37,655 nucleotides of DNA, from IMG/VR virus record IMGVR_UViG_3300030109_002360, positions 1-37,655 of that record, one strand, 5' to 3'. Shown in pieces: positions 1-37,655 of the stretch. Position 1 is the stretch's first letter; every line of letters starts with the position of its first letter. Source of the stretch: a virus. The notes under the pieces were generated by a model. It made no database searches and was not told the origin of the DNA. It saw nothing but the letters and a program-made list of their open reading frames with translations. The position numbers were made by a program, and so were the translations under genes.

Positions 1-77
1 TCAGCATCTACAACTGTAATAGAACCACCAACTGATGTACCACCATCAAGTAAGTTAAGTTCAGATGCAGTAGAAGT
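1..77. repeat. 77-bp exact direct repeat, copy 1 (copy 2 at 36663-36739)
   Basis: Positions 1-77 are identical to 36663-36739 and diverge at position 78 (t versus a). If 37655 is joined to 1, the identity grows by one base. Both copies encode the same fibre segment, ending in LLDGGTSVGGSITVVDA. The window begins exactly at this repeat, which is what a circular assembly cut at a repeated k-mer would look like. Confidence 0.9.
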
Positions 78-2249
78 TACATTAGTGCCACCTATATCTA
101 AAGTAGTCATTGAAACTTCACCTGCGACAGTAAGAACTCCATCTGCCAATGTCATTAAGTCTGTATCATCAGTATGACCAATAGTTGCACCATTTGTGAT
201 TACGTTATCTACAGTAAGTGTTGTTAAGGTTCCAAGCGAAGTAATGTTGCTTTGTGCTGCTCCAGTTACTGTAGCTGCTGTACCACTTACGTTACCAGTT
301 ACATCACCTGTAATTGGACCTGCAAAGGCATCTGCTGTAACTGTGCCATCAAAGAAGGCATCTTTAAATTCAAGTGAGCTTGTACCTAAATCTATTTGGT
401 TATTAGTTGCAGGATATAATGCACCAGTATCAAGAGTTAATCTGTTAGCATTGTCTACTTTAAAATCAATTTCATTAGCAGTGCCAAAGTCTATTGCAGT
501 TTGTGCATCTTCACCTATTATTAAATCTGTAGCATGAATAGATGTAATACCTGTTTGAGCACCTGCAAGTAACACTGCAGTGCCTTCAACAGTTATTTGA
601 CCCGAACTTGCTCTAGCAATAGTAGTATCTGATGCGTGACCTAAATCTAATGTGCCTGCAACTTTAACACCTGCTGCAGCATCTAAGATTCTAAATCCTT
701 CAGCATCACCGTTGTCTGTAAATATAAGGTCTTTGCTATCTGTAGCTAACTTGACAGTAACATCGCCAGAACCACTTTCAGTAAGTCTTAATACTTCACT
801 GCCAGCATCAAAGAATTTAAATATACCTGTGTGTGCATCAAGTGTTATATCACCGTCAATATCTACTGTAAGATGTGCTGCTGCTGCAGAAGCATCATTA
901 GTATTTATTGAAAATGCACCGTTGGCTGCAACAACTAATGTTGCTGTATCACCAGAAGAACCAGTCATTGTGACTGTCTTACTATCTAAACCAATGTCAT
1001 CAACTGTCAAAGCAGTAAGTGTGCCTAAAGATGTAATATTAGTCTGACCTGCTACTTGAAGAACTCCGTCAGAGTTTGCAAAAGATGTTGAACCTAAAGT
1101 AAGAGCACCAGCAATAACTGCATTACCAGAACTATCTAAACTAAATTTAGTTGCTCCACCTACTGCAGCACCAGTGTCTATTTTAAATTTATCACTATCA
1201 TCGTCATCAACACCTACAGTCCATTCGTCTGTGCTGTTTATATCAAATGTAATTCTAGGGTCACCAGATGAACCAGCACCTATCTCAAGGTCTCCTGAGC
1301 CATCAAATGTAAGGTTAGCTTCTGCATCTAGTTCTGTTGTTGTAGAACCAACTGTTACTATTTCGTTTGCTGTAGCATTGTTTAGTGCAGTAACTGCACC
1401 TGATGCTGCTGCTGCCCATTTCATACCAGTAGCTTCACTGCTATCTGCAGTAAGTACATGGTCATTGCTTCCAACAGTTCTGATTGCCATTGAGCCAGTA
1501 CCAGAACCAGCAACAATTCCACCTTTGGCTATTGCTGAGATATCTGCCTCAATACCACCTACTTCGTGTTTGAAAGTACCATCGTTAGCAGTCATAGCTT
1601 GAACTGCTACTGGAGCACCAGAACCGTCTGCTACAACTATCTTACCGTCTGTAGCACCGACAAGTCCTGTACCACCATAAGCTAAACCTATTGCAGTACC
1701 GTTCCAAACACCTGTAGTTATTGTTCCAAGACTTGTAAGTGATGAAGATGTAACTCCACTACCTAAAGTGTTGTTAGAAAGAACTGTAGTGCCATTTACT
1801 TTAAATGTTTTACCACTGGCTATATCTACGTTTTCTGAAAAATCAAAATCGCCAGTAGCGTTTGTAAATGTAATTGTCTTATCAGAGGTACCTTTTATTG
1901 TTAGACCACCACCATCAGCATTAGAATCACTCGGAGAACCAACTTTGTTTAACTCCATGTTCTTGTCTTCAACCTGTATGGTTGCAACGTTTGCTGTGAT
2001 TGTGTCACCAGATACTGTTAGGTCACCACCAATTGTAATATCTTCTGCCCAAGCTAAACCTGTTGATGTGCTTGAGTCTGCAATAAGTATTTTATTGTTT
2101 GTACCTATTGCTAATTTGTCCCAAGTGCTTCCTGTGTAAACTAAAATATCACCTTTAGCCTCAGTTAAACTTGTAACGTCTGTATGAGATGCACCATCAA
2201 GTGTGTGCGTTCCCATCTTGCCAAGACTGGCACTTTTTACCCCTAACAT
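1..2249 (-). CDS. Tail fibre protein, N-terminal part (runs off the window at position 1)
   Basis: The frame opens at ATG 2249 (MLGVKSASLGKMGTHTLDG) and stays open to position 1, so about 749 residues are visible. The protein is low in Cys and rich in Thr, Ser, Gly, Ala and Asp. It has repeated beta-strand units such as TSLGTLTAL, DAHTGIF, LTVDIDGDI and STASELNLLDG, typical of trimeric phage fibre shafts. The start abuts the stop of the upstream gene (TAA at 2250-2252, directly followed by ATG). The last complete codons at the edge read V-D-A, and the split codon (positions 2, 1, then 37655) reads Asp if the molecule is circular. The frame then continues into the ORF ending at 35936, giving a 1322-residue fibre. 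Fibre identity is from composition and repeats; host-receptor binding is inferred. Confidence 0.82.
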   Translation of the reverse strand, partial: MLGVKSASLGKMGTHTLDGASHTDVTSLTEAKGDILVYTGSTWDKLAIGTNNKILIADSSTSTGLAWAEDITIGGDLTVSGDTITANVATIQVEDKNMELNKVGSPSDSNADGGGLTIKGTSDKTITFTNATGDFDFSENVDIASGKTFKVNGTTVLSNNTLGSGVTSSSLTSLGTITTGVWNGTAIGLAYGGTGLVGATDGKIVVADGSGAPVAVQAMTANDGTFKHEVGGIEADISAIAKGGIVAGSGTGSMAIRTVGSNDHVLTADSSEATGMKWAAAASGAVTALNNATANEIVTVGSTTTELDAEANLTFDGSGDLEIGAGSSGDPRITFDINSTDEWTVGVDDDDSDKFKIDTGAAVGGATKFSLDSSGNAVIAGALTLGSTSFANSDGVLQVAGQTNITSLGTLTALTVDDIGLDSKTVTMTGSSGDTATLVVAANGAFSINTNDASAAAAHLTVDIDGDITLDAHTGIFKFFDAGSEVLRLTESGSGDVTVKLATDSKDLIFTDNGDAEGFRILDAAAGVKVAGTLDLGHASDTTIARASSGQITVEGTAVLLAGAQTGITSIHATDLIIGEDAQTAIDFGTANEIDFKVDNANRLTLDTGALYPATNNQIDLGTSSLEFKDAFFDGTVTADAFAGPITGDVTGNVSGTAATVTGAAQSNITSLGTLTTLTVDNVITNGATIGHTDDTDLMTLADGVLTVAGEVSMTTLDIGGTNVTSTASELNLLDGGTSVGGSITVVDA
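551..735. repeat. Paralogous fibre-shaft segment (matches about 37090-37266)
   Basis: This stretch is nearly identical to the region from about 37090 to 37266. Both encode a unit running from an ILDAA/ILDNA-type segment through VKVAGTLDLGHAS, then LLAGAQTGI. The copies differ at scattered, mostly silent positions, so this is an older internal duplication within the fibre gene than the exact 77-bp repeat. Confidence 0.75.
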
Positions 2250-2627
2250 TTAATCCACCCCTGTGTTTACAAATAATTTAGTAGTTGAACCATCTGGCGT
2301 AGAAGAGTAAGTAACTCTTACTATGTAATACGGAAATGGGTCACTACAACATTCATAGCCTCCACTTGTTGCTGCTACTGTAAACGAACCTATCTGAACT
2401 GCAGTTGTGGAACCTACAGTTGAATCAGAAGCCTGACAACCGTATAAAGTTATCGTTGCAGTCTGATTACTTGCGTTGTTTACATGAATTGTTTGAACGG
2501 CTTTTCCACTAGCGTTAAATAAAAAATCATGATTGTCTGTATCGTCAGCCGTAAAACTCGTTTCTAAATAGAAAGGAATGGATGCAGTATGTATATTCAG
2601 ACTGTTATGTACTCTTTGTAATGTCAT
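2250..2627 (-). CDS. Small virion-associated protein, function unknown
   Basis: 125 residues, starting MTLQRVHNSLNIHTASIPF. It looks all-beta, with many Thr/Ser/Val strands and a Gly-Tyr-Glu-Cys-Cys turn in the C-terminal third. It lies between a 123-residue protein and the tail fibre, overlaps the upstream gene by 4 bases, and its stop is immediately followed by the fibre ATG. That arrangement suggests coupled translation in the virion operon. A head-tail, tail or fibre-base role is inferred only from position. Confidence 0.7.
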   Translation of the reverse strand: MTLQRVHNSLNIHTASIPFYLETSFTADDTDNHDFLFNASGKAVQTIHVNNASNQTATITLYGCQASDSTVGSTTAVQIGSFTVAATSGGYECCSDPFPYYIVRVTYSSTPDGSTTKLFVNTGVD

Positions 2628-2995
2628 TTGGCTCCTTCAAAATATAATTTACCAGTTGAAGATTCATTCCTCTTCTTCCAATATTGTTTCATCTCACGGA
2701 TGATTTTACCAATTTCTCTTCTTTCCTCTACAGTAGGTTTTCTCTTATGTTCTTTTGCTCTCATGTCTAAAAGCCATTTCTCATAAGCATTACCTGCTAA
2801 ATCTTCTATCTCTGCTTTACTGTGATTGTCATCTCCGATTACTCTCAGTTCAAACAGTTTACCAGTCACAGGGTCTTTCACCTTGAAATGATAAACCTTT
2901 GCACCTGTGTCTCCACCTAAGTCTACGACACGAGTTACAACTGAACCCTGTGGGGTCCAAAGTCCATCTATGTTTCCGTTATATTCTGTAACCAT
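2624..2995 (-). CDS. Conserved-looking virion operon protein, function unknown
   Basis: The frame is open from 3046, but I place the start at ATG 2995 (MVTEYNGNIDGLW) because the longer form would translate through a perfect 9-bp hairpin (3005-3040). The 123-residue product has a beta-rich N-terminal half (VVDLGGDTGAKVYHFKVKD) and a highly charged helical C-terminal half (KEHKRKPTVEERREIGKII). No ribosome-binding site is obvious before either start. It follows the capsid genes in the late unit. No family recognised. Confidence 0.68.
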   Translation of the reverse strand: MVTEYNGNIDGLWTPQGSVVTRVVDLGGDTGAKVYHFKVKDPVTGKLFELRVIGDDNHSKAEIEDLAGNAYEKWLLDMRAKEHKRKPTVEERREIGKIIREMKQYWKKRNESSTGKLYFEGAK

Positions 2996-3004
2996 AATTA
3001 GTGT

Positions 3005-3040
3005 AAGTGGGAGAACCGAAAGGAAACAATCCTCCCACTT
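3005..3040 (-). terminator. Intergenic hairpin after the putative head protein gene
   Basis: AAGTGGGAG (3005-3013) pairs perfectly with CTCCCACTT (3032-3040) across an 18-base loop. It lies 15 bases beyond the stop of the minus-strand gene ending at 3055 and just before the next start at 2995. There is no T-run after it in the minus direction, so a full intrinsic terminator is doubtful. It may be an attenuator or a 3'-end stabiliser that lowers expression beyond the capsid genes. Confidence 0.55.
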
Positions 3041-3054
3041 ATGCAATTAGATGT

Positions 3055-3792
3055 TTATTCTATGTTTGCTTTGATGAATGCGTATTCACCGGCAACACCT
3101 GCAAGTGGTCCGTTAACTGCAACTGGTGCTAAGTTATCAGTACCATCTTCATCGTACACCTCAACTGAACCATCAAGAGATGCGTTGTTAGATGTAACAA
3201 GTGGGCTACCTGCTGCTGGAGTGCCGTCAACTAAGGCTGCAGTCCAACCATTAACACATATCCATCCGTATGAACCTGATGCAATGTCAACTTGTGTCCA
3301 ACCAAGTGGAGCACTGTCAATTCCATTACCATCATGAATTTCAATGTCTTTGTATGGGTTTTCATAAAGTCCTACTTGCTGTGATGTAGTAATCGCAGTT
3401 ACTAAACCATCTTCTTCATCAAGTGTTATTACACAACCTGTTGCTGAAGATACAGCAGTATTACTTTTTACTTTGTACATATGACCTTCTTCTTCAACGT
3501 CATTGAAGATTATGTAGCCATCTTTGTATAAGTCTTCAGCAATTGTAAGAGAACCAGACAGTGTGATTGTTGTATCACCTACTGAACCTGCTGCAACAGC
3601 CAAGTCAACTTGGTGTGCATCAGTTCCGTCTTTACCCATGGTCAATAGACCTGCAGTAATAGCTTCACCTGCTTCTACATATCTGAATACTCTATCTTGG
3701 ATAATCATTTTTGTTCCAAGTTTGTGCTTTTGTGATGTGGAAGTTTGCTTCTCCCATCCCGGCTTACCGGAAATCATTTGTGGAAACGACAT
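3055..3792 (-). CDS. Putative head (decoration or accessory capsid) protein
   Basis: 245 residues, starting MSFPQMISGKPGWEKQTSTS. The N-terminal third resembles small capsid-associated proteins (HKLGTKMIIQDRVFRYVEAGEAI), followed by a beta-rich body with many Asp, Gly and Val residues. It lies two genes after the major capsid gene, and its start shares one base with the stop of the preceding gene. A decoration or virion surface role is inferred from position and composition; an abundant head protein is the likeliest alternative. Confidence 0.6.
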   Translation of the reverse strand: MSFPQMISGKPGWEKQTSTSQKHKLGTKMIIQDRVFRYVEAGEAITAGLLTMGKDGTDAHQVDLAVAAGSVGDTTITLSGSLTIAEDLYKDGYIIFNDVEEEGHMYKVKSNTAVSSATGCVITLDEEDGLVTAITTSQQVGLYENPYKDIEIHDGNGIDSAPLGWTQVDIASGSYGWICVNGWTAALVDGTPAAGSPLVTSNNASLDGSVEVYDEDGTDNLAPVAVNGPLAGVAGEYAFIKANIE

Positions 3793-4178
3793 TAAATTGC
3801 CTCCTGTTTTTCCTCGGGTTTATTGTACACCCCGTCATCAACCGATGTTTGTTTATTTGTAGAAGAGGCAGGAACTCGGTCAATGGTTACATCCTCTGCC
3901 TCTTCTTTTTTTCTTTTATAACTACAATGATTGCATTCACAATCGGTAGTAGGTGGATAAGAGTACGCACCTTTACGAGCCATCTTAAGTAAGTAGTCAG
4001 GTGTCCCCGGTACATTCTTAATCACTGTGCCTTTCTTAAAACCTACTTCTCCAGTCACAGTCTTTTTATCGATGTGCCAGTATAAATCTGTTTTGTTTTG
4101 CCAGTTATCAATCATGTCCCAAGCATAGCCCGAAGCTACTAACTCTTGTCTCTTTTCTGCACGTTCTCTAGTATCCAT
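3792..4178 (-). CDS. Small late protein with a Cys cluster, unknown
   Basis: 128 residues. It begins MDTRERAEKRQELVASGYAWDMI, has a central basic region, then a CECNHCSYK segment (Cys at about residues 80, 82 and 85 with a nearby His) that could hold a metal ion. The tail is hydrophilic and probably disordered. It sits between the major capsid gene and the head protein gene, 14 bases after the former, and overlaps the latter by one base. The role in head assembly is unknown. Confidence 0.62.
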   Translation of the reverse strand: MDTRERAEKRQELVASGYAWDMIDNWQNKTDLYWHIDKKTVTGEVGFKKGTVIKNVPGTPDYLLKMARKGAYSYPPTTDCECNHCSYKRKKEEAEDVTIDRVPASSTNKQTSVDDGVYNKPEEKQEAI

Positions 4179-4192
4179 TTATTCTCCTAATG

Positions 4193-5059
4193 TTATGCAG
4201 AAGTTCCCGGTGCTTGAGCATCAAATGTCAAAGGTGCACCCTTTGTATCGTCAATTTCAAACACACCGTAGTCTGCAGTAATTATTATTTCAGTTGCTCT
4301 CATTGAAGCATCTCTTTGTCTTTCAGTTCTAGTGTCTACTGATTTAAGTACACCTAGTGCTGATTTATCTGCAATAACTCCAACTGCATTATTTCCACTT
4401 ATTGCTAAGTTTCCATCTTCAAAGATTGGAACACCGTTTAGTGGTCTAATGTTTGAAAAGAAGTTGTTTAGCAAGTCAGTTGCAAATCCATCCGGAATAC
4501 CGGCTGCTGCACCTGTTGCTGTTACTGCTGTGTTTGCAATGTCAAAGGTTGCAAAAGGGTGTTGCAAGATGTAAATCTGCGAACCAAACTTTTGTCCTTT
4601 AGCATTTGCGATTGCACCTGCTACGTTTGCAAGACTCATCGCTACAGAACCACCAAAGGTAGTTCCATCGTTTAGTCCTGAGTACAATGCGTGGACATCA
4701 GTGTCTTTTTTTCTTGCCATTGCATCACCAAGCTGTCTACCTACAATTGAAAAAATGTTGTTTGCAGATTGCCTGATTAGTTTGTCTGTAAGAATTACTT
4801 TTGCTCCGACTTCTGAAGCAGTAAGGTCTACAGTTGTCATTCCGATTTCTTCGTCATCAACAATGTCGAATCCGTCTTGTAAATCAGAAATAGTCATTTG
4901 ACCTACTTTTGGCACAGTTACCTGTTTAGCCCCTTTTGGCAAATTCATTTGCTCAATCAAAGCCATAGCAGGAGCATTGTGCTCTTCAGTAAACCTAGCA
5001 GCAGTAATTATTATGTTCTGGGCATTTTCTAAATTCCCAGTAGTTGCTGTGGTTGCCAT
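4193..5059 (-). CDS. Major capsid protein
   Basis: 288 residues, the usual size for a small HK97-fold capsid protein without a delta domain. The sequence shows the expected order: N-arm (ARFTEEHNAPAMALIEQMNL), a short beta segment (VTVPKVGQMTISDLQDG), a helix with ILTDKLIRQSANNIFSIVG, and a C-terminal domain with RPLNGVPIFEDGNL and ERQRDASMRATEIIITADYG. It lies directly after the scaffold gene, 13 bases downstream, as in most podovirus-like genomes. The capsid call rests on these segments plus the portal-scaffold-capsid order. Confidence 0.88.
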   Translation of the reverse strand: MATTATTGNLENAQNIIITAARFTEEHNAPAMALIEQMNLPKGAKQVTVPKVGQMTISDLQDGFDIVDDEEIGMTTVDLTASEVGAKVILTDKLIRQSANNIFSIVGRQLGDAMARKKDTDVHALYSGLNDGTTFGGSVAMSLANVAGAIANAKGQKFGSQIYILQHPFATFDIANTAVTATGAAAGIPDGFATDLLNNFFSNIRPLNGVPIFEDGNLAISGNNAVGVIADKSALGVLKSVDTRTERQRDASMRATEIIITADYGVFEIDDTKGAPLTFDAQAPGTSA

Positions 5060-5072
5060 AGTTGTTTATCTC

Positions 5073-5966
5073 CTATATGTCACCGGAAGCTACTCTTCTT
5101 GCATATTCAACGACCTTTGGGTCATTGTCGCCTTGCAAGTAGCGTTCCATTAAAGTTTTCTCATTTAATGGTGCTGCAGGCGAAGGCTGTCCTGACTGAA
5201 GTTCCTGCGAAGGTCCCGAACTCGGTACCTTGTTCTGCTGAGTTTCTAAAACTCGCTGTTGCTGGACTGTTAAGTCAGCGATACTTTCAGCCATTGACTG
5301 CATTGCATTTGGGTCGACAGTTGACATTAACACATCATAAGCTGTGGTCTTGCCTACTTTCTGTTCGGGCTTAATACCCTTTTCCAAAAGCAATTGCCTT
5401 GCCGTTGCTACCTTTGCAGTATGTTCTGATGATTGAGATAATTGCTGCTGTTGTGCAAGCAGTCTATCTTTCTCCTGCTGTATCTGAAGCATTTGCCTCT
5501 CTTGTGATGCAGCTTGTGTAGAAAGTTGTTGTGCCTGCTCAGGAGCATATCCTTGCATCTCATACTGCTGTTGAACTTCTCTCCTCTTAGCTTCTATCGT
5601 TGCTTCTGATTGACTCAGTTGCAACTGTGCCTGCAAGTCTTGTTGGGACTTTTGCAAGTCTGCTATTTGTTTATCGTAAGATGATTGTGCTTTCCTCCAT
5701 TCATCTTGCGAATAAGAACGAGAGTTTTCAACACTCGTTGTTGGCTCAACGCTTTGAGGTAGTTCTGCACCGGCTGATTCGGGCTCTGAAGTTCCTGTAG
5801 GTTCTGCTTGCTCTGCTCCATTTTGTATTAATCCTTGTTGCTGTAGTTGTTCGTTCACAGCAGGGTCAGTATTGTCTACAATTCCTGAAGTAGATTCAGC
5901 AGGCTCAGAAAGTTCTGGCTGCGAGTCAGGAGATGTTGAATTCTCAGGTTGTTTGTCTGTTACCAT
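5073..5966 (-). CDS. Capsid assembly scaffolding protein
   Basis: 297 residues, acidic and very rich in Gln, Glu and Ser. A disordered N-terminal third (about residues 1-85) is followed by a long Gln-rich coiled coil (about 90-180, e.g. QDLQAQLQLSQSEATIEAKR), and the C-terminal end (NEKTLMERYLQGDNDPKV) resembles the capsid-binding end of scaffold proteins. It lies immediately before the major capsid gene. Scaffolds guide prohead assembly and leave before DNA packaging. Confidence 0.85.
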   Translation of the reverse strand: MVTDKQPENSTSPDSQPELSEPAESTSGIVDNTDPAVNEQLQQQGLIQNGAEQAEPTGTSEPESAGAELPQSVEPTTSVENSRSYSQDEWRKAQSSYDKQIADLQKSQQDLQAQLQLSQSEATIEAKRREVQQQYEMQGYAPEQAQQLSTQAASQERQMLQIQQEKDRLLAQQQQLSQSSEHTAKVATARQLLLEKGIKPEQKVGKTTAYDVLMSTVDPNAMQSMAESIADLTVQQQRVLETQQNKVPSSGPSQELQSGQPSPAAPLNEKTLMERYLQGDNDPKVVEYARRVASGDI

Positions 5967-6012
5967 TACAACTCCTAAAATATTTAATTTTAATTACATT
6001 GTATACTAATTT

Positions 6013-9000
6013 TTATTTATTATTCAATCGTTCAAATGCTTTGTCATATTCTTCTTGAAGATTGTAATTAAGTCTTTCATTCAAAAGTTTTTCTCTTGCT
6101 CTAATAGAATCAATAATTTTTTGTTGATGAGATGCTGGAAGTAAATCAAATATTTTTCTTGGAATCAATGCTTCAAAGAATAAACTATTTGCAGCAACAA
6201 ACTCTTTTTGTTCTGTTGTCCAATTTGCTCTTATTGCAGTTTTAATCCTGTCGTATTCATTCCAGTTTATAAGTCTTGTTGGGTTTCCTTGTGCATCTTT
6301 AAGTTGCACACCGTCTGTATCCATAATTTCTCTATGTTGTCTTAAAGCTGTTTTCTGTGCTTCGTTACCATAACTATATTCAGTTACATCGTAATCTTCT
6401 CTGTCTTGTTCATCCCAACCATAAGTAATTCTTCCTGCAACATCTTGTCCTGCAAACTTATAATCTCTTCTGCTAAAATAATCATTTACTACTTCTGCTC
6501 TGTTTTTATCACCGTTTGTGTATGCTATTAATAATGCGTTCATTTCGTTTTGAAAATCTTGCTCAAGTTTTAAACTTGTAGGTATTTCTCTATTTACTCT
6601 ATCGTCAGAATAATACATAGTAGTAACAAATTTTTGCTCAAACGGATAAAGTTCTGTATATTCTTTTTTAAATAAATCTAAAGCAATATCATTTTTGTTT
6701 ACATAAGTCGATGACATTACACCTATAGTGTCAGCACTACCACCTAAAGCAGCACGAGGACCACTTTGTAATATTTCATAAGCCTCTATTGTTTCTAAAA
6801 TATTTAAAGGCAAAAGATATTTTTTTGCTACTCTTGATTGTCTTTCTAAAATATTTTCATCAAAAGCTATAGGATTGTATTCTTCCCAATTTATTTCATT
6901 ACCATAATAATCTTTACCTGTAATTCCTTCTTTTATCATTGAAACTGCAGGATTTTGCAAACTAGATAATTTATTTAATAACGTTGCTGACAACTCTTTA
7001 TCATACGGAATACCTGTTGATGCTTTTGATTGTAATGGTGAAATTGACTCAATAATATCAAATGCTAAATCACCATAAGAAAAAGCACCTGTATCAAAAT
7101 CAAAACTTTGTTCATCAACTCTGATTTTACCTTTTAAAGTATCTACCTTTACTCTATTTTCTTTTTCTCCAACTAGCTTTGCAAGACCTAAAATTGTACC
7201 AAGAAAAAGCATAAACTTAGCCCTGTCCTTCTTAATAACATTCCCAATAGGACCTCTTCCTAACAAAGCCTTGTGTGGAATCATTCCAACAAAAGGAAAA
7301 ATTATTCTTGATGTTTGCAATCTGTATGAAAATAATATTCTATTCATAAATCCAACAGCTTTATCACCACCCCATTTTGGTCCTCTACCTGTAGACCAAT
7401 TTACATATTTAGCAATGTCTGCAATTAAGTCTTTGTCCATTGGTACGCCATGTTCTTTCATTTGTTTCATTATAGAGTCTCCAACTTCTGCTCTAAGTGC
7501 ACTTAAAAAACCTGAATGAAATCTATTACTTGCCCGTACTATTGGTCCGTATATTGTAAAGGTTGGCAGTTTTTCAGTAAGGCTTGGCAAAAATCCTTCT
7601 TCTCTATCAACTAATCTTGCACTTGTAGTGTCAGTAACTTCCATACCACCTTCAACCAATTCTCTTACATTTGGTCTTGAATATAATCTTTTTAGTTTTA
7701 AATCTAATGCTCTTGGGTCAAGTAACAACTCAAACATTGGTCTAAATGCCTCACCAAGACCAATTTTAATTGCTTTAACTGTTGTTTTAGGTCTTGTCAT
7801 TAAAAAGTATCCACCTTGTAATGCTATTGCAGACAAGTCAAAAGTTGCTTTTAAAACTCTTGGTATTGCCCATAATTGGTCTAATGTTTGGATTAAATTA
7901 AATTGTTTACTCTTAATAGTTCTGCCAGCAACAGTAAAGCTAGGTGTAGTAAAAGTAGTTTTTAAACCACTCCTTTGTAATTTAATTAATTCATTAACTA
8001 ATTCATTACCAAATGCTTTTTTTAATATATTTATTTCTTCTGCATTAGGTATTTTGCCTTCTAATCCAAATCTTGGTGCTTCTAAAATTTCTTGTTCTGA
8101 TGCCCCAAATCCATCTTTTATTTTTTGTGTTTTATATTTTCCCTTATATTTTGGGTCACCCATTAATTTTATTAAAGCATTAATAGCTTTTTGTTTATCA
8201 AGATTATTTAAAATATTTGTATCGATAGCTTTTAGTAACTCATCGACATCTTCAATTTTAAAAAAACTTGTTTCTTCAACACTGTATTTAGTGTTACTTA
8301 AACCAGTTAACAATTGTTTGTATAACGGAGTACCTTCTCTAGGTATTATTGTTTTGTAAGTAGGCAAGTTTGCTTTATTAGGATTAAAAGTTACTGTAGT
8401 TGTTGGTCCTTGATTCATCTTATTAATTTTTTTGTTATGTTCATTTACAGCACTCCTTGCTTCAGCATCTGCCTCTCTAGGTATGCGACCTTCATCTATG
8501 TTTTCATTATAAACTCTTGAATATATTTCTTCTGCTTCTATTTGTTGTGCTTTTTTTCTTGCTGCAAACTCTGCTGCACTTTGTGCATCACCTGTTTTTA
8601 CAGCAATAATTAATTTATCAATTATTTCTTGTTGTCTACCATTTAAAACAGTTGTTTGTTTATTTGCATCTGGGTCCCATTGCGTAACATTTTTATATAC
8701 TCTGTGTACTCTGCCATTGCTTTCAAATACTCTAGCAAGTCTACCTTTGTTGCTTGAATTAACTTTTTCATCGTACTCAACATCTAAAGATTTTATTTTA
8801 TTTTTTTTCTGCGTATTAACATTATTTAAAGTATCTACCAGTTGCTGTGCCTCATATTTTTTTGGGTCATTGTTATTTAAAACTTCAGTTATTTTATCTA
8901 CTCTTTTTCTGTTATATGTTCCTAATAATTTTTCATATAAAAATTCTTTTTGTTTTTGTGTTATTGGTGTCTTTGTTACTTGATTTAAATATGAATCTAC

Positions 9001-9978
9001 AAAGGCTTTTTGGCTTGGTGATATCTGTTCATAATGTGCTTTAAATAAAGGGTCATTTAAAACATCGCCTGCTAAATTATCATCATTTGTTTTAGCGTAA
9101 GCTATTTCAGATGACTTCATTGCGTTTTTAATTCTTGAAAGGTTTACGTTTTTTGCTAATTGCCCTGTAGTTAAACCTGCACCAGTTGTAAATATTCCTG
9201 CAGCAATTGCTGTTGCAGCATTTTCAAATCCGTATGCTGTGCCTTCTTCTTGTCTTTTTTGAGTTCCAACAATTGAAGTTGTTGCTGGAGTTGTAATTGC
9301 AACTTCAGCCAATGCTCTTTTTTTAATTGAACCTTTTGATACAGGCTCTGCTAAAACTTCTGGAATTTTTAATGCTGCTTTTTGTGCTTTACCAATCTTA
9401 GTTGCTGGCAAAGCTGCTCTTGTTGTTTTTAAAGAACCACTTACTAATGGTCCTAAACCTACAGTTCCTGCTGTTAATGCAACATCCAATGGACTTGTCA
9501 TTGCTGCAAGACCACCTGCACCAGCTTCAAGTGGAGTCATTCCTCCAATAAAAGGTACAGCCTCTGGTATTTCAGGACCACCGGCTCTTCTTGCAAAATC
9601 CATGGCAATTTGTGGGTCAATTAATCCTTGCTGTACAGAACCTGCTTCATACAAAGGTTGACCACCAACATCAATATTTCGTATTGCTTCTCCTGCTTCA
9701 CCTAAACCATAACTACCAAGTTCTGCTAAACCTAAACCAAATTCTTTTACTCTTTGTGGGTCTATTAGACCACCTTGTCCAAAAACTGGTGGGCTATCTG
9801 GTTGTGGTTGTTGAGTTGTATCTTGCAAAAATCTTGTAAATGCTTGAGGGTCTTTGACTTTAACATTTGGTAAACCAGTTACATCTTTTGCTATGTTATC
9901 AAGTTCTTTTTTATTGTTTCCTTGATTTAACCAATTGTCTAAATTTTCTTTAAAAGTTCCAAATATTTCTTGTACCAT
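6013..9978 (-). CDS. Very large internal virion (probable DNA-ejection) protein
   Basis: At 1321 residues this is the longest gene in the window. The N-terminal 130 residues are polar. About residues 145-330 hold Gly/Ala-rich hydrophobic stretches (LDVALTAGTVGLGPLVSG, GIFTTGAGLTTGQLAKNV), a long charged helical middle follows, and about residues 870-980 hold a conserved-looking segment (LFSYRLQTSRIIFPFVGMIP, AKFMLFLGTILGLAKLVG) that could enter membranes. No lysozyme or protease motif was recognised. Its place between portal and scaffold, its size and its amphipathic stretches fit an internal core protein that helps DNA cross the envelope. Large polyvalent-protein-type domains are another possibility. 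Confidence 0.7.
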   Translation of the reverse strand: MVQEIFGTFKENLDNWLNQGNNKKELDNIAKDVTGLPNVKVKDPQAFTRFLQDTTQQPQPDSPPVFGQGGLIDPQRVKEFGLGLAELGSYGLGEAGEAIRNIDVGGQPLYEAGSVQQGLIDPQIAMDFARRAGGPEIPEAVPFIGGMTPLEAGAGGLAAMTSPLDVALTAGTVGLGPLVSGSLKTTRAALPATKIGKAQKAALKIPEVLAEPVSKGSIKKRALAEVAITTPATTSIVGTQKRQEEGTAYGFENAATAIAAGIFTTGAGLTTGQLAKNVNLSRIKNAMKSSEIAYAKTNDDNLAGDVLNDPLFKAHYEQISPSQKAFVDSYLNQVTKTPITQKQKEFLYEKLLGTYNRKRVDKITEVLNNNDPKKYEAQQLVDTLNNVNTQKKNKIKSLDVEYDEKVNSSNKGRLARVFESNGRVHRVYKNVTQWDPDANKQTTVLNGRQQEIIDKLIIAVKTGDAQSAAEFAARKKAQQIEAEEIYSRVYNENIDEGRIPREADAEARSAVNEHNKKINKMNQGPTTTVTFNPNKANLPTYKTIIPREGTPLYKQLLTGLSNTKYSVEETSFFKIEDVDELLKAIDTNILNNLDKQKAINALIKLMGDPKYKGKYKTQKIKDGFGASEQEILEAPRFGLEGKIPNAEEINILKKAFGNELVNELIKLQRSGLKTTFTTPSFTVAGRTIKSKQFNLIQTLDQLWAIPRVLKATFDLSAIALQGGYFLMTRPKTTVKAIKIGLGEAFRPMFELLLDPRALDLKLKRLYSRPNVRELVEGGMEVTDTTSARLVDREEGFLPSLTEKLPTFTIYGPIVRASNRFHSGFLSALRAEVGDSIMKQMKEHGVPMDKDLIADIAKYVNWSTGRGPKWGGDKAVGFMNRILFSYRLQTSRIIFPFVGMIPHKALLGRGPIGNVIKKDRAKFMLFLGTILGLAKLVGEKENRVKVDTLKGKIRVDEQSFDFDTGAFSYGDLAFDIIESISPLQSKASTGIPYDKELSATLLNKLSSLQNPAVSMIKEGITGKDYYGNEINWEEYNPIAFDENILERQSRVAKKYLLPLNILETIEAYEILQSGPRAALGGSADTIGVMSSTYVNKNDIALDLFKKEYTELYPFEQKFVTTMYYSDDRVNREIPTSLKLEQDFQNEMNALLIAYTNGDKNRAEVVNDYFSRRDYKFAGQDVAGRITYGWDEQDREDYDVTEYSYGNEAQKTALRQHREIMDTDGVQLKDAQGNPTRLINWNEYDRIKTAIRANWTTEQKEFVAANSLFFEALIPRKIFDLLPASHQQKIIDSIRAREKLLNERLNYNLQEEYDKAFERLNNK

Positions 9979-9980
9979 TT

Positions 9981-10310
9981 CTACCTACCAAAAAAGAATC
10001 TGCCACCAGATGTAATACCTCTTTCGCCCATACCTGTTTGACTCATTGGTGCATCTCTTTGCAATCTATTTACATCTAGTCCTGACATATAATCTAAGAA
10101 TGGCATTGCATCTTGTCCTGCTGCAACTCTTCTTACATTTTGACCAAGAAAATTTGAAAATATTGGTTGATACTGACTTTCAAAAAATTGTCTTTGATTA
10201 AATGATAAATTTTGTGGAAGACCTGCAAAAAATACATCTCTAGGTGCAGCATCAAATAATTGTCTTTGATAGTTTGATAAACCACCAATGTCAAAATTCT
10301 GTATTGCCAT
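9981..10310 (-). CDS. Small virion-operon protein, unknown
   Basis: 109 residues, starting MAIQNFDIGGLSNYQRQLFD. It is rich in Phe, Gln, Arg and Gly, with PQNLSFNQRQFFESQYQPIF in the middle and a Gly-rich end (ITSGGRFFFGR). Its ATG directly follows the previous stop, and the 1321-residue gene starts a few bases after its own stop. That close packing suggests a shared function, probably in the internal core or portal vertex. No family recognised. Confidence 0.65.
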   Translation of the reverse strand: MAIQNFDIGGLSNYQRQLFDAAPRDVFFAGLPQNLSFNQRQFFESQYQPIFSNFLGQNVRRVAAGQDAMPFLDYMSGLDVNRLQRDAPMSQTGMGERGITSGGRFFFGR

Positions 10311-11282
10311 TTAAGTTAATCCTAACCTGTTACCTAAAAAGTCTAAGAAACCTGCTTCTCTTTCTGGTGCACTAGCAGTTTGAAATTGTGCCTCTAAATT
10401 AGCTTGATTAGGAATTATACGGCTTCCTAAAAATGTACCATATCTATCTTGTGCTGCTCCTAATCCAAGGTTGTATAAATCGGTAAGTGCTTGTCTATTA
10501 TTAAATGAAGGATTAGTCAATTCAAGTAATGAAGTTCTTTGTGCACTGTTGTTATCTAAACCAGAAAAGTTTTGATTTGCACCTGCTAAAAGATTTCTAA
10601 ATGTATTTCTTGCGTTTTGAAAAACATCAACTCCTCTTGCTCCAAGATTTTTTGCAGCTTCTGATAATCTAAATTGTGATGCTCTTTGTGTTTCAGCATC
10701 TGTTATAGGGGCTAATCCCTGTAATTGTCTTTGAGAATTTATAAAATTTTTATCAGTTTCATCTAAATCTGCAACACCTGCTACACCAATAAAGTCTTGA
10801 AAAGTTGTTGGGTTTAATAAAGCATCAAATAATATTGATGATAGTCCGGGTGCTTGTCTAGTTTGAAAAAATCTTCTTTCTGCTCCACCTAATTGAGCAT
10901 CTGGGTCACGACCTAAACCTGTTAAGAAACCTCTTTGAAATTGTCCAAATGGTTGTCTTTCACGTTCAAGTTGTTCTTTAGTTAAATTTAATGGTGAACT
11001 TGGTAAAACTTCACCAGAAGAAACACCTACATCTCCAATACCACCTGCACCTGAACCAATAGAACTTGTGTCAATGTAAAGTGCTGGGGAATTGGTTTGA
11101 TTGATTATATTTAAATTAGAAGTATCGCCTGTTGGAATACTACTTTCTGTAACTGTAGCATTATCGTCAGGTAATATATCATCACTAAATCTTGACCTTC
11201 TTAATATTGTTTCAGCCTCTTGTGCTGATGTAGCATTTACATAGTATGTTTCACCTTTGATTACAATTCTATAAGTGTTCAT
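10311..11282 (-). CDS. Virion-operon protein with an N-terminal beta-beta-alpha module
   Basis: 323 residues. The first 30 (MNTYRIVIKGETYYVNATSA then QEAETILRR) form a small beta-beta-alpha unit like the tiny early proteins at 16727, 18272 and 23635. The rest is low in complexity, Gln/Asn/Gly-rich and helical (GFLTGLGRDPDAQLGGAERR, NNSAQRTSLLELTNPSFNN). It overlaps the portal gene by four bases (ATGA). An internal or ejection protein is likely from position; this is not proven. Confidence 0.65.
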   Translation of the reverse strand: MNTYRIVIKGETYYVNATSAQEAETILRRSRFSDDILPDDNATVTESSIPTGDTSNLNIINQTNSPALYIDTSSIGSGAGGIGDVGVSSGEVLPSSPLNLTKEQLERERQPFGQFQRGFLTGLGRDPDAQLGGAERRFFQTRQAPGLSSILFDALLNPTTFQDFIGVAGVADLDETDKNFINSQRQLQGLAPITDAETQRASQFRLSEAAKNLGARGVDVFQNARNTFRNLLAGANQNFSGLDNNSAQRTSLLELTNPSFNNRQALTDLYNLGLGAAQDRYGTFLGSRIIPNQANLEAQFQTASAPEREAGFLDFLGNRLGLT

Positions 11283-13207
11283 TCTTCTTCCAGTCCTATA
11301 CTTCTAAGTAATTGAGTTCTTTCACTTTGGGCTCCGGGTCTGGGTGCTGCCGTGTTCATGCCTTGGTTAGGTGATGGAGTATTCGGTATGCCTCCCATGG
11401 CTGCATTAGGCATGACCTCTGGTCTTACTCCATTCGATGTAGGGGCTCCCTGCTCAGGGGGTGCCATTGGTTGCTGCATCTGTCCATATTGTTGCATAAA
11501 TGCCATACGTTGTGCAAGTTCCTGCATCTGTTTTTGTTCTTCTGCAGTTTTGATTTCTTGCAAGTAATGTTGAGCCATTTGCTCATCACCACTCTTCATT
11601 GCTGCAGTGTAAAGCTGAACTAACTGCATAATTGGTGTCGATGTTCTTGCAATCTGTTCGTATATTCTTTGTCTTTCTAAATCTGCATCTTGCATTTTAA
11701 GAATTCTGTCTCTTGCAAAGTCCATTGACACTAATGACTCACCAGTTGCTGTAGGTTGAGTTGCCATCTGTGCAATAGAATATCTTTGCATATCATCTTC
11801 TGGTAATGCAGGCAGTAAAGTAAATGTTAAATCACCGTGGTTTTTTATGTCATCTGGTTTTATCGGTCCGTCAAAAGGCATCTTTGCGTATGTCTTACCA
11901 GATACATTTAACTCTTTGTACCCTTTAGTTTCGTACATCATAATTAAATGTTCAAAAGACATTTCAAGTAAGTTTTGAACTGCTGTAAGTCTTGGAATAA
12001 CTTTCTGTTCTATGTTAGTTCCAAGCTGTCTCATCGCATAACCAGATATTGGTGCTTGCAATATTCCAAAAGCCTGTGGTGGTAATCCACCGTCTACTTC
12101 ATCGTCATTGATTGCACCAAGCAATACGTCTGCATCTCTTGGTGATTGTGACAACGGTAATGGCTGTACGTCTTCTTGATTTTGAGTTGACACATTTATT
12201 TGTGACCCCTTCTTTGATGGGTTGTCTTCTAATGCCTTAGTTCCGTCTAACGATGAAACCTTGTAGGCTTGGTCTACTGCTCTTGCAGCAAGTGCCATTC
12301 TGTACGAGAAAACTCTATTTTTAAACTTAATGATGTCCCTGTTAGGAGCAAAAATTGATTCTGAGAAGTCTTTTATCGGGTCTTCGATGTCTGCCATGCT
12401 ATCAATCTGTCGCATTCCTGTGTCAGATGTAGCAAGAATCGGTACACTCCCAACTGGGACAGAACATATTGGAAACATAAGTGCAAACGTATCTGCAGGT
12501 TTCTTTGCATAGTGGTCATCAATGATTACATAGTTCATGTATTTAACTTCGCCGTTTACAATCTGTCTTTCGTAACAGTCGTAAACAAACTCTACTTCGT
12601 GACCATCGTCAAGTGTGACATCGTAAAATTTAAAATTCTTGTAGGTGTCTCTTATCTCTGACCTTGTTTGAGTCATTCTGTAAGCTGCAAAGATTGGTTC
12701 TTCTTCTCCGTACTGGACAACCAAATGTCTTGGGTCTAGTGGTTTTATCTCTGCAAAAGTTTCACCATTTGGCTTCTTTCTAAGCAGTGACCTTGTTGCT
12801 ATCCTACCACCTCGTACCGTAGAGTACCAAGCAAGCTGAGGTATAAGCAATGGCTCACCTTTTCTTTGCATTCTTTTATTTATTTGCCTGTGCATTCCAA
12901 TGACTAATCTTTCTAAGTTATCGTTTGCAGCACGTTTCTGTTCGTCTGCAGCATCATTATGCACTCTTACAACTTGCTCAGAACCAGAAATAAAACTTTC
13001 TATCTTGTCTGCTAATGTTCTCATTGAGTTAGTTGTGTAAGCATCCTCTGGGTCGACACCTTCTTCTTCGTCTGGCACAAAGTGAGTTAATCTCCATGTG
13101 GAGTAATCTATGTCCATTCTGTCGTGTAAGGGTTGGTCTTGGTCAAATAGTGTTTCTATTTTATTTAAAACATCACCAACTATTTCGTCTTGTGTCTTTC
13201 TAGCCAT
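11279..13207 (-). CDS. Portal (head-to-tail connector) protein
   Basis: 642 residues, a normal size for podovirus portals. It has a charged N-terminal region (MARKTQDEIVGDVLNKIETL), a wing region with PQLAWYSTVRGGRIATRSLL and IKPLDPRHLVVQYGEEE, a crown/stem region with PQAFGILQAPISGYAMRQLG, and a Gln/Met/Pro-rich C-terminal tail (about residues 555-640). It starts on the stop of the terminase large subunit (TAATG) and precedes the internal protein genes. It forms the packaging channel at one capsid vertex. Confidence 0.88.
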   Translation of the reverse strand: MARKTQDEIVGDVLNKIETLFDQDQPLHDRMDIDYSTWRLTHFVPDEEEGVDPEDAYTTNSMRTLADKIESFISGSEQVVRVHNDAADEQKRAANDNLERLVIGMHRQINKRMQRKGEPLLIPQLAWYSTVRGGRIATRSLLRKKPNGETFAEIKPLDPRHLVVQYGEEEPIFAAYRMTQTRSEIRDTYKNFKFYDVTLDDGHEVEFVYDCYERQIVNGEVKYMNYVIIDDHYAKKPADTFALMFPICSVPVGSVPILATSDTGMRQIDSMADIEDPIKDFSESIFAPNRDIIKFKNRVFSYRMALAARAVDQAYKVSSLDGTKALEDNPSKKGSQINVSTQNQEDVQPLPLSQSPRDADVLLGAINDDEVDGGLPPQAFGILQAPISGYAMRQLGTNIEQKVIPRLTAVQNLLEMSFEHLIMMYETKGYKELNVSGKTYAKMPFDGPIKPDDIKNHGDLTFTLLPALPEDDMQRYSIAQMATQPTATGESLVSMDFARDRILKMQDADLERQRIYEQIARTSTPIMQLVQLYTAAMKSGDEQMAQHYLQEIKTAEEQKQMQELAQRMAFMQQYGQMQQPMAPPEQGAPTSNGVRPEVMPNAAMGGIPNTPSPNQGMNTAAPRPGAQSERTQLLRSIGLEEE

Positions 13208-14625
13208 TATCTAAATCTCGTCACTGGGATAACTTCCCTTTGATAGTTTTCATTACCGGCATATCCAAACTGATTTACCATCAGATAAGTTAATGCCTTT
13301 ACAGCATGATTATACTTGTCTCTCGGAACATTTCCAACTACCCCACCTTCTCGGTTCATTTGCCAACTATAAACTCTGACCTGTCCGTCAAACGGATTTG
13401 GTCCTCCTCCAAGTTCAGAAATCAGTCCTTTGCAAGTAGGGTCAATGACTAATCCGGGCTCTAAGTCTATTGGGTCTGGCTTGAGCATACTATTCATTCT
13501 CTCGATGCCGTCAATAATCTTTACGGGCTGACTTTGCATAATTAAATTTGCTTCTTTGAACCATATCTCAGTGTTTGATGGCATGGCTCCGGCGTGTGCA
13601 TTTCCTGCAACGTCAATTACGCCAAACTTATCCGTGTTATTCCACCAAAATCTTTTCTTGGCTACCTCGATTATGTCGGAAGCAATCAATTCTCTCTCAT
13701 AAATTTCGTCAAATACCTGCACTTGCCCATCAATTATGTGGCACACCTCAACGGCATACGCACTTTCGGTCATCCTAGAATAGCCGGGGTCGACTGCAAG
13801 ATACACAATCTCGTCTGGGTCATACTCAACTTCTCTCACATGAATGTTTACATTAAATGACGGATGCACCAATCCACTTGGAGGACTTGGGATTCCGGCG
13901 ACACGTTCATTAAACCATTCATCGGAATGCTCAGTTCTCATCTTTTCTATTTCAGGGTCATCCTCTCCCAACGGAAATATATGTGTATTAGTCCATGTAG
14001 GTAGTGAAAAACTTTTCGCACTCTCTAAATTTTGAATACCCGGTGATTGCCATGACGTAAATTGTTGGGGGTACCATCCTAGACTTCCCTCAAAAGTACC
14101 CTCTAGGAATACCCAACCACGCTTTTCTGCCACTCTCTCCATCAATCGCCAGTAACTTTCTTGGTCTAACTGCGAAGCCTCACAAGCAACGATGCCCATC
14201 GGGGCTTCCATCGCAAGTTTTCTGTAGTCAGTCGCAGACTTAGTCTTGATAATCAACGGTTTTAGGTTCTTAGAACCAACGGACACCTCAATGTATCCGG
14301 GGTCTACCTGACGTGTGGCACGTTTAATTATACCTAGCCTGTTGAAGGCATCTCCAAGATAGTCAAACTCACCCCTAGTTCTCTCGTAATCTGCAGCAAC
14401 TAGCCAATAAACACTGCCAGAAGCAGCATCAGGGTCCTCGACAATCTTAGCCATAATCTTTTCAAACATATACATAGCCCCAAGGTTAGACTTACCTGCT
14501 CTTACGCCACCGGCAACTAGTTTGAATCTAGCATCATCATTAAGAATATCAAGCTGGGCAGCCGTAGGTGTGTAACCTATGGCACCGAATAGAGCATCAC
14601 GTTGTTCATGTATCATGAAACACAT
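13207..14625 (-). CDS. terL: Terminase large subunit
   Basis: 472 residues. Walker A is GGVRAGKS (residues 39-46). The Walker B region is GIVACEAS with Glu149, and a coupling-type motif EGTFEG lies at 175-180. The nuclease domain begins with YLAVDPGYS (Asp279), continues with GVIDVAGN (Asp338), and has a late Asp in VPRDKYNHAVKALTYLM. It packages DNA using ATP and cuts concatemers. An alternative start is the Met five codons in (MIHEQRD); no clear Shine-Dalgarno separates the two. The 400-bp G-rich gap lies just upstream. Confidence 0.95.
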   Translation of the reverse strand: MCFMIHEQRDALFGAIGYTPTAAQLDILNDDARFKLVAGGVRAGKSNLGAMYMFEKIMAKIVEDPDAASGSVYWLVAADYERTRGEFDYLGDAFNRLGIIKRATRQVDPGYIEVSVGSKNLKPLIIKTKSATDYRKLAMEAPMGIVACEASQLDQESYWRLMERVAEKRGWVFLEGTFEGSLGWYPQQFTSWQSPGIQNLESAKSFSLPTWTNTHIFPLGEDDPEIEKMRTEHSDEWFNERVAGIPSPPSGLVHPSFNVNIHVREVEYDPDEIVYLAVDPGYSRMTESAYAVEVCHIIDGQVQVFDEIYERELIASDIIEVAKKRFWWNNTDKFGVIDVAGNAHAGAMPSNTEIWFKEANLIMQSQPVKIIDGIERMNSMLKPDPIDLEPGLVIDPTCKGLISELGGGPNPFDGQVRVYSWQMNREGGVVGNVPRDKYNHAVKALTYLMVNQFGYAGNENYQREVIPVTRFR

Positions 14626-15027
14626 TTTAGCATAAAATTTACAGGAGGTAGTACTACATAGCTACGCAGACAGTAACAACTAAGAAGCACCCCCCCCACA
14701 GCCACCACGACCACCACAGCCACAGCCACAGCCACCTGTCGCCACCACCACCACCACCCGTCACCACCCCCACCCCACCCCACCGTTTGCGTTTTTTTTC
14801 GGCGAAATAATGTGATATGGTCGATTTTAAGGGGTCTCAGGGTCTCATAGACGGGCTTTCGGGGCTTGGGGGTTTCCGTGCCTTATCGTGCCTTACGTTC
14901 TCTCACGTTCCCATTTTGTTATTTAGAATGTTTTTGAGAATGTCCCTGACCTGTTTGGAATAGTTCTGAAAAATTGGGAATGTTGTCCTTATTGAGTTTG
15001 GAATGTCTTACGGCGTTTTATATAGCG
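14626..15027. other. Gene-free G/C-tract and iteron region between terminase genes (candidate packaging or origin site)
   Basis: I find no convincing gene here. From 14690 to 14784 the plus strand is almost all C and A (a C8 run at 14690-14697, CCACCA and CAGCCA repeats), so the minus strand carries G4 T G4 T G5 tracts that could form a G-quadruplex. From 14831 to 14873 the plus strand is G-rich instead (runs of 4, 3, 3, 4 and 5 G). Further right, CGTGCCTTA occurs twice (from about 14876) and GAATGT four times (14926, 14938, 14978, 15001). The composition is unlike the rest of the window. Terminase recognition or a replication origin is inferred from position and repeats. Confidence 0.6.
14690..14784 (-). 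repeat. G-rich low-complexity tract with G-quadruplex potential
   Basis: Read on the minus strand, the tract starts GGTGGGGTGGGGTGGGGG, then GGTGAC, GGG and many GGT or GGCTGT units, ending in a G8 run. At least four runs of three or more G lie within 25 bases, with loops of 1, 1 and about 7, which satisfies the usual G-quadruplex rule. Homopolymer length here may be an assembly or sequencing uncertainty. Confidence 0.75.
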
Positions 15028-15036
15028 TTACGCCGT
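15010..15036 (-). terminator. Hairpin overlapping the terminase small subunit stop
   Basis: ACGGCGT (15010-15016) pairs perfectly with ACGCCGT (15030-15036) around a 13-base AT-rich loop. The stop codon of the small terminase gene (15028-15030) lies at the edge of the right-hand arm. No T-run follows in the minus direction, so an mRNA 3'-end or attenuator role is likelier than a strong terminator. It could also be part of a protein-binding site in the adjacent gap. Confidence 0.5.
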
Positions 15037-15546
15037 GTCCTCTATTGGCTTTTTATCTTCTGAAATTGGCACATTTATATTTATTAAAGCTTGGATTAGG
15101 GCATTTGCTTGGTCGTCAATTGTCGTCTGGTTCTTGTTATCTCCGTATCTGTCGGGGTATTTTTTAGACAGCAGCCACTGGCTATTTTTACTCTTAACAG
15201 CCTCATTCTCAGCAGTCGTTAATTCCGTTAATTGCATAGCCTCAAACTCAGTAACAGCCTCAGTAACAGTATCATGTAATTTCAGTGTCAGTTGCTTGTA
15301 TCTGTCACTAGGGTTCATATTCTTTGTATCTGTAACAGTAACAGTATCTATAGTATCTGTTTCAGTTTCTGTATCTAATGTAACTCGGACTTTTTCACCA
15401 AAACGGAGCCAACCCATTGCCACAGACTCAGAAACCCCACACCGTCTAATTATGGCACTTGTAGGGTGTAGCCCTAGCCGTTCTATATCCTGCTTAATTA
15501 AATCTATCTTTTTATTATCTAACTGTATTTTCCTGCTCATAGTCAT
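15028..15546 (-). CDS. terS: Terminase small subunit (DNA recognition)
   Basis: 172 residues. The N-terminal helix-turn-helix region (about 15-50: LGLHPTSAIIRRCGVSESVA) is followed by an odd Thr/Asp/Val linker (about 55-75), a helical oligomerisation segment, and the signature-like WLLSKKYPDRYG (about 123-134), seen near the centre of many small terminases. It is the first gene of the leftward late unit, lying upstream of terL across the G-rich gap. The start could be ATG 15546 or the next Met at 15540; neither has a strong Shine-Dalgarno site. The DNA site it binds may be in the neighbouring gap. Confidence 0.78.
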   Translation of the reverse strand: MTMSRKIQLDNKKIDLIKQDIERLGLHPTSAIIRRCGVSESVAMGWLRFGEKVRVTLDTETETDTIDTVTVTDTKNMNPSDRYKQLTLKLHDTVTEAVTEFEAMQLTELTTAENEAVKSKNSQWLLSKKYPDRYGDNKNQTTIDDQANALIQALININVPISEDKKPIEDTA

Positions 15547-15615
15547 TTACTATTTTATCAACTCTGTAATTATATTTAAATGAATGTGCCACATTATCCC
15601 TTTTTAAATTAATGC

Positions 15616-15646
15616 TTGACATATCATATTATAGTATGTTTATAAT
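15616..15646 (+). promoter_or_regulatory. Sigma70-like promoter for the early region
   Basis: A perfect -35 box TTGACA (15616-15621) and a perfect -10 box TATAAT (15641-15646) are separated by 19 bases, slightly longer than the 17 optimum. It lies between the divergent late and early units and would start transcription near 15653, just before the long gene-free leader. The same AT-rich stretch read on the minus strand contains another TATAAT (15628-15633), but with no good -35 partner. Use of the host RNA polymerase fits the absence of any phage polymerase gene. Confidence 0.75.
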
Positions 15647-15652
15647 AGATTG

Positions 15653-16390
15653 TGGTTGTTGTTGGTAGGTTGTTAGACCCTCAGGGACTAAGCAAACATA
15701 GAAGGCTTAGGAGTCAGGCTTGAACCCTGACAAGTGGGGGCAACATGAAACGGCAGGGGGGGGAAGTCATAGAAGCCGAGTAATTCGGTCAACTCAAATG
15801 AACTTCTAGACCTGATGTGAACGCAAACGTTTCCGAGTTGTTGAGGTACTGGAAATCTAAAAGGGAAGCTACAACATAGTTGAAAAATAGTTTCTACAGG
15901 TAGGTTCAAACTGGGGTGATGTGAACTGGTCACAGAAAAAAAGACTGTTGACCCTTGGGTCATTAGTTGAATACTCATCATCTCGGTTATGGAGGGCGTG
16001 GCATTGCCCTGCTGAGATAGTCCGAAGGATTTTTATTCAAGCAATACACAACTTCTACAAATTCTGTTGAATGAGAAAAGCAGTCTTATCAATGACTAAA
16101 AGTAAAATACAAAGCTACATTATTATTTAATCTGTTGAGGTTGTCTGGTCGTGTAGTGGTTGCTAGTTACAGAAAAAATGTTTATCCAAGGGTAATTATT
16201 TGATTATGTTTTCTAGCCTAGGTCTTTGAAAAAAATTACTAAGTGAACAACTGTGAAAGTCAGGAATGAAGCCGAAACTGTGGGTGGTGTATGGTTCCAA
16301 GTGGCAACCCTTGGATTAAATTCAAAGTTTAATAAACCGAAACGAAAGAACCCAAGACAATGCCAAGCGACCCTCCAAATTGTCGCTTGG
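15653..16390 (+). ncRNA. Large structured leader RNA, about 740 nt
   Basis: No convincing gene exists between the promoter and 16436, but the DNA is dense in local inverted repeats. These include CTAAGC/GCTTAG (15688-15710), GTCAGG/CCTGAC (15713-15731), TGACCC/GGGTCA (15949-15962), ATCTC...GAGAT enclosing AGGGC/GCCCT (about 15979-16017), TCCAAG/CTTGGA (about 16296-16314) and a terminal 9-bp CCAAGCGAC/GTCGCTTGG (16363-16390). GGACTA (15685-15690) could also pair at long range with TAGTCC (16018-16023). Size, structure and phage context recall the large ornate RNAs GOLLD and ROOL, but I cannot show membership. A very long regulatory leader is the alternative. Confidence 0.6.
15928..15970 (+). 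repeat. Internal repeat of the leader RNA, copy 1
   Basis: The segment reads gGTCACAGAAAAAAAG, then CCTTGGGTCATTAGTTGA. A diverged copy lies at about 16166-16203 with GTTACAGAAAAAATG, then CCAAGGGTAATTATTTGA. The shared order of an A-run, a CCTTGG/CCAAGG core and an ATTA-TTGA end suggests a duplicated RNA structural module. Confidence 0.5.
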
Positions 16391-16404
16391 TTTCGTCTTA
16401 GTAA
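16363..16404 (+). promoter_or_regulatory. Hairpin plus CGTCTTAGTAA motif, cassette boundary 1
   Basis: A 9-bp stem CCAAGCGAC (16363-16371)/GTCGCTTGG (16382-16390) ends the leader RNA. The first copy of the repeated motif CGTNTTAGTAA follows at 16394-16404, and then a Shine-Dalgarno site (TAGGAGGA) before the first early gene. This is the first of the repeated boundary units described at 16394-22460. Confidence 0.75.
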
Positions 16405-16435
16405 TAAATTAATTCATAATTAGGAGGATAATATT

Positions 16436-16654
16436 ATGAAAGTTGACATTTCAACACTTAACAAACTGCCAAAATACAAAGAAAACCTTTTAGTGTCTGA
16501 TGATTACATTTTCAGTTACTTAACAAAGGTTGCAGTTATTGACCACGAAAAAAGAGAAATTCTAGTTGATACTTGGTTTTCTTCTACAACTTCAAAGCAT
16601 ATAAATTATGTTGGTCAGGAATACAATTACAAAGTTGTGAAATTGTATCAGTAA
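16436..16654 (+). CDS. First early-cassette protein, unknown
   Basis: 72 residues (MKVDISTLNKLPKYKENLLV...). It looks like a small alpha/beta protein with strands such as KVAVIDHEKREILVDTWF and YNYKVVKLYQ. The start has a strong Shine-Dalgarno site (TAGGAGGATAATATT before ATG) and lies 31 bases after a CGTCTTAGTAA motif. As the first gene after the main promoter it is probably expressed very early. Host takeover or anti-defence roles are common for such genes, but nothing in the sequence shows one. Confidence 0.75.
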   Translation: MKVDISTLNKLPKYKENLLVSDDYIFSYLTKVAVIDHEKREILVDTWFSSTTSKHINYVGQEYNYKVVKLYQ

Positions 16655-16659
16655 TCGGA

Positions 16660-16698
16660 GGGGGGCAATCAAGCCCCCCCCTTCAATCGTATTAGTAA
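16660..16698 (+). promoter_or_regulatory. Hairpin plus CGTATTAGTAA motif, cassette boundary 2
   Basis: GGGGGGC (16660-16666) and GCCCCCC (16673-16679) form a perfect 7-bp G-C stem around AATCAA, a few bases after the stop of the first early gene. The motif copy lies at 16688-16698. The 20-base hairpin is identical to the one at 16921-16940. Confidence 0.85.
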
Positions 16699-16726
16699 AA
16701 ATAATCATGATAAGGAGGAATTAATC

Positions 16727-16915
16727 ATGAAAAAACATTACCTAATCAAGCAAACTCATGTTAGTTATCAGTCAGCTTATGCCTCATCAAAAGCAGAAGC
16801 ATTAGAAGAAGTTAAAAATAATAGCGAAGACTTTGGAGATACTGTTTTTAATTCAAATTGGTATTTAATGGATATAAAACATAGCTTTGTTAGAAAAATA
16901 AAGAAAAAAGTTTAA
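16727..16915 (+). CDS. Small DpnD/PcfM-like early protein
   Basis: 62 residues, MKKHYLIKQTHVSYQSAYASS, then KAEALEEVK. The pattern of two short strands, then A-S-S/K-EA and a helix resembles the small DpnD/PcfM-type domain and matches the proteins at 18272 and 23635. The C-terminal end is basic (RKIKKKV). It is a single-gene cassette with a strong AAGGAGGA site after a CGTATTAGTAA motif. The molecular function of this domain is unknown to me; the family call is by eye. Confidence 0.7.
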   Translation: MKKHYLIKQTHVSYQSAYASSKAEALEEVKNNSEDFGDTVFNSNWYLMDIKHSFVRKIKKKV

Positions 16916-16920
16916 TTGGT

Positions 16921-16961
16921 GGGGGGCAATCAAGCCCCCCAACCCAACCTCGTTTTAGTAA
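16921..16961 (+). promoter_or_regulatory. Hairpin plus CGTTTTAGTAA motif, cassette boundary 3
   Basis: The hairpin GGGGGGCAATCAAGCCCCCC (16921-16940) has exactly the same 20 bases as the previous boundary and lies a few bases beyond the stop of the 62-residue gene. The motif is at 16951-16961, and AAGGAGG follows before the 27-residue ORF. Confidence 0.85.
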
Positions 16962-16979
16962 TCAATCAAGGAGGTTAAA

Positions 16980-17063
16980 ATGATTGAAGTGTCTATTAAT
17001 GATACAGGAAATATAGTAGTTACAGATAATTCTATAATTTCAATCTTAAAAGAGCAGGGTTGA
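16980..17063 (+). CDS. 27-residue early microprotein
   Basis: ATG 16980 follows a strong AAGGAGG site and the standard CGTTTTAGTAA motif, and the TGA stop (17061-17063) lies in the loop of the next cassette hairpin. The product is MIEVSINDTGNIVVTDNSII followed by SILKEQG, which suggests a short beta-hairpin and a helix. Full cassette signals on both sides make translation likely despite the length. Alternatively it is a remnant of a longer gene. No function can be assigned. Confidence 0.65.
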   Translation: MIEVSINDTGNIVVTDNSIISILKEQG

Positions 17064-17083
17064 TGACCCTGCCGTCTTAGTAA
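17054..17083 (+). promoter_or_regulatory. Hairpin plus CGTCTTAGTAA motif, cassette boundary 4
   Basis: GCAGGGT (17054-17060) pairs with ACCCTGC (17066-17072) around TGATG. The TGA in that loop is the stop codon of the 27-residue gene. The motif follows immediately at 17073-17083. Confidence 0.82.
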
Positions 17084-17112
17084 AAAATAATCATGATAAG
17101 GAGGATTTAATC

Positions 17113-17472
17113 ATGGAAACAGAAATCACAATCAAACCAACTCTTAACGACTTTGGAACTAGTTTAATTGGTCATGTAAAAATATCCTATGACAAATTAG
17201 TTTCAGTGTTTGGTAAAGAACACAGTGGTGGTTCAATGGATAACAAAACCCTTGCTAGTTGGTCAATTGAATTTCCTGACAAAACAGTTGCTACAATTTA
17301 CAACTGGAAAAACGGAAAGAATTACGACCCAGTTGATGGTTTAGATAAAGAAAATATTGATATGTGGCATATCGGAGGCAAAGATGAAAAAGCATTTCAC
17401 TACATAAGACTTTTATTGTGGGGTAAAGCTAACGCATCAGGCTTAGGATATCCACCACCATTATACCTATAA
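17113..17472 (+). CDS. Conserved-type early phage protein, unknown
   Basis: 119 residues. The central part, LASWSIEFPDKTVATIYNWK followed by NGKNYDP, and the later DMWHIGGKDEKAFHYI resemble a protein type common in phages and plasmids, whose function I do not know. The fold looks like a small antiparallel beta-sheet with a C-terminal helix. It is a single-gene cassette with AAGGAGGA before the start and a hairpin just after the stop. An early regulatory or anti-host role is possible but not shown. Confidence 0.75.
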   Translation: METEITIKPTLNDFGTSLIGHVKISYDKLVSVFGKEHSGGSMDNKTLASWSIEFPDKTVATIYNWKNGKNYDPVDGLDKENIDMWHIGGKDEKAFHYIRLLLWGKANASGLGYPPPLYL

Positions 17473-17475
17473 TAT

Positions 17476-17509
17476 GAGGGGCAAAAATGCCCCTCAATCG
17501 TTTTAGTAA
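17476..17509 (+). promoter_or_regulatory. Hairpin plus CGTTTTAGTAA motif, cassette boundary 5
   Basis: GAGGGGC (17476-17482) pairs with GCCCCTC (17489-17495) around AAAAAT, four bases past the stop of the 119-residue gene. The motif is at 17499-17509. Confidence 0.85.
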
Positions 17510-17536
17510 AAACAATTATTCATAGAGGAGGATATT

Positions 17537-17938
17537 ATGGATAAAGTAATTAGAAACCAAAGACTCGGTGAAGCTGTAGCAATTGGCATTGAAAACGGTT
17601 GCATTGAAGATATGTTATTTATTTTTGATGACGATGGATTTGTTACTGACACTGACAAAATGGCTTGGGAATACAACGACTTTGAAGACGCTTATACAGA
17701 TGAGCAAGGCGACACAATGCAAGAAGCATGGGCTAATGGAATTAGAGTTAACAACTATTGTAACTCAAAACAAAATTACTCAAATAATTACAAATTCAAA
17801 GGTGACATAAAAATTTATGGCTCAGAGTTTGGAACATCAGGCATTCATGAAATCTCTACAGTTTCTTTGAAGACTGAGAAACCAGACACCCCAGACGTTG
17901 ACACAATCGAAGAGGTAAACAATCCAGAGCAGGGCTAA
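17537..17938 (+). CDS. Acidic early protein, unknown
   Basis: 133 residues with a low predicted pI. The first half holds many Asp/Glu (DMLFIFDDDGFVTDTDKMAW, NDFEDAYTDEQGD), the middle is Asn/Tyr/Lys-rich, and the tail is a disordered Pro/Asp/Glu segment. It begins after GAGGAGGATATT and a CGTTTTAGTAA motif, and its TAA stop (17936-17938) is inside the following hairpin loop. Such acidic proteins can mimic DNA, but no specific evidence supports that here. Confidence 0.72.
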   Translation: MDKVIRNQRLGEAVAIGIENGCIEDMLFIFDDDGFVTDTDKMAWEYNDFEDAYTDEQGDTMQEAWANGIRVNNYCNSKQNYSNNYKFKGDIKIYGSEFGTSGIHEISTVSLKTEKPDTPDVDTIEEVNNPEQG

Positions 17939-17972
17939 GCCCCTGCTCGGTTGCTAGGTATCGTTTTAGTAA
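17927..17972 (+). promoter_or_regulatory. Hairpin plus CGTTTTAGTAA motif, cassette boundary 6
   Basis: GAGCAGGG (17927-17934) pairs with CCCTGCTC (17941-17948). The loop CTAAGC contains the TAA stop of the acidic protein gene, so the left arm is coding sequence. The motif follows at 17962-17972. Confidence 0.82.
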
Positions 17973-18000
17973 TAAATAAATTATTCATATAGGAGGAATA

Positions 18001-18213
18001 ATGAAAATTAATATAGAAAATAGAAAAGTTTTTGTTGGTGAAGATGGTAAAGAAATACCTTGGGAACTTTATAAAAAACTAAAACTTTTTATAGCTTGTA
18101 TTAAAAATGCAAATTTGTTTGGTGCAAATACAGAAATCTCTGACCAAACTTGTTTACGAATTATAGAATTTATACAGGATAAACCTTGGGAAAAAGACCC
18201 ATACATATTATGA
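18001..18213 (+). CDS. Small early protein, unknown
   Basis: 70 residues, MKINIENRKVFVGEDGKEIP followed by WELYKKLKLF. A short beta-hairpin is followed by helices, with two Cys (IACIKNANLF, QTCLRIIEF). The start follows TAGGAGGAATA and a motif at 17962. The TGA stop overlaps the left arm of the next hairpin. It is the only gene in its cassette. No family recognised. Confidence 0.72.
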   Translation: MKINIENRKVFVGEDGKEIPWELYKKLKLFIACIKNANLFGANTEISDQTCLRIIEFIQDKPWEKDPYIL

Positions 18214-18250
18214 GGGGCAATCATGCCCCTCCACTGTATCGTTTTAGTAA
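18212..18250 (+). promoter_or_regulatory. Hairpin plus CGTTTTAGTAA motif, cassette boundary 7
   Basis: GAGGGGC (18212-18218) pairs with GCCCCTC (18225-18231) around AATCAT. The first two bases of the stem are part of the TGA stop of the 70-residue gene. The motif lies at 18240-18250. Confidence 0.85.
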
Positions 18251-18271
18251 TAAAAAAGTATTAGGAGGATT

Positions 18272-18508
18272 ATGAATACTTATAGTTTAACAATTGGTCA
18301 TGTTTGTTATTACGATATTGAAATAACTGCATTATCAATTGAGGAAGCAAAAGCAAAAGCAATTGAATGGGACTTTGAATTCAGTTCAATGGATGACGAG
18401 AAAGTCAACAGTGCTAACGGATGTGCCGTTGTGCAAGTGATTGAAGAAGAAGGTAAACCAGACAGACTCATTATGCTACAAGAACCCAAAGTATTGGAGC
18501 AAAAATGA
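18272..18508 (+). CDS. Small DpnD/PcfM-like early protein
   Basis: 78 residues. MNTYSLTIGHVCYYDIEITA then LSIEEAKAKAI gives two strands and an A-x-S-x-E-E-A helix like the proteins at 16727 and 23635. The end is acidic (VQVIEEEGKPDRLIMLQEPK). It starts after TTAGGAGGATT and a motif, and its TGA overlaps the next start (ATGA), so this cassette holds two coupled genes. Function unknown; kinship with DpnD/PcfM-type domains is a judgement by eye. Confidence 0.72.
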   Translation: MNTYSLTIGHVCYYDIEITALSIEEAKAKAIEWDFEFSSMDDEKVNSANGCAVVQVIEEEGKPDRLIMLQEPKVLEQK

Positions 18509-18795
18509 GTAAAGAATACGAAGTATCGATTGTCTTTGGCAACAGCAAAGAAGCAAGTGTAAACAGGACTTTCAAGACACAAAGAGAAATGGAAGCATAT
18601 TTCTGTGCCTTGTTAGACATGGAAGGTTGGCTTGATTACAACTATGTTGAGGATGGCATTGATGGTTGGGTCTATCAATCAGATGGTACATGGAAACAAG
18701 AAAACGAAGAGTACACGATTGAAACTTACAACCAAAAATCACCAGAGTATTACAAGCAATTTGCAAAAGGGGAGAATGACCAAGAGCAGGAGTAA
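18505..18795 (+). CDS. Small acidic early protein, unknown
   Basis: 96 residues, MSKEYEVSIVFGNSKEASVN followed by RTFKTQREMEAYFCALLDME. The strand-strand-helix order at the N-terminus may be a distant relative of the preceding gene. Trp, Tyr and Asp are frequent in the second half. The start overlaps the preceding stop by four bases, implying translational coupling. The TAA stop lies in the loop of the following 9-bp hairpin. Confidence 0.72.
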   Translation: MSKEYEVSIVFGNSKEASVNRTFKTQREMEAYFCALLDMEGWLDYNYVEDGIDGWVYQSDGTWKQENEEYTIETYNQKSPEYYKQFAKGENDQEQE

Positions 18796-18822
18796 ATCTC
18801 CTGCTCGATATCGTTTTAGTAA
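18784..18822 (+). promoter_or_regulatory. Hairpin plus CGTTTTAGTAA motif, cassette boundary 8
   Basis: A perfect 9-bp stem GAGCAGGAG (18784-18792)/CTCCTGCTC (18798-18806) has the five-base loop TAAAT, whose TAA is the stop of the 96-residue gene. The motif follows at 18812-18822. Confidence 0.87.
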
Positions 18823-18845
18823 TTAATAGATTTCAAGGAGGAACA

Positions 18846-19346
18846 ATGCAAAAGAAATCAATCAAAGAAATTCAAGAAACTTACACAAAAAGTATACTTG
18901 AATTGGTGGATAAACTAGAAAAAAAGAATAGTGAAATCACTAAACTTAAAGCAAAAACTGAGGAGATAGAGTTTTTAAAAGATAGAGTAACATCTTTAAA
19001 AAATCTAAAAGGCTTGGATTTTTCTTGGGTGGCTATCTGGGAAGAGTCGCAAGTTTATGGTGGTGCTGAAGAAGGTGGATGGTACTTTAACCATGACTCA
19101 TTAACAGGATTGCCATTTCAAATCCCTGACGATTTAACAACAGTCGTTAAAAAATGGTTTGAAAAAGTTTATGGAAACTCAGAAATGAAAGATGTTGTGA
19201 TGAGTGATGAAGCATACCAAAGAGAGATAGAAATGTATGGAGATTTGTTAGAGCCATTGAGAGGTGAAGTAAGTGCCTCTGGTAAATTCAAATTAACATT
19301 TCATAAAGAATATCCACAAGAAGCACCTTACCCTGTTTATGAATAG
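18846..19346 (+). CDS. Early protein with N-terminal coiled coil
   Basis: 166 residues. About residues 5-55 form a charged coiled coil (SILELVDKLEKKNSEITKLK, EIEFLKDRVTSLKNL). The rest is globular, with WVAIWEESQVYGGAEEGGWY, which resembles a segment of small uncharacterised phage or plasmid proteins, and helices with MKDVVMSDEAYQREIEM. It starts after CAAGGAGGAACA in a cassette of its own. Oligomerisation through the coiled coil is likely; the function is unknown. Confidence 0.75.
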   Translation: MQKKSIKEIQETYTKSILELVDKLEKKNSEITKLKAKTEEIEFLKDRVTSLKNLKGLDFSWVAIWEESQVYGGAEEGGWYFNHDSLTGLPFQIPDDLTTVVKKWFEKVYGNSEMKDVVMSDEAYQREIEMYGDLLEPLRGEVSASGKFKLTFHKEYPQEAPYPVYE

Positions 19347-19372
19347 GGTAGGGACTATATTCGTTTTAGTAA
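19329..19372 (+). promoter_or_regulatory. Hairpin plus CGTTTTAGTAA motif, cassette boundary 9
   Basis: TACCCT (19329-19334) pairs with AGGGTA (19345-19350) around a 10-base segment that reaches the TAG stop (19344-19346) of the coiled-coil gene. This stem is weaker than its neighbours. The motif is at 19362-19372. Confidence 0.7.
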
Positions 19373-19396
19373 AACAATCCATAAAGGAGGTAAATT

Positions 19397-19681
19397 ATGG
19401 ATGTAAGAAGAATTGATTTCTTCATGTTGGGATTTATCCTAACAAGGTTAGCAGTAACACTTGAATTACAAGCACACGCAGGTTGGCACGATGTTGACCC
19501 TGAGTTTCGTAAAACTCTAAGCAAAGCAGTTGACACAGCTTTAGACTGGCATCATGTTATGTTAGATAAACAAAATCGTGGCGAGTTTGCAATGTCGATA
19601 ATTTCTGCACAACCATCTTCATTCTTTGAAGTACCATTGGGTGATAATGGTGAACTGAATGTTCAAAGCAGGAAACCATAG
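19397..19681 (+). CDS. Small helical early protein, unknown
   Basis: 94 residues. It starts MDVRRIDFFMLGFILTRLAV, mildly hydrophobic but probably amphipathic, followed by ELQAHAGWHDVDPEFRKTLS and LDWHHVMLDKQNRGEFAMS. It is probably mainly helical with several His residues. The start follows AAAGGAGGTAAATT after a motif. The TAG stop lies within the left arm of the next hairpin. No family recognised. Confidence 0.72.
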   Translation: MDVRRIDFFMLGFILTRLAVTLELQAHAGWHDVDPEFRKTLSKAVDTALDWHHVMLDKQNRGEFAMSIISAQPSSFFEVPLGDNGELNVQSRKP

Positions 19682-19712
19682 AGGGGGTAACTCCCCTCTA
19701 TCGTCTTAGTAA
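19678..19712 (+). promoter_or_regulatory. Hairpin plus CGTCTTAGTAA motif, cassette boundary 10
   Basis: ATAGAGGGG (19678-19686) pairs with CCCCTCTAT (19693-19701) around GTAACT; the left arm contains the TAG stop of the 94-residue gene. The motif begins one base later, at 19702-19712. Confidence 0.85.
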
Positions 19713-19734
19713 TAAATAAGTATAAGGAACAAAA

Positions 19735-19851
19735 GTGAAACTTAAAGTAAAAAATAAAGAAGTTTTGATGGGTTATTGTTTGATGAAAAATTGTTTGCTA
19801 AAAGCTACACGAGGTAGTTTTTGTAAGCTTCATGGTAAAAAATCGTCTTAG
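19735..19851 (+). CDS. 38-residue zinc-ribbon-like microprotein
   Basis: A GTG start (19735) follows TAAGGAAC and a CGTCTTAGTAA motif. The product contains GYCLMKNCLLKATRGSFCKL followed by HGKK, a C-x4-C-x9-C-x2-H pattern suited to one zinc ion. The TAG stop (19849-19851) is supplied by the next CGTCTTAGTAA motif itself, and there is no hairpin at this boundary. The cassette signals and the metal-binding pattern support a real gene. Its function is unknown. Confidence 0.68.
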   Translation: MKLKVKNKEVLMGYCLMKNCLLKATRGSFCKLHGKKSS

Positions 19852-19854
19852 TAA
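19844..19854 (+). promoter_or_regulatory. CGTCTTAGTAA motif without hairpin, cassette boundary 11
   Basis: This copy lacks the usual upstream hairpin and overlaps the end of the zinc-ribbon microprotein gene, whose last codons and TAG stop are read from the motif. AAGGAGGTAAA and a GTG start follow 15-25 bases downstream. Confidence 0.75.
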
Positions 19855-19879
19855 TAAACAATGTTTGCAAGGAGGTAAA

Positions 19880-20038
19880 GTGGCAAATGTTAAAAGAAAA
19901 TTGGAAGAGATACAACAAGTCTCAGAAGAGGTTGATAATTTCAATCTTATCAGTCTCATCAATACTCGTGGTGTTGTATGGGTTCAAGAAAAAATAGATG
20001 AACTCAACAAGCAACTCAAGGAGGGTAATGATGAGTAA
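19880..20038 (+). CDS. 52-residue helical early protein
   Basis: I choose GTG 19880 because AAGGAGGTAAA lies directly before it; an upstream ATG in frame would start inside the preceding gene. The product (VANVKRKLEEIQQVSEEVDN, then LISLINTRGVVWVQEKIDEL) is helical and charged, possibly a coiled coil. Its end overlaps the start of the next gene, so the two are probably coupled. No family recognised. Confidence 0.7.
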   Translation: MANVKRKLEEIQQVSEEVDNFNLISLINTRGVVWVQEKIDELNKQLKEGNDE

Positions 20039-20318
20039 AACATACAAACTTGAAGAGTATCAACAACAGACTAGGCACTATGAGATTGTTTCAAACATTC
20101 CATTACCTAAAGGAATACTAGAAGAAGTATTTTACTGGGGAGATGGTGATGATTTGGGTCAAGGTCAGGAGACTGACATGACTAGCTGTGCATGGATTGA
20201 AATCAAGAAAGACGAAACTCTTGATGATAAAGACTATGAAGGTCTTAAGGTAAAACTTCAATTCATCAAGTCAGGTGCAGGAGACTTTGCTGAACTTGAC
20301 ATAGAGGAGGTGGAGTAA
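20031..20318 (+). CDS. Small acidic early protein, unknown
   Basis: The start at ATG 20031 (MSKTYKLEEYQQQTRHYEIV) is favoured over ATG 20028 because its distance from AAGGAGGG is better. The 95-residue product is acidic, with DDLGQGQETDMTSCAWIEIK and a final DIEEVE. The frame overlaps the previous gene by eight bases, and its TAA shares a base with the next ATG (TAATG). A three-gene coupled cassette is therefore likely. Function unknown. Confidence 0.72.
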   Translation: MSKTYKLEEYQQQTRHYEIVSNIPLPKGILEEVFYWGDGDDLGQGQETDMTSCAWIEIKKDETLDDKDYEGLKVKLQFIKSGAGDFAELDIEEVE

Positions 20319-20491
20319 TGAGTGAAGAACTATATGTCCTGTACTGCATACAGTGTGGTGCTGAGGGAGATGAAGATGAGATAAGTAACGATGATTGGTG
20401 GTGGGTAACTCATGGCGATGTGATGTGTTGGAGATGTGAAAGAAGTTTATCCAAAGATAAAAGACAAAAAATAGAATTAGAATATTCATAA
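20318..20491 (+). CDS. 57-residue zinc-ribbon early protein
   Basis: ATG 20318 overlaps the previous stop, with GAGGAGG just upstream. The protein has two Cys pairs, YCIQCGAEG near the start and MCWRCERS near the end. This C-x2-C...C-x2-C arrangement is typical of a zinc ribbon, with a Trp-rich acidic linker (DDWWWVTHGD) between. It may bind nucleic acid or protein partners. It is the last gene of its cassette and is followed at once by an 8-bp hairpin. Confidence 0.75.
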   Translation: MSEELYVLYCIQCGAEGDEDEISNDDWWWVTHGDVMCWRCERSLSKDKRQKIELEYS

Positions 20492-20494
20492 AGA

Positions 20495-20532
20495 GAGGAG
20501 GCTTAAACGCCTCCTCAATATCGTTTTAGTAG
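20495..20532 (+). promoter_or_regulatory. Hairpin plus CGTTTTAGTAG motif, cassette boundary 12
   Basis: GAGGAGGC (20495-20502) pairs with GCCTCCTC (20509-20516) around TTAAAC. The motif at 20522-20532 ends in TAG instead of TAA and runs into AGAGGGCATA, which is the reverse complement of a segment just after the next gene. Confidence 0.85.
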
Positions 20533-20540
20533 AGGGCATA
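20531..20540 (+). repeat. 10-bp inverted repeat flanking the GHKL ATPase gene, left arm
   Basis: AGAGGGCATA here is the exact reverse complement of TATGCCCTCT at 21771-21780. The arms lie in the 5' and 3' untranslated parts of the same gene, about 1.23 kb apart. They could pair in the mRNA or could be short inverted ends of a transferred module; chance cannot be excluded. Confidence 0.6.
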
Positions 20541-20555
20541 ATTAAGGAGGAAATT

Positions 20556-21758
20556 ATGACTAAGAAAGTTGTAAGCAGTATTAAATCTGCATTTGAAGTA
20601 GACATCAAAGGACTCAAAGAACTATTTGGTTCTGTCCCTGCATGGAGACACGCAGTTGAACTAGTGACCAATGTGTTCGATGAATTCTTGGGCTACGTTG
20701 AAGGTGCTGTATCGCCAACCTCTTGTATTGTAGAACTTACAAAGGATGGCAACAGACCTGCACAACTTAAGGTGCAAGATGACGGTGGTGGTTTCAAAGA
20801 CCCAACCGACATCTATACTCTCTTCAGGACTACTGAAAAGAGAAACGACCCTACTGTTGCAGGTAGGTTCAATGCAGGTGAGAAACAACTCATTGCTGTT
20901 TCAAAGGAAGCTGTGATTAAGACTAGGAATTACACCGTTAGTTTCAAAGATGGTGTGAGGAATACGACTAAACACAAAGACCCTAACTACCACCAAGGCA
21001 CAACGGTTGAGGCTGTACTACCTATGGTGAAGGGAGACTTTGAAACTGCTGTGGAAATGCTGAGTAATGTAATACCACCAGAAGGCATAAGTTATGTCGT
21101 CAATGGTGAGATTATTCCAAGACCTCAGTCAAAGCACGGTGTTGAAGTAACAATGCCAACTCCAGTCTTGCAAGAGATTGATGGTATCAACGCAATGAAA
21201 AACCTACAAAGGAAAACAAAGGTGGAAATCTTTGAAGCAGAAACACCATGGCTTTATGAACTAGGTATTCCAGTGATGACCCTTGAAGATACTCAATTCA
21301 AGTATTCTTTGAATGTTCATCAGAAGATACCTTTGTCCATGAGCAGAGACTTGGTGGCTAGAAACTACATCATGAAATTGATTGGTCTAGTCAACGAGGC
21401 ATCTGCATTGGATGGTGTGATGCTTGTTGATGAGGAAGACCAAGGTGCTAATTTTGAGAAAGAAAGTATGTCCTACATCAAGGATGTAAATGCTCTTTCC
21501 AAGATACACACTTCGGTAAGACCTAACTCAATGTTGTGGTCATCTAACGCAAGTGCAAACATACAAGCACAGATGGATGGCAACGACATTGTTCAACGAG
21601 GCACTTACGATGGACCAACTTTAAAAAGATTGATGGATAGTAATATTGCTCAATCAACTAACGTTGCTTATCCAAACTTTGTGCCACCACAAGTTACACA
21701 ACAATCTGAACCAAACGTGGTGCAGTCATGCCCACAGTGTGGTTTTAGACTTAACTAA
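20556..21758 (+). CDS. GHKL-superfamily ATPase with C-terminal zinc ribbon
   Basis: 400 residues, much longer than the surrounding cassette genes. The GHKL ATP-binding motifs are visible: N box ELVTNVFDE (Glu35, Asn39, Asp42), G1 DDGGG (75-79), and G2 GRFNAGEK (103-110) followed by a helix. This is the arrangement of Hsp90, MutL and type IIB topoisomerase N-domains. The final residues carry CPQC (392-395), half of a zinc ribbon. A strong AAGGAGGAAATT precedes the start. ATP-driven conformational change on nucleic acid or a partner protein is likely; the exact role is unknown. Confidence 0.8.
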   Translation: MTKKVVSSIKSAFEVDIKGLKELFGSVPAWRHAVELVTNVFDEFLGYVEGAVSPTSCIVELTKDGNRPAQLKVQDDGGGFKDPTDIYTLFRTTEKRNDPTVAGRFNAGEKQLIAVSKEAVIKTRNYTVSFKDGVRNTTKHKDPNYHQGTTVEAVLPMVKGDFETAVEMLSNVIPPEGISYVVNGEIIPRPQSKHGVEVTMPTPVLQEIDGINAMKNLQRKTKVEIFEAETPWLYELGIPVMTLEDTQFKYSLNVHQKIPLSMSRDLVARNYIMKLIGLVNEASALDGVMLVDEEDQGANFEKESMSYIKDVNALSKIHTSVRPNSMLWSSNASANIQAQMDGNDIVQRGTYDGPTLKRLMDSNIAQSTNVAYPNFVPPQVTQQSEPNVVQSCPQCGFRLN

Positions 21759-21770
21759 ATAACTATCAAC

Positions 21771-21793
21771 TATGCCCTCTACCGTATTAGTAA
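21771..21793 (+). promoter_or_regulatory. CGTATTAGTAA motif with right arm of the gene-flanking inverted repeat
   Basis: No local hairpin follows the GHKL gene. Instead TATGCCCTCT (21771-21780) is the exact complement of AGAGGGCATA (20531-20540) at the other end of that gene. The motif follows at 21783-21793, then the next start with a weaker site (TAGGAGTC). Confidence 0.7.
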
Positions 21794-21818
21794 CAACAAG
21801 TCATAGGAGTCTATCAAA

Positions 21819-22040
21819 ATGACGAAAAAAGATTACATACTAATTGCAGCTATGCTGAAAAATGAAAGAAAGAAAGCATTGTCTGACCAAGATTACACTA
21901 GCAAAGTAAAAAACATTCTAATTACTAGTATTGCTAGACAATTATCAGATATGTTTGGTGCAAATAATCCAAGATTTGACAAGACTAAATTTGTTAAAGC
22001 TACAAACTTAACAGAAGAGGAAATGAAGTTGCCACTATGA
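21819..22040 (+). CDS. Small early protein, possibly interrupted by a TGA
   Basis: 73 residues (MTKKDYILIAAMLKNERKKA...), helical, with RQLSDMFGANNPRFDKTKFV resembling small phage proteins that pair with host or replication factors. After the TGA (22038-22040) the same frame continues for 19 sense codons, EDLIEKAAEFSIDVDEFKD, to a TAA at 22098-22100. That extension looks like normal coding sequence. The gene may have a recent nonsense mutation, a readthrough stop or simply a diverged end. Confidence 0.68.
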   Translation: MTKKDYILIAAMLKNERKKALSDQDYTSKVKNILITSIARQLSDMFGANNPRFDKTKFVKATNLTEEEMKLPL

Positions 22041-22100
22041 GAAGACCTCATTGAGAAAGCTGCTGAGTTTAGTATTGACGTAGATGAGTTCAAAGATTAA
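22041..22100 (+). pseudogene. In-frame extension beyond a TGA stop
   Basis: This is the 19-codon continuation of the preceding gene, with a helical and acidic composition matching that gene's C-terminal half. It has no start codon of its own in frame and no Shine-Dalgarno site. Readthrough or a nonsense mutation would explain it. Confidence 0.4.
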
Positions 22101-22164
22101 TATGAATTTGTGACTTTCTAGTCAACCTCAACCAAGACATTGCATTAAATAGAACTTTTGCAAA

Positions 22165-22199
22165 ACGGTGACCTGTAACAGGGTCACCGTGTCTTTTTA
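22165..22199 (+). terminator. Rho-independent terminator
   Basis: A perfect 9-bp stem ACGGTGACC (22165-22173)/GGTCACCGT (22182-22190) is followed by GTCTTTTTAG. This is the best classical terminator in the early unit and lies after the interrupted gene. The T-rich end (TCTTTTTAG) looks like a variant of the cassette motif, hinting that the motif may derive from terminator tails. Confidence 0.8.
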
Positions 22200-22209
22200 G
22201 GAAACAATT

Positions 22210-22434
22210 ATGAAACAAGTATTTATTTATAAAACACAGGAGATTGTAACTCTGGTATCACAGAACCCAGAGGCAAGAAGTTTTATAGCAAATAATGTTG
22301 ATAAGAAACAATGGGCTTACAAGGACCCCAGTGATATTCACAACTCACCAATCATTGTGAACCCTGATTTCTACATACCAATCATTGGCATTCTCAAGAC
22401 TAACAATTTTGATGTTGCAGTGAATGGTAAATAA
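22210..22434 (+). CDS. Small early protein, unknown
   Basis: 74 residues, MKQVFIYKTQEIVTLVSQNP. It looks alpha/beta with PSDIHNSPIIVNPDFYIPII and a Val/Ala end. The Shine-Dalgarno site is weak (TTAGGAAACAATT), unlike other cassette genes, and the gene lies directly after a strong terminator. It may therefore be expressed from read-through or a separate start. No family recognised. Confidence 0.65.
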   Translation: MKQVFIYKTQEIVTLVSQNPEARSFIANNVDKKQWAYKDPSDIHNSPIIVNPDFYIPIIGILKTNNFDVAVNGK

Positions 22435-22449
22435 GAGTATAGTAAAAAA

Positions 22450-22460
22450 CGTTTTAGTAA
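22450..22460 (+). promoter_or_regulatory. CGTTTTAGTAA motif without hairpin, last typical copy
   Basis: This is the fourteenth and last standard copy. It lies between the 74- and 182-residue genes with no clear hairpin upstream. An AAAGGAG site follows before ATG 22486. Confidence 0.75.
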
Positions 22461-22485
22461 ATAATAATCAGTTAAAGGAGTAAAT

Positions 22486-23034
22486 ATGACAACTGAGAAC
22501 ACGCCTAATCCTTACGCTAACGAGAATGACACTATTGAATTGTCAGTATCTGAGATGAAAGGACAACGGGCAATCTACTTACCAGTAGAAGTAACTGTAA
22601 AAATGCAGGGTAAATACAATGTTAAAGACAGACCGTTTAAACAAGTAATTCTTGAAGAGGTAAATGGGTTCTGGAACCCACCTCATGAACTGTTTGCAGG
22701 AGCCAAAGGTATTGCTCTTCTTTCTATCAATAAGATAGCATCAGGAACACTTTACTGGGACATCCAGTCATGGGAACCAGTTGACGGTGGACAAGTAGTA
22801 GCACCTACTGAAAAAGTATCCGTACCTGTTGCCTCATCAGGTGGCAGTGTGGATGGCAGGAACAGGTCTATAGAAAGACAGGTTGCTGTGAAAGCCCTGA
22901 TTGAACTAGCACCTCATTGTGAGGGATTAGTATCAGCAGGTTTCATGAAAGGTGAAACTGCAGCCAGAGTAGTTAGGAAAGCAGTATTAGGTGCTGAAGA
23001 ACTACTTGGAGAACTGAGTGAAGACAATGGATAA
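22486..23034 (+). CDS. Early protein, possibly nucleic-acid related, unknown
   Basis: 182 residues. The N-terminal half is beta-rich (DTIELSVSEMKGQRAIYLPV, EVTVKMQGKYNVKDRPFKQ). A Gly/Ser linker (SSGGSVDGRNRSIERQ, about 120-135) leads to a helical C-terminal part ending in acidic residues (LLGELSEDNG). A beta domain, flexible linker and acidic tip recall single-stranded DNA-binding proteins, and the gene sits just before the replication genes. That reading is speculative. Confidence 0.72.
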   Translation: MTTENTPNPYANENDTIELSVSEMKGQRAIYLPVEVTVKMQGKYNVKDRPFKQVILEEVNGFWNPPHELFAGAKGIALLSINKIASGTLYWDIQSWEPVDGGQVVAPTEKVSVPVASSGGSVDGRNRSIERQVAVKALIELAPHCEGLVSAGFMKGETAARVVRKAVLGAEELLGELSEDNG

Positions 23035-23230
23035 AATGCTTTACACAGTCCTTGAGGCTAAAGAAATGATGGGTATAGGTAGAAACAGACTTTATGACTT
23101 GATAAAAGAAAACAAGATAAAGTCAATCAAGGTCGGTACTCACATCAAGATTACTAAGGAGTCTATCGATGACTTCATGAGTAGACTTGAAGATGCCGGC
23201 TCTATCGAAAACCTACAACCAATTAATTAA
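23018..23230 (+). CDS. Excisionase-family helix-turn-helix DNA-binding protein
   Basis: 70 residues. YTVLEAKEMMGIGRNRLYDL then IKENKIKSIKVGTHIKITKE is the classic excisionase/MerR-type winged HTH pattern: a helix, a recognition helix with a Tyr-x-x-Ile pair, then a beta wing. The start may be GTG 23018, six bases after GGAG, or ATG 23027 or 23036. It overlaps the previous gene. No integrase is present, so a regulatory or replication-origin binding role is likelier than excision. Confidence 0.82.
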   Translation: MKTMDKMLYTVLEAKEMMGIGRNRLYDLIKENKIKSIKVGTHIKITKESIDDFMSRLEDAGSIENLQPIN

Positions 23231-23236
23231 TTTAAT

Positions 23237-23312
23237 CGGGCACAGGTTCCTCCAAGAAAACGATAAGGTAAATCTCCGGTAGAGATGATAGCATCCCTTA
23301 TTCCTGTGTCCG
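23237..23312 (+). ncRNA. 76-nt structured RNA element with anti-Shine-Dalgarno-like bulge
   Basis: CGGGCACAGG (23237-23246) pairs with CCTGTGTCCG (23303-23312) with one G-U pair. Inside, ATAAGG (23263-23268) pairs with CCTTAT (23296-23301) and ATCTC (23272-23276) with GAGAT (23282-23286). The 5' bulge contains TTCCTCC (23247-23253), complementary to an AAGGAGG-type ribosome site. It lies in the gene-free 142 bases after the HTH gene and is followed by CGTTTACTAAGTAA, similar to the cassette motif. It may be a cis-acting switch or a small RNA; it lacks tRNA features. Confidence 0.6.
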
Positions 23313-23326
23313 TTTACTAAGTAACT

Positions 23327-23354
23327 GAGGGGTTGGGAAATTTCCCTGCCCCTC
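23327..23354 (+). terminator. Long GC-rich hairpin before the next early gene
   Basis: GAGGGG (23327-23332) pairs with CCCCTC (23349-23354), and the inner GGGAAATTTCCC is itself a perfect palindrome, giving one long stem with a small internal loop. CGTTAGAAAGGAG follows, a degenerate version of the motif-plus-ribosome-site arrangement. There is no T-run. Confidence 0.7.
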
Positions 23355-23372
23355 GTTAGAAAGGAGTTAAAC

Positions 23373-23618
23373 GTGAACAACATTCAAACATTTTTAAAAG
23401 AGATGAAAGTGATTGTAGATTTTGCTATCAAGTACAGTAAGGCGTTAAATCATAACGAAATACCCGAAACTGAAATTGAAAAAGTAAGAGATGCAGTTGA
23501 GTCTCTCGATAATATGTGGGGCGAGGAACGCTTGCAATCTGCTTTAGATGCAATGCAAGATGAACAAGCTGACATAAAAAGTATTGTCGAAGATATGCTT
23601 GAAGAAATAAACGATTAA
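23373..23618 (+). CDS. Small helical acidic protein, unknown
   Basis: 81 residues from a GTG start that follows AAAGGAGTTAAAC. It is helical and acidic throughout (NIQTFLKEMKVIVDFAIKYS, DAMQDEQADIKSIVEDMLEE). The next gene also begins with GTG after a very similar leader (AAAGGAGCAAAAC). No family recognised; small acidic phage proteins of this type are often partners of larger enzymes. Confidence 0.72.
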   Translation: MNNIQTFLKEMKVIVDFAIKYSKALNHNEIPETEIEKVRDAVESLDNMWGEERLQSALDAMQDEQADIKSIVEDMLEEIND

Positions 23619-23634
23619 TAGAAAGGAGCAAAAC

Positions 23635-23832
23635 GTGTTATACAACGTAAACATAAGTCAGATGAGTTATGCAACTATTGAAGTTGATGCAGACTCAAAA
23701 GAAGAAGCTGAACAAAAAGTTAAAGATATGTCGCATAGCGAGATTGATGACAATGCACAGCTTAGAGACACATCTGATTTCATTGAAGTCATTGAAGTCG
23801 ATGAAGTCAAGACAACGCAAGCAAAGTTATGA
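23635..23832 (+). CDS. Small DpnD/PcfM-like protein
   Basis: 65 residues from GTG 23635 with AAAGGAGCAAAAC upstream. MLYNVNISQMSYATIEVDAD then SKEEAEQKVKDMSH is the clearest of three examples of the short beta-beta-alpha pattern (also at 16727 and 18272) that resembles DpnD/PcfM-type domains. The end is acidic (FIEVIEVDEV). The last four bases overlap the next start. Function unknown. Confidence 0.75.
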   Translation: MLYNVNISQMSYATIEVDADSKEEAEQKVKDMSHSEIDDNAQLRDTSDFIEVIEVDEVKTTQAKL

Positions 23833-24407
23833 TTGAAAAGAAAATTATAACAATACTTAAGGACAAGTCTGAGATATCTATTGCAGGTATCTCAGATGCA
23901 GTCGGTGTCTCAAAGAGGTCAGTACAAAGAAAGTTAAAGGTAATGATGGCTGATGGGTTAGTTGATAGAATAAGCAATAAAACAGGAAGAGGTAACGTTC
24001 AAGTGTATGAAATAAAGGGTGACAAAAAGGGTGACAAAAGGGTGACAGAAGAGACATGGATAGACAGATTCAATAGTTTCTGTAACAAGTTACTAGTTAC
24101 TAAAGATACTAAGTATCTAACAGAGAGACAGATACAATTTGTCAAAGACGAATTTAAAGATAAGAACATAGAATATATTGTTGAGGAGTTTTGTTCTTAC
24201 TGGGAGGTGGCTAACAAACCAAAAACATTTGTCCCATACTTGAGGTTGAGGACATGGCTAAGAAAGGCAAAAGAATATGAAAGAAATGAAATACGACCAA
24301 CTGGTCAAAAAACTGCAAAAGGAAGAAGACTCAGCGATAGTTCGGGGAACAAGTTTAAAGATTCCAAACTCAATGACCTCGCCAGAAGAAGTCAAAGCAT
24401 TCACTAA
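23829..24407 (+). CDS. Winged-helix protein, probable replication initiator or DnaD-like protein
   Basis: 192 residues. The N-terminal 60 form a winged helix (IAGISDAVGVSKRSVQRKLK, then a wing with ISNKTGRGNVQVYEI). A Lys-rich linker (GDKKGDKR) leads to a helical domain with FVKDEFKDKNIEYIVEEFCS then YW, and VPYLRLRTWLRKAKEYE, like the C-terminal part of DnaD-type or other phage replication proteins. It lies directly before the helicase loader. The last 130 bases overlap that gene in another frame, so the tail beyond about residue 150 may be dispensable. Confidence 0.75.
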   Translation: MIEKKIITILKDKSEISIAGISDAVGVSKRSVQRKLKVMMADGLVDRISNKTGRGNVQVYEIKGDKKGDKRVTEETWIDRFNSFCNKLLVTKDTKYLTERQIQFVKDEFKDKNIEYIVEEFCSYWEVANKPKTFVPYLRLRTWLRKAKEYERNEIRPTGQKTAKGRRLSDSSGNKFKDSKLNDLARRSQSIH

Positions 24408-25299
24408 AGAATTGATAGAGGTCTGTCTTCCGGGTGAACTTACACCATTAGATGCAGTTGAAGCAGGTTATCCTGCAATACCATGGAAGAGATTACCCAA
24501 GAGTGTAAGAAATGAAGTGGATATTTTAGTGTCAGAGAGACACACAAAGAACATAAGAGACCTGAATGAAAGAGCCAAGGCAAACGCAGGTAAGGCATTC
24601 AAGACACCAACGGTGTGTGTTTGCAGTGGATTGGGTTGGGTCACAGGACTTTTTCCTGTCGGCGACCCTAACTTTGGCAAGGCATTTCCTTGTGTATGTA
24701 AATCTAACAAGACTGATTACAGTAAGTACCTCTGGGAGGTATCAGGTCTTGGTGAGACAACATTCCAAAGATTTAATAATTATGAACTGAGGACCGATGA
24801 GTGCAAAGTTGCAAAGGATTCTGCATTTAGTTGGGCAAGTGGAGACAAAAGTCCATGGATGGTTATGCTTGGCAATGTTGGTGTTGGTAAGACTCACCTT
24901 GCAAAAGCATCTGTTTCTTGGATAATTGGAAGGAAAGAGATGGTTGTCTATATGACATCAGCAGAACTCGCATCAAAGGTTAAATCCATGATGGATACCA
25001 ACAAGTATGATGAGTATGTAAACCACCTTAAGAATGTAAAGCATCTAATCATTGATGACTTGGGCAGAGAATACTCAACTGACTATGTCAGGTCTCTGTT
25101 CTATGAGATATTAGATTACAGGTACTCAAGAAGAATGAGGACTATGATTACATCTAACTTTTCTTTGGATGAACTGGAGCAAGTCTTTGACTTTGCTGTG
25201 GTAGATAGATTCAAAGATGTGATGGTCAGCACGCTTGTAGTTCTTGGTGAGACTGAAAGCATGAGGCAGGAGGAGAGGAATGAACTACCATGGGAGTAG
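24277..25299 (+). CDS. DnaC-type helicase loader ATPase
   Basis: 340 residues. The AAA+ core has Walker A GNVGVGKT (199-206), Walker B HLIIDD (256-261), sensor TSN (292-294) and a likely Arg finger in VVDRFKD (Arg311). Upstream, CVCSGLG (Cys114, Cys116) and PCVCKS (Cys139, Cys141) could bind zinc, as in many phage DnaC-like proteins. It would load the host replicative helicase, since no phage helicase or polymerase is seen. The start at ATG 24277 overlaps the previous gene by 131 bases; a later Met (24372) would shorten the overlap. Confidence 0.88.
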   Translation: MKEMKYDQLVKKLQKEEDSAIVRGTSLKIPNSMTSPEEVKAFTKELIEVCLPGELTPLDAVEAGYPAIPWKRLPKSVRNEVDILVSERHTKNIRDLNERAKANAGKAFKTPTVCVCSGLGWVTGLFPVGDPNFGKAFPCVCKSNKTDYSKYLWEVSGLGETTFQRFNNYELRTDECKVAKDSAFSWASGDKSPWMVMLGNVGVGKTHLAKASVSWIIGRKEMVVYMTSAELASKVKSMMDTNKYDEYVNHLKNVKHLIIDDLGREYSTDYVRSLFYEILDYRYSRRMRTMITSNFSLDELEQVFDFAVVDRFKDVMVSTLVVLGETESMRQEERNELPWE

Positions 25300-25583
25300 A
25301 CTTTACAGACAAAGAGAAATCAATGGGTCAGTTAAAAGCTGGTCTTGCATGGTGCACGGATGAGTTCAAGGAATTATATTTTCAAGATGAGATTGTCGAA
25401 GATGCAGAACGTTGGGAAAAATTCTGGGAAAAAATGACAATGCTTGAACACATGGAAGAATGGTTGAGGAATTTACACGGTATGAAAGGTTGTGTATGGG
25501 GTCCCAAAGGCAAGTGCCAATGGGAACAGCCAATGACTTGTGATTACTGTGTAGAACAAGTAAATAAATTAAACATAGTGTGA
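25290..25583 (+). CDS. Small Trp/Cys-rich protein, unknown
   Basis: 97 residues, MGVDFTDKEKSMGQLKAGLA. The middle is helical and acidic (ERWEKFWEKMTMLEHMEEWL). The end has three Cys, GCVWGPKGKCQW and TCDYCVEQ, which may bind zinc. It overlaps the helicase-loader gene by ten bases and ends just before the nuclease gene, so it belongs to the replication operon. Its partner or function is unknown. Confidence 0.72.
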   Translation: MGVDFTDKEKSMGQLKAGLAWCTDEFKELYFQDEIVEDAERWEKFWEKMTMLEHMEEWLRNLHGMKGCVWGPKGKCQWEQPMTCDYCVEQVNKLNIV

Positions 25584-25595
25584 TTAGGAGGTTAC

Positions 25596-26348
25596 ATGAA
25601 AGGTACAATTAGAAGCTATCTATCTGTATCTCAGATACGAAAGTACATGACTTGTGGTATGCAATACTACTACAGGTATGTCGAAGGTATCCCTGAGAAG
25701 ATGGGTAGTGCTGTGCTTAGAGGAACAAGCGTTGACAATGCTGCCAACGAACATTTCCTCAAACAGGCACAGACAAACAAGGGTCTGACTCAAAGTCAAT
25801 TCGTAGACTTTGCTGTCAATGTTCATGAAAAAGAACAAGACAGTGACACGTTTGATTGGGAGAAAGACGACATTACAAAAGACATTAGCAAGGATAGGAC
25901 TTCTAAACTTGCTGAGACTTATCACAAAGACTTTGGTGATAAGTTCAAAGCCAAAGAGGTGCAAGTAGAACTTGTATCAGTAGATGATGGTGGCGAAGAG
26001 TTCAAAGGCTTTGCTGACTTCATTACAGTTGATGGGGTTATTGTCGACAACAAAGTCAAGAAACGAAACGTGACACCTGACCTGACTAGGGATTTGCAAC
26101 TTGTAAAGTATGCAGACATGGCTAACGTAGACAAGGTTGGAATGGCTGTAGTCCAAGACATAGCCACACCAAAGACTTTCTACCATCACGCCGAGGTGAC
26201 ACAAGACGACAAAGACAGAGTTAACAAACGAATTGAACACGTTAAGTCTGGAATAGCCAATAAAGTGTTTATGCCTGCACCGGAAGGTAGTTGGGCTTGC
26301 ACACAGAAGTGGTGTTCATTCTGGGAGATATGTGAGTTTGGAAAGTAA
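25596..26348 (+). CDS. Cas4/RecB-like PD-(D/E)XK nuclease with Fe-S cysteines
   Basis: 250 residues. The nuclease core shows GFADFI (Asp141), IVDNK (Asp151, Lys153) and QLVKY (Gln168, Tyr172), the D...DxK...QxxxY order of the RecB/Cas4 family. One Cys near the start (Cys20) and three at the end (CTQKWCSFWEIC: 235, 240, 246) match the four-Cys layout that holds a 4Fe-4S cluster in Cas4 and AddB. A role in processing DNA ends in phage recombination or replication is likely. No CRISPR array or Cas protein is present. TTAGGAGGTTAC precedes the start. Confidence 0.85.
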   Translation: MKGTIRSYLSVSQIRKYMTCGMQYYYRYVEGIPEKMGSAVLRGTSVDNAANEHFLKQAQTNKGLTQSQFVDFAVNVHEKEQDSDTFDWEKDDITKDISKDRTSKLAETYHKDFGDKFKAKEVQVELVSVDDGGEEFKGFADFITVDGVIVDNKVKKRNVTPDLTRDLQLVKYADMANVDKVGMAVVQDIATPKTFYHHAEVTQDDKDRVNKRIEHVKSGIANKVFMPAPEGSWACTQKWCSFWEICEFGK

Positions 26349-26751
26349 CTCTAAACAAAACTATGATTTTAGGCATGACTTGGAGTTTGGTCAGGAGTCG
26401 GAACATTGGTTCTCTCAACTTTTTGGACACTTAGTTGAGATAAAGACTGAACGTGATATATGGTCTCGCACAAAGAAAATTGCTGTGGAACTATACGATG
26501 AACGTAGAGGACAAAGTACAGGACTAAATGTTACTGAAGCAGACTACCAAGTCCATGTCTTTGCTGATAGCAAGGGCAACAAGTTTGGTGCCATGATAAT
26601 ACCAACACAGATACTTCAAGAACTTACATGGGGCAAAGACAAAGTCCCCATGGGTGACACCGATGTTAACGGTAAAAGAAGTTATGGTGTATTATTAGAG
26701 GTCAAAGAAGTATTCTTAGCAATGGTAAACAAGTGTAGGAGTTTAAAATGA
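26332..26751 (+). CDS. PD-(D/E)XK-like small nuclease
   Basis: 139 residues from GTG 26332, overlapping the previous gene by 17 bases. The core reads EIKTERD (Glu36, Lys38), AVELYDERRGQSTGLNVTEA and DYQVHVF, a pattern of small phage PD-(D/E)XK-type proteins with an E-x-K and a following conserved Glu, Gly and Asp-Tyr. It is probably an endonuclease or resolvase-type enzyme in the recombination operon. The exact substrate is unknown. Confidence 0.68.
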   Translation: MSLESNSKQNYDFRHDLEFGQESEHWFSQLFGHLVEIKTERDIWSRTKKIAVELYDERRGQSTGLNVTEADYQVHVFADSKGNKFGAMIIPTQILQELTWGKDKVPMGDTDVNGKRSYGVLLEVKEVFLAMVNKCRSLK

Positions 26752-26906
26752 TGGGCAAACTTAGACCCCAGATATTTTTAGCAATTATCGTCTTAGGTAT
26801 GTTGAGTGCTATCGGTGTATGGCAAGGTTATACAGAGATAGCCACGGGATGTACAGGAGGAATTATAGCCCTAGGTATGAAAGTTTTAGAATCCCCAGAT
26901 GGATAG
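26748..26906 (+). CDS. 52-residue membrane protein
   Basis: ATG 26748 (or ATG 26751) begins a short protein with a clear membrane segment (IFLAIIVLGMLSAIGVW) after a basic N-terminus (MMGKLRPQ), and a second, weaker hydrophobic part (GCTGGIIALGM). It overlaps the previous and next genes by a few bases, which supports translation. It could be a holin-like or envelope-associated protein, but it sits in the early replication operon, so other membrane roles are equally possible. Confidence 0.7.
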   Translation: MMGKLRPQIFLAIIVLGMLSAIGVWQGYTEIATGCTGGIIALGMKVLESPDG

Positions 26907-27183
26907 ACCTTTGACACTCAACGAGTCTCTTGTCAGAGACAACCCTGACATTGAAATAATGCTCGCTGACGGCTTTGATGAGGCTTTTATAGGTGTTGGG
27001 TACCAATTCAATAAAACACTCGCTGTATACGACAAACAACGATGCTTACAAGTCTTAGTAGATAGAGATGGTATGACTCACGATGAAGCAAACGAATACT
27101 TTGAGTTTAATGTAATCGGTGCTTACGTTGGTCCACTTACCCCTGTATTTATGGACAATGTTGTGATACATTCTGAGAATTAA
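26899..27183 (+). CDS. Conserved-type small phage protein, unknown
   Basis: 94 residues (MDRPLTLNESLVRDNPDIEI...). The stretch GVGYQFNKTLAVYDKQRCLQ then EANEYFEFNVIGAYVGPLTP resembles a protein type seen in many phages whose role I do not know. The start overlaps the preceding stop by eight bases. It ends the tightly overlapping replication operon; an 85-base gap follows before the resolvase-like gene. Confidence 0.75.
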   Translation: MDRPLTLNESLVRDNPDIEIMLADGFDEAFIGVGYQFNKTLAVYDKQRCLQVLVDRDGMTHDEANEYFEFNVIGAYVGPLTPVFMDNVVIHSEN

Positions 27184-27268
27184 ACATTCTAAATTCATGC
27201 AAAACAAATTGTCCACACTATTTATATACACATTCTTAAATTAAATTCTATTTGTCCAAGGAGGAACT

Positions 27269-27652
27269 ATGAAAAATAGCGTATGGAAAAACTGGGAGAG
27301 AAGATGGGCTGAGTTTTTTGGTGGTGATGCAGTTAATGCACAAAGAAATCCAGTGACAGGAAGACACTCTGGTGACGTTCCTGATGTAGAAACTATTAAG
27401 TTTTGCCTTGAAGTCAAGGCAGGTAAGGTTGTGTCTAGCAGAACACTTAAGGCTGTAGACCAAGCTAGGAAAGCTGCCAATGCTACAGGAAAGATACCTG
27501 TAGTATGCCAAACACATAAAAAGAACGAACAAGTAGCCGTGCATTTGGTGACAATGGAACTAGATGTATTCTTAGACCTTACAAAACATATTAGAAAAGA
27601 AGAGATGCGAATCAAGAAAAGTCTTGACTCAAGCAAAGAGTTAGGTATTTAA
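27269..27652 (+). CDS. Holliday-junction-resolvase-like PD-(D/E)XK nuclease
   Basis: 127 residues. WERRWAEFFGG, RNPVTGRHSGDVPDV (Asp36, Asp39), CLEVKAG (Glu48, Lys50) and a downstream KAVDQARKAA helix follow the order of small resolvase/VRR-type nucleases: a conserved acidic N-helix, an Asp, then E-x-K. A CAAGGAGGAAC site precedes the start, and the AT-rich 85 bases upstream might hold a weak promoter. It is the last plus-strand gene; its stop overlaps that of the convergent minus-strand gene by three bases or so. Confidence 0.75.
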   Translation: MKNSVWKNWERRWAEFFGGDAVNAQRNPVTGRHSGDVPDVETIKFCLEVKAGKVVSSRTLKAVDQARKAANATGKIPVVCQTHKKNEQVAVHLVTMELDVFLDLTKHIRKEEMRIKKSLDSSKELGI

Positions 27653-27795
27653 GTTTTTTTTCTCCATGGGTTGCCATTGGTAATGTAGTTTCTGTGTAAC
27701 TGTTGTTTGCCACACTTACTACACTTTACTTTAAATTCAGAACCAAGTTTTTTACTAGGCTCAGGTAGTATGTAGACGTGACTACAGTCTTTCAC
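27649..27795 (-). CDS. 48-residue zinc-ribbon microprotein, end of the late unit
   Basis: A GTG start at 27795, three bases beyond the stop of the upstream late gene, opens a frame encoding VKDCSHVYILPEPSKKLGSE, then KVKCSKCGKQQLHRN. The C-x-H near the start and C-x2-C-G in the middle make a credible zinc site, and the tail is basic. A TGA lies directly upstream in frame, so GTG is the only plausible start. It overlaps the 3' end of the convergent plus-strand gene. There is no strong Shine-Dalgarno site, so coupling to the previous gene is assumed. Confidence 0.6.
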   Translation of the reverse strand: MKDCSHVYILPEPSKKLGSEFKVKCSKCGKQQLHRNYITNGNPWRKKT

Positions 27796-27797
27796 TG

Positions 27798-28916
27798 TTA
27801 GTCAGGCTTTCTTTCTACTGGTCCCATTAAGACTTCGACATTCCCGTCAACGACCCAATTGGCACTAGTAACTGTGCTAGACACAGTTAACGCCTTACTA
27901 ACTAATGAACTGTCTCCACCGACCCTATTAAAAGTTACCTCGATTTCTCCGACATCCAATTTATTAAGCGTACATGACCCACCGGATGACACGATGTTAG
28001 TTAAATTAAGTTCGTTTACATAAACCTTAGAAGAACTAATGCTGTCTAATGGACTGATGTGTATTCGGTCATATAACCCACCTTGAGTCTGTAATAGGTC
28101 TGCCATGTAGTAACCACCTGATATTCGCAAGTTAGGTATAGTAGATGAAGCTGTTTGGTATATAGATAAACCATCGGCTTGATTATCCTTGATGGTTGTC
28201 TTATTGGAATTGATATTCGTCATAACCAGAGTGGTACAACTATTTCTTGAAAAGACGAGTTTACCAATTTCTATTCTTGTGTTGTTTCCGTCTATCAAAA
28301 TTGCTTCTGTTTTACCTGATGGCAAAGCAGATGGTTGACCATTAGATGCAAATGAAGTTCCTACGTTTACATCTGATATGCTAATTGTTTCTACTGGTGT
28401 GTCATTAAGTAGAACTCTAAGTGTGTTTGTAGTTACTTCTTCTTTAAATTGTTCTTCTAATTCTGAGTTAGGCATATCTGATGGTGCAAGATATACACCT
28501 GCATCTCGATTACTAAACGACCTTTCTGCAAGTACAGTTTCATTTATTACAACTCCAGTCGTGGCAGTTGAGCCCACTATCAAAAATGAAGCTGCCATCT
28601 GGGGGTTAAAACCTAGCTTAAGAAGCAGATTATATGGGCTTGCCAGAACTTGAAAGAACCTGTGCCACTTCTTACTCTCTTGGTCTAAGTAATCTACTTT
28701 AGCCATTACATAGTCTCTGATAATAAGACCTTTCTTGTAGGACTGAATTGCAATAAGTAAAGGTGATTTAAGAACAAAGACAATCATTCGTACAAAGGCT
28801 CTTGCAATATCGTAAATAAAATTAGCCATTGTTTGAATTAGTTTACCGATACCTTTAACAATATTAAAAGGTAATTTTATAATTGATTTAATTATTTTTT
28901 TGATTTTTTTCCACAT
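27798..28916 (-). CDS. Late protein with membrane-active N-terminus and beta C-terminal domain, unknown
   Basis: I choose ATG 28916 (MWKKIKKIIKSIIKLPFNIV) because GGAGGC lies just before it; a Met six codons earlier precedes that site. The first 75 residues are basic amphipathic helices and one hydrophobic stretch (MIVFVLKSPLLIAIQ). Another hydrophobic helix lies near 105-130 (MAASFLIVGSTATTGVVI). The rest (about 190-372) is Asn/Ser/Thr-rich beta structure. The layout suggests a protein that inserts in or crosses membranes and displays a beta domain. A lysis, tail-tip or penetration role is possible. Confidence 0.68.
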   Translation of the reverse strand: MWKKIKKIIKSIIKLPFNIVKGIGKLIQTMANFIYDIARAFVRMIVFVLKSPLLIAIQSYKKGLIIRDYVMAKVDYLDQESKKWHRFFQVLASPYNLLLKLGFNPQMAASFLIVGSTATTGVVINETVLAERSFSNRDAGVYLAPSDMPNSELEEQFKEEVTTNTLRVLLNDTPVETISISDVNVGTSFASNGQPSALPSGKTEAILIDGNNTRIEIGKLVFSRNSCTTLVMTNINSNKTTIKDNQADGLSIYQTASSTIPNLRISGGYYMADLLQTQGGLYDRIHISPLDSISSSKVYVNELNLTNIVSSGGSCTLNKLDVGEIEVTFNRVGGDSSLVSKALTVSSTVTSANWVVDGNVEVLMGPVERKPD

Positions 28917-29013
28917 AATGCCTCCACACAACAATCATTATACACTATAACATTCACCAACAATAACCATAAGTATAAGACATACACAGTATGCAATGAT
29001 TGCAAGTGTTGAT

Positions 29014-29154
29014 TTATCCACGTTTCTTAGTGGTTTTCTTTCTTCTCTTAAGTTTTTTAAAGTCTGCAGCAGTTATCTTGTCTCTTGGAGGTGCGACTCG
29101 TGCAAGTTTCTTTTGCTTTGTACTATATTTCTTTTTACCTTTTGGCTTTGGCAT
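29014..29154 (-). CDS. 46-residue Lys/Arg-rich late protein
   Basis: ATG 29154 overlaps the previous stop (TAATG). The product, MPKPKGKKKYSTKQKKLARV then KITAADFKKLKRRKK, is extremely basic. A short C-terminal helix with AADFKKLKR resembles small phage proteins of unknown function. It belongs to the cluster of basic late genes at 29.0-30.5 kb. DNA or capsid-interior binding is plausible from charge alone. Confidence 0.7.
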   Translation of the reverse strand: MPKPKGKKKYSTKQKKLARVAPPRDKITAADFKKLKRRKKTTKKRG

Positions 29155-29468
29155 TACCACTTTACCTTATCTGCCCACCAAGCTGCTGACATTTTACCTC
29201 TAGCAATATTCTTAGCGTGCCTTGCTTTAAATGATTTTCTTTTAGCTTTCATTCTAGCAGACTCACCTTTCTTTGGTTTACCTGCTGTACCTTTTAGTGT
29301 TCCTACACGTTTACCTTGCTGTCCAAACCTAATTAGTTTTAGTGTATGACCTTCTTGTGCAAGAACAACGTGTGACTTTGTAGGATGGCTTGGTGTTCTC
29401 TTAGCTTTATTTACACCTTTAAGACCATACTTTTTAAGCATGGATTTCTTTCTACTATCATGAGCCAT
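29154..29468 (-). CDS. Conserved marine-phage-type small basic protein (DUF6321-like)
   Basis: 104 residues. LKKYGLKGVNKAKRTPSHPT then KSHVVLAQEGHTLKLIRFGQ, and the end FKARHAKNIARGKMSAAWWA then DKVKW, match from memory a family common in cyanophages and other marine phages (I believe DUF6321). The function is unknown. It is strongly basic and lies among other basic late proteins, one base beyond the upstream gene. A virion-DNA or head-associated role is a guess. Confidence 0.75.
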   Translation of the reverse strand: MAHDSRKKSMLKKYGLKGVNKAKRTPSHPTKSHVVLAQEGHTLKLIRFGQQGKRVGTLKGTAGKPKKGESARMKAKRKSFKARHAKNIARGKMSAAWWADKVKW

Positions 29469-29780
29469 TTAACTACCCATACCCATAGTCTTTACTCGTT
29501 TTCTACGAGTAGTTCTTTTCTTGGTAGTCTTCTTTGCAGTAGTCTTTCTTGCAGTGGTCTTTTTGCTACCACCTCTAAGTAAATCTTTATCTGCCTTTCT
29601 TGCACCACCTTTACCAGTGACGAAAGATTTTACTCTTCCCATAGCCCAAGCATGAGCACTTGTTTTTGGTCTACTACCAGATGAGTAGTAAGCACCAAGT
29701 CCTCTCTTGTATACCTTGTCTAAGGTAGACTTAGAGTACCTGCTTGCTCCGGGAATACTTTTATATCTTCCTGCTGACAC
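29469..29780 (-). CDS. Small late protein with histone-H1-like tail
   Basis: 103 residues from GTG 29780, sharing one base with the previous stop (TAGTG) and preceded by AGAGGA. The N-terminal 65 (SKSTLDKVYKRGLGAYYSSG then SAHAWAMGRVKSFV) resemble a small conserved phage domain (DUF5824-like from memory, uncertain). The last 35 residues are a Lys/Arg/Thr repeat (KKTTARKTTAKKTTKKRTTR) like a histone H1 tail. DNA binding or condensation is likely from the tail. Confidence 0.72.
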   Translation of the reverse strand: MSAGRYKSIPGASRYSKSTLDKVYKRGLGAYYSSGSRPKTSAHAWAMGRVKSFVTGKGGARKADKDLLRGGSKKTTARKTTAKKTTKKRTTRRKRVKTMGMGS

Positions 29781-30010
29781 TATCCTCTGCTCCTCTGTTT
29801 ACTTATTCTGTCCATCATAGCAGGTGTAAGTTTACCTTCACGATAAAGTTTTCTAGTTCTCTTTATCTCGGCTTCTCTAGCCTTTGGATTCTTAGCACCC
29901 TTGACGTACTTCTTAGGCACACCACCTTTGGTCTTAGGGACCTTTTTAAACTTACGTTTACTTGTGGTTGCCTTTTTTTTAGTTTTCTTTTTTTTGGTTC
30001 TACTTGCCAT
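29780..30010 (-). CDS. Small very basic late protein
   Basis: 76 residues. The start is a Lys-rich tract (MASRTKKKKTKKKATTSKRK). A helical part follows with VPKKYVKGAKNPKAREAEIK and RTRKLYREGKLTPAMMDRIS, a pattern seen in small proteins of several marine phages. It overlaps the upstream gene by eleven bases and shares a base with the next start. Head interior or DNA association is inferred from charge and operon. Confidence 0.72.
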   Translation of the reverse strand: MASRTKKKKTKKKATTSKRKFKKVPKTKGGVPKKYVKGAKNPKAREAEIKRTRKLYREGKLTPAMMDRISKQRSRG

Positions 30011-30212
30011 TACCTTTTAGTATACCAAGTCCGTTTTTGCCTGCAAGCGACAACCACTCTTGTGGAGTAACTGAACCATCTTCAAGAATCTCTGCAAATA
30101 GTTTACCTATTCTTTCTAATTCTTCTTTCTCGTTTACATTTTCAAGTGTAGCCAAAAAGAAAGTAACTATATTCTTGTAAGGTTGTGGTAAGAATTTAAT
30201 TATAAATTTCAT
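30000..30212 (-). CDS. Small late protein with EF-like acidic segment, unknown
   Basis: 70 residues. MKFIIKFLPQPYKNIVTFFL starts with an amphipathic hydrophobic segment. The middle is acidic (NVNEKEELERIGKLFAEILE), then DGSVTPQEWLSLAGKNG resembles an EF-hand-like or dockerin-like loop in look only. It differs in charge from its basic neighbours. Similar short proteins occur in many marine phages. A holin-like or tail role is possible; no firm evidence. Confidence 0.7.
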   Translation of the reverse strand: MKFIIKFLPQPYKNIVTFFLATLENVNEKEELERIGKLFAEILEDGSVTPQEWLSLAGKNGLGILKGNGK

Positions 30213-30403
30213 CTTCCTACTGCTTTCGTTGATTGTTTGTGGGCTGCTGTAAATGAGACACCTTTCATCATACGTTTCTTCATATCTCTTAAATGCTTTG
30301 CAGTATGATGTTTAGCGTGTTTAACCATTGTTGACTGTTGTTTATCAGTCAAACCATTTAGTGAAACGCCTTTGGCTGTTTTATTTTTTTTTCTTGGTGC
30401 CAT
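30209..30403 (-). CDS. Small basic His/Lys/Met-rich late protein
   Basis: 64 residues. After a basic start (MAPRKKNKTAKGVS), the core LTDKQQSTMVKHAKHHTAKH then MKKRMMKGVSFTAAHKQS is a helix pair seen in small proteins of many aquatic phages. It is strongly positive. It overlaps the 34-residue gene upstream in a different frame and the 70-residue gene downstream. Function unknown. Confidence 0.72.
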   Translation of the reverse strand: MAPRKKNKTAKGVSLNGLTDKQQSTMVKHAKHHTAKHLRDMKKRMMKGVSFTAAHKQSTKAVGR

Positions 30404-30485
30404 TCTTTTTAACCGTTTTTTTCTTTGGTTTTGGGGCTGTCATACCACTACTTCTTCCACTACCGTAATTTCTTCCACTAGGCAT
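30381..30485 (-). CDS. 34-residue Gly/Ser-Lys late microprotein
   Basis: ATG 30485 has GGAG seven bases upstream. The product is a Gly/Ser/Arg stretch (MPSGRNYGSGRSSGMTAPKP) followed by a Lys tail ending in four Lys. The TAA (30381-30383) depends on the length of a nine-A run on the minus strand, so an indel there would fuse it to the next gene. The first codons overlap the upstream gene's end. Small size makes this less certain. Confidence 0.6.
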   Translation of the reverse strand: MPSGRNYGSGRSSGMTAPKPKKKTVKKNGTKKKK

Positions 30486-30645
30486 CTTTGTTCTCCTCTT
30501 CGTCTTTCTCATATTCAGAAAGTTTAGTTTTTAATTCTCTTATTTGTCTTAGTAATGACTCTTCTTTAAGAGCCCAGTCTATTGCTGGGTTTTTTTGTAT
30601 TGCACTTTGCACATCTTCTGTTTTAATACTTATTTCGTTATCCAT
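30478..30645 (-). CDS. 55-residue coiled-coil late protein
   Basis: ATG 30645 begins MDNEISIKTEDVQSAIQKNP, then WALKEESLLRQIRELKTKLS, a leucine-zipper-like helix, and an acidic end (YEKDEEENKDA). It lies between the fibre-associated 61-residue gene and the basic cluster, and it ends eight bases inside the next gene. A structural or chaperone role with the virion proteins is possible. Confidence 0.7.
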   Translation of the reverse strand: MDNEISIKTEDVQSAIQKNPAIDWALKEESLLRQIRELKTKLSEYEKDEEENKDA

Positions 30646-30651
30646 AATTCC

Positions 30652-30837
30652 TTATAGTCCTAAGCCAGATACCGAGTCAACTGCTACAGCTTCCTCGTAT
30701 ATTTTGACTCTGTTGTTTAGTTGATTGTTTAACCACGTCACAACGCCTGCATTATCAGGCTCCACACCATTTTCAGTTAACGCTTTTTTAATTCTAGTTA
30801 ACTGTGCATCAGTTACTGATACTGTTAAATCTGCCAT
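30652..30837 (-). CDS. 61-residue late protein, unknown
   Basis: MADLTVSVTDAQLTRIKKAL, then GVVTWLNNQLNNRVKIYEEA. The protein looks like a short strand followed by helices. It lies directly after the fibre-like gene, whose stop abuts its start. Small proteins of this type follow tail fibre genes in many phages. No function is known to me. Confidence 0.72.
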   Translation of the reverse strand: MADLTVSVTDAQLTRIKKALTENGVEPDNAGVVTWLNNQLNNRVKIYEEAVAVDSVSGLGL

Positions 30838-31950
30838 TTATGCTCCTTTCAAAGCTAGTTGTTCCTCTAGTTTATTTACTTTTGCACCTAGTTGTCTAAT
30901 AGCACCTACCATCAAAGTGTTTAAGTTTTTGATTGAGTAATGAAATGTGCCGTCAGAGTTTGGTGCAATTATTCCTAAACTTTCAAGAGTATCTTTGTGT
31001 TCATCAACCCAAGATTTAAACTCTACTTTATATCTATTATCTTGTGTCACAGCACCGTTCCATGCAGTAAGCAAAGCTACGTCATCGTAATCGTCAAAGG
31101 CTGTGATTGTAGTTGAACCGTCAACGAATATGTCTCCGTCACCTTTAAATATATGTGTAGTTGTATTTATTCCAGTTCCGTTTTTAAATACAACAACATT
31201 TTCATCGTCACCTAAATCTGACATAGTGTTTGAACCATCGTGCTCTACACCTTCTAATACAACTGGAGCACCTGCATTAGCAGTTGAGTCACTATCAACA
31301 GTATTTTTTTGTACTCCTCTAATTCTTATTGCACTATCTAAACTATTAGACTCTTGTGTTTCTGTGATACCAGTTATTGCTAAACCACCAGTAGCATCAG
31401 ATAATCCAAACGTTGCAAAAGTGTCAGTCTCGGTTGTTCCAGTTAGTCCATGAGCAACTTGTGCAGATTTAAGTTCTATATTTGGAGAAGAATTAGAAGC
31501 ACCATTAATAACTAAACCTTGACCTAAAGTAGTAGATGTAGTGTCACCAATAAATAACTGATTTGAAGAATTAATTAAAGCTACTGTTCCAGTTTGATTA
31601 GGAATAGTAACTGTTTTGTCTGCTGTTAATGTTTCTGGAACTATAGTCTGGACATATTGATTAGATGAACCAGACCTTAGTACAAAGTCTTTTACATCTA
31701 CTCTTTGGAGCATTATTTCATCATCATACTTGTATCTAACTTTTGTACTGCCAACAGTTACTTCAACATCCATTTGATAAACACTGCTTACAGTGACGTT
31801 ACTGTTACTAATACTCCATGCACCACCACTTGTTGAAGTCGTAGCCCTAGCATTAGTTGTAGTATTTCTGTCATAAACATTTACAGCACTACCATCTGCA
31901 ACTGGACTACCTGCAGAATCGTATGCAAATCCTGATAATTCTATTCCCAT
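30838..31950 (-). CDS. Second tail fibre or receptor-binding protein
   Basis: 370 residues. About residues 1-100 form a beta-sandwich-like domain (ELSGFAYDSAGSPVADGSAV, then VYQMDVEVTVGSTKVRYKYD). A fibre-like middle follows (VTIPNQTGTVALINSSNQLF, IFVDGSTTITAFDDYDDVAL). A C-terminal helical segment (NTLMVGAIRQLGAKVNKLEE then QLALKG) looks like the coiled coil that ends many fibres and may drive trimer formation. It follows tail genes in the late unit. Host binding is inferred. Confidence 0.75.
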   Translation of the reverse strand: MGIELSGFAYDSAGSPVADGSAVNVYDRNTTTNARATTSTSGGAWSISNSNVTVSSVYQMDVEVTVGSTKVRYKYDDEIMLQRVDVKDFVLRSGSSNQYVQTIVPETLTADKTVTIPNQTGTVALINSSNQLFIGDTTSTTLGQGLVINGASNSSPNIELKSAQVAHGLTGTTETDTFATFGLSDATGGLAITGITETQESNSLDSAIRIRGVQKNTVDSDSTANAGAPVVLEGVEHDGSNTMSDLGDDENVVVFKNGTGINTTTHIFKGDGDIFVDGSTTITAFDDYDDVALLTAWNGAVTQDNRYKVEFKSWVDEHKDTLESLGIIAPNSDGTFHYSIKNLNTLMVGAIRQLGAKVNKLEEQLALKGA

Positions 31951-31952
31951 AT

Positions 31953-32375
31953 TTAGTCTCCTAACGGCGTGCTAGTGTAACCACTTAACGCCCTTCTAAC
32001 ATAATAGTCAGCGTTTTCAAACGCTTCATCCTCGTCAATAAAAGCTATTTTAATACCGTTTGCCTCATATTGCTCTCTCTGTAGTCTATCATGTGCTCGT
32101 TGATTAGTCGTTCTTGCGTGATAATATTTGCTCTGAACATTAATTCCTAAAGGTGGAGATACAATTAAAAAGTCTGCTACAGCACCACCTCTTTCAAGCC
32201 TCCCACCAAATTGTTTTGATTGGTAAGTAAAATCTACATTTAGTTTTCTTCCAGTCCTAAGTAATGCTTTATATACATAGTATTCTGGTTGGCTTCCTCC
32301 TGCCAATGTCCACCACTGAGGTACAGGCTCAAGGACCCTACCACTGCTTGTTCTCCTCTGCCTCTGGGTTACCAC
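31953..32375 (-). CDS. Late PD-(D/E)XK-like nuclease-fold protein
   Basis: 140 residues from GTG 32375, sharing a base with the previous stop. SQPEYYVYKALLRTGRKLNV (Glu31), AVADFLIV (Asp68), INVQSKYYH (Gln81, Lys83) and IKIAFIDEDEAF follow the Glu, Asp, Q/E-x-K order of the Vsr/PD-(D/E)XK fold. Its place among tail genes is unusual for a nuclease. It may be virion-associated, act on host DNA or have become structural. Confidence 0.62.
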   Translation of the reverse strand: MVTQRQRRTSSGRVLEPVPQWWTLAGGSQPEYYVYKALLRTGRKLNVDFTYQSKQFGGRLERGGAVADFLIVSPPLGINVQSKYYHARTTNQRAHDRLQREQYEANGIKIAFIDEDEAFENADYYVRRALSGYTSTPLGD

Positions 32376-34261
32376 TACACAGCCTCACTTAACGTTAATC
32401 TAAAACGTGCCCTCTCGTTTAACCCAGTTTCCTCCAGAGCCTGTGCACTCAGCACGGTGACATAGTAATTTCTAGTGCCACCGGAATCATCACGGTAAGT
32501 AAGTTCCATAAGAGTTTTATTTGCTATTGCAGTATCTACTGCAGCTTGCAAGTCTCTTATTGTTTTACCTTTGTGGTCATTAGTTAAATCAAGAAGAACA
32601 TCAAAACCAAACTGCACTGGTAATGTTTTTTTAAATAGTAAAGCAAGTTTTATCATGTCAGGACTGTTTGTGTTTGTGCTGCCTCTTGCTAGTGCCACCT
32701 TAAATTTTATACTTCTAAACTCTATCCCAATTGGATTTGCACTAGATGGTAGTTTAAATTCTGTCTCGCCAGTGCTTGATATTGCAGATAAAGCTGTAAA
32801 AGTATCATTGTAGTTTGTAGCGTATGAGACTGTAACAGTTTCATCAGTTGTAGGATTTTCTGTTTCTACTCTAAGTGCTAGTGCTACTTTGTCTTGACCA
32901 ATAACGTTTGCATCAAAATATGGTGTTTCAAGAGTTGCTGAACTTGCATAAGTTTGGTCAGCAATCTGACTTGGATTAATAACATCTGTTGATAAATTTA
33001 CAAAGTAAGCATTGTTGTCATAGTTTACCCACAGCCTGTATTTGTTTTGGTCTGTGCCAACAAATGCACCTGTAATACCTGCTGAACTAGAACCTGTAAT
33101 ATGTTTTATTTCATAGCCTCTGTCATCAAAAGCTGCAACATAAGAAAAACCTGTAAGACCTCCACCGACATGAACATTCTGTCTTGACCTGCTTCCGGCT
33201 GTATTATGAATTCGTGTTGTAAGTGGTGTCGTGTCTTGTTCTTGTGCATTTACAACTAACAATAACTCGTTAAGTGTAGGAATAACCTTTGTAATTTTTC
33301 CTCTATAAACTTGTGGAACACCATCATCTTTATCAAGACCAACAGTTGTAACCACTGTTGCATCTCTTCCTACATTTATTTTAAATAAACCCATGTTTGA
33401 AGGATAGTAAATACTACCCCTCCATGTTGCTGTTCCTATTCCATTGTTTTCACCTTTAGGAATAATAAAATCTGTTTTGATAAATCTAGTATTAGCATCA
33501 TCATGCACATATAAACCTTGTTGAGTCACTGCGTATAAGACTCTTTCTTGACTTGCATTTCTTGCAACAATAAGACCTACTATTGAATCATCATCTAATT
33601 TTAAAGTAGCATCGTTAGTCCAACTACCTGATAAATCAGATGACCGTCTTAGTTGTCCGTCTTTGTCTATTGCATATATTTGGTCTTTAAAAAATGCTAT
33701 AAACGGTGTGCTTGCAGTTGAGTTTGAAGCCCAACCAGAACCTGTTGTGCTGTAATAAACACCTCTCTTGTTGGCGAAAACTGCCGTTGAAACACCATTT
33801 ACCATACCAACTTCAGCATCTGTTGAGTTATCGATTGGCGTTGTTGTTGACACTGTAATATCATCCCATGAATCACTTGTGTTGTATGTATGCAGGAATC
33901 CTCCTCCTGCTGCATACAATACCCCTTTAAAGGTTAAAAATTGTTCTAAGGTTGTGTCAGGGTCACTACCACTAGCAACTGCTAGCTTCGGTAAAACAAA
34001 GTGGTCTTTGTGTCTTAGTTGCCCAGTAGACCACCAGACTCTATCTAAATCTTTTGATGGGTCCATACGTTCTATACCTATACCACCTCTGTGGTCACTA
34101 GATACAAACGTAGATGTAATAGGGTTTGACTCTAGGTTGTAATCACCAAGAGTAATCTTGCCGGGAAACTGACTTGTGATAAATCTTCTTACAGGATTAG
34201 ATACACGGTAGTAAACACCATTTAATATTATTTCATTTTCATCAACTACTTTTACTGCCAT
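32375..34261 (-). CDS. Tail protein, probable nozzle-like beta-propeller
   Basis: 628 residues from ATG 34261, overlapping the upstream stop (TGATG). The sequence is beta-rich throughout, with blade-like repeats (LEQFLTFKGVLYAAGGGFLH, VFANKRGVYYSTTGSGW, LYAVTQQGLYVHDDANTRF). A C-terminal domain contains VQFGFDVLLDLTNDHKGKTI. The layout resembles podovirus tail-nozzle proteins. It follows the adaptor-like gene, as expected for a tail tube/nozzle. Confidence 0.7.
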   Translation of the reverse strand: MAVKVVDENEIILNGVYYRVSNPVRRFITSQFPGKITLGDYNLESNPITSTFVSSDHRGGIGIERMDPSKDLDRVWWSTGQLRHKDHFVLPKLAVASGSDPDTTLEQFLTFKGVLYAAGGGFLHTYNTSDSWDDITVSTTTPIDNSTDAEVGMVNGVSTAVFANKRGVYYSTTGSGWASNSTASTPFIAFFKDQIYAIDKDGQLRRSSDLSGSWTNDATLKLDDDSIVGLIVARNASQERVLYAVTQQGLYVHDDANTRFIKTDFIIPKGENNGIGTATWRGSIYYPSNMGLFKINVGRDATVVTTVGLDKDDGVPQVYRGKITKVIPTLNELLLVVNAQEQDTTPLTTRIHNTAGSRSRQNVHVGGGLTGFSYVAAFDDRGYEIKHITGSSSAGITGAFVGTDQNKYRLWVNYDNNAYFVNLSTDVINPSQIADQTYASSATLETPYFDANVIGQDKVALALRVETENPTTDETVTVSYATNYNDTFTALSAISSTGETEFKLPSSANPIGIEFRSIKFKVALARGSTNTNSPDMIKLALLFKKTLPVQFGFDVLLDLTNDHKGKTIRDLQAAVDTAIANKTLMELTYRDDSGGTRNYYVTVLSAQALEETGLNERARFRLTLSEAV

Positions 34262-35535
34262 CAATCAATCCAAACACACCTCTGTGGAGTTTGACTCCTT
34301 GCTAACGTTTGCTCTGCCTGTAAATTCATTCTTTCACTATCTAATTGTGCTGCTTCTCTTCTTTCAGCAGACCTGTCAGACCTAGCAAGCAATGCCATTG
34401 ATGATGCCTTTTGGATAATAAACTCTGGCTCTACATCACAACTTGTTGTGTCAGATGTAAGCAGTGTAGGTTTTTTTACTCCAGTAAGTTTAAGCAAAGA
34501 GTTTCTTACAACTGCTCTAGCATTCTCATCAAACACTAATCTTCTGTTTGCTCTGTCTATTGTGTAAAAGTTTCTGTGTATTTCTTCGTATGCTGCACCG
34601 TAATCTCTTGATACCTTAATATCATCTATTGATACAGTTGCTGCACCAATGTCTGCTACTTGTATCAAGCCAACAGATATTATAGCCGTTAGGTTCTCTG
34701 CACTACTCAAAGCTATTCTGTGATGAGTCCATGTGTCTGCTGATGTTGCAGGCACTGCTACTTCTTCATAGACACCACTTGTAGCATTGTTTTCTACTGC
34801 AGATAGCCTTACTACAAATTGACCTGCTGTAAGTGCAACGTTTGTTTTTATAAAAAATTCTAAATGAGTATAACCTGATATGTTTGTAGATGTTATTGAG
34901 TCAGATATTAATATTGCATTTGTGCCAGTAGAAGCAGGAATAACCATCTTGTTTGCAGCTTGACCTTCTCTGTGGTCTTCTTCATCTACTACAACGCTTG
35001 ACACACCATCTGTTCTTTCATCAAAGACAGCATCACAAGTAAGTAATGATTTACCAAAGTATTTTTTTCTGTATTCTACTTTCTGCAGTCCAATCAAATC
35101 TGATGGCAATGAGTAAGCATATACTTCAGATGATGAATGTAAACTAAAGTCAGTAGTCTGTGGGGCACCTTTCCGTGTAATCCCAGATATAGCCCTGTTT
35201 ATAAAATCGTGTATTCTTGCAGGTGGTAAATCGTTGTCATATATTTCGTAAGCATCTCCAGTAGCAACGTTAAAACTAAGTGCAGGTGATACTGTGATTA
35301 AGTTAGTGCTAGCAGTATAGTCAGTTATTCTTCTTATATTTACAGTGTTATCTGTAGCATCTGTAACTACAATCCATGAACCATTGTATTCATCGTCACC
35401 ACCAAAAAGATTTATTGTGTCTTTTAAAGTAATTGTGTCTGTATTTGCACTAGCAGTTCCTACAGTACAAGCACCAAGTTGATAGCCTATTGACTGTCTT
35501 AGTTCTGCTCTATTTTTTGATTGTATTGCTGCCAT
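34261..35535 (-). CDS. Head-tail adaptor or tail tubular-like protein
   Basis: 424 residues. The N-terminal part (NRAELRQSIGYQLGACTVGT then DTINLFGGDDEYNGSWIVVT) and the helix RIHDFINRAISGI resemble podovirus adaptor/tail tubular A proteins. A central beta region (YTHLEFFIKTNVALTAGQFV) may be an inserted jelly-roll domain, and the C-terminus is helical (MALLARSDRSAERREAAQLD). It abuts the upstream 130-residue gene. It probably connects portal and nozzle. Confidence 0.68.
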   Translation of the reverse strand: MAAIQSKNRAELRQSIGYQLGACTVGTASANTDTITLKDTINLFGGDDEYNGSWIVVTDATDNTVNIRRITDYTASTNLITVSPALSFNVATGDAYEIYDNDLPPARIHDFINRAISGITRKGAPQTTDFSLHSSSEVYAYSLPSDLIGLQKVEYRKKYFGKSLLTCDAVFDERTDGVSSVVVDEEDHREGQAANKMVIPASTGTNAILISDSITSTNISGYTHLEFFIKTNVALTAGQFVVRLSAVENNATSGVYEEVAVPATSADTWTHHRIALSSAENLTAIISVGLIQVADIGAATVSIDDIKVSRDYGAAYEEIHRNFYTIDRANRRLVFDENARAVVRNSLLKLTGVKKPTLLTSDTTSCDVEPEFIIQKASSMALLARSDRSAERREAAQLDSERMNLQAEQTLARSQTPQRCVWID

Positions 35536-35927
35536 TACAATGATTCTCCTAAAAGGTCTATAATAGTTTGGTCTGCATAAGAAAGTGCTGATAATCTTTT
35601 AGCCCTTGCTATTGCAAAACCTATTTTTCCTACATTATTAAATTTCCAACCTGCAATCCAAGATTTTTCTTGGTCTGTATAATCACTAGCACTATCGTAT
35701 GTAACATTTAAAGTGCTCTGTAAAACAGATGGATTAACACTTACTAATTGATAGTTTGTAATATTTACCATTGACCTTAAATTTTCTATATCAGTACCAA
35801 CAAGACTTAGTTGAAAGTTTGCATTTGCCCAGTTATAAGTGTCATTGCTATACCTTGTATTGCTTAAATTATTCAACACAGCAACTTGTGCATCTGTAAA
35901 ACCATCTGTATCTTTCCATGTAGCCAT
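35535..35927 (-). CDS. Late virion-type protein, unknown
   Basis: 130 residues, MATWKDTDGFTDAQVAVLNN. It is mostly helical with polar loops, ending SALSYADQTIIDLLGESL. The gene lies eight bases after the fibre gene and shares one base with the adaptor-like gene. A fibre-attachment or tail-assembly role is suggested by order only. Confidence 0.68.
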   Translation of the reverse strand: MATWKDTDGFTDAQVAVLNNLSNTRYSNDTYNWANANFQLSLVGTDIENLRSMVNITNYQLVSVNPSVLQSTLNVTYDSASDYTDQEKSWIAGWKFNNVGKIGFAIARAKRLSALSYADQTIIDLLGESL

Positions 35928-35935
35928 AATATCTC

Positions 35936-37655
35936 CTAAGTAACGCTTATCTTATATAAATCAAATTGCCCTGCCATACCTTGAGTAGGATTATTTGAAC
36001 CATGCAGGTTTGTACCTAAAGCACCATCAGAGTCAGGATAGTATTTTGACGTATGTATTCCAAAACCAAATAATTCTGATGCTTCATCCAACATTATATG
36101 AAAATTAAATTGTTTATAGTATCCTGCCATATCCATATAACCACCTTGACATTGAATAGCAGTTACTCTATCTCTGTTCGTTGTTTGGCTAGTTCCAGTT
36201 GTGTGTCTAGCATTAAATATATCTATAGTTGCATGATAAGCTGGAAAGTCATCACCTTGAATTACACCAGCATTAGTATCAGTTGCACATATCATTGACC
36301 ATTCATCACCACTTGGGCGTGCACTTCCTGTTCCTAAATTAGTTTCTGTAGCCACAGCTCCTGAACCAATGCTTCTGCCATGATATTGTGCTACTGCACC
36401 TTCTGTTGTTCCTGTATCTGTATACAATCTTAAATATGGAAATGGGGTGCCACTTTGATTATATTGACCCATTTGAAGAAATATTCTGTAGTTTGCATTT
36501 TCTTCTGTAAATATATTTGAAAATTCAGTTGTCATAGTGCTATTTGCACCAAAATTAGTGCTAGATACAAGGGAATAAGCACCACCACTACCACCAGCGT
36601 ATGTTTTTACATCTGATGCAGGAATGGTTTTCATTGTTCCACCATCATTTACAACGAATCCATCAGCATCTACAACTGTAATAGAACCACCAACTGATGT
36701 ACCACCATCAAGTAAGTTAAGTTCAGATGCAGTAGAAGTAACACCATCTAAAATATTTAATTCAGAGGCAGTAGAGGTTACTCCATCAAGTATGTTTAGC
36801 TCTGCTGCTGTTGATGTAACTGCTGTTCCATTGATTGCTAACTTGTCAGTTACTATATTAAATGTTCCATTATCTTCTACTCTTGCTACTTCATTTCCAT
36901 CGTACTGTTGGAATACTATATCTTTTGTGTCTTGAAGTGGTTTTATAATTACATCTTGAGATGATTCAGTAAAACTTATAACATCATTGTTGTTCAATCG
37001 CAATGCAATTGTATCGTCAGTAGTAAAGTCAACTAAGTTGTGTGAATCTCTACCTACTTTAGTGCCAGTATTTAATATTGTGGTAATCCCTGTTTGTGCA
37101 CCTGCAAGTAAAACTGCAGTGCCTTCAACAGTTATTTGACCTGCACTTGCTCTAGCAATCGTAGTGTCTGATGCGTGACCTAAATCTAATGTGCCTGCAA
37201 CTTTAACACCTGCTGCATTGTCTAGTATTCTAAAGCCTTCATTATCACCATTGTCTGTAAATATTAGGTCTTTAGCATTAGTAATTGTTTTGATAGTTAC
37301 ATCACCAGAGTTACCCTCTGTTATTGAAAGAATATCAGCATCAGAAGTACCATCTCTAAAAGTGTAAACACCAGTATGTGCATCAAACACTATATTACCG
37401 TCTACATCAAAACTAAGATGTGCTGCAGTAGCATCATCATCAACAGTTGTAACTGTTGTTGCACCATGAGTTGTTGTTGCAATTGTAACTTTATCTCCAG
37501 TATCACTACTGTCAGTTATTGTTAGTGTGCTTGCATTTAAATTAATTTGGTCAACATCTAATGCAGTAAGAGTTCCAAGTGATGTAATGCTAGTCTGTGC
37601 TGGAACTTGAACTAAACCACTTGAGTTTAAAGCTGTTGTACTTCCTGTTGTTAAA
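35936..37655 (-). CDS. Tail fibre protein, C-terminal part (runs off the window at 37655)
   Basis: The frame is open from 37655 to the stop at 35936-35938, about 572 residues. The shaft part has DAHTGVYTF, VKVAGTLDLGHAS and two STASELNILDG units followed by STASELNLLDG. After a Gly-Gly hinge (KTYAGGSGGAYSLVS) the last 210 residues form a distal beta domain (YRIFLQMGQYNQSGTPFPYL then RLYTDTG; FNFHIMLDEASELFGFGIHT), probably the receptor-binding tip. Joined through the circle it continues the gene starting at 2249. If the ends do not join, it is a paralogous fibre. Confidence 0.82.
   Translation of the reverse strand, partial: LTTGSTTALNSSGLVQVPAQTSITSLGTLTALDVDQINLNASTLTITDSSDTGDKVTIATTTHGATTVTTVDDDATAAHLSFDVDGNIVFDAHTGVYTFRDGTSDADILSITEGNSGDVTIKTITNAKDLIFTDNGDNEGFRILDNAAGVKVAGTLDLGHASDTTIARASAGQITVEGTAVLLAGAQTGITTILNTGTKVGRDSHNLVDFTTDDTIALRLNNNDVISFTESSQDVIIKPLQDTKDIVFQQYDGNEVARVEDNGTFNIVTDKLAINGTAVTSTAAELNILDGVTSTASELNILDGVTSTASELNLLDGGTSVGGSITVVDADGFVVNDGGTMKTIPASDVKTYAGGSGGAYSLVSSTNFGANSTMTTEFSNIFTEENANYRIFLQMGQYNQSGTPFPYLRLYTDTGTTEGAVAQYHGRSIGSGAVATETNLGTGSARPSGDEWSMICATDTNAGVIQGDDFPAYHATIDIFNARHTTGTSQTTNRDRVTAIQCQGGYMDMAGYYKQFNFHIMLDEASELFGFGIHTSKYYPDSDGALGTNLHGSNNPTQGMAGQFDLYKISVT
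36663..36739. repeat. 77-bp exact direct repeat, copy 2 (copy 1 at 1-77)
   Basis: Identical to positions 1-77. It encodes the fibre segment just before the distal domain, which here continues as ADGFVVNDGGTMK. It marks a recent intragenic duplication and a likely assembly branch point. Confidence 0.9.

Follow-up and report, generated by a model that had tools for sequence, protein, structure and literature searches.

What occupies the gap between the divergently oriented late and early genes of this phage, and is its product a functional RNA? The window, i.e. the whole stretch of DNA analysed, is a 37,655-base IMG/VR virus record derived from an uncultivated phage. Late genes are read leftward, the early operon is read rightward from position 16436, and a leader region separates the two. 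The earlier note had described the leader as a large structured non-coding RNA, and strong, strand-specific covariation, with which a hold-out test on the leader of contig L017 agrees, upholds this description. The share of the genome taken up by the leader, which had been offered as an argument, could not by itself have shown function. The features discussed are collected in Table 1; the start of the RNA was deduced from the position of the promoter, and its 3' boundary was set at the first cassette motif. Elsewhere in the window, a repetitive, fibre-like open frame of at least 749 aa runs off the end of the sequence (3-2249, minus strand), and the plus strand GTG ORFs in the same interval are its shadows. 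The early region includes genes for a DnaC/IstB-like helicase loader (24277-25299, plus strand) and for a PD-(D/E)XK nuclease with weak similarity to Cas4 (25596-26348, plus strand).

Table 1. Location of the leader, of its parts and of the flanking genes in the window
Feature	Position	Strand	Remarks
Large terminase	13207-14625		late genes, leftward
Small terminase, by position	15028-15546		adjoins large terminase
Early promoter	15616-15646	+	direct reading; -35 kept at same place in relatives
Structured non-coding RNA	15652-16404	+	196-pair consensus, 40 covarying pairs, alifold z -8.1, hold-out
Helix 1, 5' strand	15652-15662	+	pairs with 16048-16058; encloses domains 1 and 2
Domain 1, exchangeable 5' module	15663-15838	+	local hairpins covary
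Domain 2	15839-16046	+	closed by 15839-15843 / 16042-16046
Domain 3, conserved 3' domain	16060-16404	+	common to type A, type B, L011, L017
UUACUAAGUGA	16236-16246	+	complementary to motif UCGUCUUAGUAA (16393-16404)
AACTGTGAAAGTCAGGAATG	16249-16268	+	in domain 3
GNRA-tetraloop hairpin CCAAG-U-G[GCAA]C-C-CUUGG	16297-16314	+	covariation
Terminal hairpin	16362-16391	+	4 covarying pairs; CCUCC in loop
First cassette motif CGTCTTAGTAA	16394-16404	+	opens the set of 14 on the early strand
First protein-coding cassette	16436-16654	+	72 aa, PHROG 5643

The promoter had been called perfect. This holds for the hexamers, since TTGACA (15616-15621) and TATAAT (15641-15646) are both exact, and does not hold for the spacing, which is 19 nt; the promoter was accordingly missed by a scan admitting spacers of 16-18 nt. 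The TTGACA hexamer is retained in most relatives, where the -10 is weaker and found at ~18 nt, and the distant relative L024 carries TTGACA-17-TATAAT. The region that follows lacks, as had been noticed, any credible ORF. The longest frame on the plus strand encodes 50 aa, ORFs vary in length and position among homologues and none is conserved, and a minus-strand ORF of 97 aa falls in a domain replaced in close relatives. The first gene behind the leader varies between relatives while the leader is retained, and the leader is therefore not a gene-specific switch.

Homologues were searched by using the terminase as query, and 33 IMG/VR loci were retrieved. A clear leader is found at the same place in 15 contigs, i.e. 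the window and 14 others (L006, L013, L033, L007, L020, L008/L041, L011, L010, L005, L025, L030, L021, L022 and L017). An additional, distant leader resides in L024, and L009 and L012 are cut by the contig end. The RNA spans ~640-780 bases across the phage and about fifteen relatives, and has been seen only directly behind the early promoter, and nowhere else. BLASTN comparison of the window to 50,697 phage records gave no match. Two pattern scans with leader sequences, a scan for the end element and searches with two early-gene proteins added no contigs, and because all these scans were empty the known family is narrow. It also includes few independent lineages, as several homologues are near-identical. 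A host search in GTDB genomes and phage isolates returned only remote TerL relatives. More distant TerL relatives feature gaps of 0.5-1.3 kb at the same place, none of which matches a model of the 3' domain of the leader. In L103, L109, L112, L113 and L118 the gap is AT-rich and non-coding, extends for 0.9-1.3 kb from the gene upstream of TerL to the early genes, and hosts iteron-like TGTACATAAAC repeats and a AAAAAACCT..AGGTTTTTT hairpin; these gaps are perhaps origins or operators. One distant group gave a strong alifold z, and was considered as a carrier of the same RNA. It was not counted as such because of its iteron-like TGTACATAAAC repeats and of a hairpin that is bidirectional, in AT-rich DNA.

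The check proposed in the earlier note, i.e. the collection and alignment of homologues and the analysis of their covariation, was carried out on seven aligned type-A leaders, folded by RNAalifold. Covariation was assessed by shuffle, slide and hold-out tests. In the consensus fold 95.7% of the cells pair. The pairs which have undergone double changes number 40, as against 15.7 +/- 2.5 in shuffled alignments (0/500) and 4-10 when the structure is slid along the alignment. Energy z-scores relative to column shuffles are -8.1 for the plus strand and -3.6 for the reverse complement of the whole leader. In the short 3' alignment taken alone the two strands score alike (-6.6 and -5.9), and the strand is therefore assigned from the leader as a whole and from the promoter. 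Since the consensus fold had been derived from the same sequences on which it was scored, a hold-out test was added, in which the fold obtained from six leaders was tested on the seventh and most diverged, L017. In the latter, 147 of the 191 pairs are preserved, more than the 135 reached at most under the null; among the 34 doubly changed pairs 26 are preserved, whereas 2000 null trials gave 10.4 on average and 20 at most. When nine 3' domains of all types were compared by using a hand-drawn 34-pair model, 9 double-change pairs were counted, versus 4.5 +/- 1.2 in shuffles. The single-sequence MFE z of the window leader is modest (-2.14), and the case for structure is carried by comparison, not by energy. 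With a covariation-supported fold of several hundred nt, the leader would belong, by kind and not by family, among the large structured phage non-coding RNAs.

The RNA is predicted to consist of three domains, two upstream domains which are exchangeable and a 3' domain which is constant. Domain 1 is flanked by the 5' strand of helix 1 and by the closing helix of domain 2, and is found in two very different versions in type-A leaders, and in a third in type B. As an example, L013 and L033 share 32-38% identity within domain 1, and 90-100% beyond its boundary. Domain 2 includes helices at 15864-15895, 15909-15988, 15943-15968 and 15991-16012, and 13 covarying pairs, 2 of which in the closing helix. 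It has been replaced as a block in L011: domain 1 of this leader is ~94% identical to that of the window, domain 2 only 30-48%, and the two sequences converge again in domain 3. In turn, the type B leaders of L005, L030 and L021 show clear sharing in domain 3 only. The swaps begin and end at closing helices and domain limits, and recombination edges thus follow the domains of the RNA. A possible long-range pair had been anticipated. The helix closing domain 2, which spans ~200 nt, covaries and meets this expectation; the longest one, helix 1, does not substantiate it, since it is present in 7 of 7 type-A leaders but invariant in sequence, and hence unproven, and single-sequence partition functions mostly favour other partners for its strands. 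The resemblance of GAGATAGTCC to the S element of group I introns was also examined; the sequence is actually part of a local hairpin (16016-16034), and no Rfam intron model matched.

In domain 3, the GCAA loop of the tetraloop hairpin is invariant, the closing pair is G-C, C-G or U-A, and 5 of the 6 pairs covary. The UUACUAAGUGA segment may pair with the motif of the leader itself, forming a helix which may close the 3' part of the RNA; 97% of the cells are paired, with no double changes. Both the 9-bp hairpin and the cassette motif that had been placed at the end of the region are confirmed: the hairpin arms are CCAAGCGAC (16363-16371) and GTCGCTTGG (16382-16390), and the motif heads a series of copies on the early strand, spanning 16394-22460, one of which carries a mismatch. 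In the whole window 16 matches were found at up to one mismatch, versus 2.3 expected, and 11-13 copies are present in 6 of 7 relatives; L024 has only 2 exact copies. Downstream of most early genes lies a stable hairpin, followed a few nt later by CGTNTTAGTAA, and then by an AGGAGG-type ribosome site; the variant ATAGTTTTAGTAA takes the place of CGTNTTAGTAA in L024. The hairpin and CGTYTTAGTAA element found at the end of the leader also ends each following gene cassette, and the leader thus looks like a cassette having RNA as its product. The element forms a modular cassette boundary, with processing, termination or promoter activity as candidate roles. No claim is made on the CCUCC loop as an anti-Shine-Dalgarno sequence, because CCTCC is also found in other cassette hairpins. 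A 28-aa ORF in L024 (8124-8210, minus strand), flanked by cassette boundaries and provided with its own ribosome site, includes two CxxC pairs (MICAFCKLLRSIKPEIIDADCVLCNTAD) and possibly encodes a mini zinc-ribbon protein.

Membership in the GOLLD or ROOL classes had been floated, along with the alternative of a new class. Searches with Rfam 15 at the gathering score gave no match in the window or in six relative loci, and up to E = 10 nothing meaningful emerged in the leaders of the window, L024 and L005, which represent three leader types. Best matches in the window have E values of 0.88 or worse, far below gathering. The best match in any homologue locus, caiA in L024, scores 24.6 bits against a gathering threshold of 55.5, and spans the 3' end and the first ribosome site; it resembles the layout of a hairpin and a ribosome site, and is not a match. 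FuFi-1, also below threshold in L024, was not reproduced in the window or in L005. Both caiA and FuFi-1 were reportedly described by Weinberg et al. in 2017. With no covariance model of GOLLD, ROOL, OLE, group I and II introns or any other Rfam 15 family matched, the leader is not a recognised member of any of these groups. The first suggestion thus falls, and the leader probably represents a new family of large phage RNAs.

On sequence grounds, the comparisons establish a conserved, strand-specific, modular RNA of predicted structure, devoid of coding content and invariably placed first in the early operon. The reading that we favour, with confidence somewhat above even, is that an RNA gene of the phage occupies 15652-16404, is transcribed from the early promoter ahead of all other units, and acts through its folded RNA. 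Covariation, the hold-out result, the strand preference, exchange blocks matching domains and the shared end element all support it. According to this reading, the early promoter would transcribe the RNA-gene cassette first in infection, and the three-domain RNA would be set off from the mRNA cassettes by the shared hairpin and CGTYTTAGTAA element. We infer that the RNA is made early, released as a discrete molecule at the cassette boundary, and acts in trans. Early in infection it would probably serve as a scaffold or binding RNA, as suspected for GOLLD and ROOL, with the constant 3' domain and its GNRA tetraloop as a plausible common core, and upstream domains which may carry partner-specific or defence-driven variation. 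A more speculative version, advanced tentatively, envisages a new class in which the 5' domains bind different host or defence targets, the constant 3' core with its GNRA loop performs the shared task, and the RNA is the first gene expressed.

The fixed site directly behind the early promoter would also suit a cis-acting leader, the main rival to the RNA gene, though on the whole an unlikely one. Such a leader would control the whole early operon, e.g. through put- or EAR-like antitermination at the cassette hairpins, through attenuation or through mRNA stabilisation. It would fit an element found in a fixed place, at the head of ~14 cassettes, most of them having a stable hairpin upstream of the motif, and kept whatever gene comes first; promoter-like sites in the leader and cassette region are not in excess (17 found, 18.2 expected), in line with the same view. 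Yet, known antitermination RNAs are far smaller, put and EAR measuring ~70 and ~120 nt, respectively. Cassette hairpins have no clear U-tracts, and hence may not terminate at all, and the block exchange of two domains is unexpected for a dedicated polymerase-binding element.

Less probable by far is an antisense regulator, in which UUACUAAGUGA would pair in trans with the UCGUYUUAGUAA of each cassette, in the manner of P4/P1 c4-type RNAs. The complement of the motif is kept in type A and partly in type B and L011 leaders, and an antisense role has been suggested for the PLE ncRNA (PMC7567579). However, the energy of the duplex is no better than in shuffled leaders (26/200 in the window, worse in the others), the match is absent from L024 and L017, and UUACUAAGUGA can pair with the motif inside its own leader. 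Very improbable, too, is that the locus is a DNA element, such as a replication origin or operator, or specifies a primer RNA such as RNAII, structure being a by-product. The junction of divergent early and late genes, the DnaC-like loader of the phage and the repeat-rich, iteron-like gaps at the same place in more distant relatives would be in keeping with this; no direct-repeat array was found in the leader, however, and strand-specific structure and covariation downstream of a conserved promoter argue against it. An unrecognised coding region or an ordinary unstructured spacer is hardly credible, and already refuted by covariation, ORF comparison and the L017 hold-out: open frames exist (121 aa in L007 and L020, and the minus-strand frame of the window), but are not conserved, L033, which has the same module, having at most 57 aa on the plus strand, and covariation excludes a neutral spacer.

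Few big RNA classes still lack a known function, and the large ornate RNAs of phages are among them. To these the leader family, read as an RNA gene, adds a member whose context is defined, at the start of the early operon, and whose domain boundaries are clearly marked by natural recombination. Ready-made chimaeras and a small constant core are thereby provided, which make function testable by domain swaps. GOLLD RNAs are large (often above 800 nt), ornate and phage-borne, with a conserved 3' region and a less conserved 5' region (PMC12286853), and are often near tRNA genes. The leader is likewise large and phage-borne, and its 3' region is conserved and its 5' region variable. Unlike GOLLD, it opens the early operon, has no Rfam match and no nearby tRNA genes, none of which were found in the window. 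ROOL, a large multi-helix phage or prophage RNA without known protein partner (PMC12286853), resembles the leader in being large, multi-helix and phage-borne; the leader differs in having no Rfam match and in not being near tRNAs. The PLE IIR ncRNA and the P4/P1 c4-type antisense RNAs are complementary to the leaders of genes of their own element (PMC7567579), in contrast to the leader described here, whose complementarity to the cassette motif is not above chance. The nearest precedent in size is the ICP1 lncRNA, ~800 nt long and encoded between gp139 and gp140, near lysis genes (PMC7567579, PMC9040626), which is the most abundant transcript of the phage (PMC7567579). It resembles the leader also in filling an ORF-less gap of a lytic phage, but is not an early leader, and did not match the 3'-domain model. 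In position, the nearest precedent is provided by mycobacteriophages L5, D29 and StarStuff, in which a ~500-nt non-coding RNA, the most abundant phage transcript, fills the gap between the early promoter Pleft and the first early gene (PMC5712189); this RNA was not detected by the 3'-domain model either, and the part of the published account considered here mentions no fold supported by covariation. Taken together with the RNAs of ICP1 and of L5/D29, the leader suggests that a long non-coding RNA at the start of infection may be a recurrent phage strategy.

Follow-up and report, generated by a model that had tools for sequence, protein, structure and literature searches.

The window, by which we mean the whole 37,655-nt stretch of viral DNA analysed, carries an array of gene cassettes joined by repeated copies of an 11-nt motif (Table 1). 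Exact matches to CGTNTTAGTAA number 13, all on the plus strand between 16394 and 22460 and none outside the array, against a chance expectation of 0.05 for the window and a maximum of 1 over 100 shuffles. A 14th copy, at 20522, reads CGTTTTAGTAG, i.e. it has a final G. These counts confirm the 14 copies on a single strand claimed in the initial annotation. The copies had further been described as each lying between genes and mostly 20–40 bases before a start codon. The former is correct in general and fails at 19844, where the copy contains the TAG stop of a 38-codon gene, while the latter is about right, as the distance from motif end to start codon is 13–34 nt with a median of 25 (162 copies, window and 15 relatives). 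The motif is extended on its 3' side by an AT-rich stretch.

Table 1 Features of the cassette array and its upstream region in the window.
Feature	Position	Strand	Remark
Sigma70-like promoter TTGACA-19-TATAAT	15616..15646	+	Sole 12/12 match on the plus strand of the window
Non-coding leader, about 740 nt (start approximate)	15655..16393	+	Alignment of 16 leaders; 3' structure
Hairpin, element 1 (leader end)	16362..16391	+	Compensatory G-C to A-T between relatives
Motif 1 CGTCTTAGTAA	16394..16404	+	Pattern match
Hairpin, element 2	16657..16684	+	
Motif 2 CGTATTAGTAA	16688..16698	+	Pattern match
Hairpin, element 3	16920..16941	+	
Motif 3 CGTTTTAGTAA	16951..16961	+	Pattern match
27-aa gene (cassette A)	16980..17063	+	Stop codon in loop of element 4 hairpin
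Hairpin, element 4	17054..17072	+	
Motif 4 CGTCTTAGTAA	17073..17083	+	Pattern match
Hairpin, element 5	17475..17496	+	
Motif 5 CGTTTTAGTAA	17499..17509	+	Pattern match
Hairpin, element 6	17927..17948	+	
Motif 6 CGTTTTAGTAA	17962..17972	+	Pattern match
Hairpin, element 7	18212..18231	+	
Motif 7 CGTTTTAGTAA	18240..18250	+	Pattern match
Hairpin, element 8	18784..18806	+	
Motif 8 CGTTTTAGTAA	18812..18822	+	Pattern match
Hairpin, element 9	19326..19353	+	
Motif 9 CGTTTTAGTAA	19362..19372	+	Pattern match
Hairpin, element 10	19678..19701	+	
Motif 10 CGTCTTAGTAA	19702..19712	+	Pattern match
Motif 11 CGTCTTAGTAA, without GC hairpin	19844..19854	+	TAG is the stop of the 38-codon gene 19735-19851
Hairpin, element 12	20495..20516	+	
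Motif 12 CGTTTTAGTAG	20522..20532	+	Final G goes with downstream gene
400-aa gene (cassette C)	20556..21758	+	In G007: own sigma70-like promoter, without motif
Motif 13 CGTATTAGTAA, without GC hairpin in the window	21783..21793	+	Pattern match
Motif 14 CGTTTTAGTAA, without GC hairpin	22450..22460	+	Before last array gene 22486-23034

Like arrays were found in 15 relatives when the motif was searched in related phages, as the initial annotation had proposed. At position 4, the 113 distinct copies have T (58%), C (32%) or A (11%) and never G, in keeping with the variable base annotated there. Positions 2, 3 and 6–10 are invariant in these copies, although the search pattern itself fixed them. 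A looser scan of the 16 arrays, which allowed at most two mismatches and demanded a ribosome-binding site and start downstream, added just two element-like variants, both in the relative G010 (18139 and 23231). In G010, position 1 has changed from C to A in 10 of the 14 array copies, a count that omits these two variants and the copy at 23640, which has no ribosome-binding site within 50 nt. Two other G010 copies, at 24964 and 28256, lie outside its array. The reversed motif pattern has no match in any of 17 records.

Searches further afield covered 321 other loci, most of which came from scanning IMG/VR and GTDB contigs for the pattern, and among the loci listed none has more than three copies of GTNTTAGTAA per strand. 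A motif scan of genome_contigs gave at least 116 stretches, none with more than two copies among those listed, and scans with position 1 set to A or T yielded 41 and at least 120 stretches, with no new array among the matches listed. INPHARED holds no near relative by the DNA of 15000-23300 and genome_contigs none by the terminase, which is only remotely like those of known phages (24–27% identity in the 12 matches listed, none T4-type). The motif occurs far above chance and no array was seen outside this phage group, which bears out the annotated phage-specific element under strong constraint.

One 30,393-bp record, G007, has no motif and yet encodes two of the same genes, which are 89% and 87% identical at the nucleotide level. 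Related phages that share the genes but lack the motif had been held to speak against a control element; G007 is such a phage in part, for two genes, and it indicates that the motif belongs to the array and not to the genes. In G007, genes Z and C match their array counterparts only over a stretch that runs roughly from the Shine-Dalgarno to the stop codon, and some transfer thus takes place without regard to the motif. The C gene of G007, with a promoter of its own and no motif, can also be read as a case of the motif replacing a promoter.

A GC-rich hairpin precedes the motif in 11 of the 14 window copies. Across the window and the 15 relatives, a GC stem lies upstream of 106 of 116 distinct copies, compared with 11% of random array positions, and the distance from hairpin end to motif is 0–13 nt. 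The other ten have no strong stem by the scoring rule used; one of those counted as stemless, at 19496 in G010, in fact has a clear GC hairpin, which escaped the score. A stop codon falls within the stem-loop in 77 of 139 scored copies. The spacers around the motif had been described as different, which does not hold for these upstream hairpins, as many fall into a few families common to unrelated cassettes. Comparison of stem pairs gave 875 unchanged, 59 broken, 32 one-sided and 31 two-sided cases, counts that include one false junction label (leader to C, from the truncated G002; 'N?' in the hairpin-family table, which it also enters) and that, like the pair counts for identity profiles and position linkage below, are not independent, several records being near-identical. 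Some of the broken pairs come from comparison of non-homologous hairpins. Two-sided compensatory changes occur in the leader, B, F, G, N and S hairpins (in N and S together with broken pairs), which argues that the hairpin is selected as a structure. The motif is one half of a composite element, and the other half is the GC-rich hairpin.

Cassettes are gained, lost or reordered among the arrays, with 45 cassette types and 81 junction types in 162 instances, and both orders are observed for 7 of 162 co-occurring cassette pairs. The type of cassette A (27-aa gene, 16980..17063) occurs in 11 arrays. In the G005 record, which is rotated, the repeated end copy was removed and the cassette spanning the join was called I by assumption. 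Identity profiles cross from the upstream to the downstream cassette at the motif, in most cases inside TTAGTA; the base at position 1, and for the most part that at position 4, follows the upstream cassette, and position 11 follows the downstream one. Of 737 BLAST block ends, 348 fall no more than 10 nt from a motif, compared with 6.9% at random, and about half are not near one (G002 and G011 omitted). Cassettes are exchanged with the joint inside the motif. The motif is also retained at junctions that are nearly constant, such as that between I and D, so shuffling alone does not maintain it. Searches for Phage_integrase, Resolvase and Y1_Tnp gave no match in five records, and the Phage_integrase search gave a match in 14 of 14 control genomes. 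A PD-(D/E)XK exonuclease is encoded. The last array gene (22486-23034) was considered as an annealing or single-strand binding protein and rejected in view of a low-confidence AlphaFold model (pLDDT 61.5, OB-like strand order) with no Foldseek match at E 0.001.

The array extent first annotated, 16394-22460, is right for the motifs and leaves out the promoter at 15616 and the leader of about 740 nt that precede them. A TTGACA-led promoter match (10–12/12) precedes the first motif by about 700–1000 nt, both in the window and in all six relatives scanned. The spacer of the 15616 promoter is 19 nt, versus the usual 17, and this promoter probably drives the leader and the array. The 16 aligned leaders are mosaic in their 5' part and conserved in their 3' part. 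Rfam returned nothing at gathering for the elements and the leader, and its weak matches (E up to 5 or 10) were under gathering scores. Of the 16 leaders, 11 have TTACTAA at 169–172 nt ahead of the first motif's end, and 3 more have the shorter TTACTA. Pairing of leader RNA with the motif was rejected as a general mechanism, as neither form is present in G010 or L100.

Sigma70-like matches (9/12) are found at 30 of 165 elements, a count that still includes the repeated G005 end copy, versus 26% of random array positions. This lack of excess agrees with the annotation that the motif is not a sigma70 box, and a sigma70 promoter for each element was rejected. Single matches at elements do occur. 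At 10/12, most arrays contain one to three sites of 10–11/12 (for example 7626 in G001, 11/12; in the window, 19530 and 21976 at 10/12), so extra internal promoters are possible. An intrinsic terminator with the motif as its T-run was likewise rejected, because the gap between hairpin and motif is variable and the motif contains at most TTTT; the usual terminator had already been discounted in the annotation, rightly, as no T-run directly follows the hairpin. Under a looser rule, 17475-17496, 18784-18806 and 20495-20516 do count as terminator-like. The plus-strand genes form a block that ends at 27652 and is followed by a T8 run. Sigma70_r2, region 2 of phage sigma factors, had no match in five records. 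A search for a single-subunit RNA polymerase gave no match, and the control genomes likewise had none.

Taken as a whole, the interpretation in the initial annotation is partly supported. It had overlooked the hairpin, the leader promoter and the motif as a joint of cassette exchange.

The reading that we favour, though tentatively, is that the presumably early region is a polycistronic unit in which the element serves as RNA-level punctuation and also as the exchange joint. At its head would stand a single sigma70 promoter (15616), and the long leader RNA and interchangeable cassettes would follow. Each unit comprises an AT-rich 5' stretch, a Shine-Dalgarno, one or more genes and, in most cases, a GC hairpin that adjoins or covers the stop codon, and GUNUUAGUA(A) links one unit to the next. 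We infer co-transcription of the array, with the motif acting in RNA as a site of cleavage or protein binding between the hairpin and the ribosome-binding site. Each unit might be released as a separate mRNA with a hairpin-protected 3' end and a 5' end open to ribosomes. Exchange would proceed by ordinary short-homology (annealing) recombination, the motif being the main sequence common to unlike cassettes. As joining at the motif retains a complete joint on both sides, any cassette order would work, and this would explain the 11-nt signal as both functional punctuation and shuffling joint. The core of RNase E sites is RN↓WUU in single-stranded AU-rich RNA (PMC5222698), which the GU↓NUU of the motif fits if N is U or A, i.e. 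in 69% of the 113 copies. Counting against RNase E, its specificity leaves the constant AGUA unexplained, and N is C in 32% of copies.

It is rather unlikely that each cassette instead has its own promoter and terminator, in the manner of PeSL elements. The motif would then be a single-box promoter with a start about 5–10 nt downstream, recognised by the host RNA polymerase together with a factor that the phage makes or modifies, and the hairpin would end the upstream transcript. Except at the closest copies there is room for the resulting 5' UTR, most units include a hairpin and the motif-less C gene in G007 has its own promoter. Such a promoter is hard to reconcile with −10/−35 matches that do not exceed background, with a motif without TAnnnT and with the unmatched Sigma70_r2; the hairpins have no T-runs, whereas the gene block ends before T8, and a promoter is already present upstream of the array.

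PeSL (promoter-early stem-loop) elements were reportedly described in T4-type phages by Arbiol in 2010 and Comeau in 2014. They carry early promoters, according to excerpts of PMC4503421. The present element resembles them in its intergenic stem-loop and conserved motif between small, presumably early genes and in the shuffling of gene cassettes among relatives at the element. It differs from them in having no sigma70-like excess, in belonging to another phage group with records of about 37 kb that is not T4-type, and in an exchange joint that can be placed within the 11-nt motif. The SAS of cluster K mycobacteriophages, GGGATAGGAGCCC, is described in parts of PMC3203893 and PMC11373665 as an asymmetric 13-bp sequence usually 3–9 bp from the start codon, in one orientation with rare exceptions, about half of the copies having an upstream inverted repeat, and its function is unsettled; ESAS repeats have a common consensus and SigA-like boxes (PMC11373665, same excerpts). 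SAS and ESAS share with our element an asymmetric repeat before many start codons, the single orientation and the upstream hairpin partner, whereas here the motif is another sequence, 13–34 nt off, the hairpin sequences vary and no such boxes stand out. Repeats ahead of many genes in one genome are also found in the halovirus HF2, where excerpts of PMC8707807 give the intergenic repeats as reporter-tested promoters conserved among relatives, and in HGTV-1, where the motif is a TATA-like archaeal promoter (PMC3950731, in part); those are archaeal promoters, whereas no promoter box is recognised in the motif here. As HF2 repeats, ESAS and PeSL all carry promoters, a promoter reading is favoured by analogy.

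We consider improbable a dedicated recombination joint, with site-specific or structure-guided exchange as at an integron attC but without a local integrase. An attC cassette is a gene with a 3' hairpin, exchanged beside that hairpin in a single orientation, and the complement of the site is paired within the hairpin. Our cassettes are likewise genes with 3' hairpins, exchanged and reordered within a motif directly beside the hairpin and in one orientation, as the unmatched reversed pattern indicates. The position of the joint proves nothing, since any homology-dependent process puts the joint at shared sequence. No complement of the motif was seen paired within the hairpins, the motif presumably does not match the attC core, and tyrosine and serine recombinases and Y1 transposase were unmatched in the five records, although a host enzyme is possible. 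The motif also persists where cassette order is constant.

A stoperator-like site, oriented with transcription and bound by a phage repressor or a protein that blocks elongation, has little probability. L5-type stoperators are similarly asymmetric, intergenic, transcription-oriented and present in many copies, and in the excerpts of PMC9283540 they are genome-wide with no hairpin partner described, whereas exact copies here are limited to the array. HTH_17/Xis-like (23018) and winged-helix (23829) proteins are encoded just after the array, and position 1 in G010 looks as if a partner had co-changed. Lysogeny is doubtful given that no integrase was found in five records, and a stoperator leaves the hairpin and the closeness to ribosome-binding sites unexplained. 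Equally improbable is a translation element, an AU-rich standby site or enhancer in the 5' UTR kept clear by the hairpin and acting without cleavage through the ribosome or a host RNA-binding protein: it agrees with the spacing before the start codon, the AT-rich extension and the continuation of AGU-ARN by ARN-like triplets (mean run 1.11 versus 0.33 in shuffles), but the constancy of GT..TAGTA exceeds the needs of S1 or standby binding, the post-array genes 23373 and 23635 have ribosome-binding sites without a motif, and the triplets show no phase specificity (0.91 in the following phase), for which reason Hfq-type ARN repeats after the motif were also rejected.

Hairpin-motif joints have been described in a few other phages, and this 11-letter signal appears to be new. 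Phage early regions are thought to turn over counter-defence and takeover genes fastest, and to our knowledge it is rarely visible how a new phage gene arrives already expressible. Here the joint is readable to the base, with the upstream unit contributing its hairpin and the downstream unit its ribosome-binding site on either side of the 11-nt signal, and the elements offer a simple search key for cassette genes. As no promoter is recognisable, the element either works in RNA or uses an unfamiliar promoter type, and either answer would tell how shuffled modular phage regions stay functional. It is possible, although we would not call it likely, that the signal belongs to a phage-specific RNA 'punctuation code', read by a host or phage endoribonuclease or RNA-binding protein that would cut or mark the single early transcript at each joint, and serving as a plug-in point for gene units. 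Signal and reader would then co-evolve, as the joint change of position 1 in most G010 copies suggests. If such a code were true, gene units could be gained, lost and reordered without loss of expression.

The intergenic motif CGTNTTAGTAA occurs in 13 exact copies in the window, all on the plus strand (0.05 expected). A 14th copy has G as its final base, and the reversed pattern, used as a control, has no match in the window. The initial annotation had suggested a search of related phage genomes for the motif. A search with the 400-aa protein and a pattern scan gave 16 related records, 15 of which carry the motif, on one strand only in each; the other, G007 (30,393 bp), lacks it. Among 113 distinct copies from the window and its relatives, G never occurs at position 4 (T, C or A), and position 11 is A or G, with a weaker TAT on the 5' side and an A-rich stretch on the 3' side. 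As positions 2, 3 and 6-10 are set by the selecting pattern, their constancy was checked separately, allowing up to two mismatches and requiring a ribosome-binding site and a start downstream. The looser scan returned 18 additional sites. Only two in the relative G010 (18139 and 23231) are element-like with a hairpin of their own; a third stem-bearing site, G010 19186, directly follows an accepted copy. One more is a G005 copy left out of the counts, and the remaining 14 sites have no stem.

Features of the array region in the window
Feature	Position	Strand	Remark
Sigma70 promoter match	15616	+	sole 12/12 match on this strand; spacer 19
Putative non-coding leader, ~740 nt	15655-16393	+	between promoter and array
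Motif copies	16394-22460	+
27-aa gene	16980-17063		MIEVSINDTGNIVVTDNSIISILKEQG; cassette type found in 11 arrays
38-codon gene	19735-19851		stop codon is the TAG within the motif
400-aa gene (cassette C)	20556-21758
Last array gene	22486-23034

A GC-rich hairpin precedes 11 of the 14 window motifs. Under a rule of at least six pairs, at least four of them G-C, it stands upstream of 106 of 116 distinct copies (window and 15 relatives), compared with 11% of positions drawn at random within these arrays. Between hairpin end and motif lie 0-13 nt, and between motif and start codon 13-34 nt (median 25). In 77 of the 139 scored copies the upstream gene's stop codon falls within the stem-loop; in 54 it precedes the stem-loop and in 8 it follows. 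Two-sided compensatory changes among relatives were found in the hairpins of the leader and of cassettes (pieces between successive motifs) B, F, G, N and S; the same count gave 31 two-sided and 59 broken stem pairs, some of the latter from non-homologous comparisons. Many hairpins group into few families, one common to ten cassette types and another to nine. Translation runs into the 5' arm of one type of hairpin (window 17054, 17927 and 18784), so that unrelated proteins share the ends EQG or EQE, two of the three cases being judged by eye.

Two array genes recur in G007: that of cassette C, at 89% nucleotide identity, and Z, the first gene of the window, at 87%. For the initial annotation, finding the same genes without the motif in related phages would have counted against a control element, and for these two genes such a case exists. 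The homology spans approximately from the Shine-Dalgarno sequence to the stop codon, leaving the motif and the array hairpins outside, so the motif is tied to a place in the array and not to the genes. In G007 the C gene has a 12/12 promoter (TTGACA-16-TATAAT) to itself, with a different hairpin downstream (by eye). This can be read in two ways: the array supplies the promoter, or the motif replaces it. In the early region of G007 (loci L084 1-1500 and L283 6300-10393), four places carry sigma70-like sites (10-11/12), and the 20 repeat families listed for this relative include no comparable intergenic repeat with many copies.

The window, G001, G003, G006, G008, G009 and G010 each have a TTGACA-led match (10-12/12) some 700-1000 nt ahead of their first motif. 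The G004 record ends short of this place, and G005 and G011-G016 were covered by the leader alignment instead, which has TTGACA there, or TTGACT in G005 and G012. The promoter scan found one to three more matches (10-11/12) inside or near most arrays. An unknown type of promoter at each element (hairpin plus motif) seems unlikely to us; in the 165 elements scored for sigma70 matches no promoter signature rose above random, 9/12 matches occurring in 30 of 165 elements versus 26% of random positions. Beyond the end of the plus-strand gene block at 27652 there is a T8 run, a feature that the array hairpins lack.

The leader has no Rfam match at gathering, and the folding energy of 15640-16404 gives a z of only -1.1 (20 shuffles). 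Its 5' part is mosaic, the alignment showing three or more versions in the relatives when inspected by eye, and its 3' part is conserved, with a predicted consensus fold that closes on the motif. The leader sequence TTACTAAG at 16236-16243 is complementary to motif 1; fourteen of the 16 leaders have TTACTAA or TTACTA here, the exceptions being G010 and L100, a locus of another relative.

Splitting the arrays at the motifs and clustering the pieces gave 45 cassette types (window and 15 records). Twenty of the 25 types found in at least two arrays have varied left or right neighbours, and the 81 junction types (162 instances) are never repeated within any array. Only 7 of 162 cassette pairs co-occurring in at least two arrays are seen in both orders (G003 has J R M, for instance, and G006 M R J), so gross order is mostly kept. 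Where the upstream cassette is the same and the downstream one differs, identity is raised until the motif and then declines towards background; the opposite case gives the mirror image. In stricter, non-independent pairs (128 same-upstream, 113 same-downstream, 5712 background), agreement is 0.98, 0.84 and 0.80, respectively, at position 1, 0.80, 0.59 and 0.42 at position 4, and 0.87, 1.00 and 0.89 at position 11, which places the exchange mostly between positions 4 and 11. Of 737 ends of array-to-array BLAST blocks, 348 are no more than 10 nt from a motif (6.9% for random positions; 124 of 283 in a reduced set). The remaining ends fall inside cassettes, so exchange happens elsewhere too. A dedicated recombination joint is rather improbable, as Phage_integrase, Resolvase and Y1_Tnp, the three recombinase families searched, were unmatched in five records.

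Where G009 (L083 14868) has a hairpin and GTCTTAGTAA between the two cassette I genes, the window has GTCTTTTTAGG (22165-22205), so a motif has either disappeared at this place or has yet to be gained. Cassette J, which at least eight arrays have and the window lacks, encodes a DUF932 protein (L072 2082-3152). In G010, whose terminase is 90% and last array gene 37-39% identical, position 1 of the 14 array copies is A in ten, C in three and T in one; most copies have changed alike. L100 (terminase 88% identical) has TGTCTTAGTAA after the leader hairpin. Another TGTCTTAGTAA, on its reverse strand at 10439, lies upstream of the leader promoter, outside the predicted early transcript, and is possibly due to chance. 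Among the 321 other loci listed, none has more than three copies of GTNTTAGTAA per strand.

The window, a virus record of IMG/VR with 37,655 bp, encodes a terminase, a capsid-like protein, a DnaC-like protein and a PD-(D/E)XK exonuclease. INPHARED holds no near DNA relative for 15000-23300, and the terminase shows 24-27% identity to the 12 matches listed. At the limits used, the 400-aa protein matches nothing in Pfam or PHROG; its sole INPHARED relative is in a 485-kb uncultured phage (28.9% identity). In a low-confidence model, the strands of the protein from the last array gene follow an OB-like pattern; it may be a single-strand DNA-binding protein.

According to the respective papers, PeSL of T4-type phages (PMC4503421) and the HGTV-1 motif (PMC3950731) were proposed to join regulation with shuffling, the ESAS of cluster K phages combine SigA-like boxes with inverted repeats (PMC11373665), and the HF2 repeats act as promoters in a reporter test (PMC8707807). 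All share with the present element a repeated joint between small genes. However, PeSL and the HF2 repeats are defined by a promoter feature that our element fails, so we do not class it with them. Literature searches, with subscription papers mostly outside their reach, listed nine papers containing one of four motif strings, no title among them being about phages, and by topic gave no account of this element.

What we observe is a composite element, constraint on it, exchange at the motif and a promoter upstream of the leader. A stoperator-like site, or an element acting purely in translation, is in either case a poor candidate. We tentatively favour an element that works at the RNA level, punctuating one transcript. 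Cleavage after GU would place the hairpin 3-16 nt from the newly formed 3' end, with 21-42 nt of leader ahead of the next start codon. The predicted cleavage site, GU↓NUU, fits the RNase E core RN↓WUU (PMC5222698) in 69% of copies (N = U or A). RNase E would not require AGUA, so the reader of these arrays is likely to be more specific than RNase E, or a binding protein.
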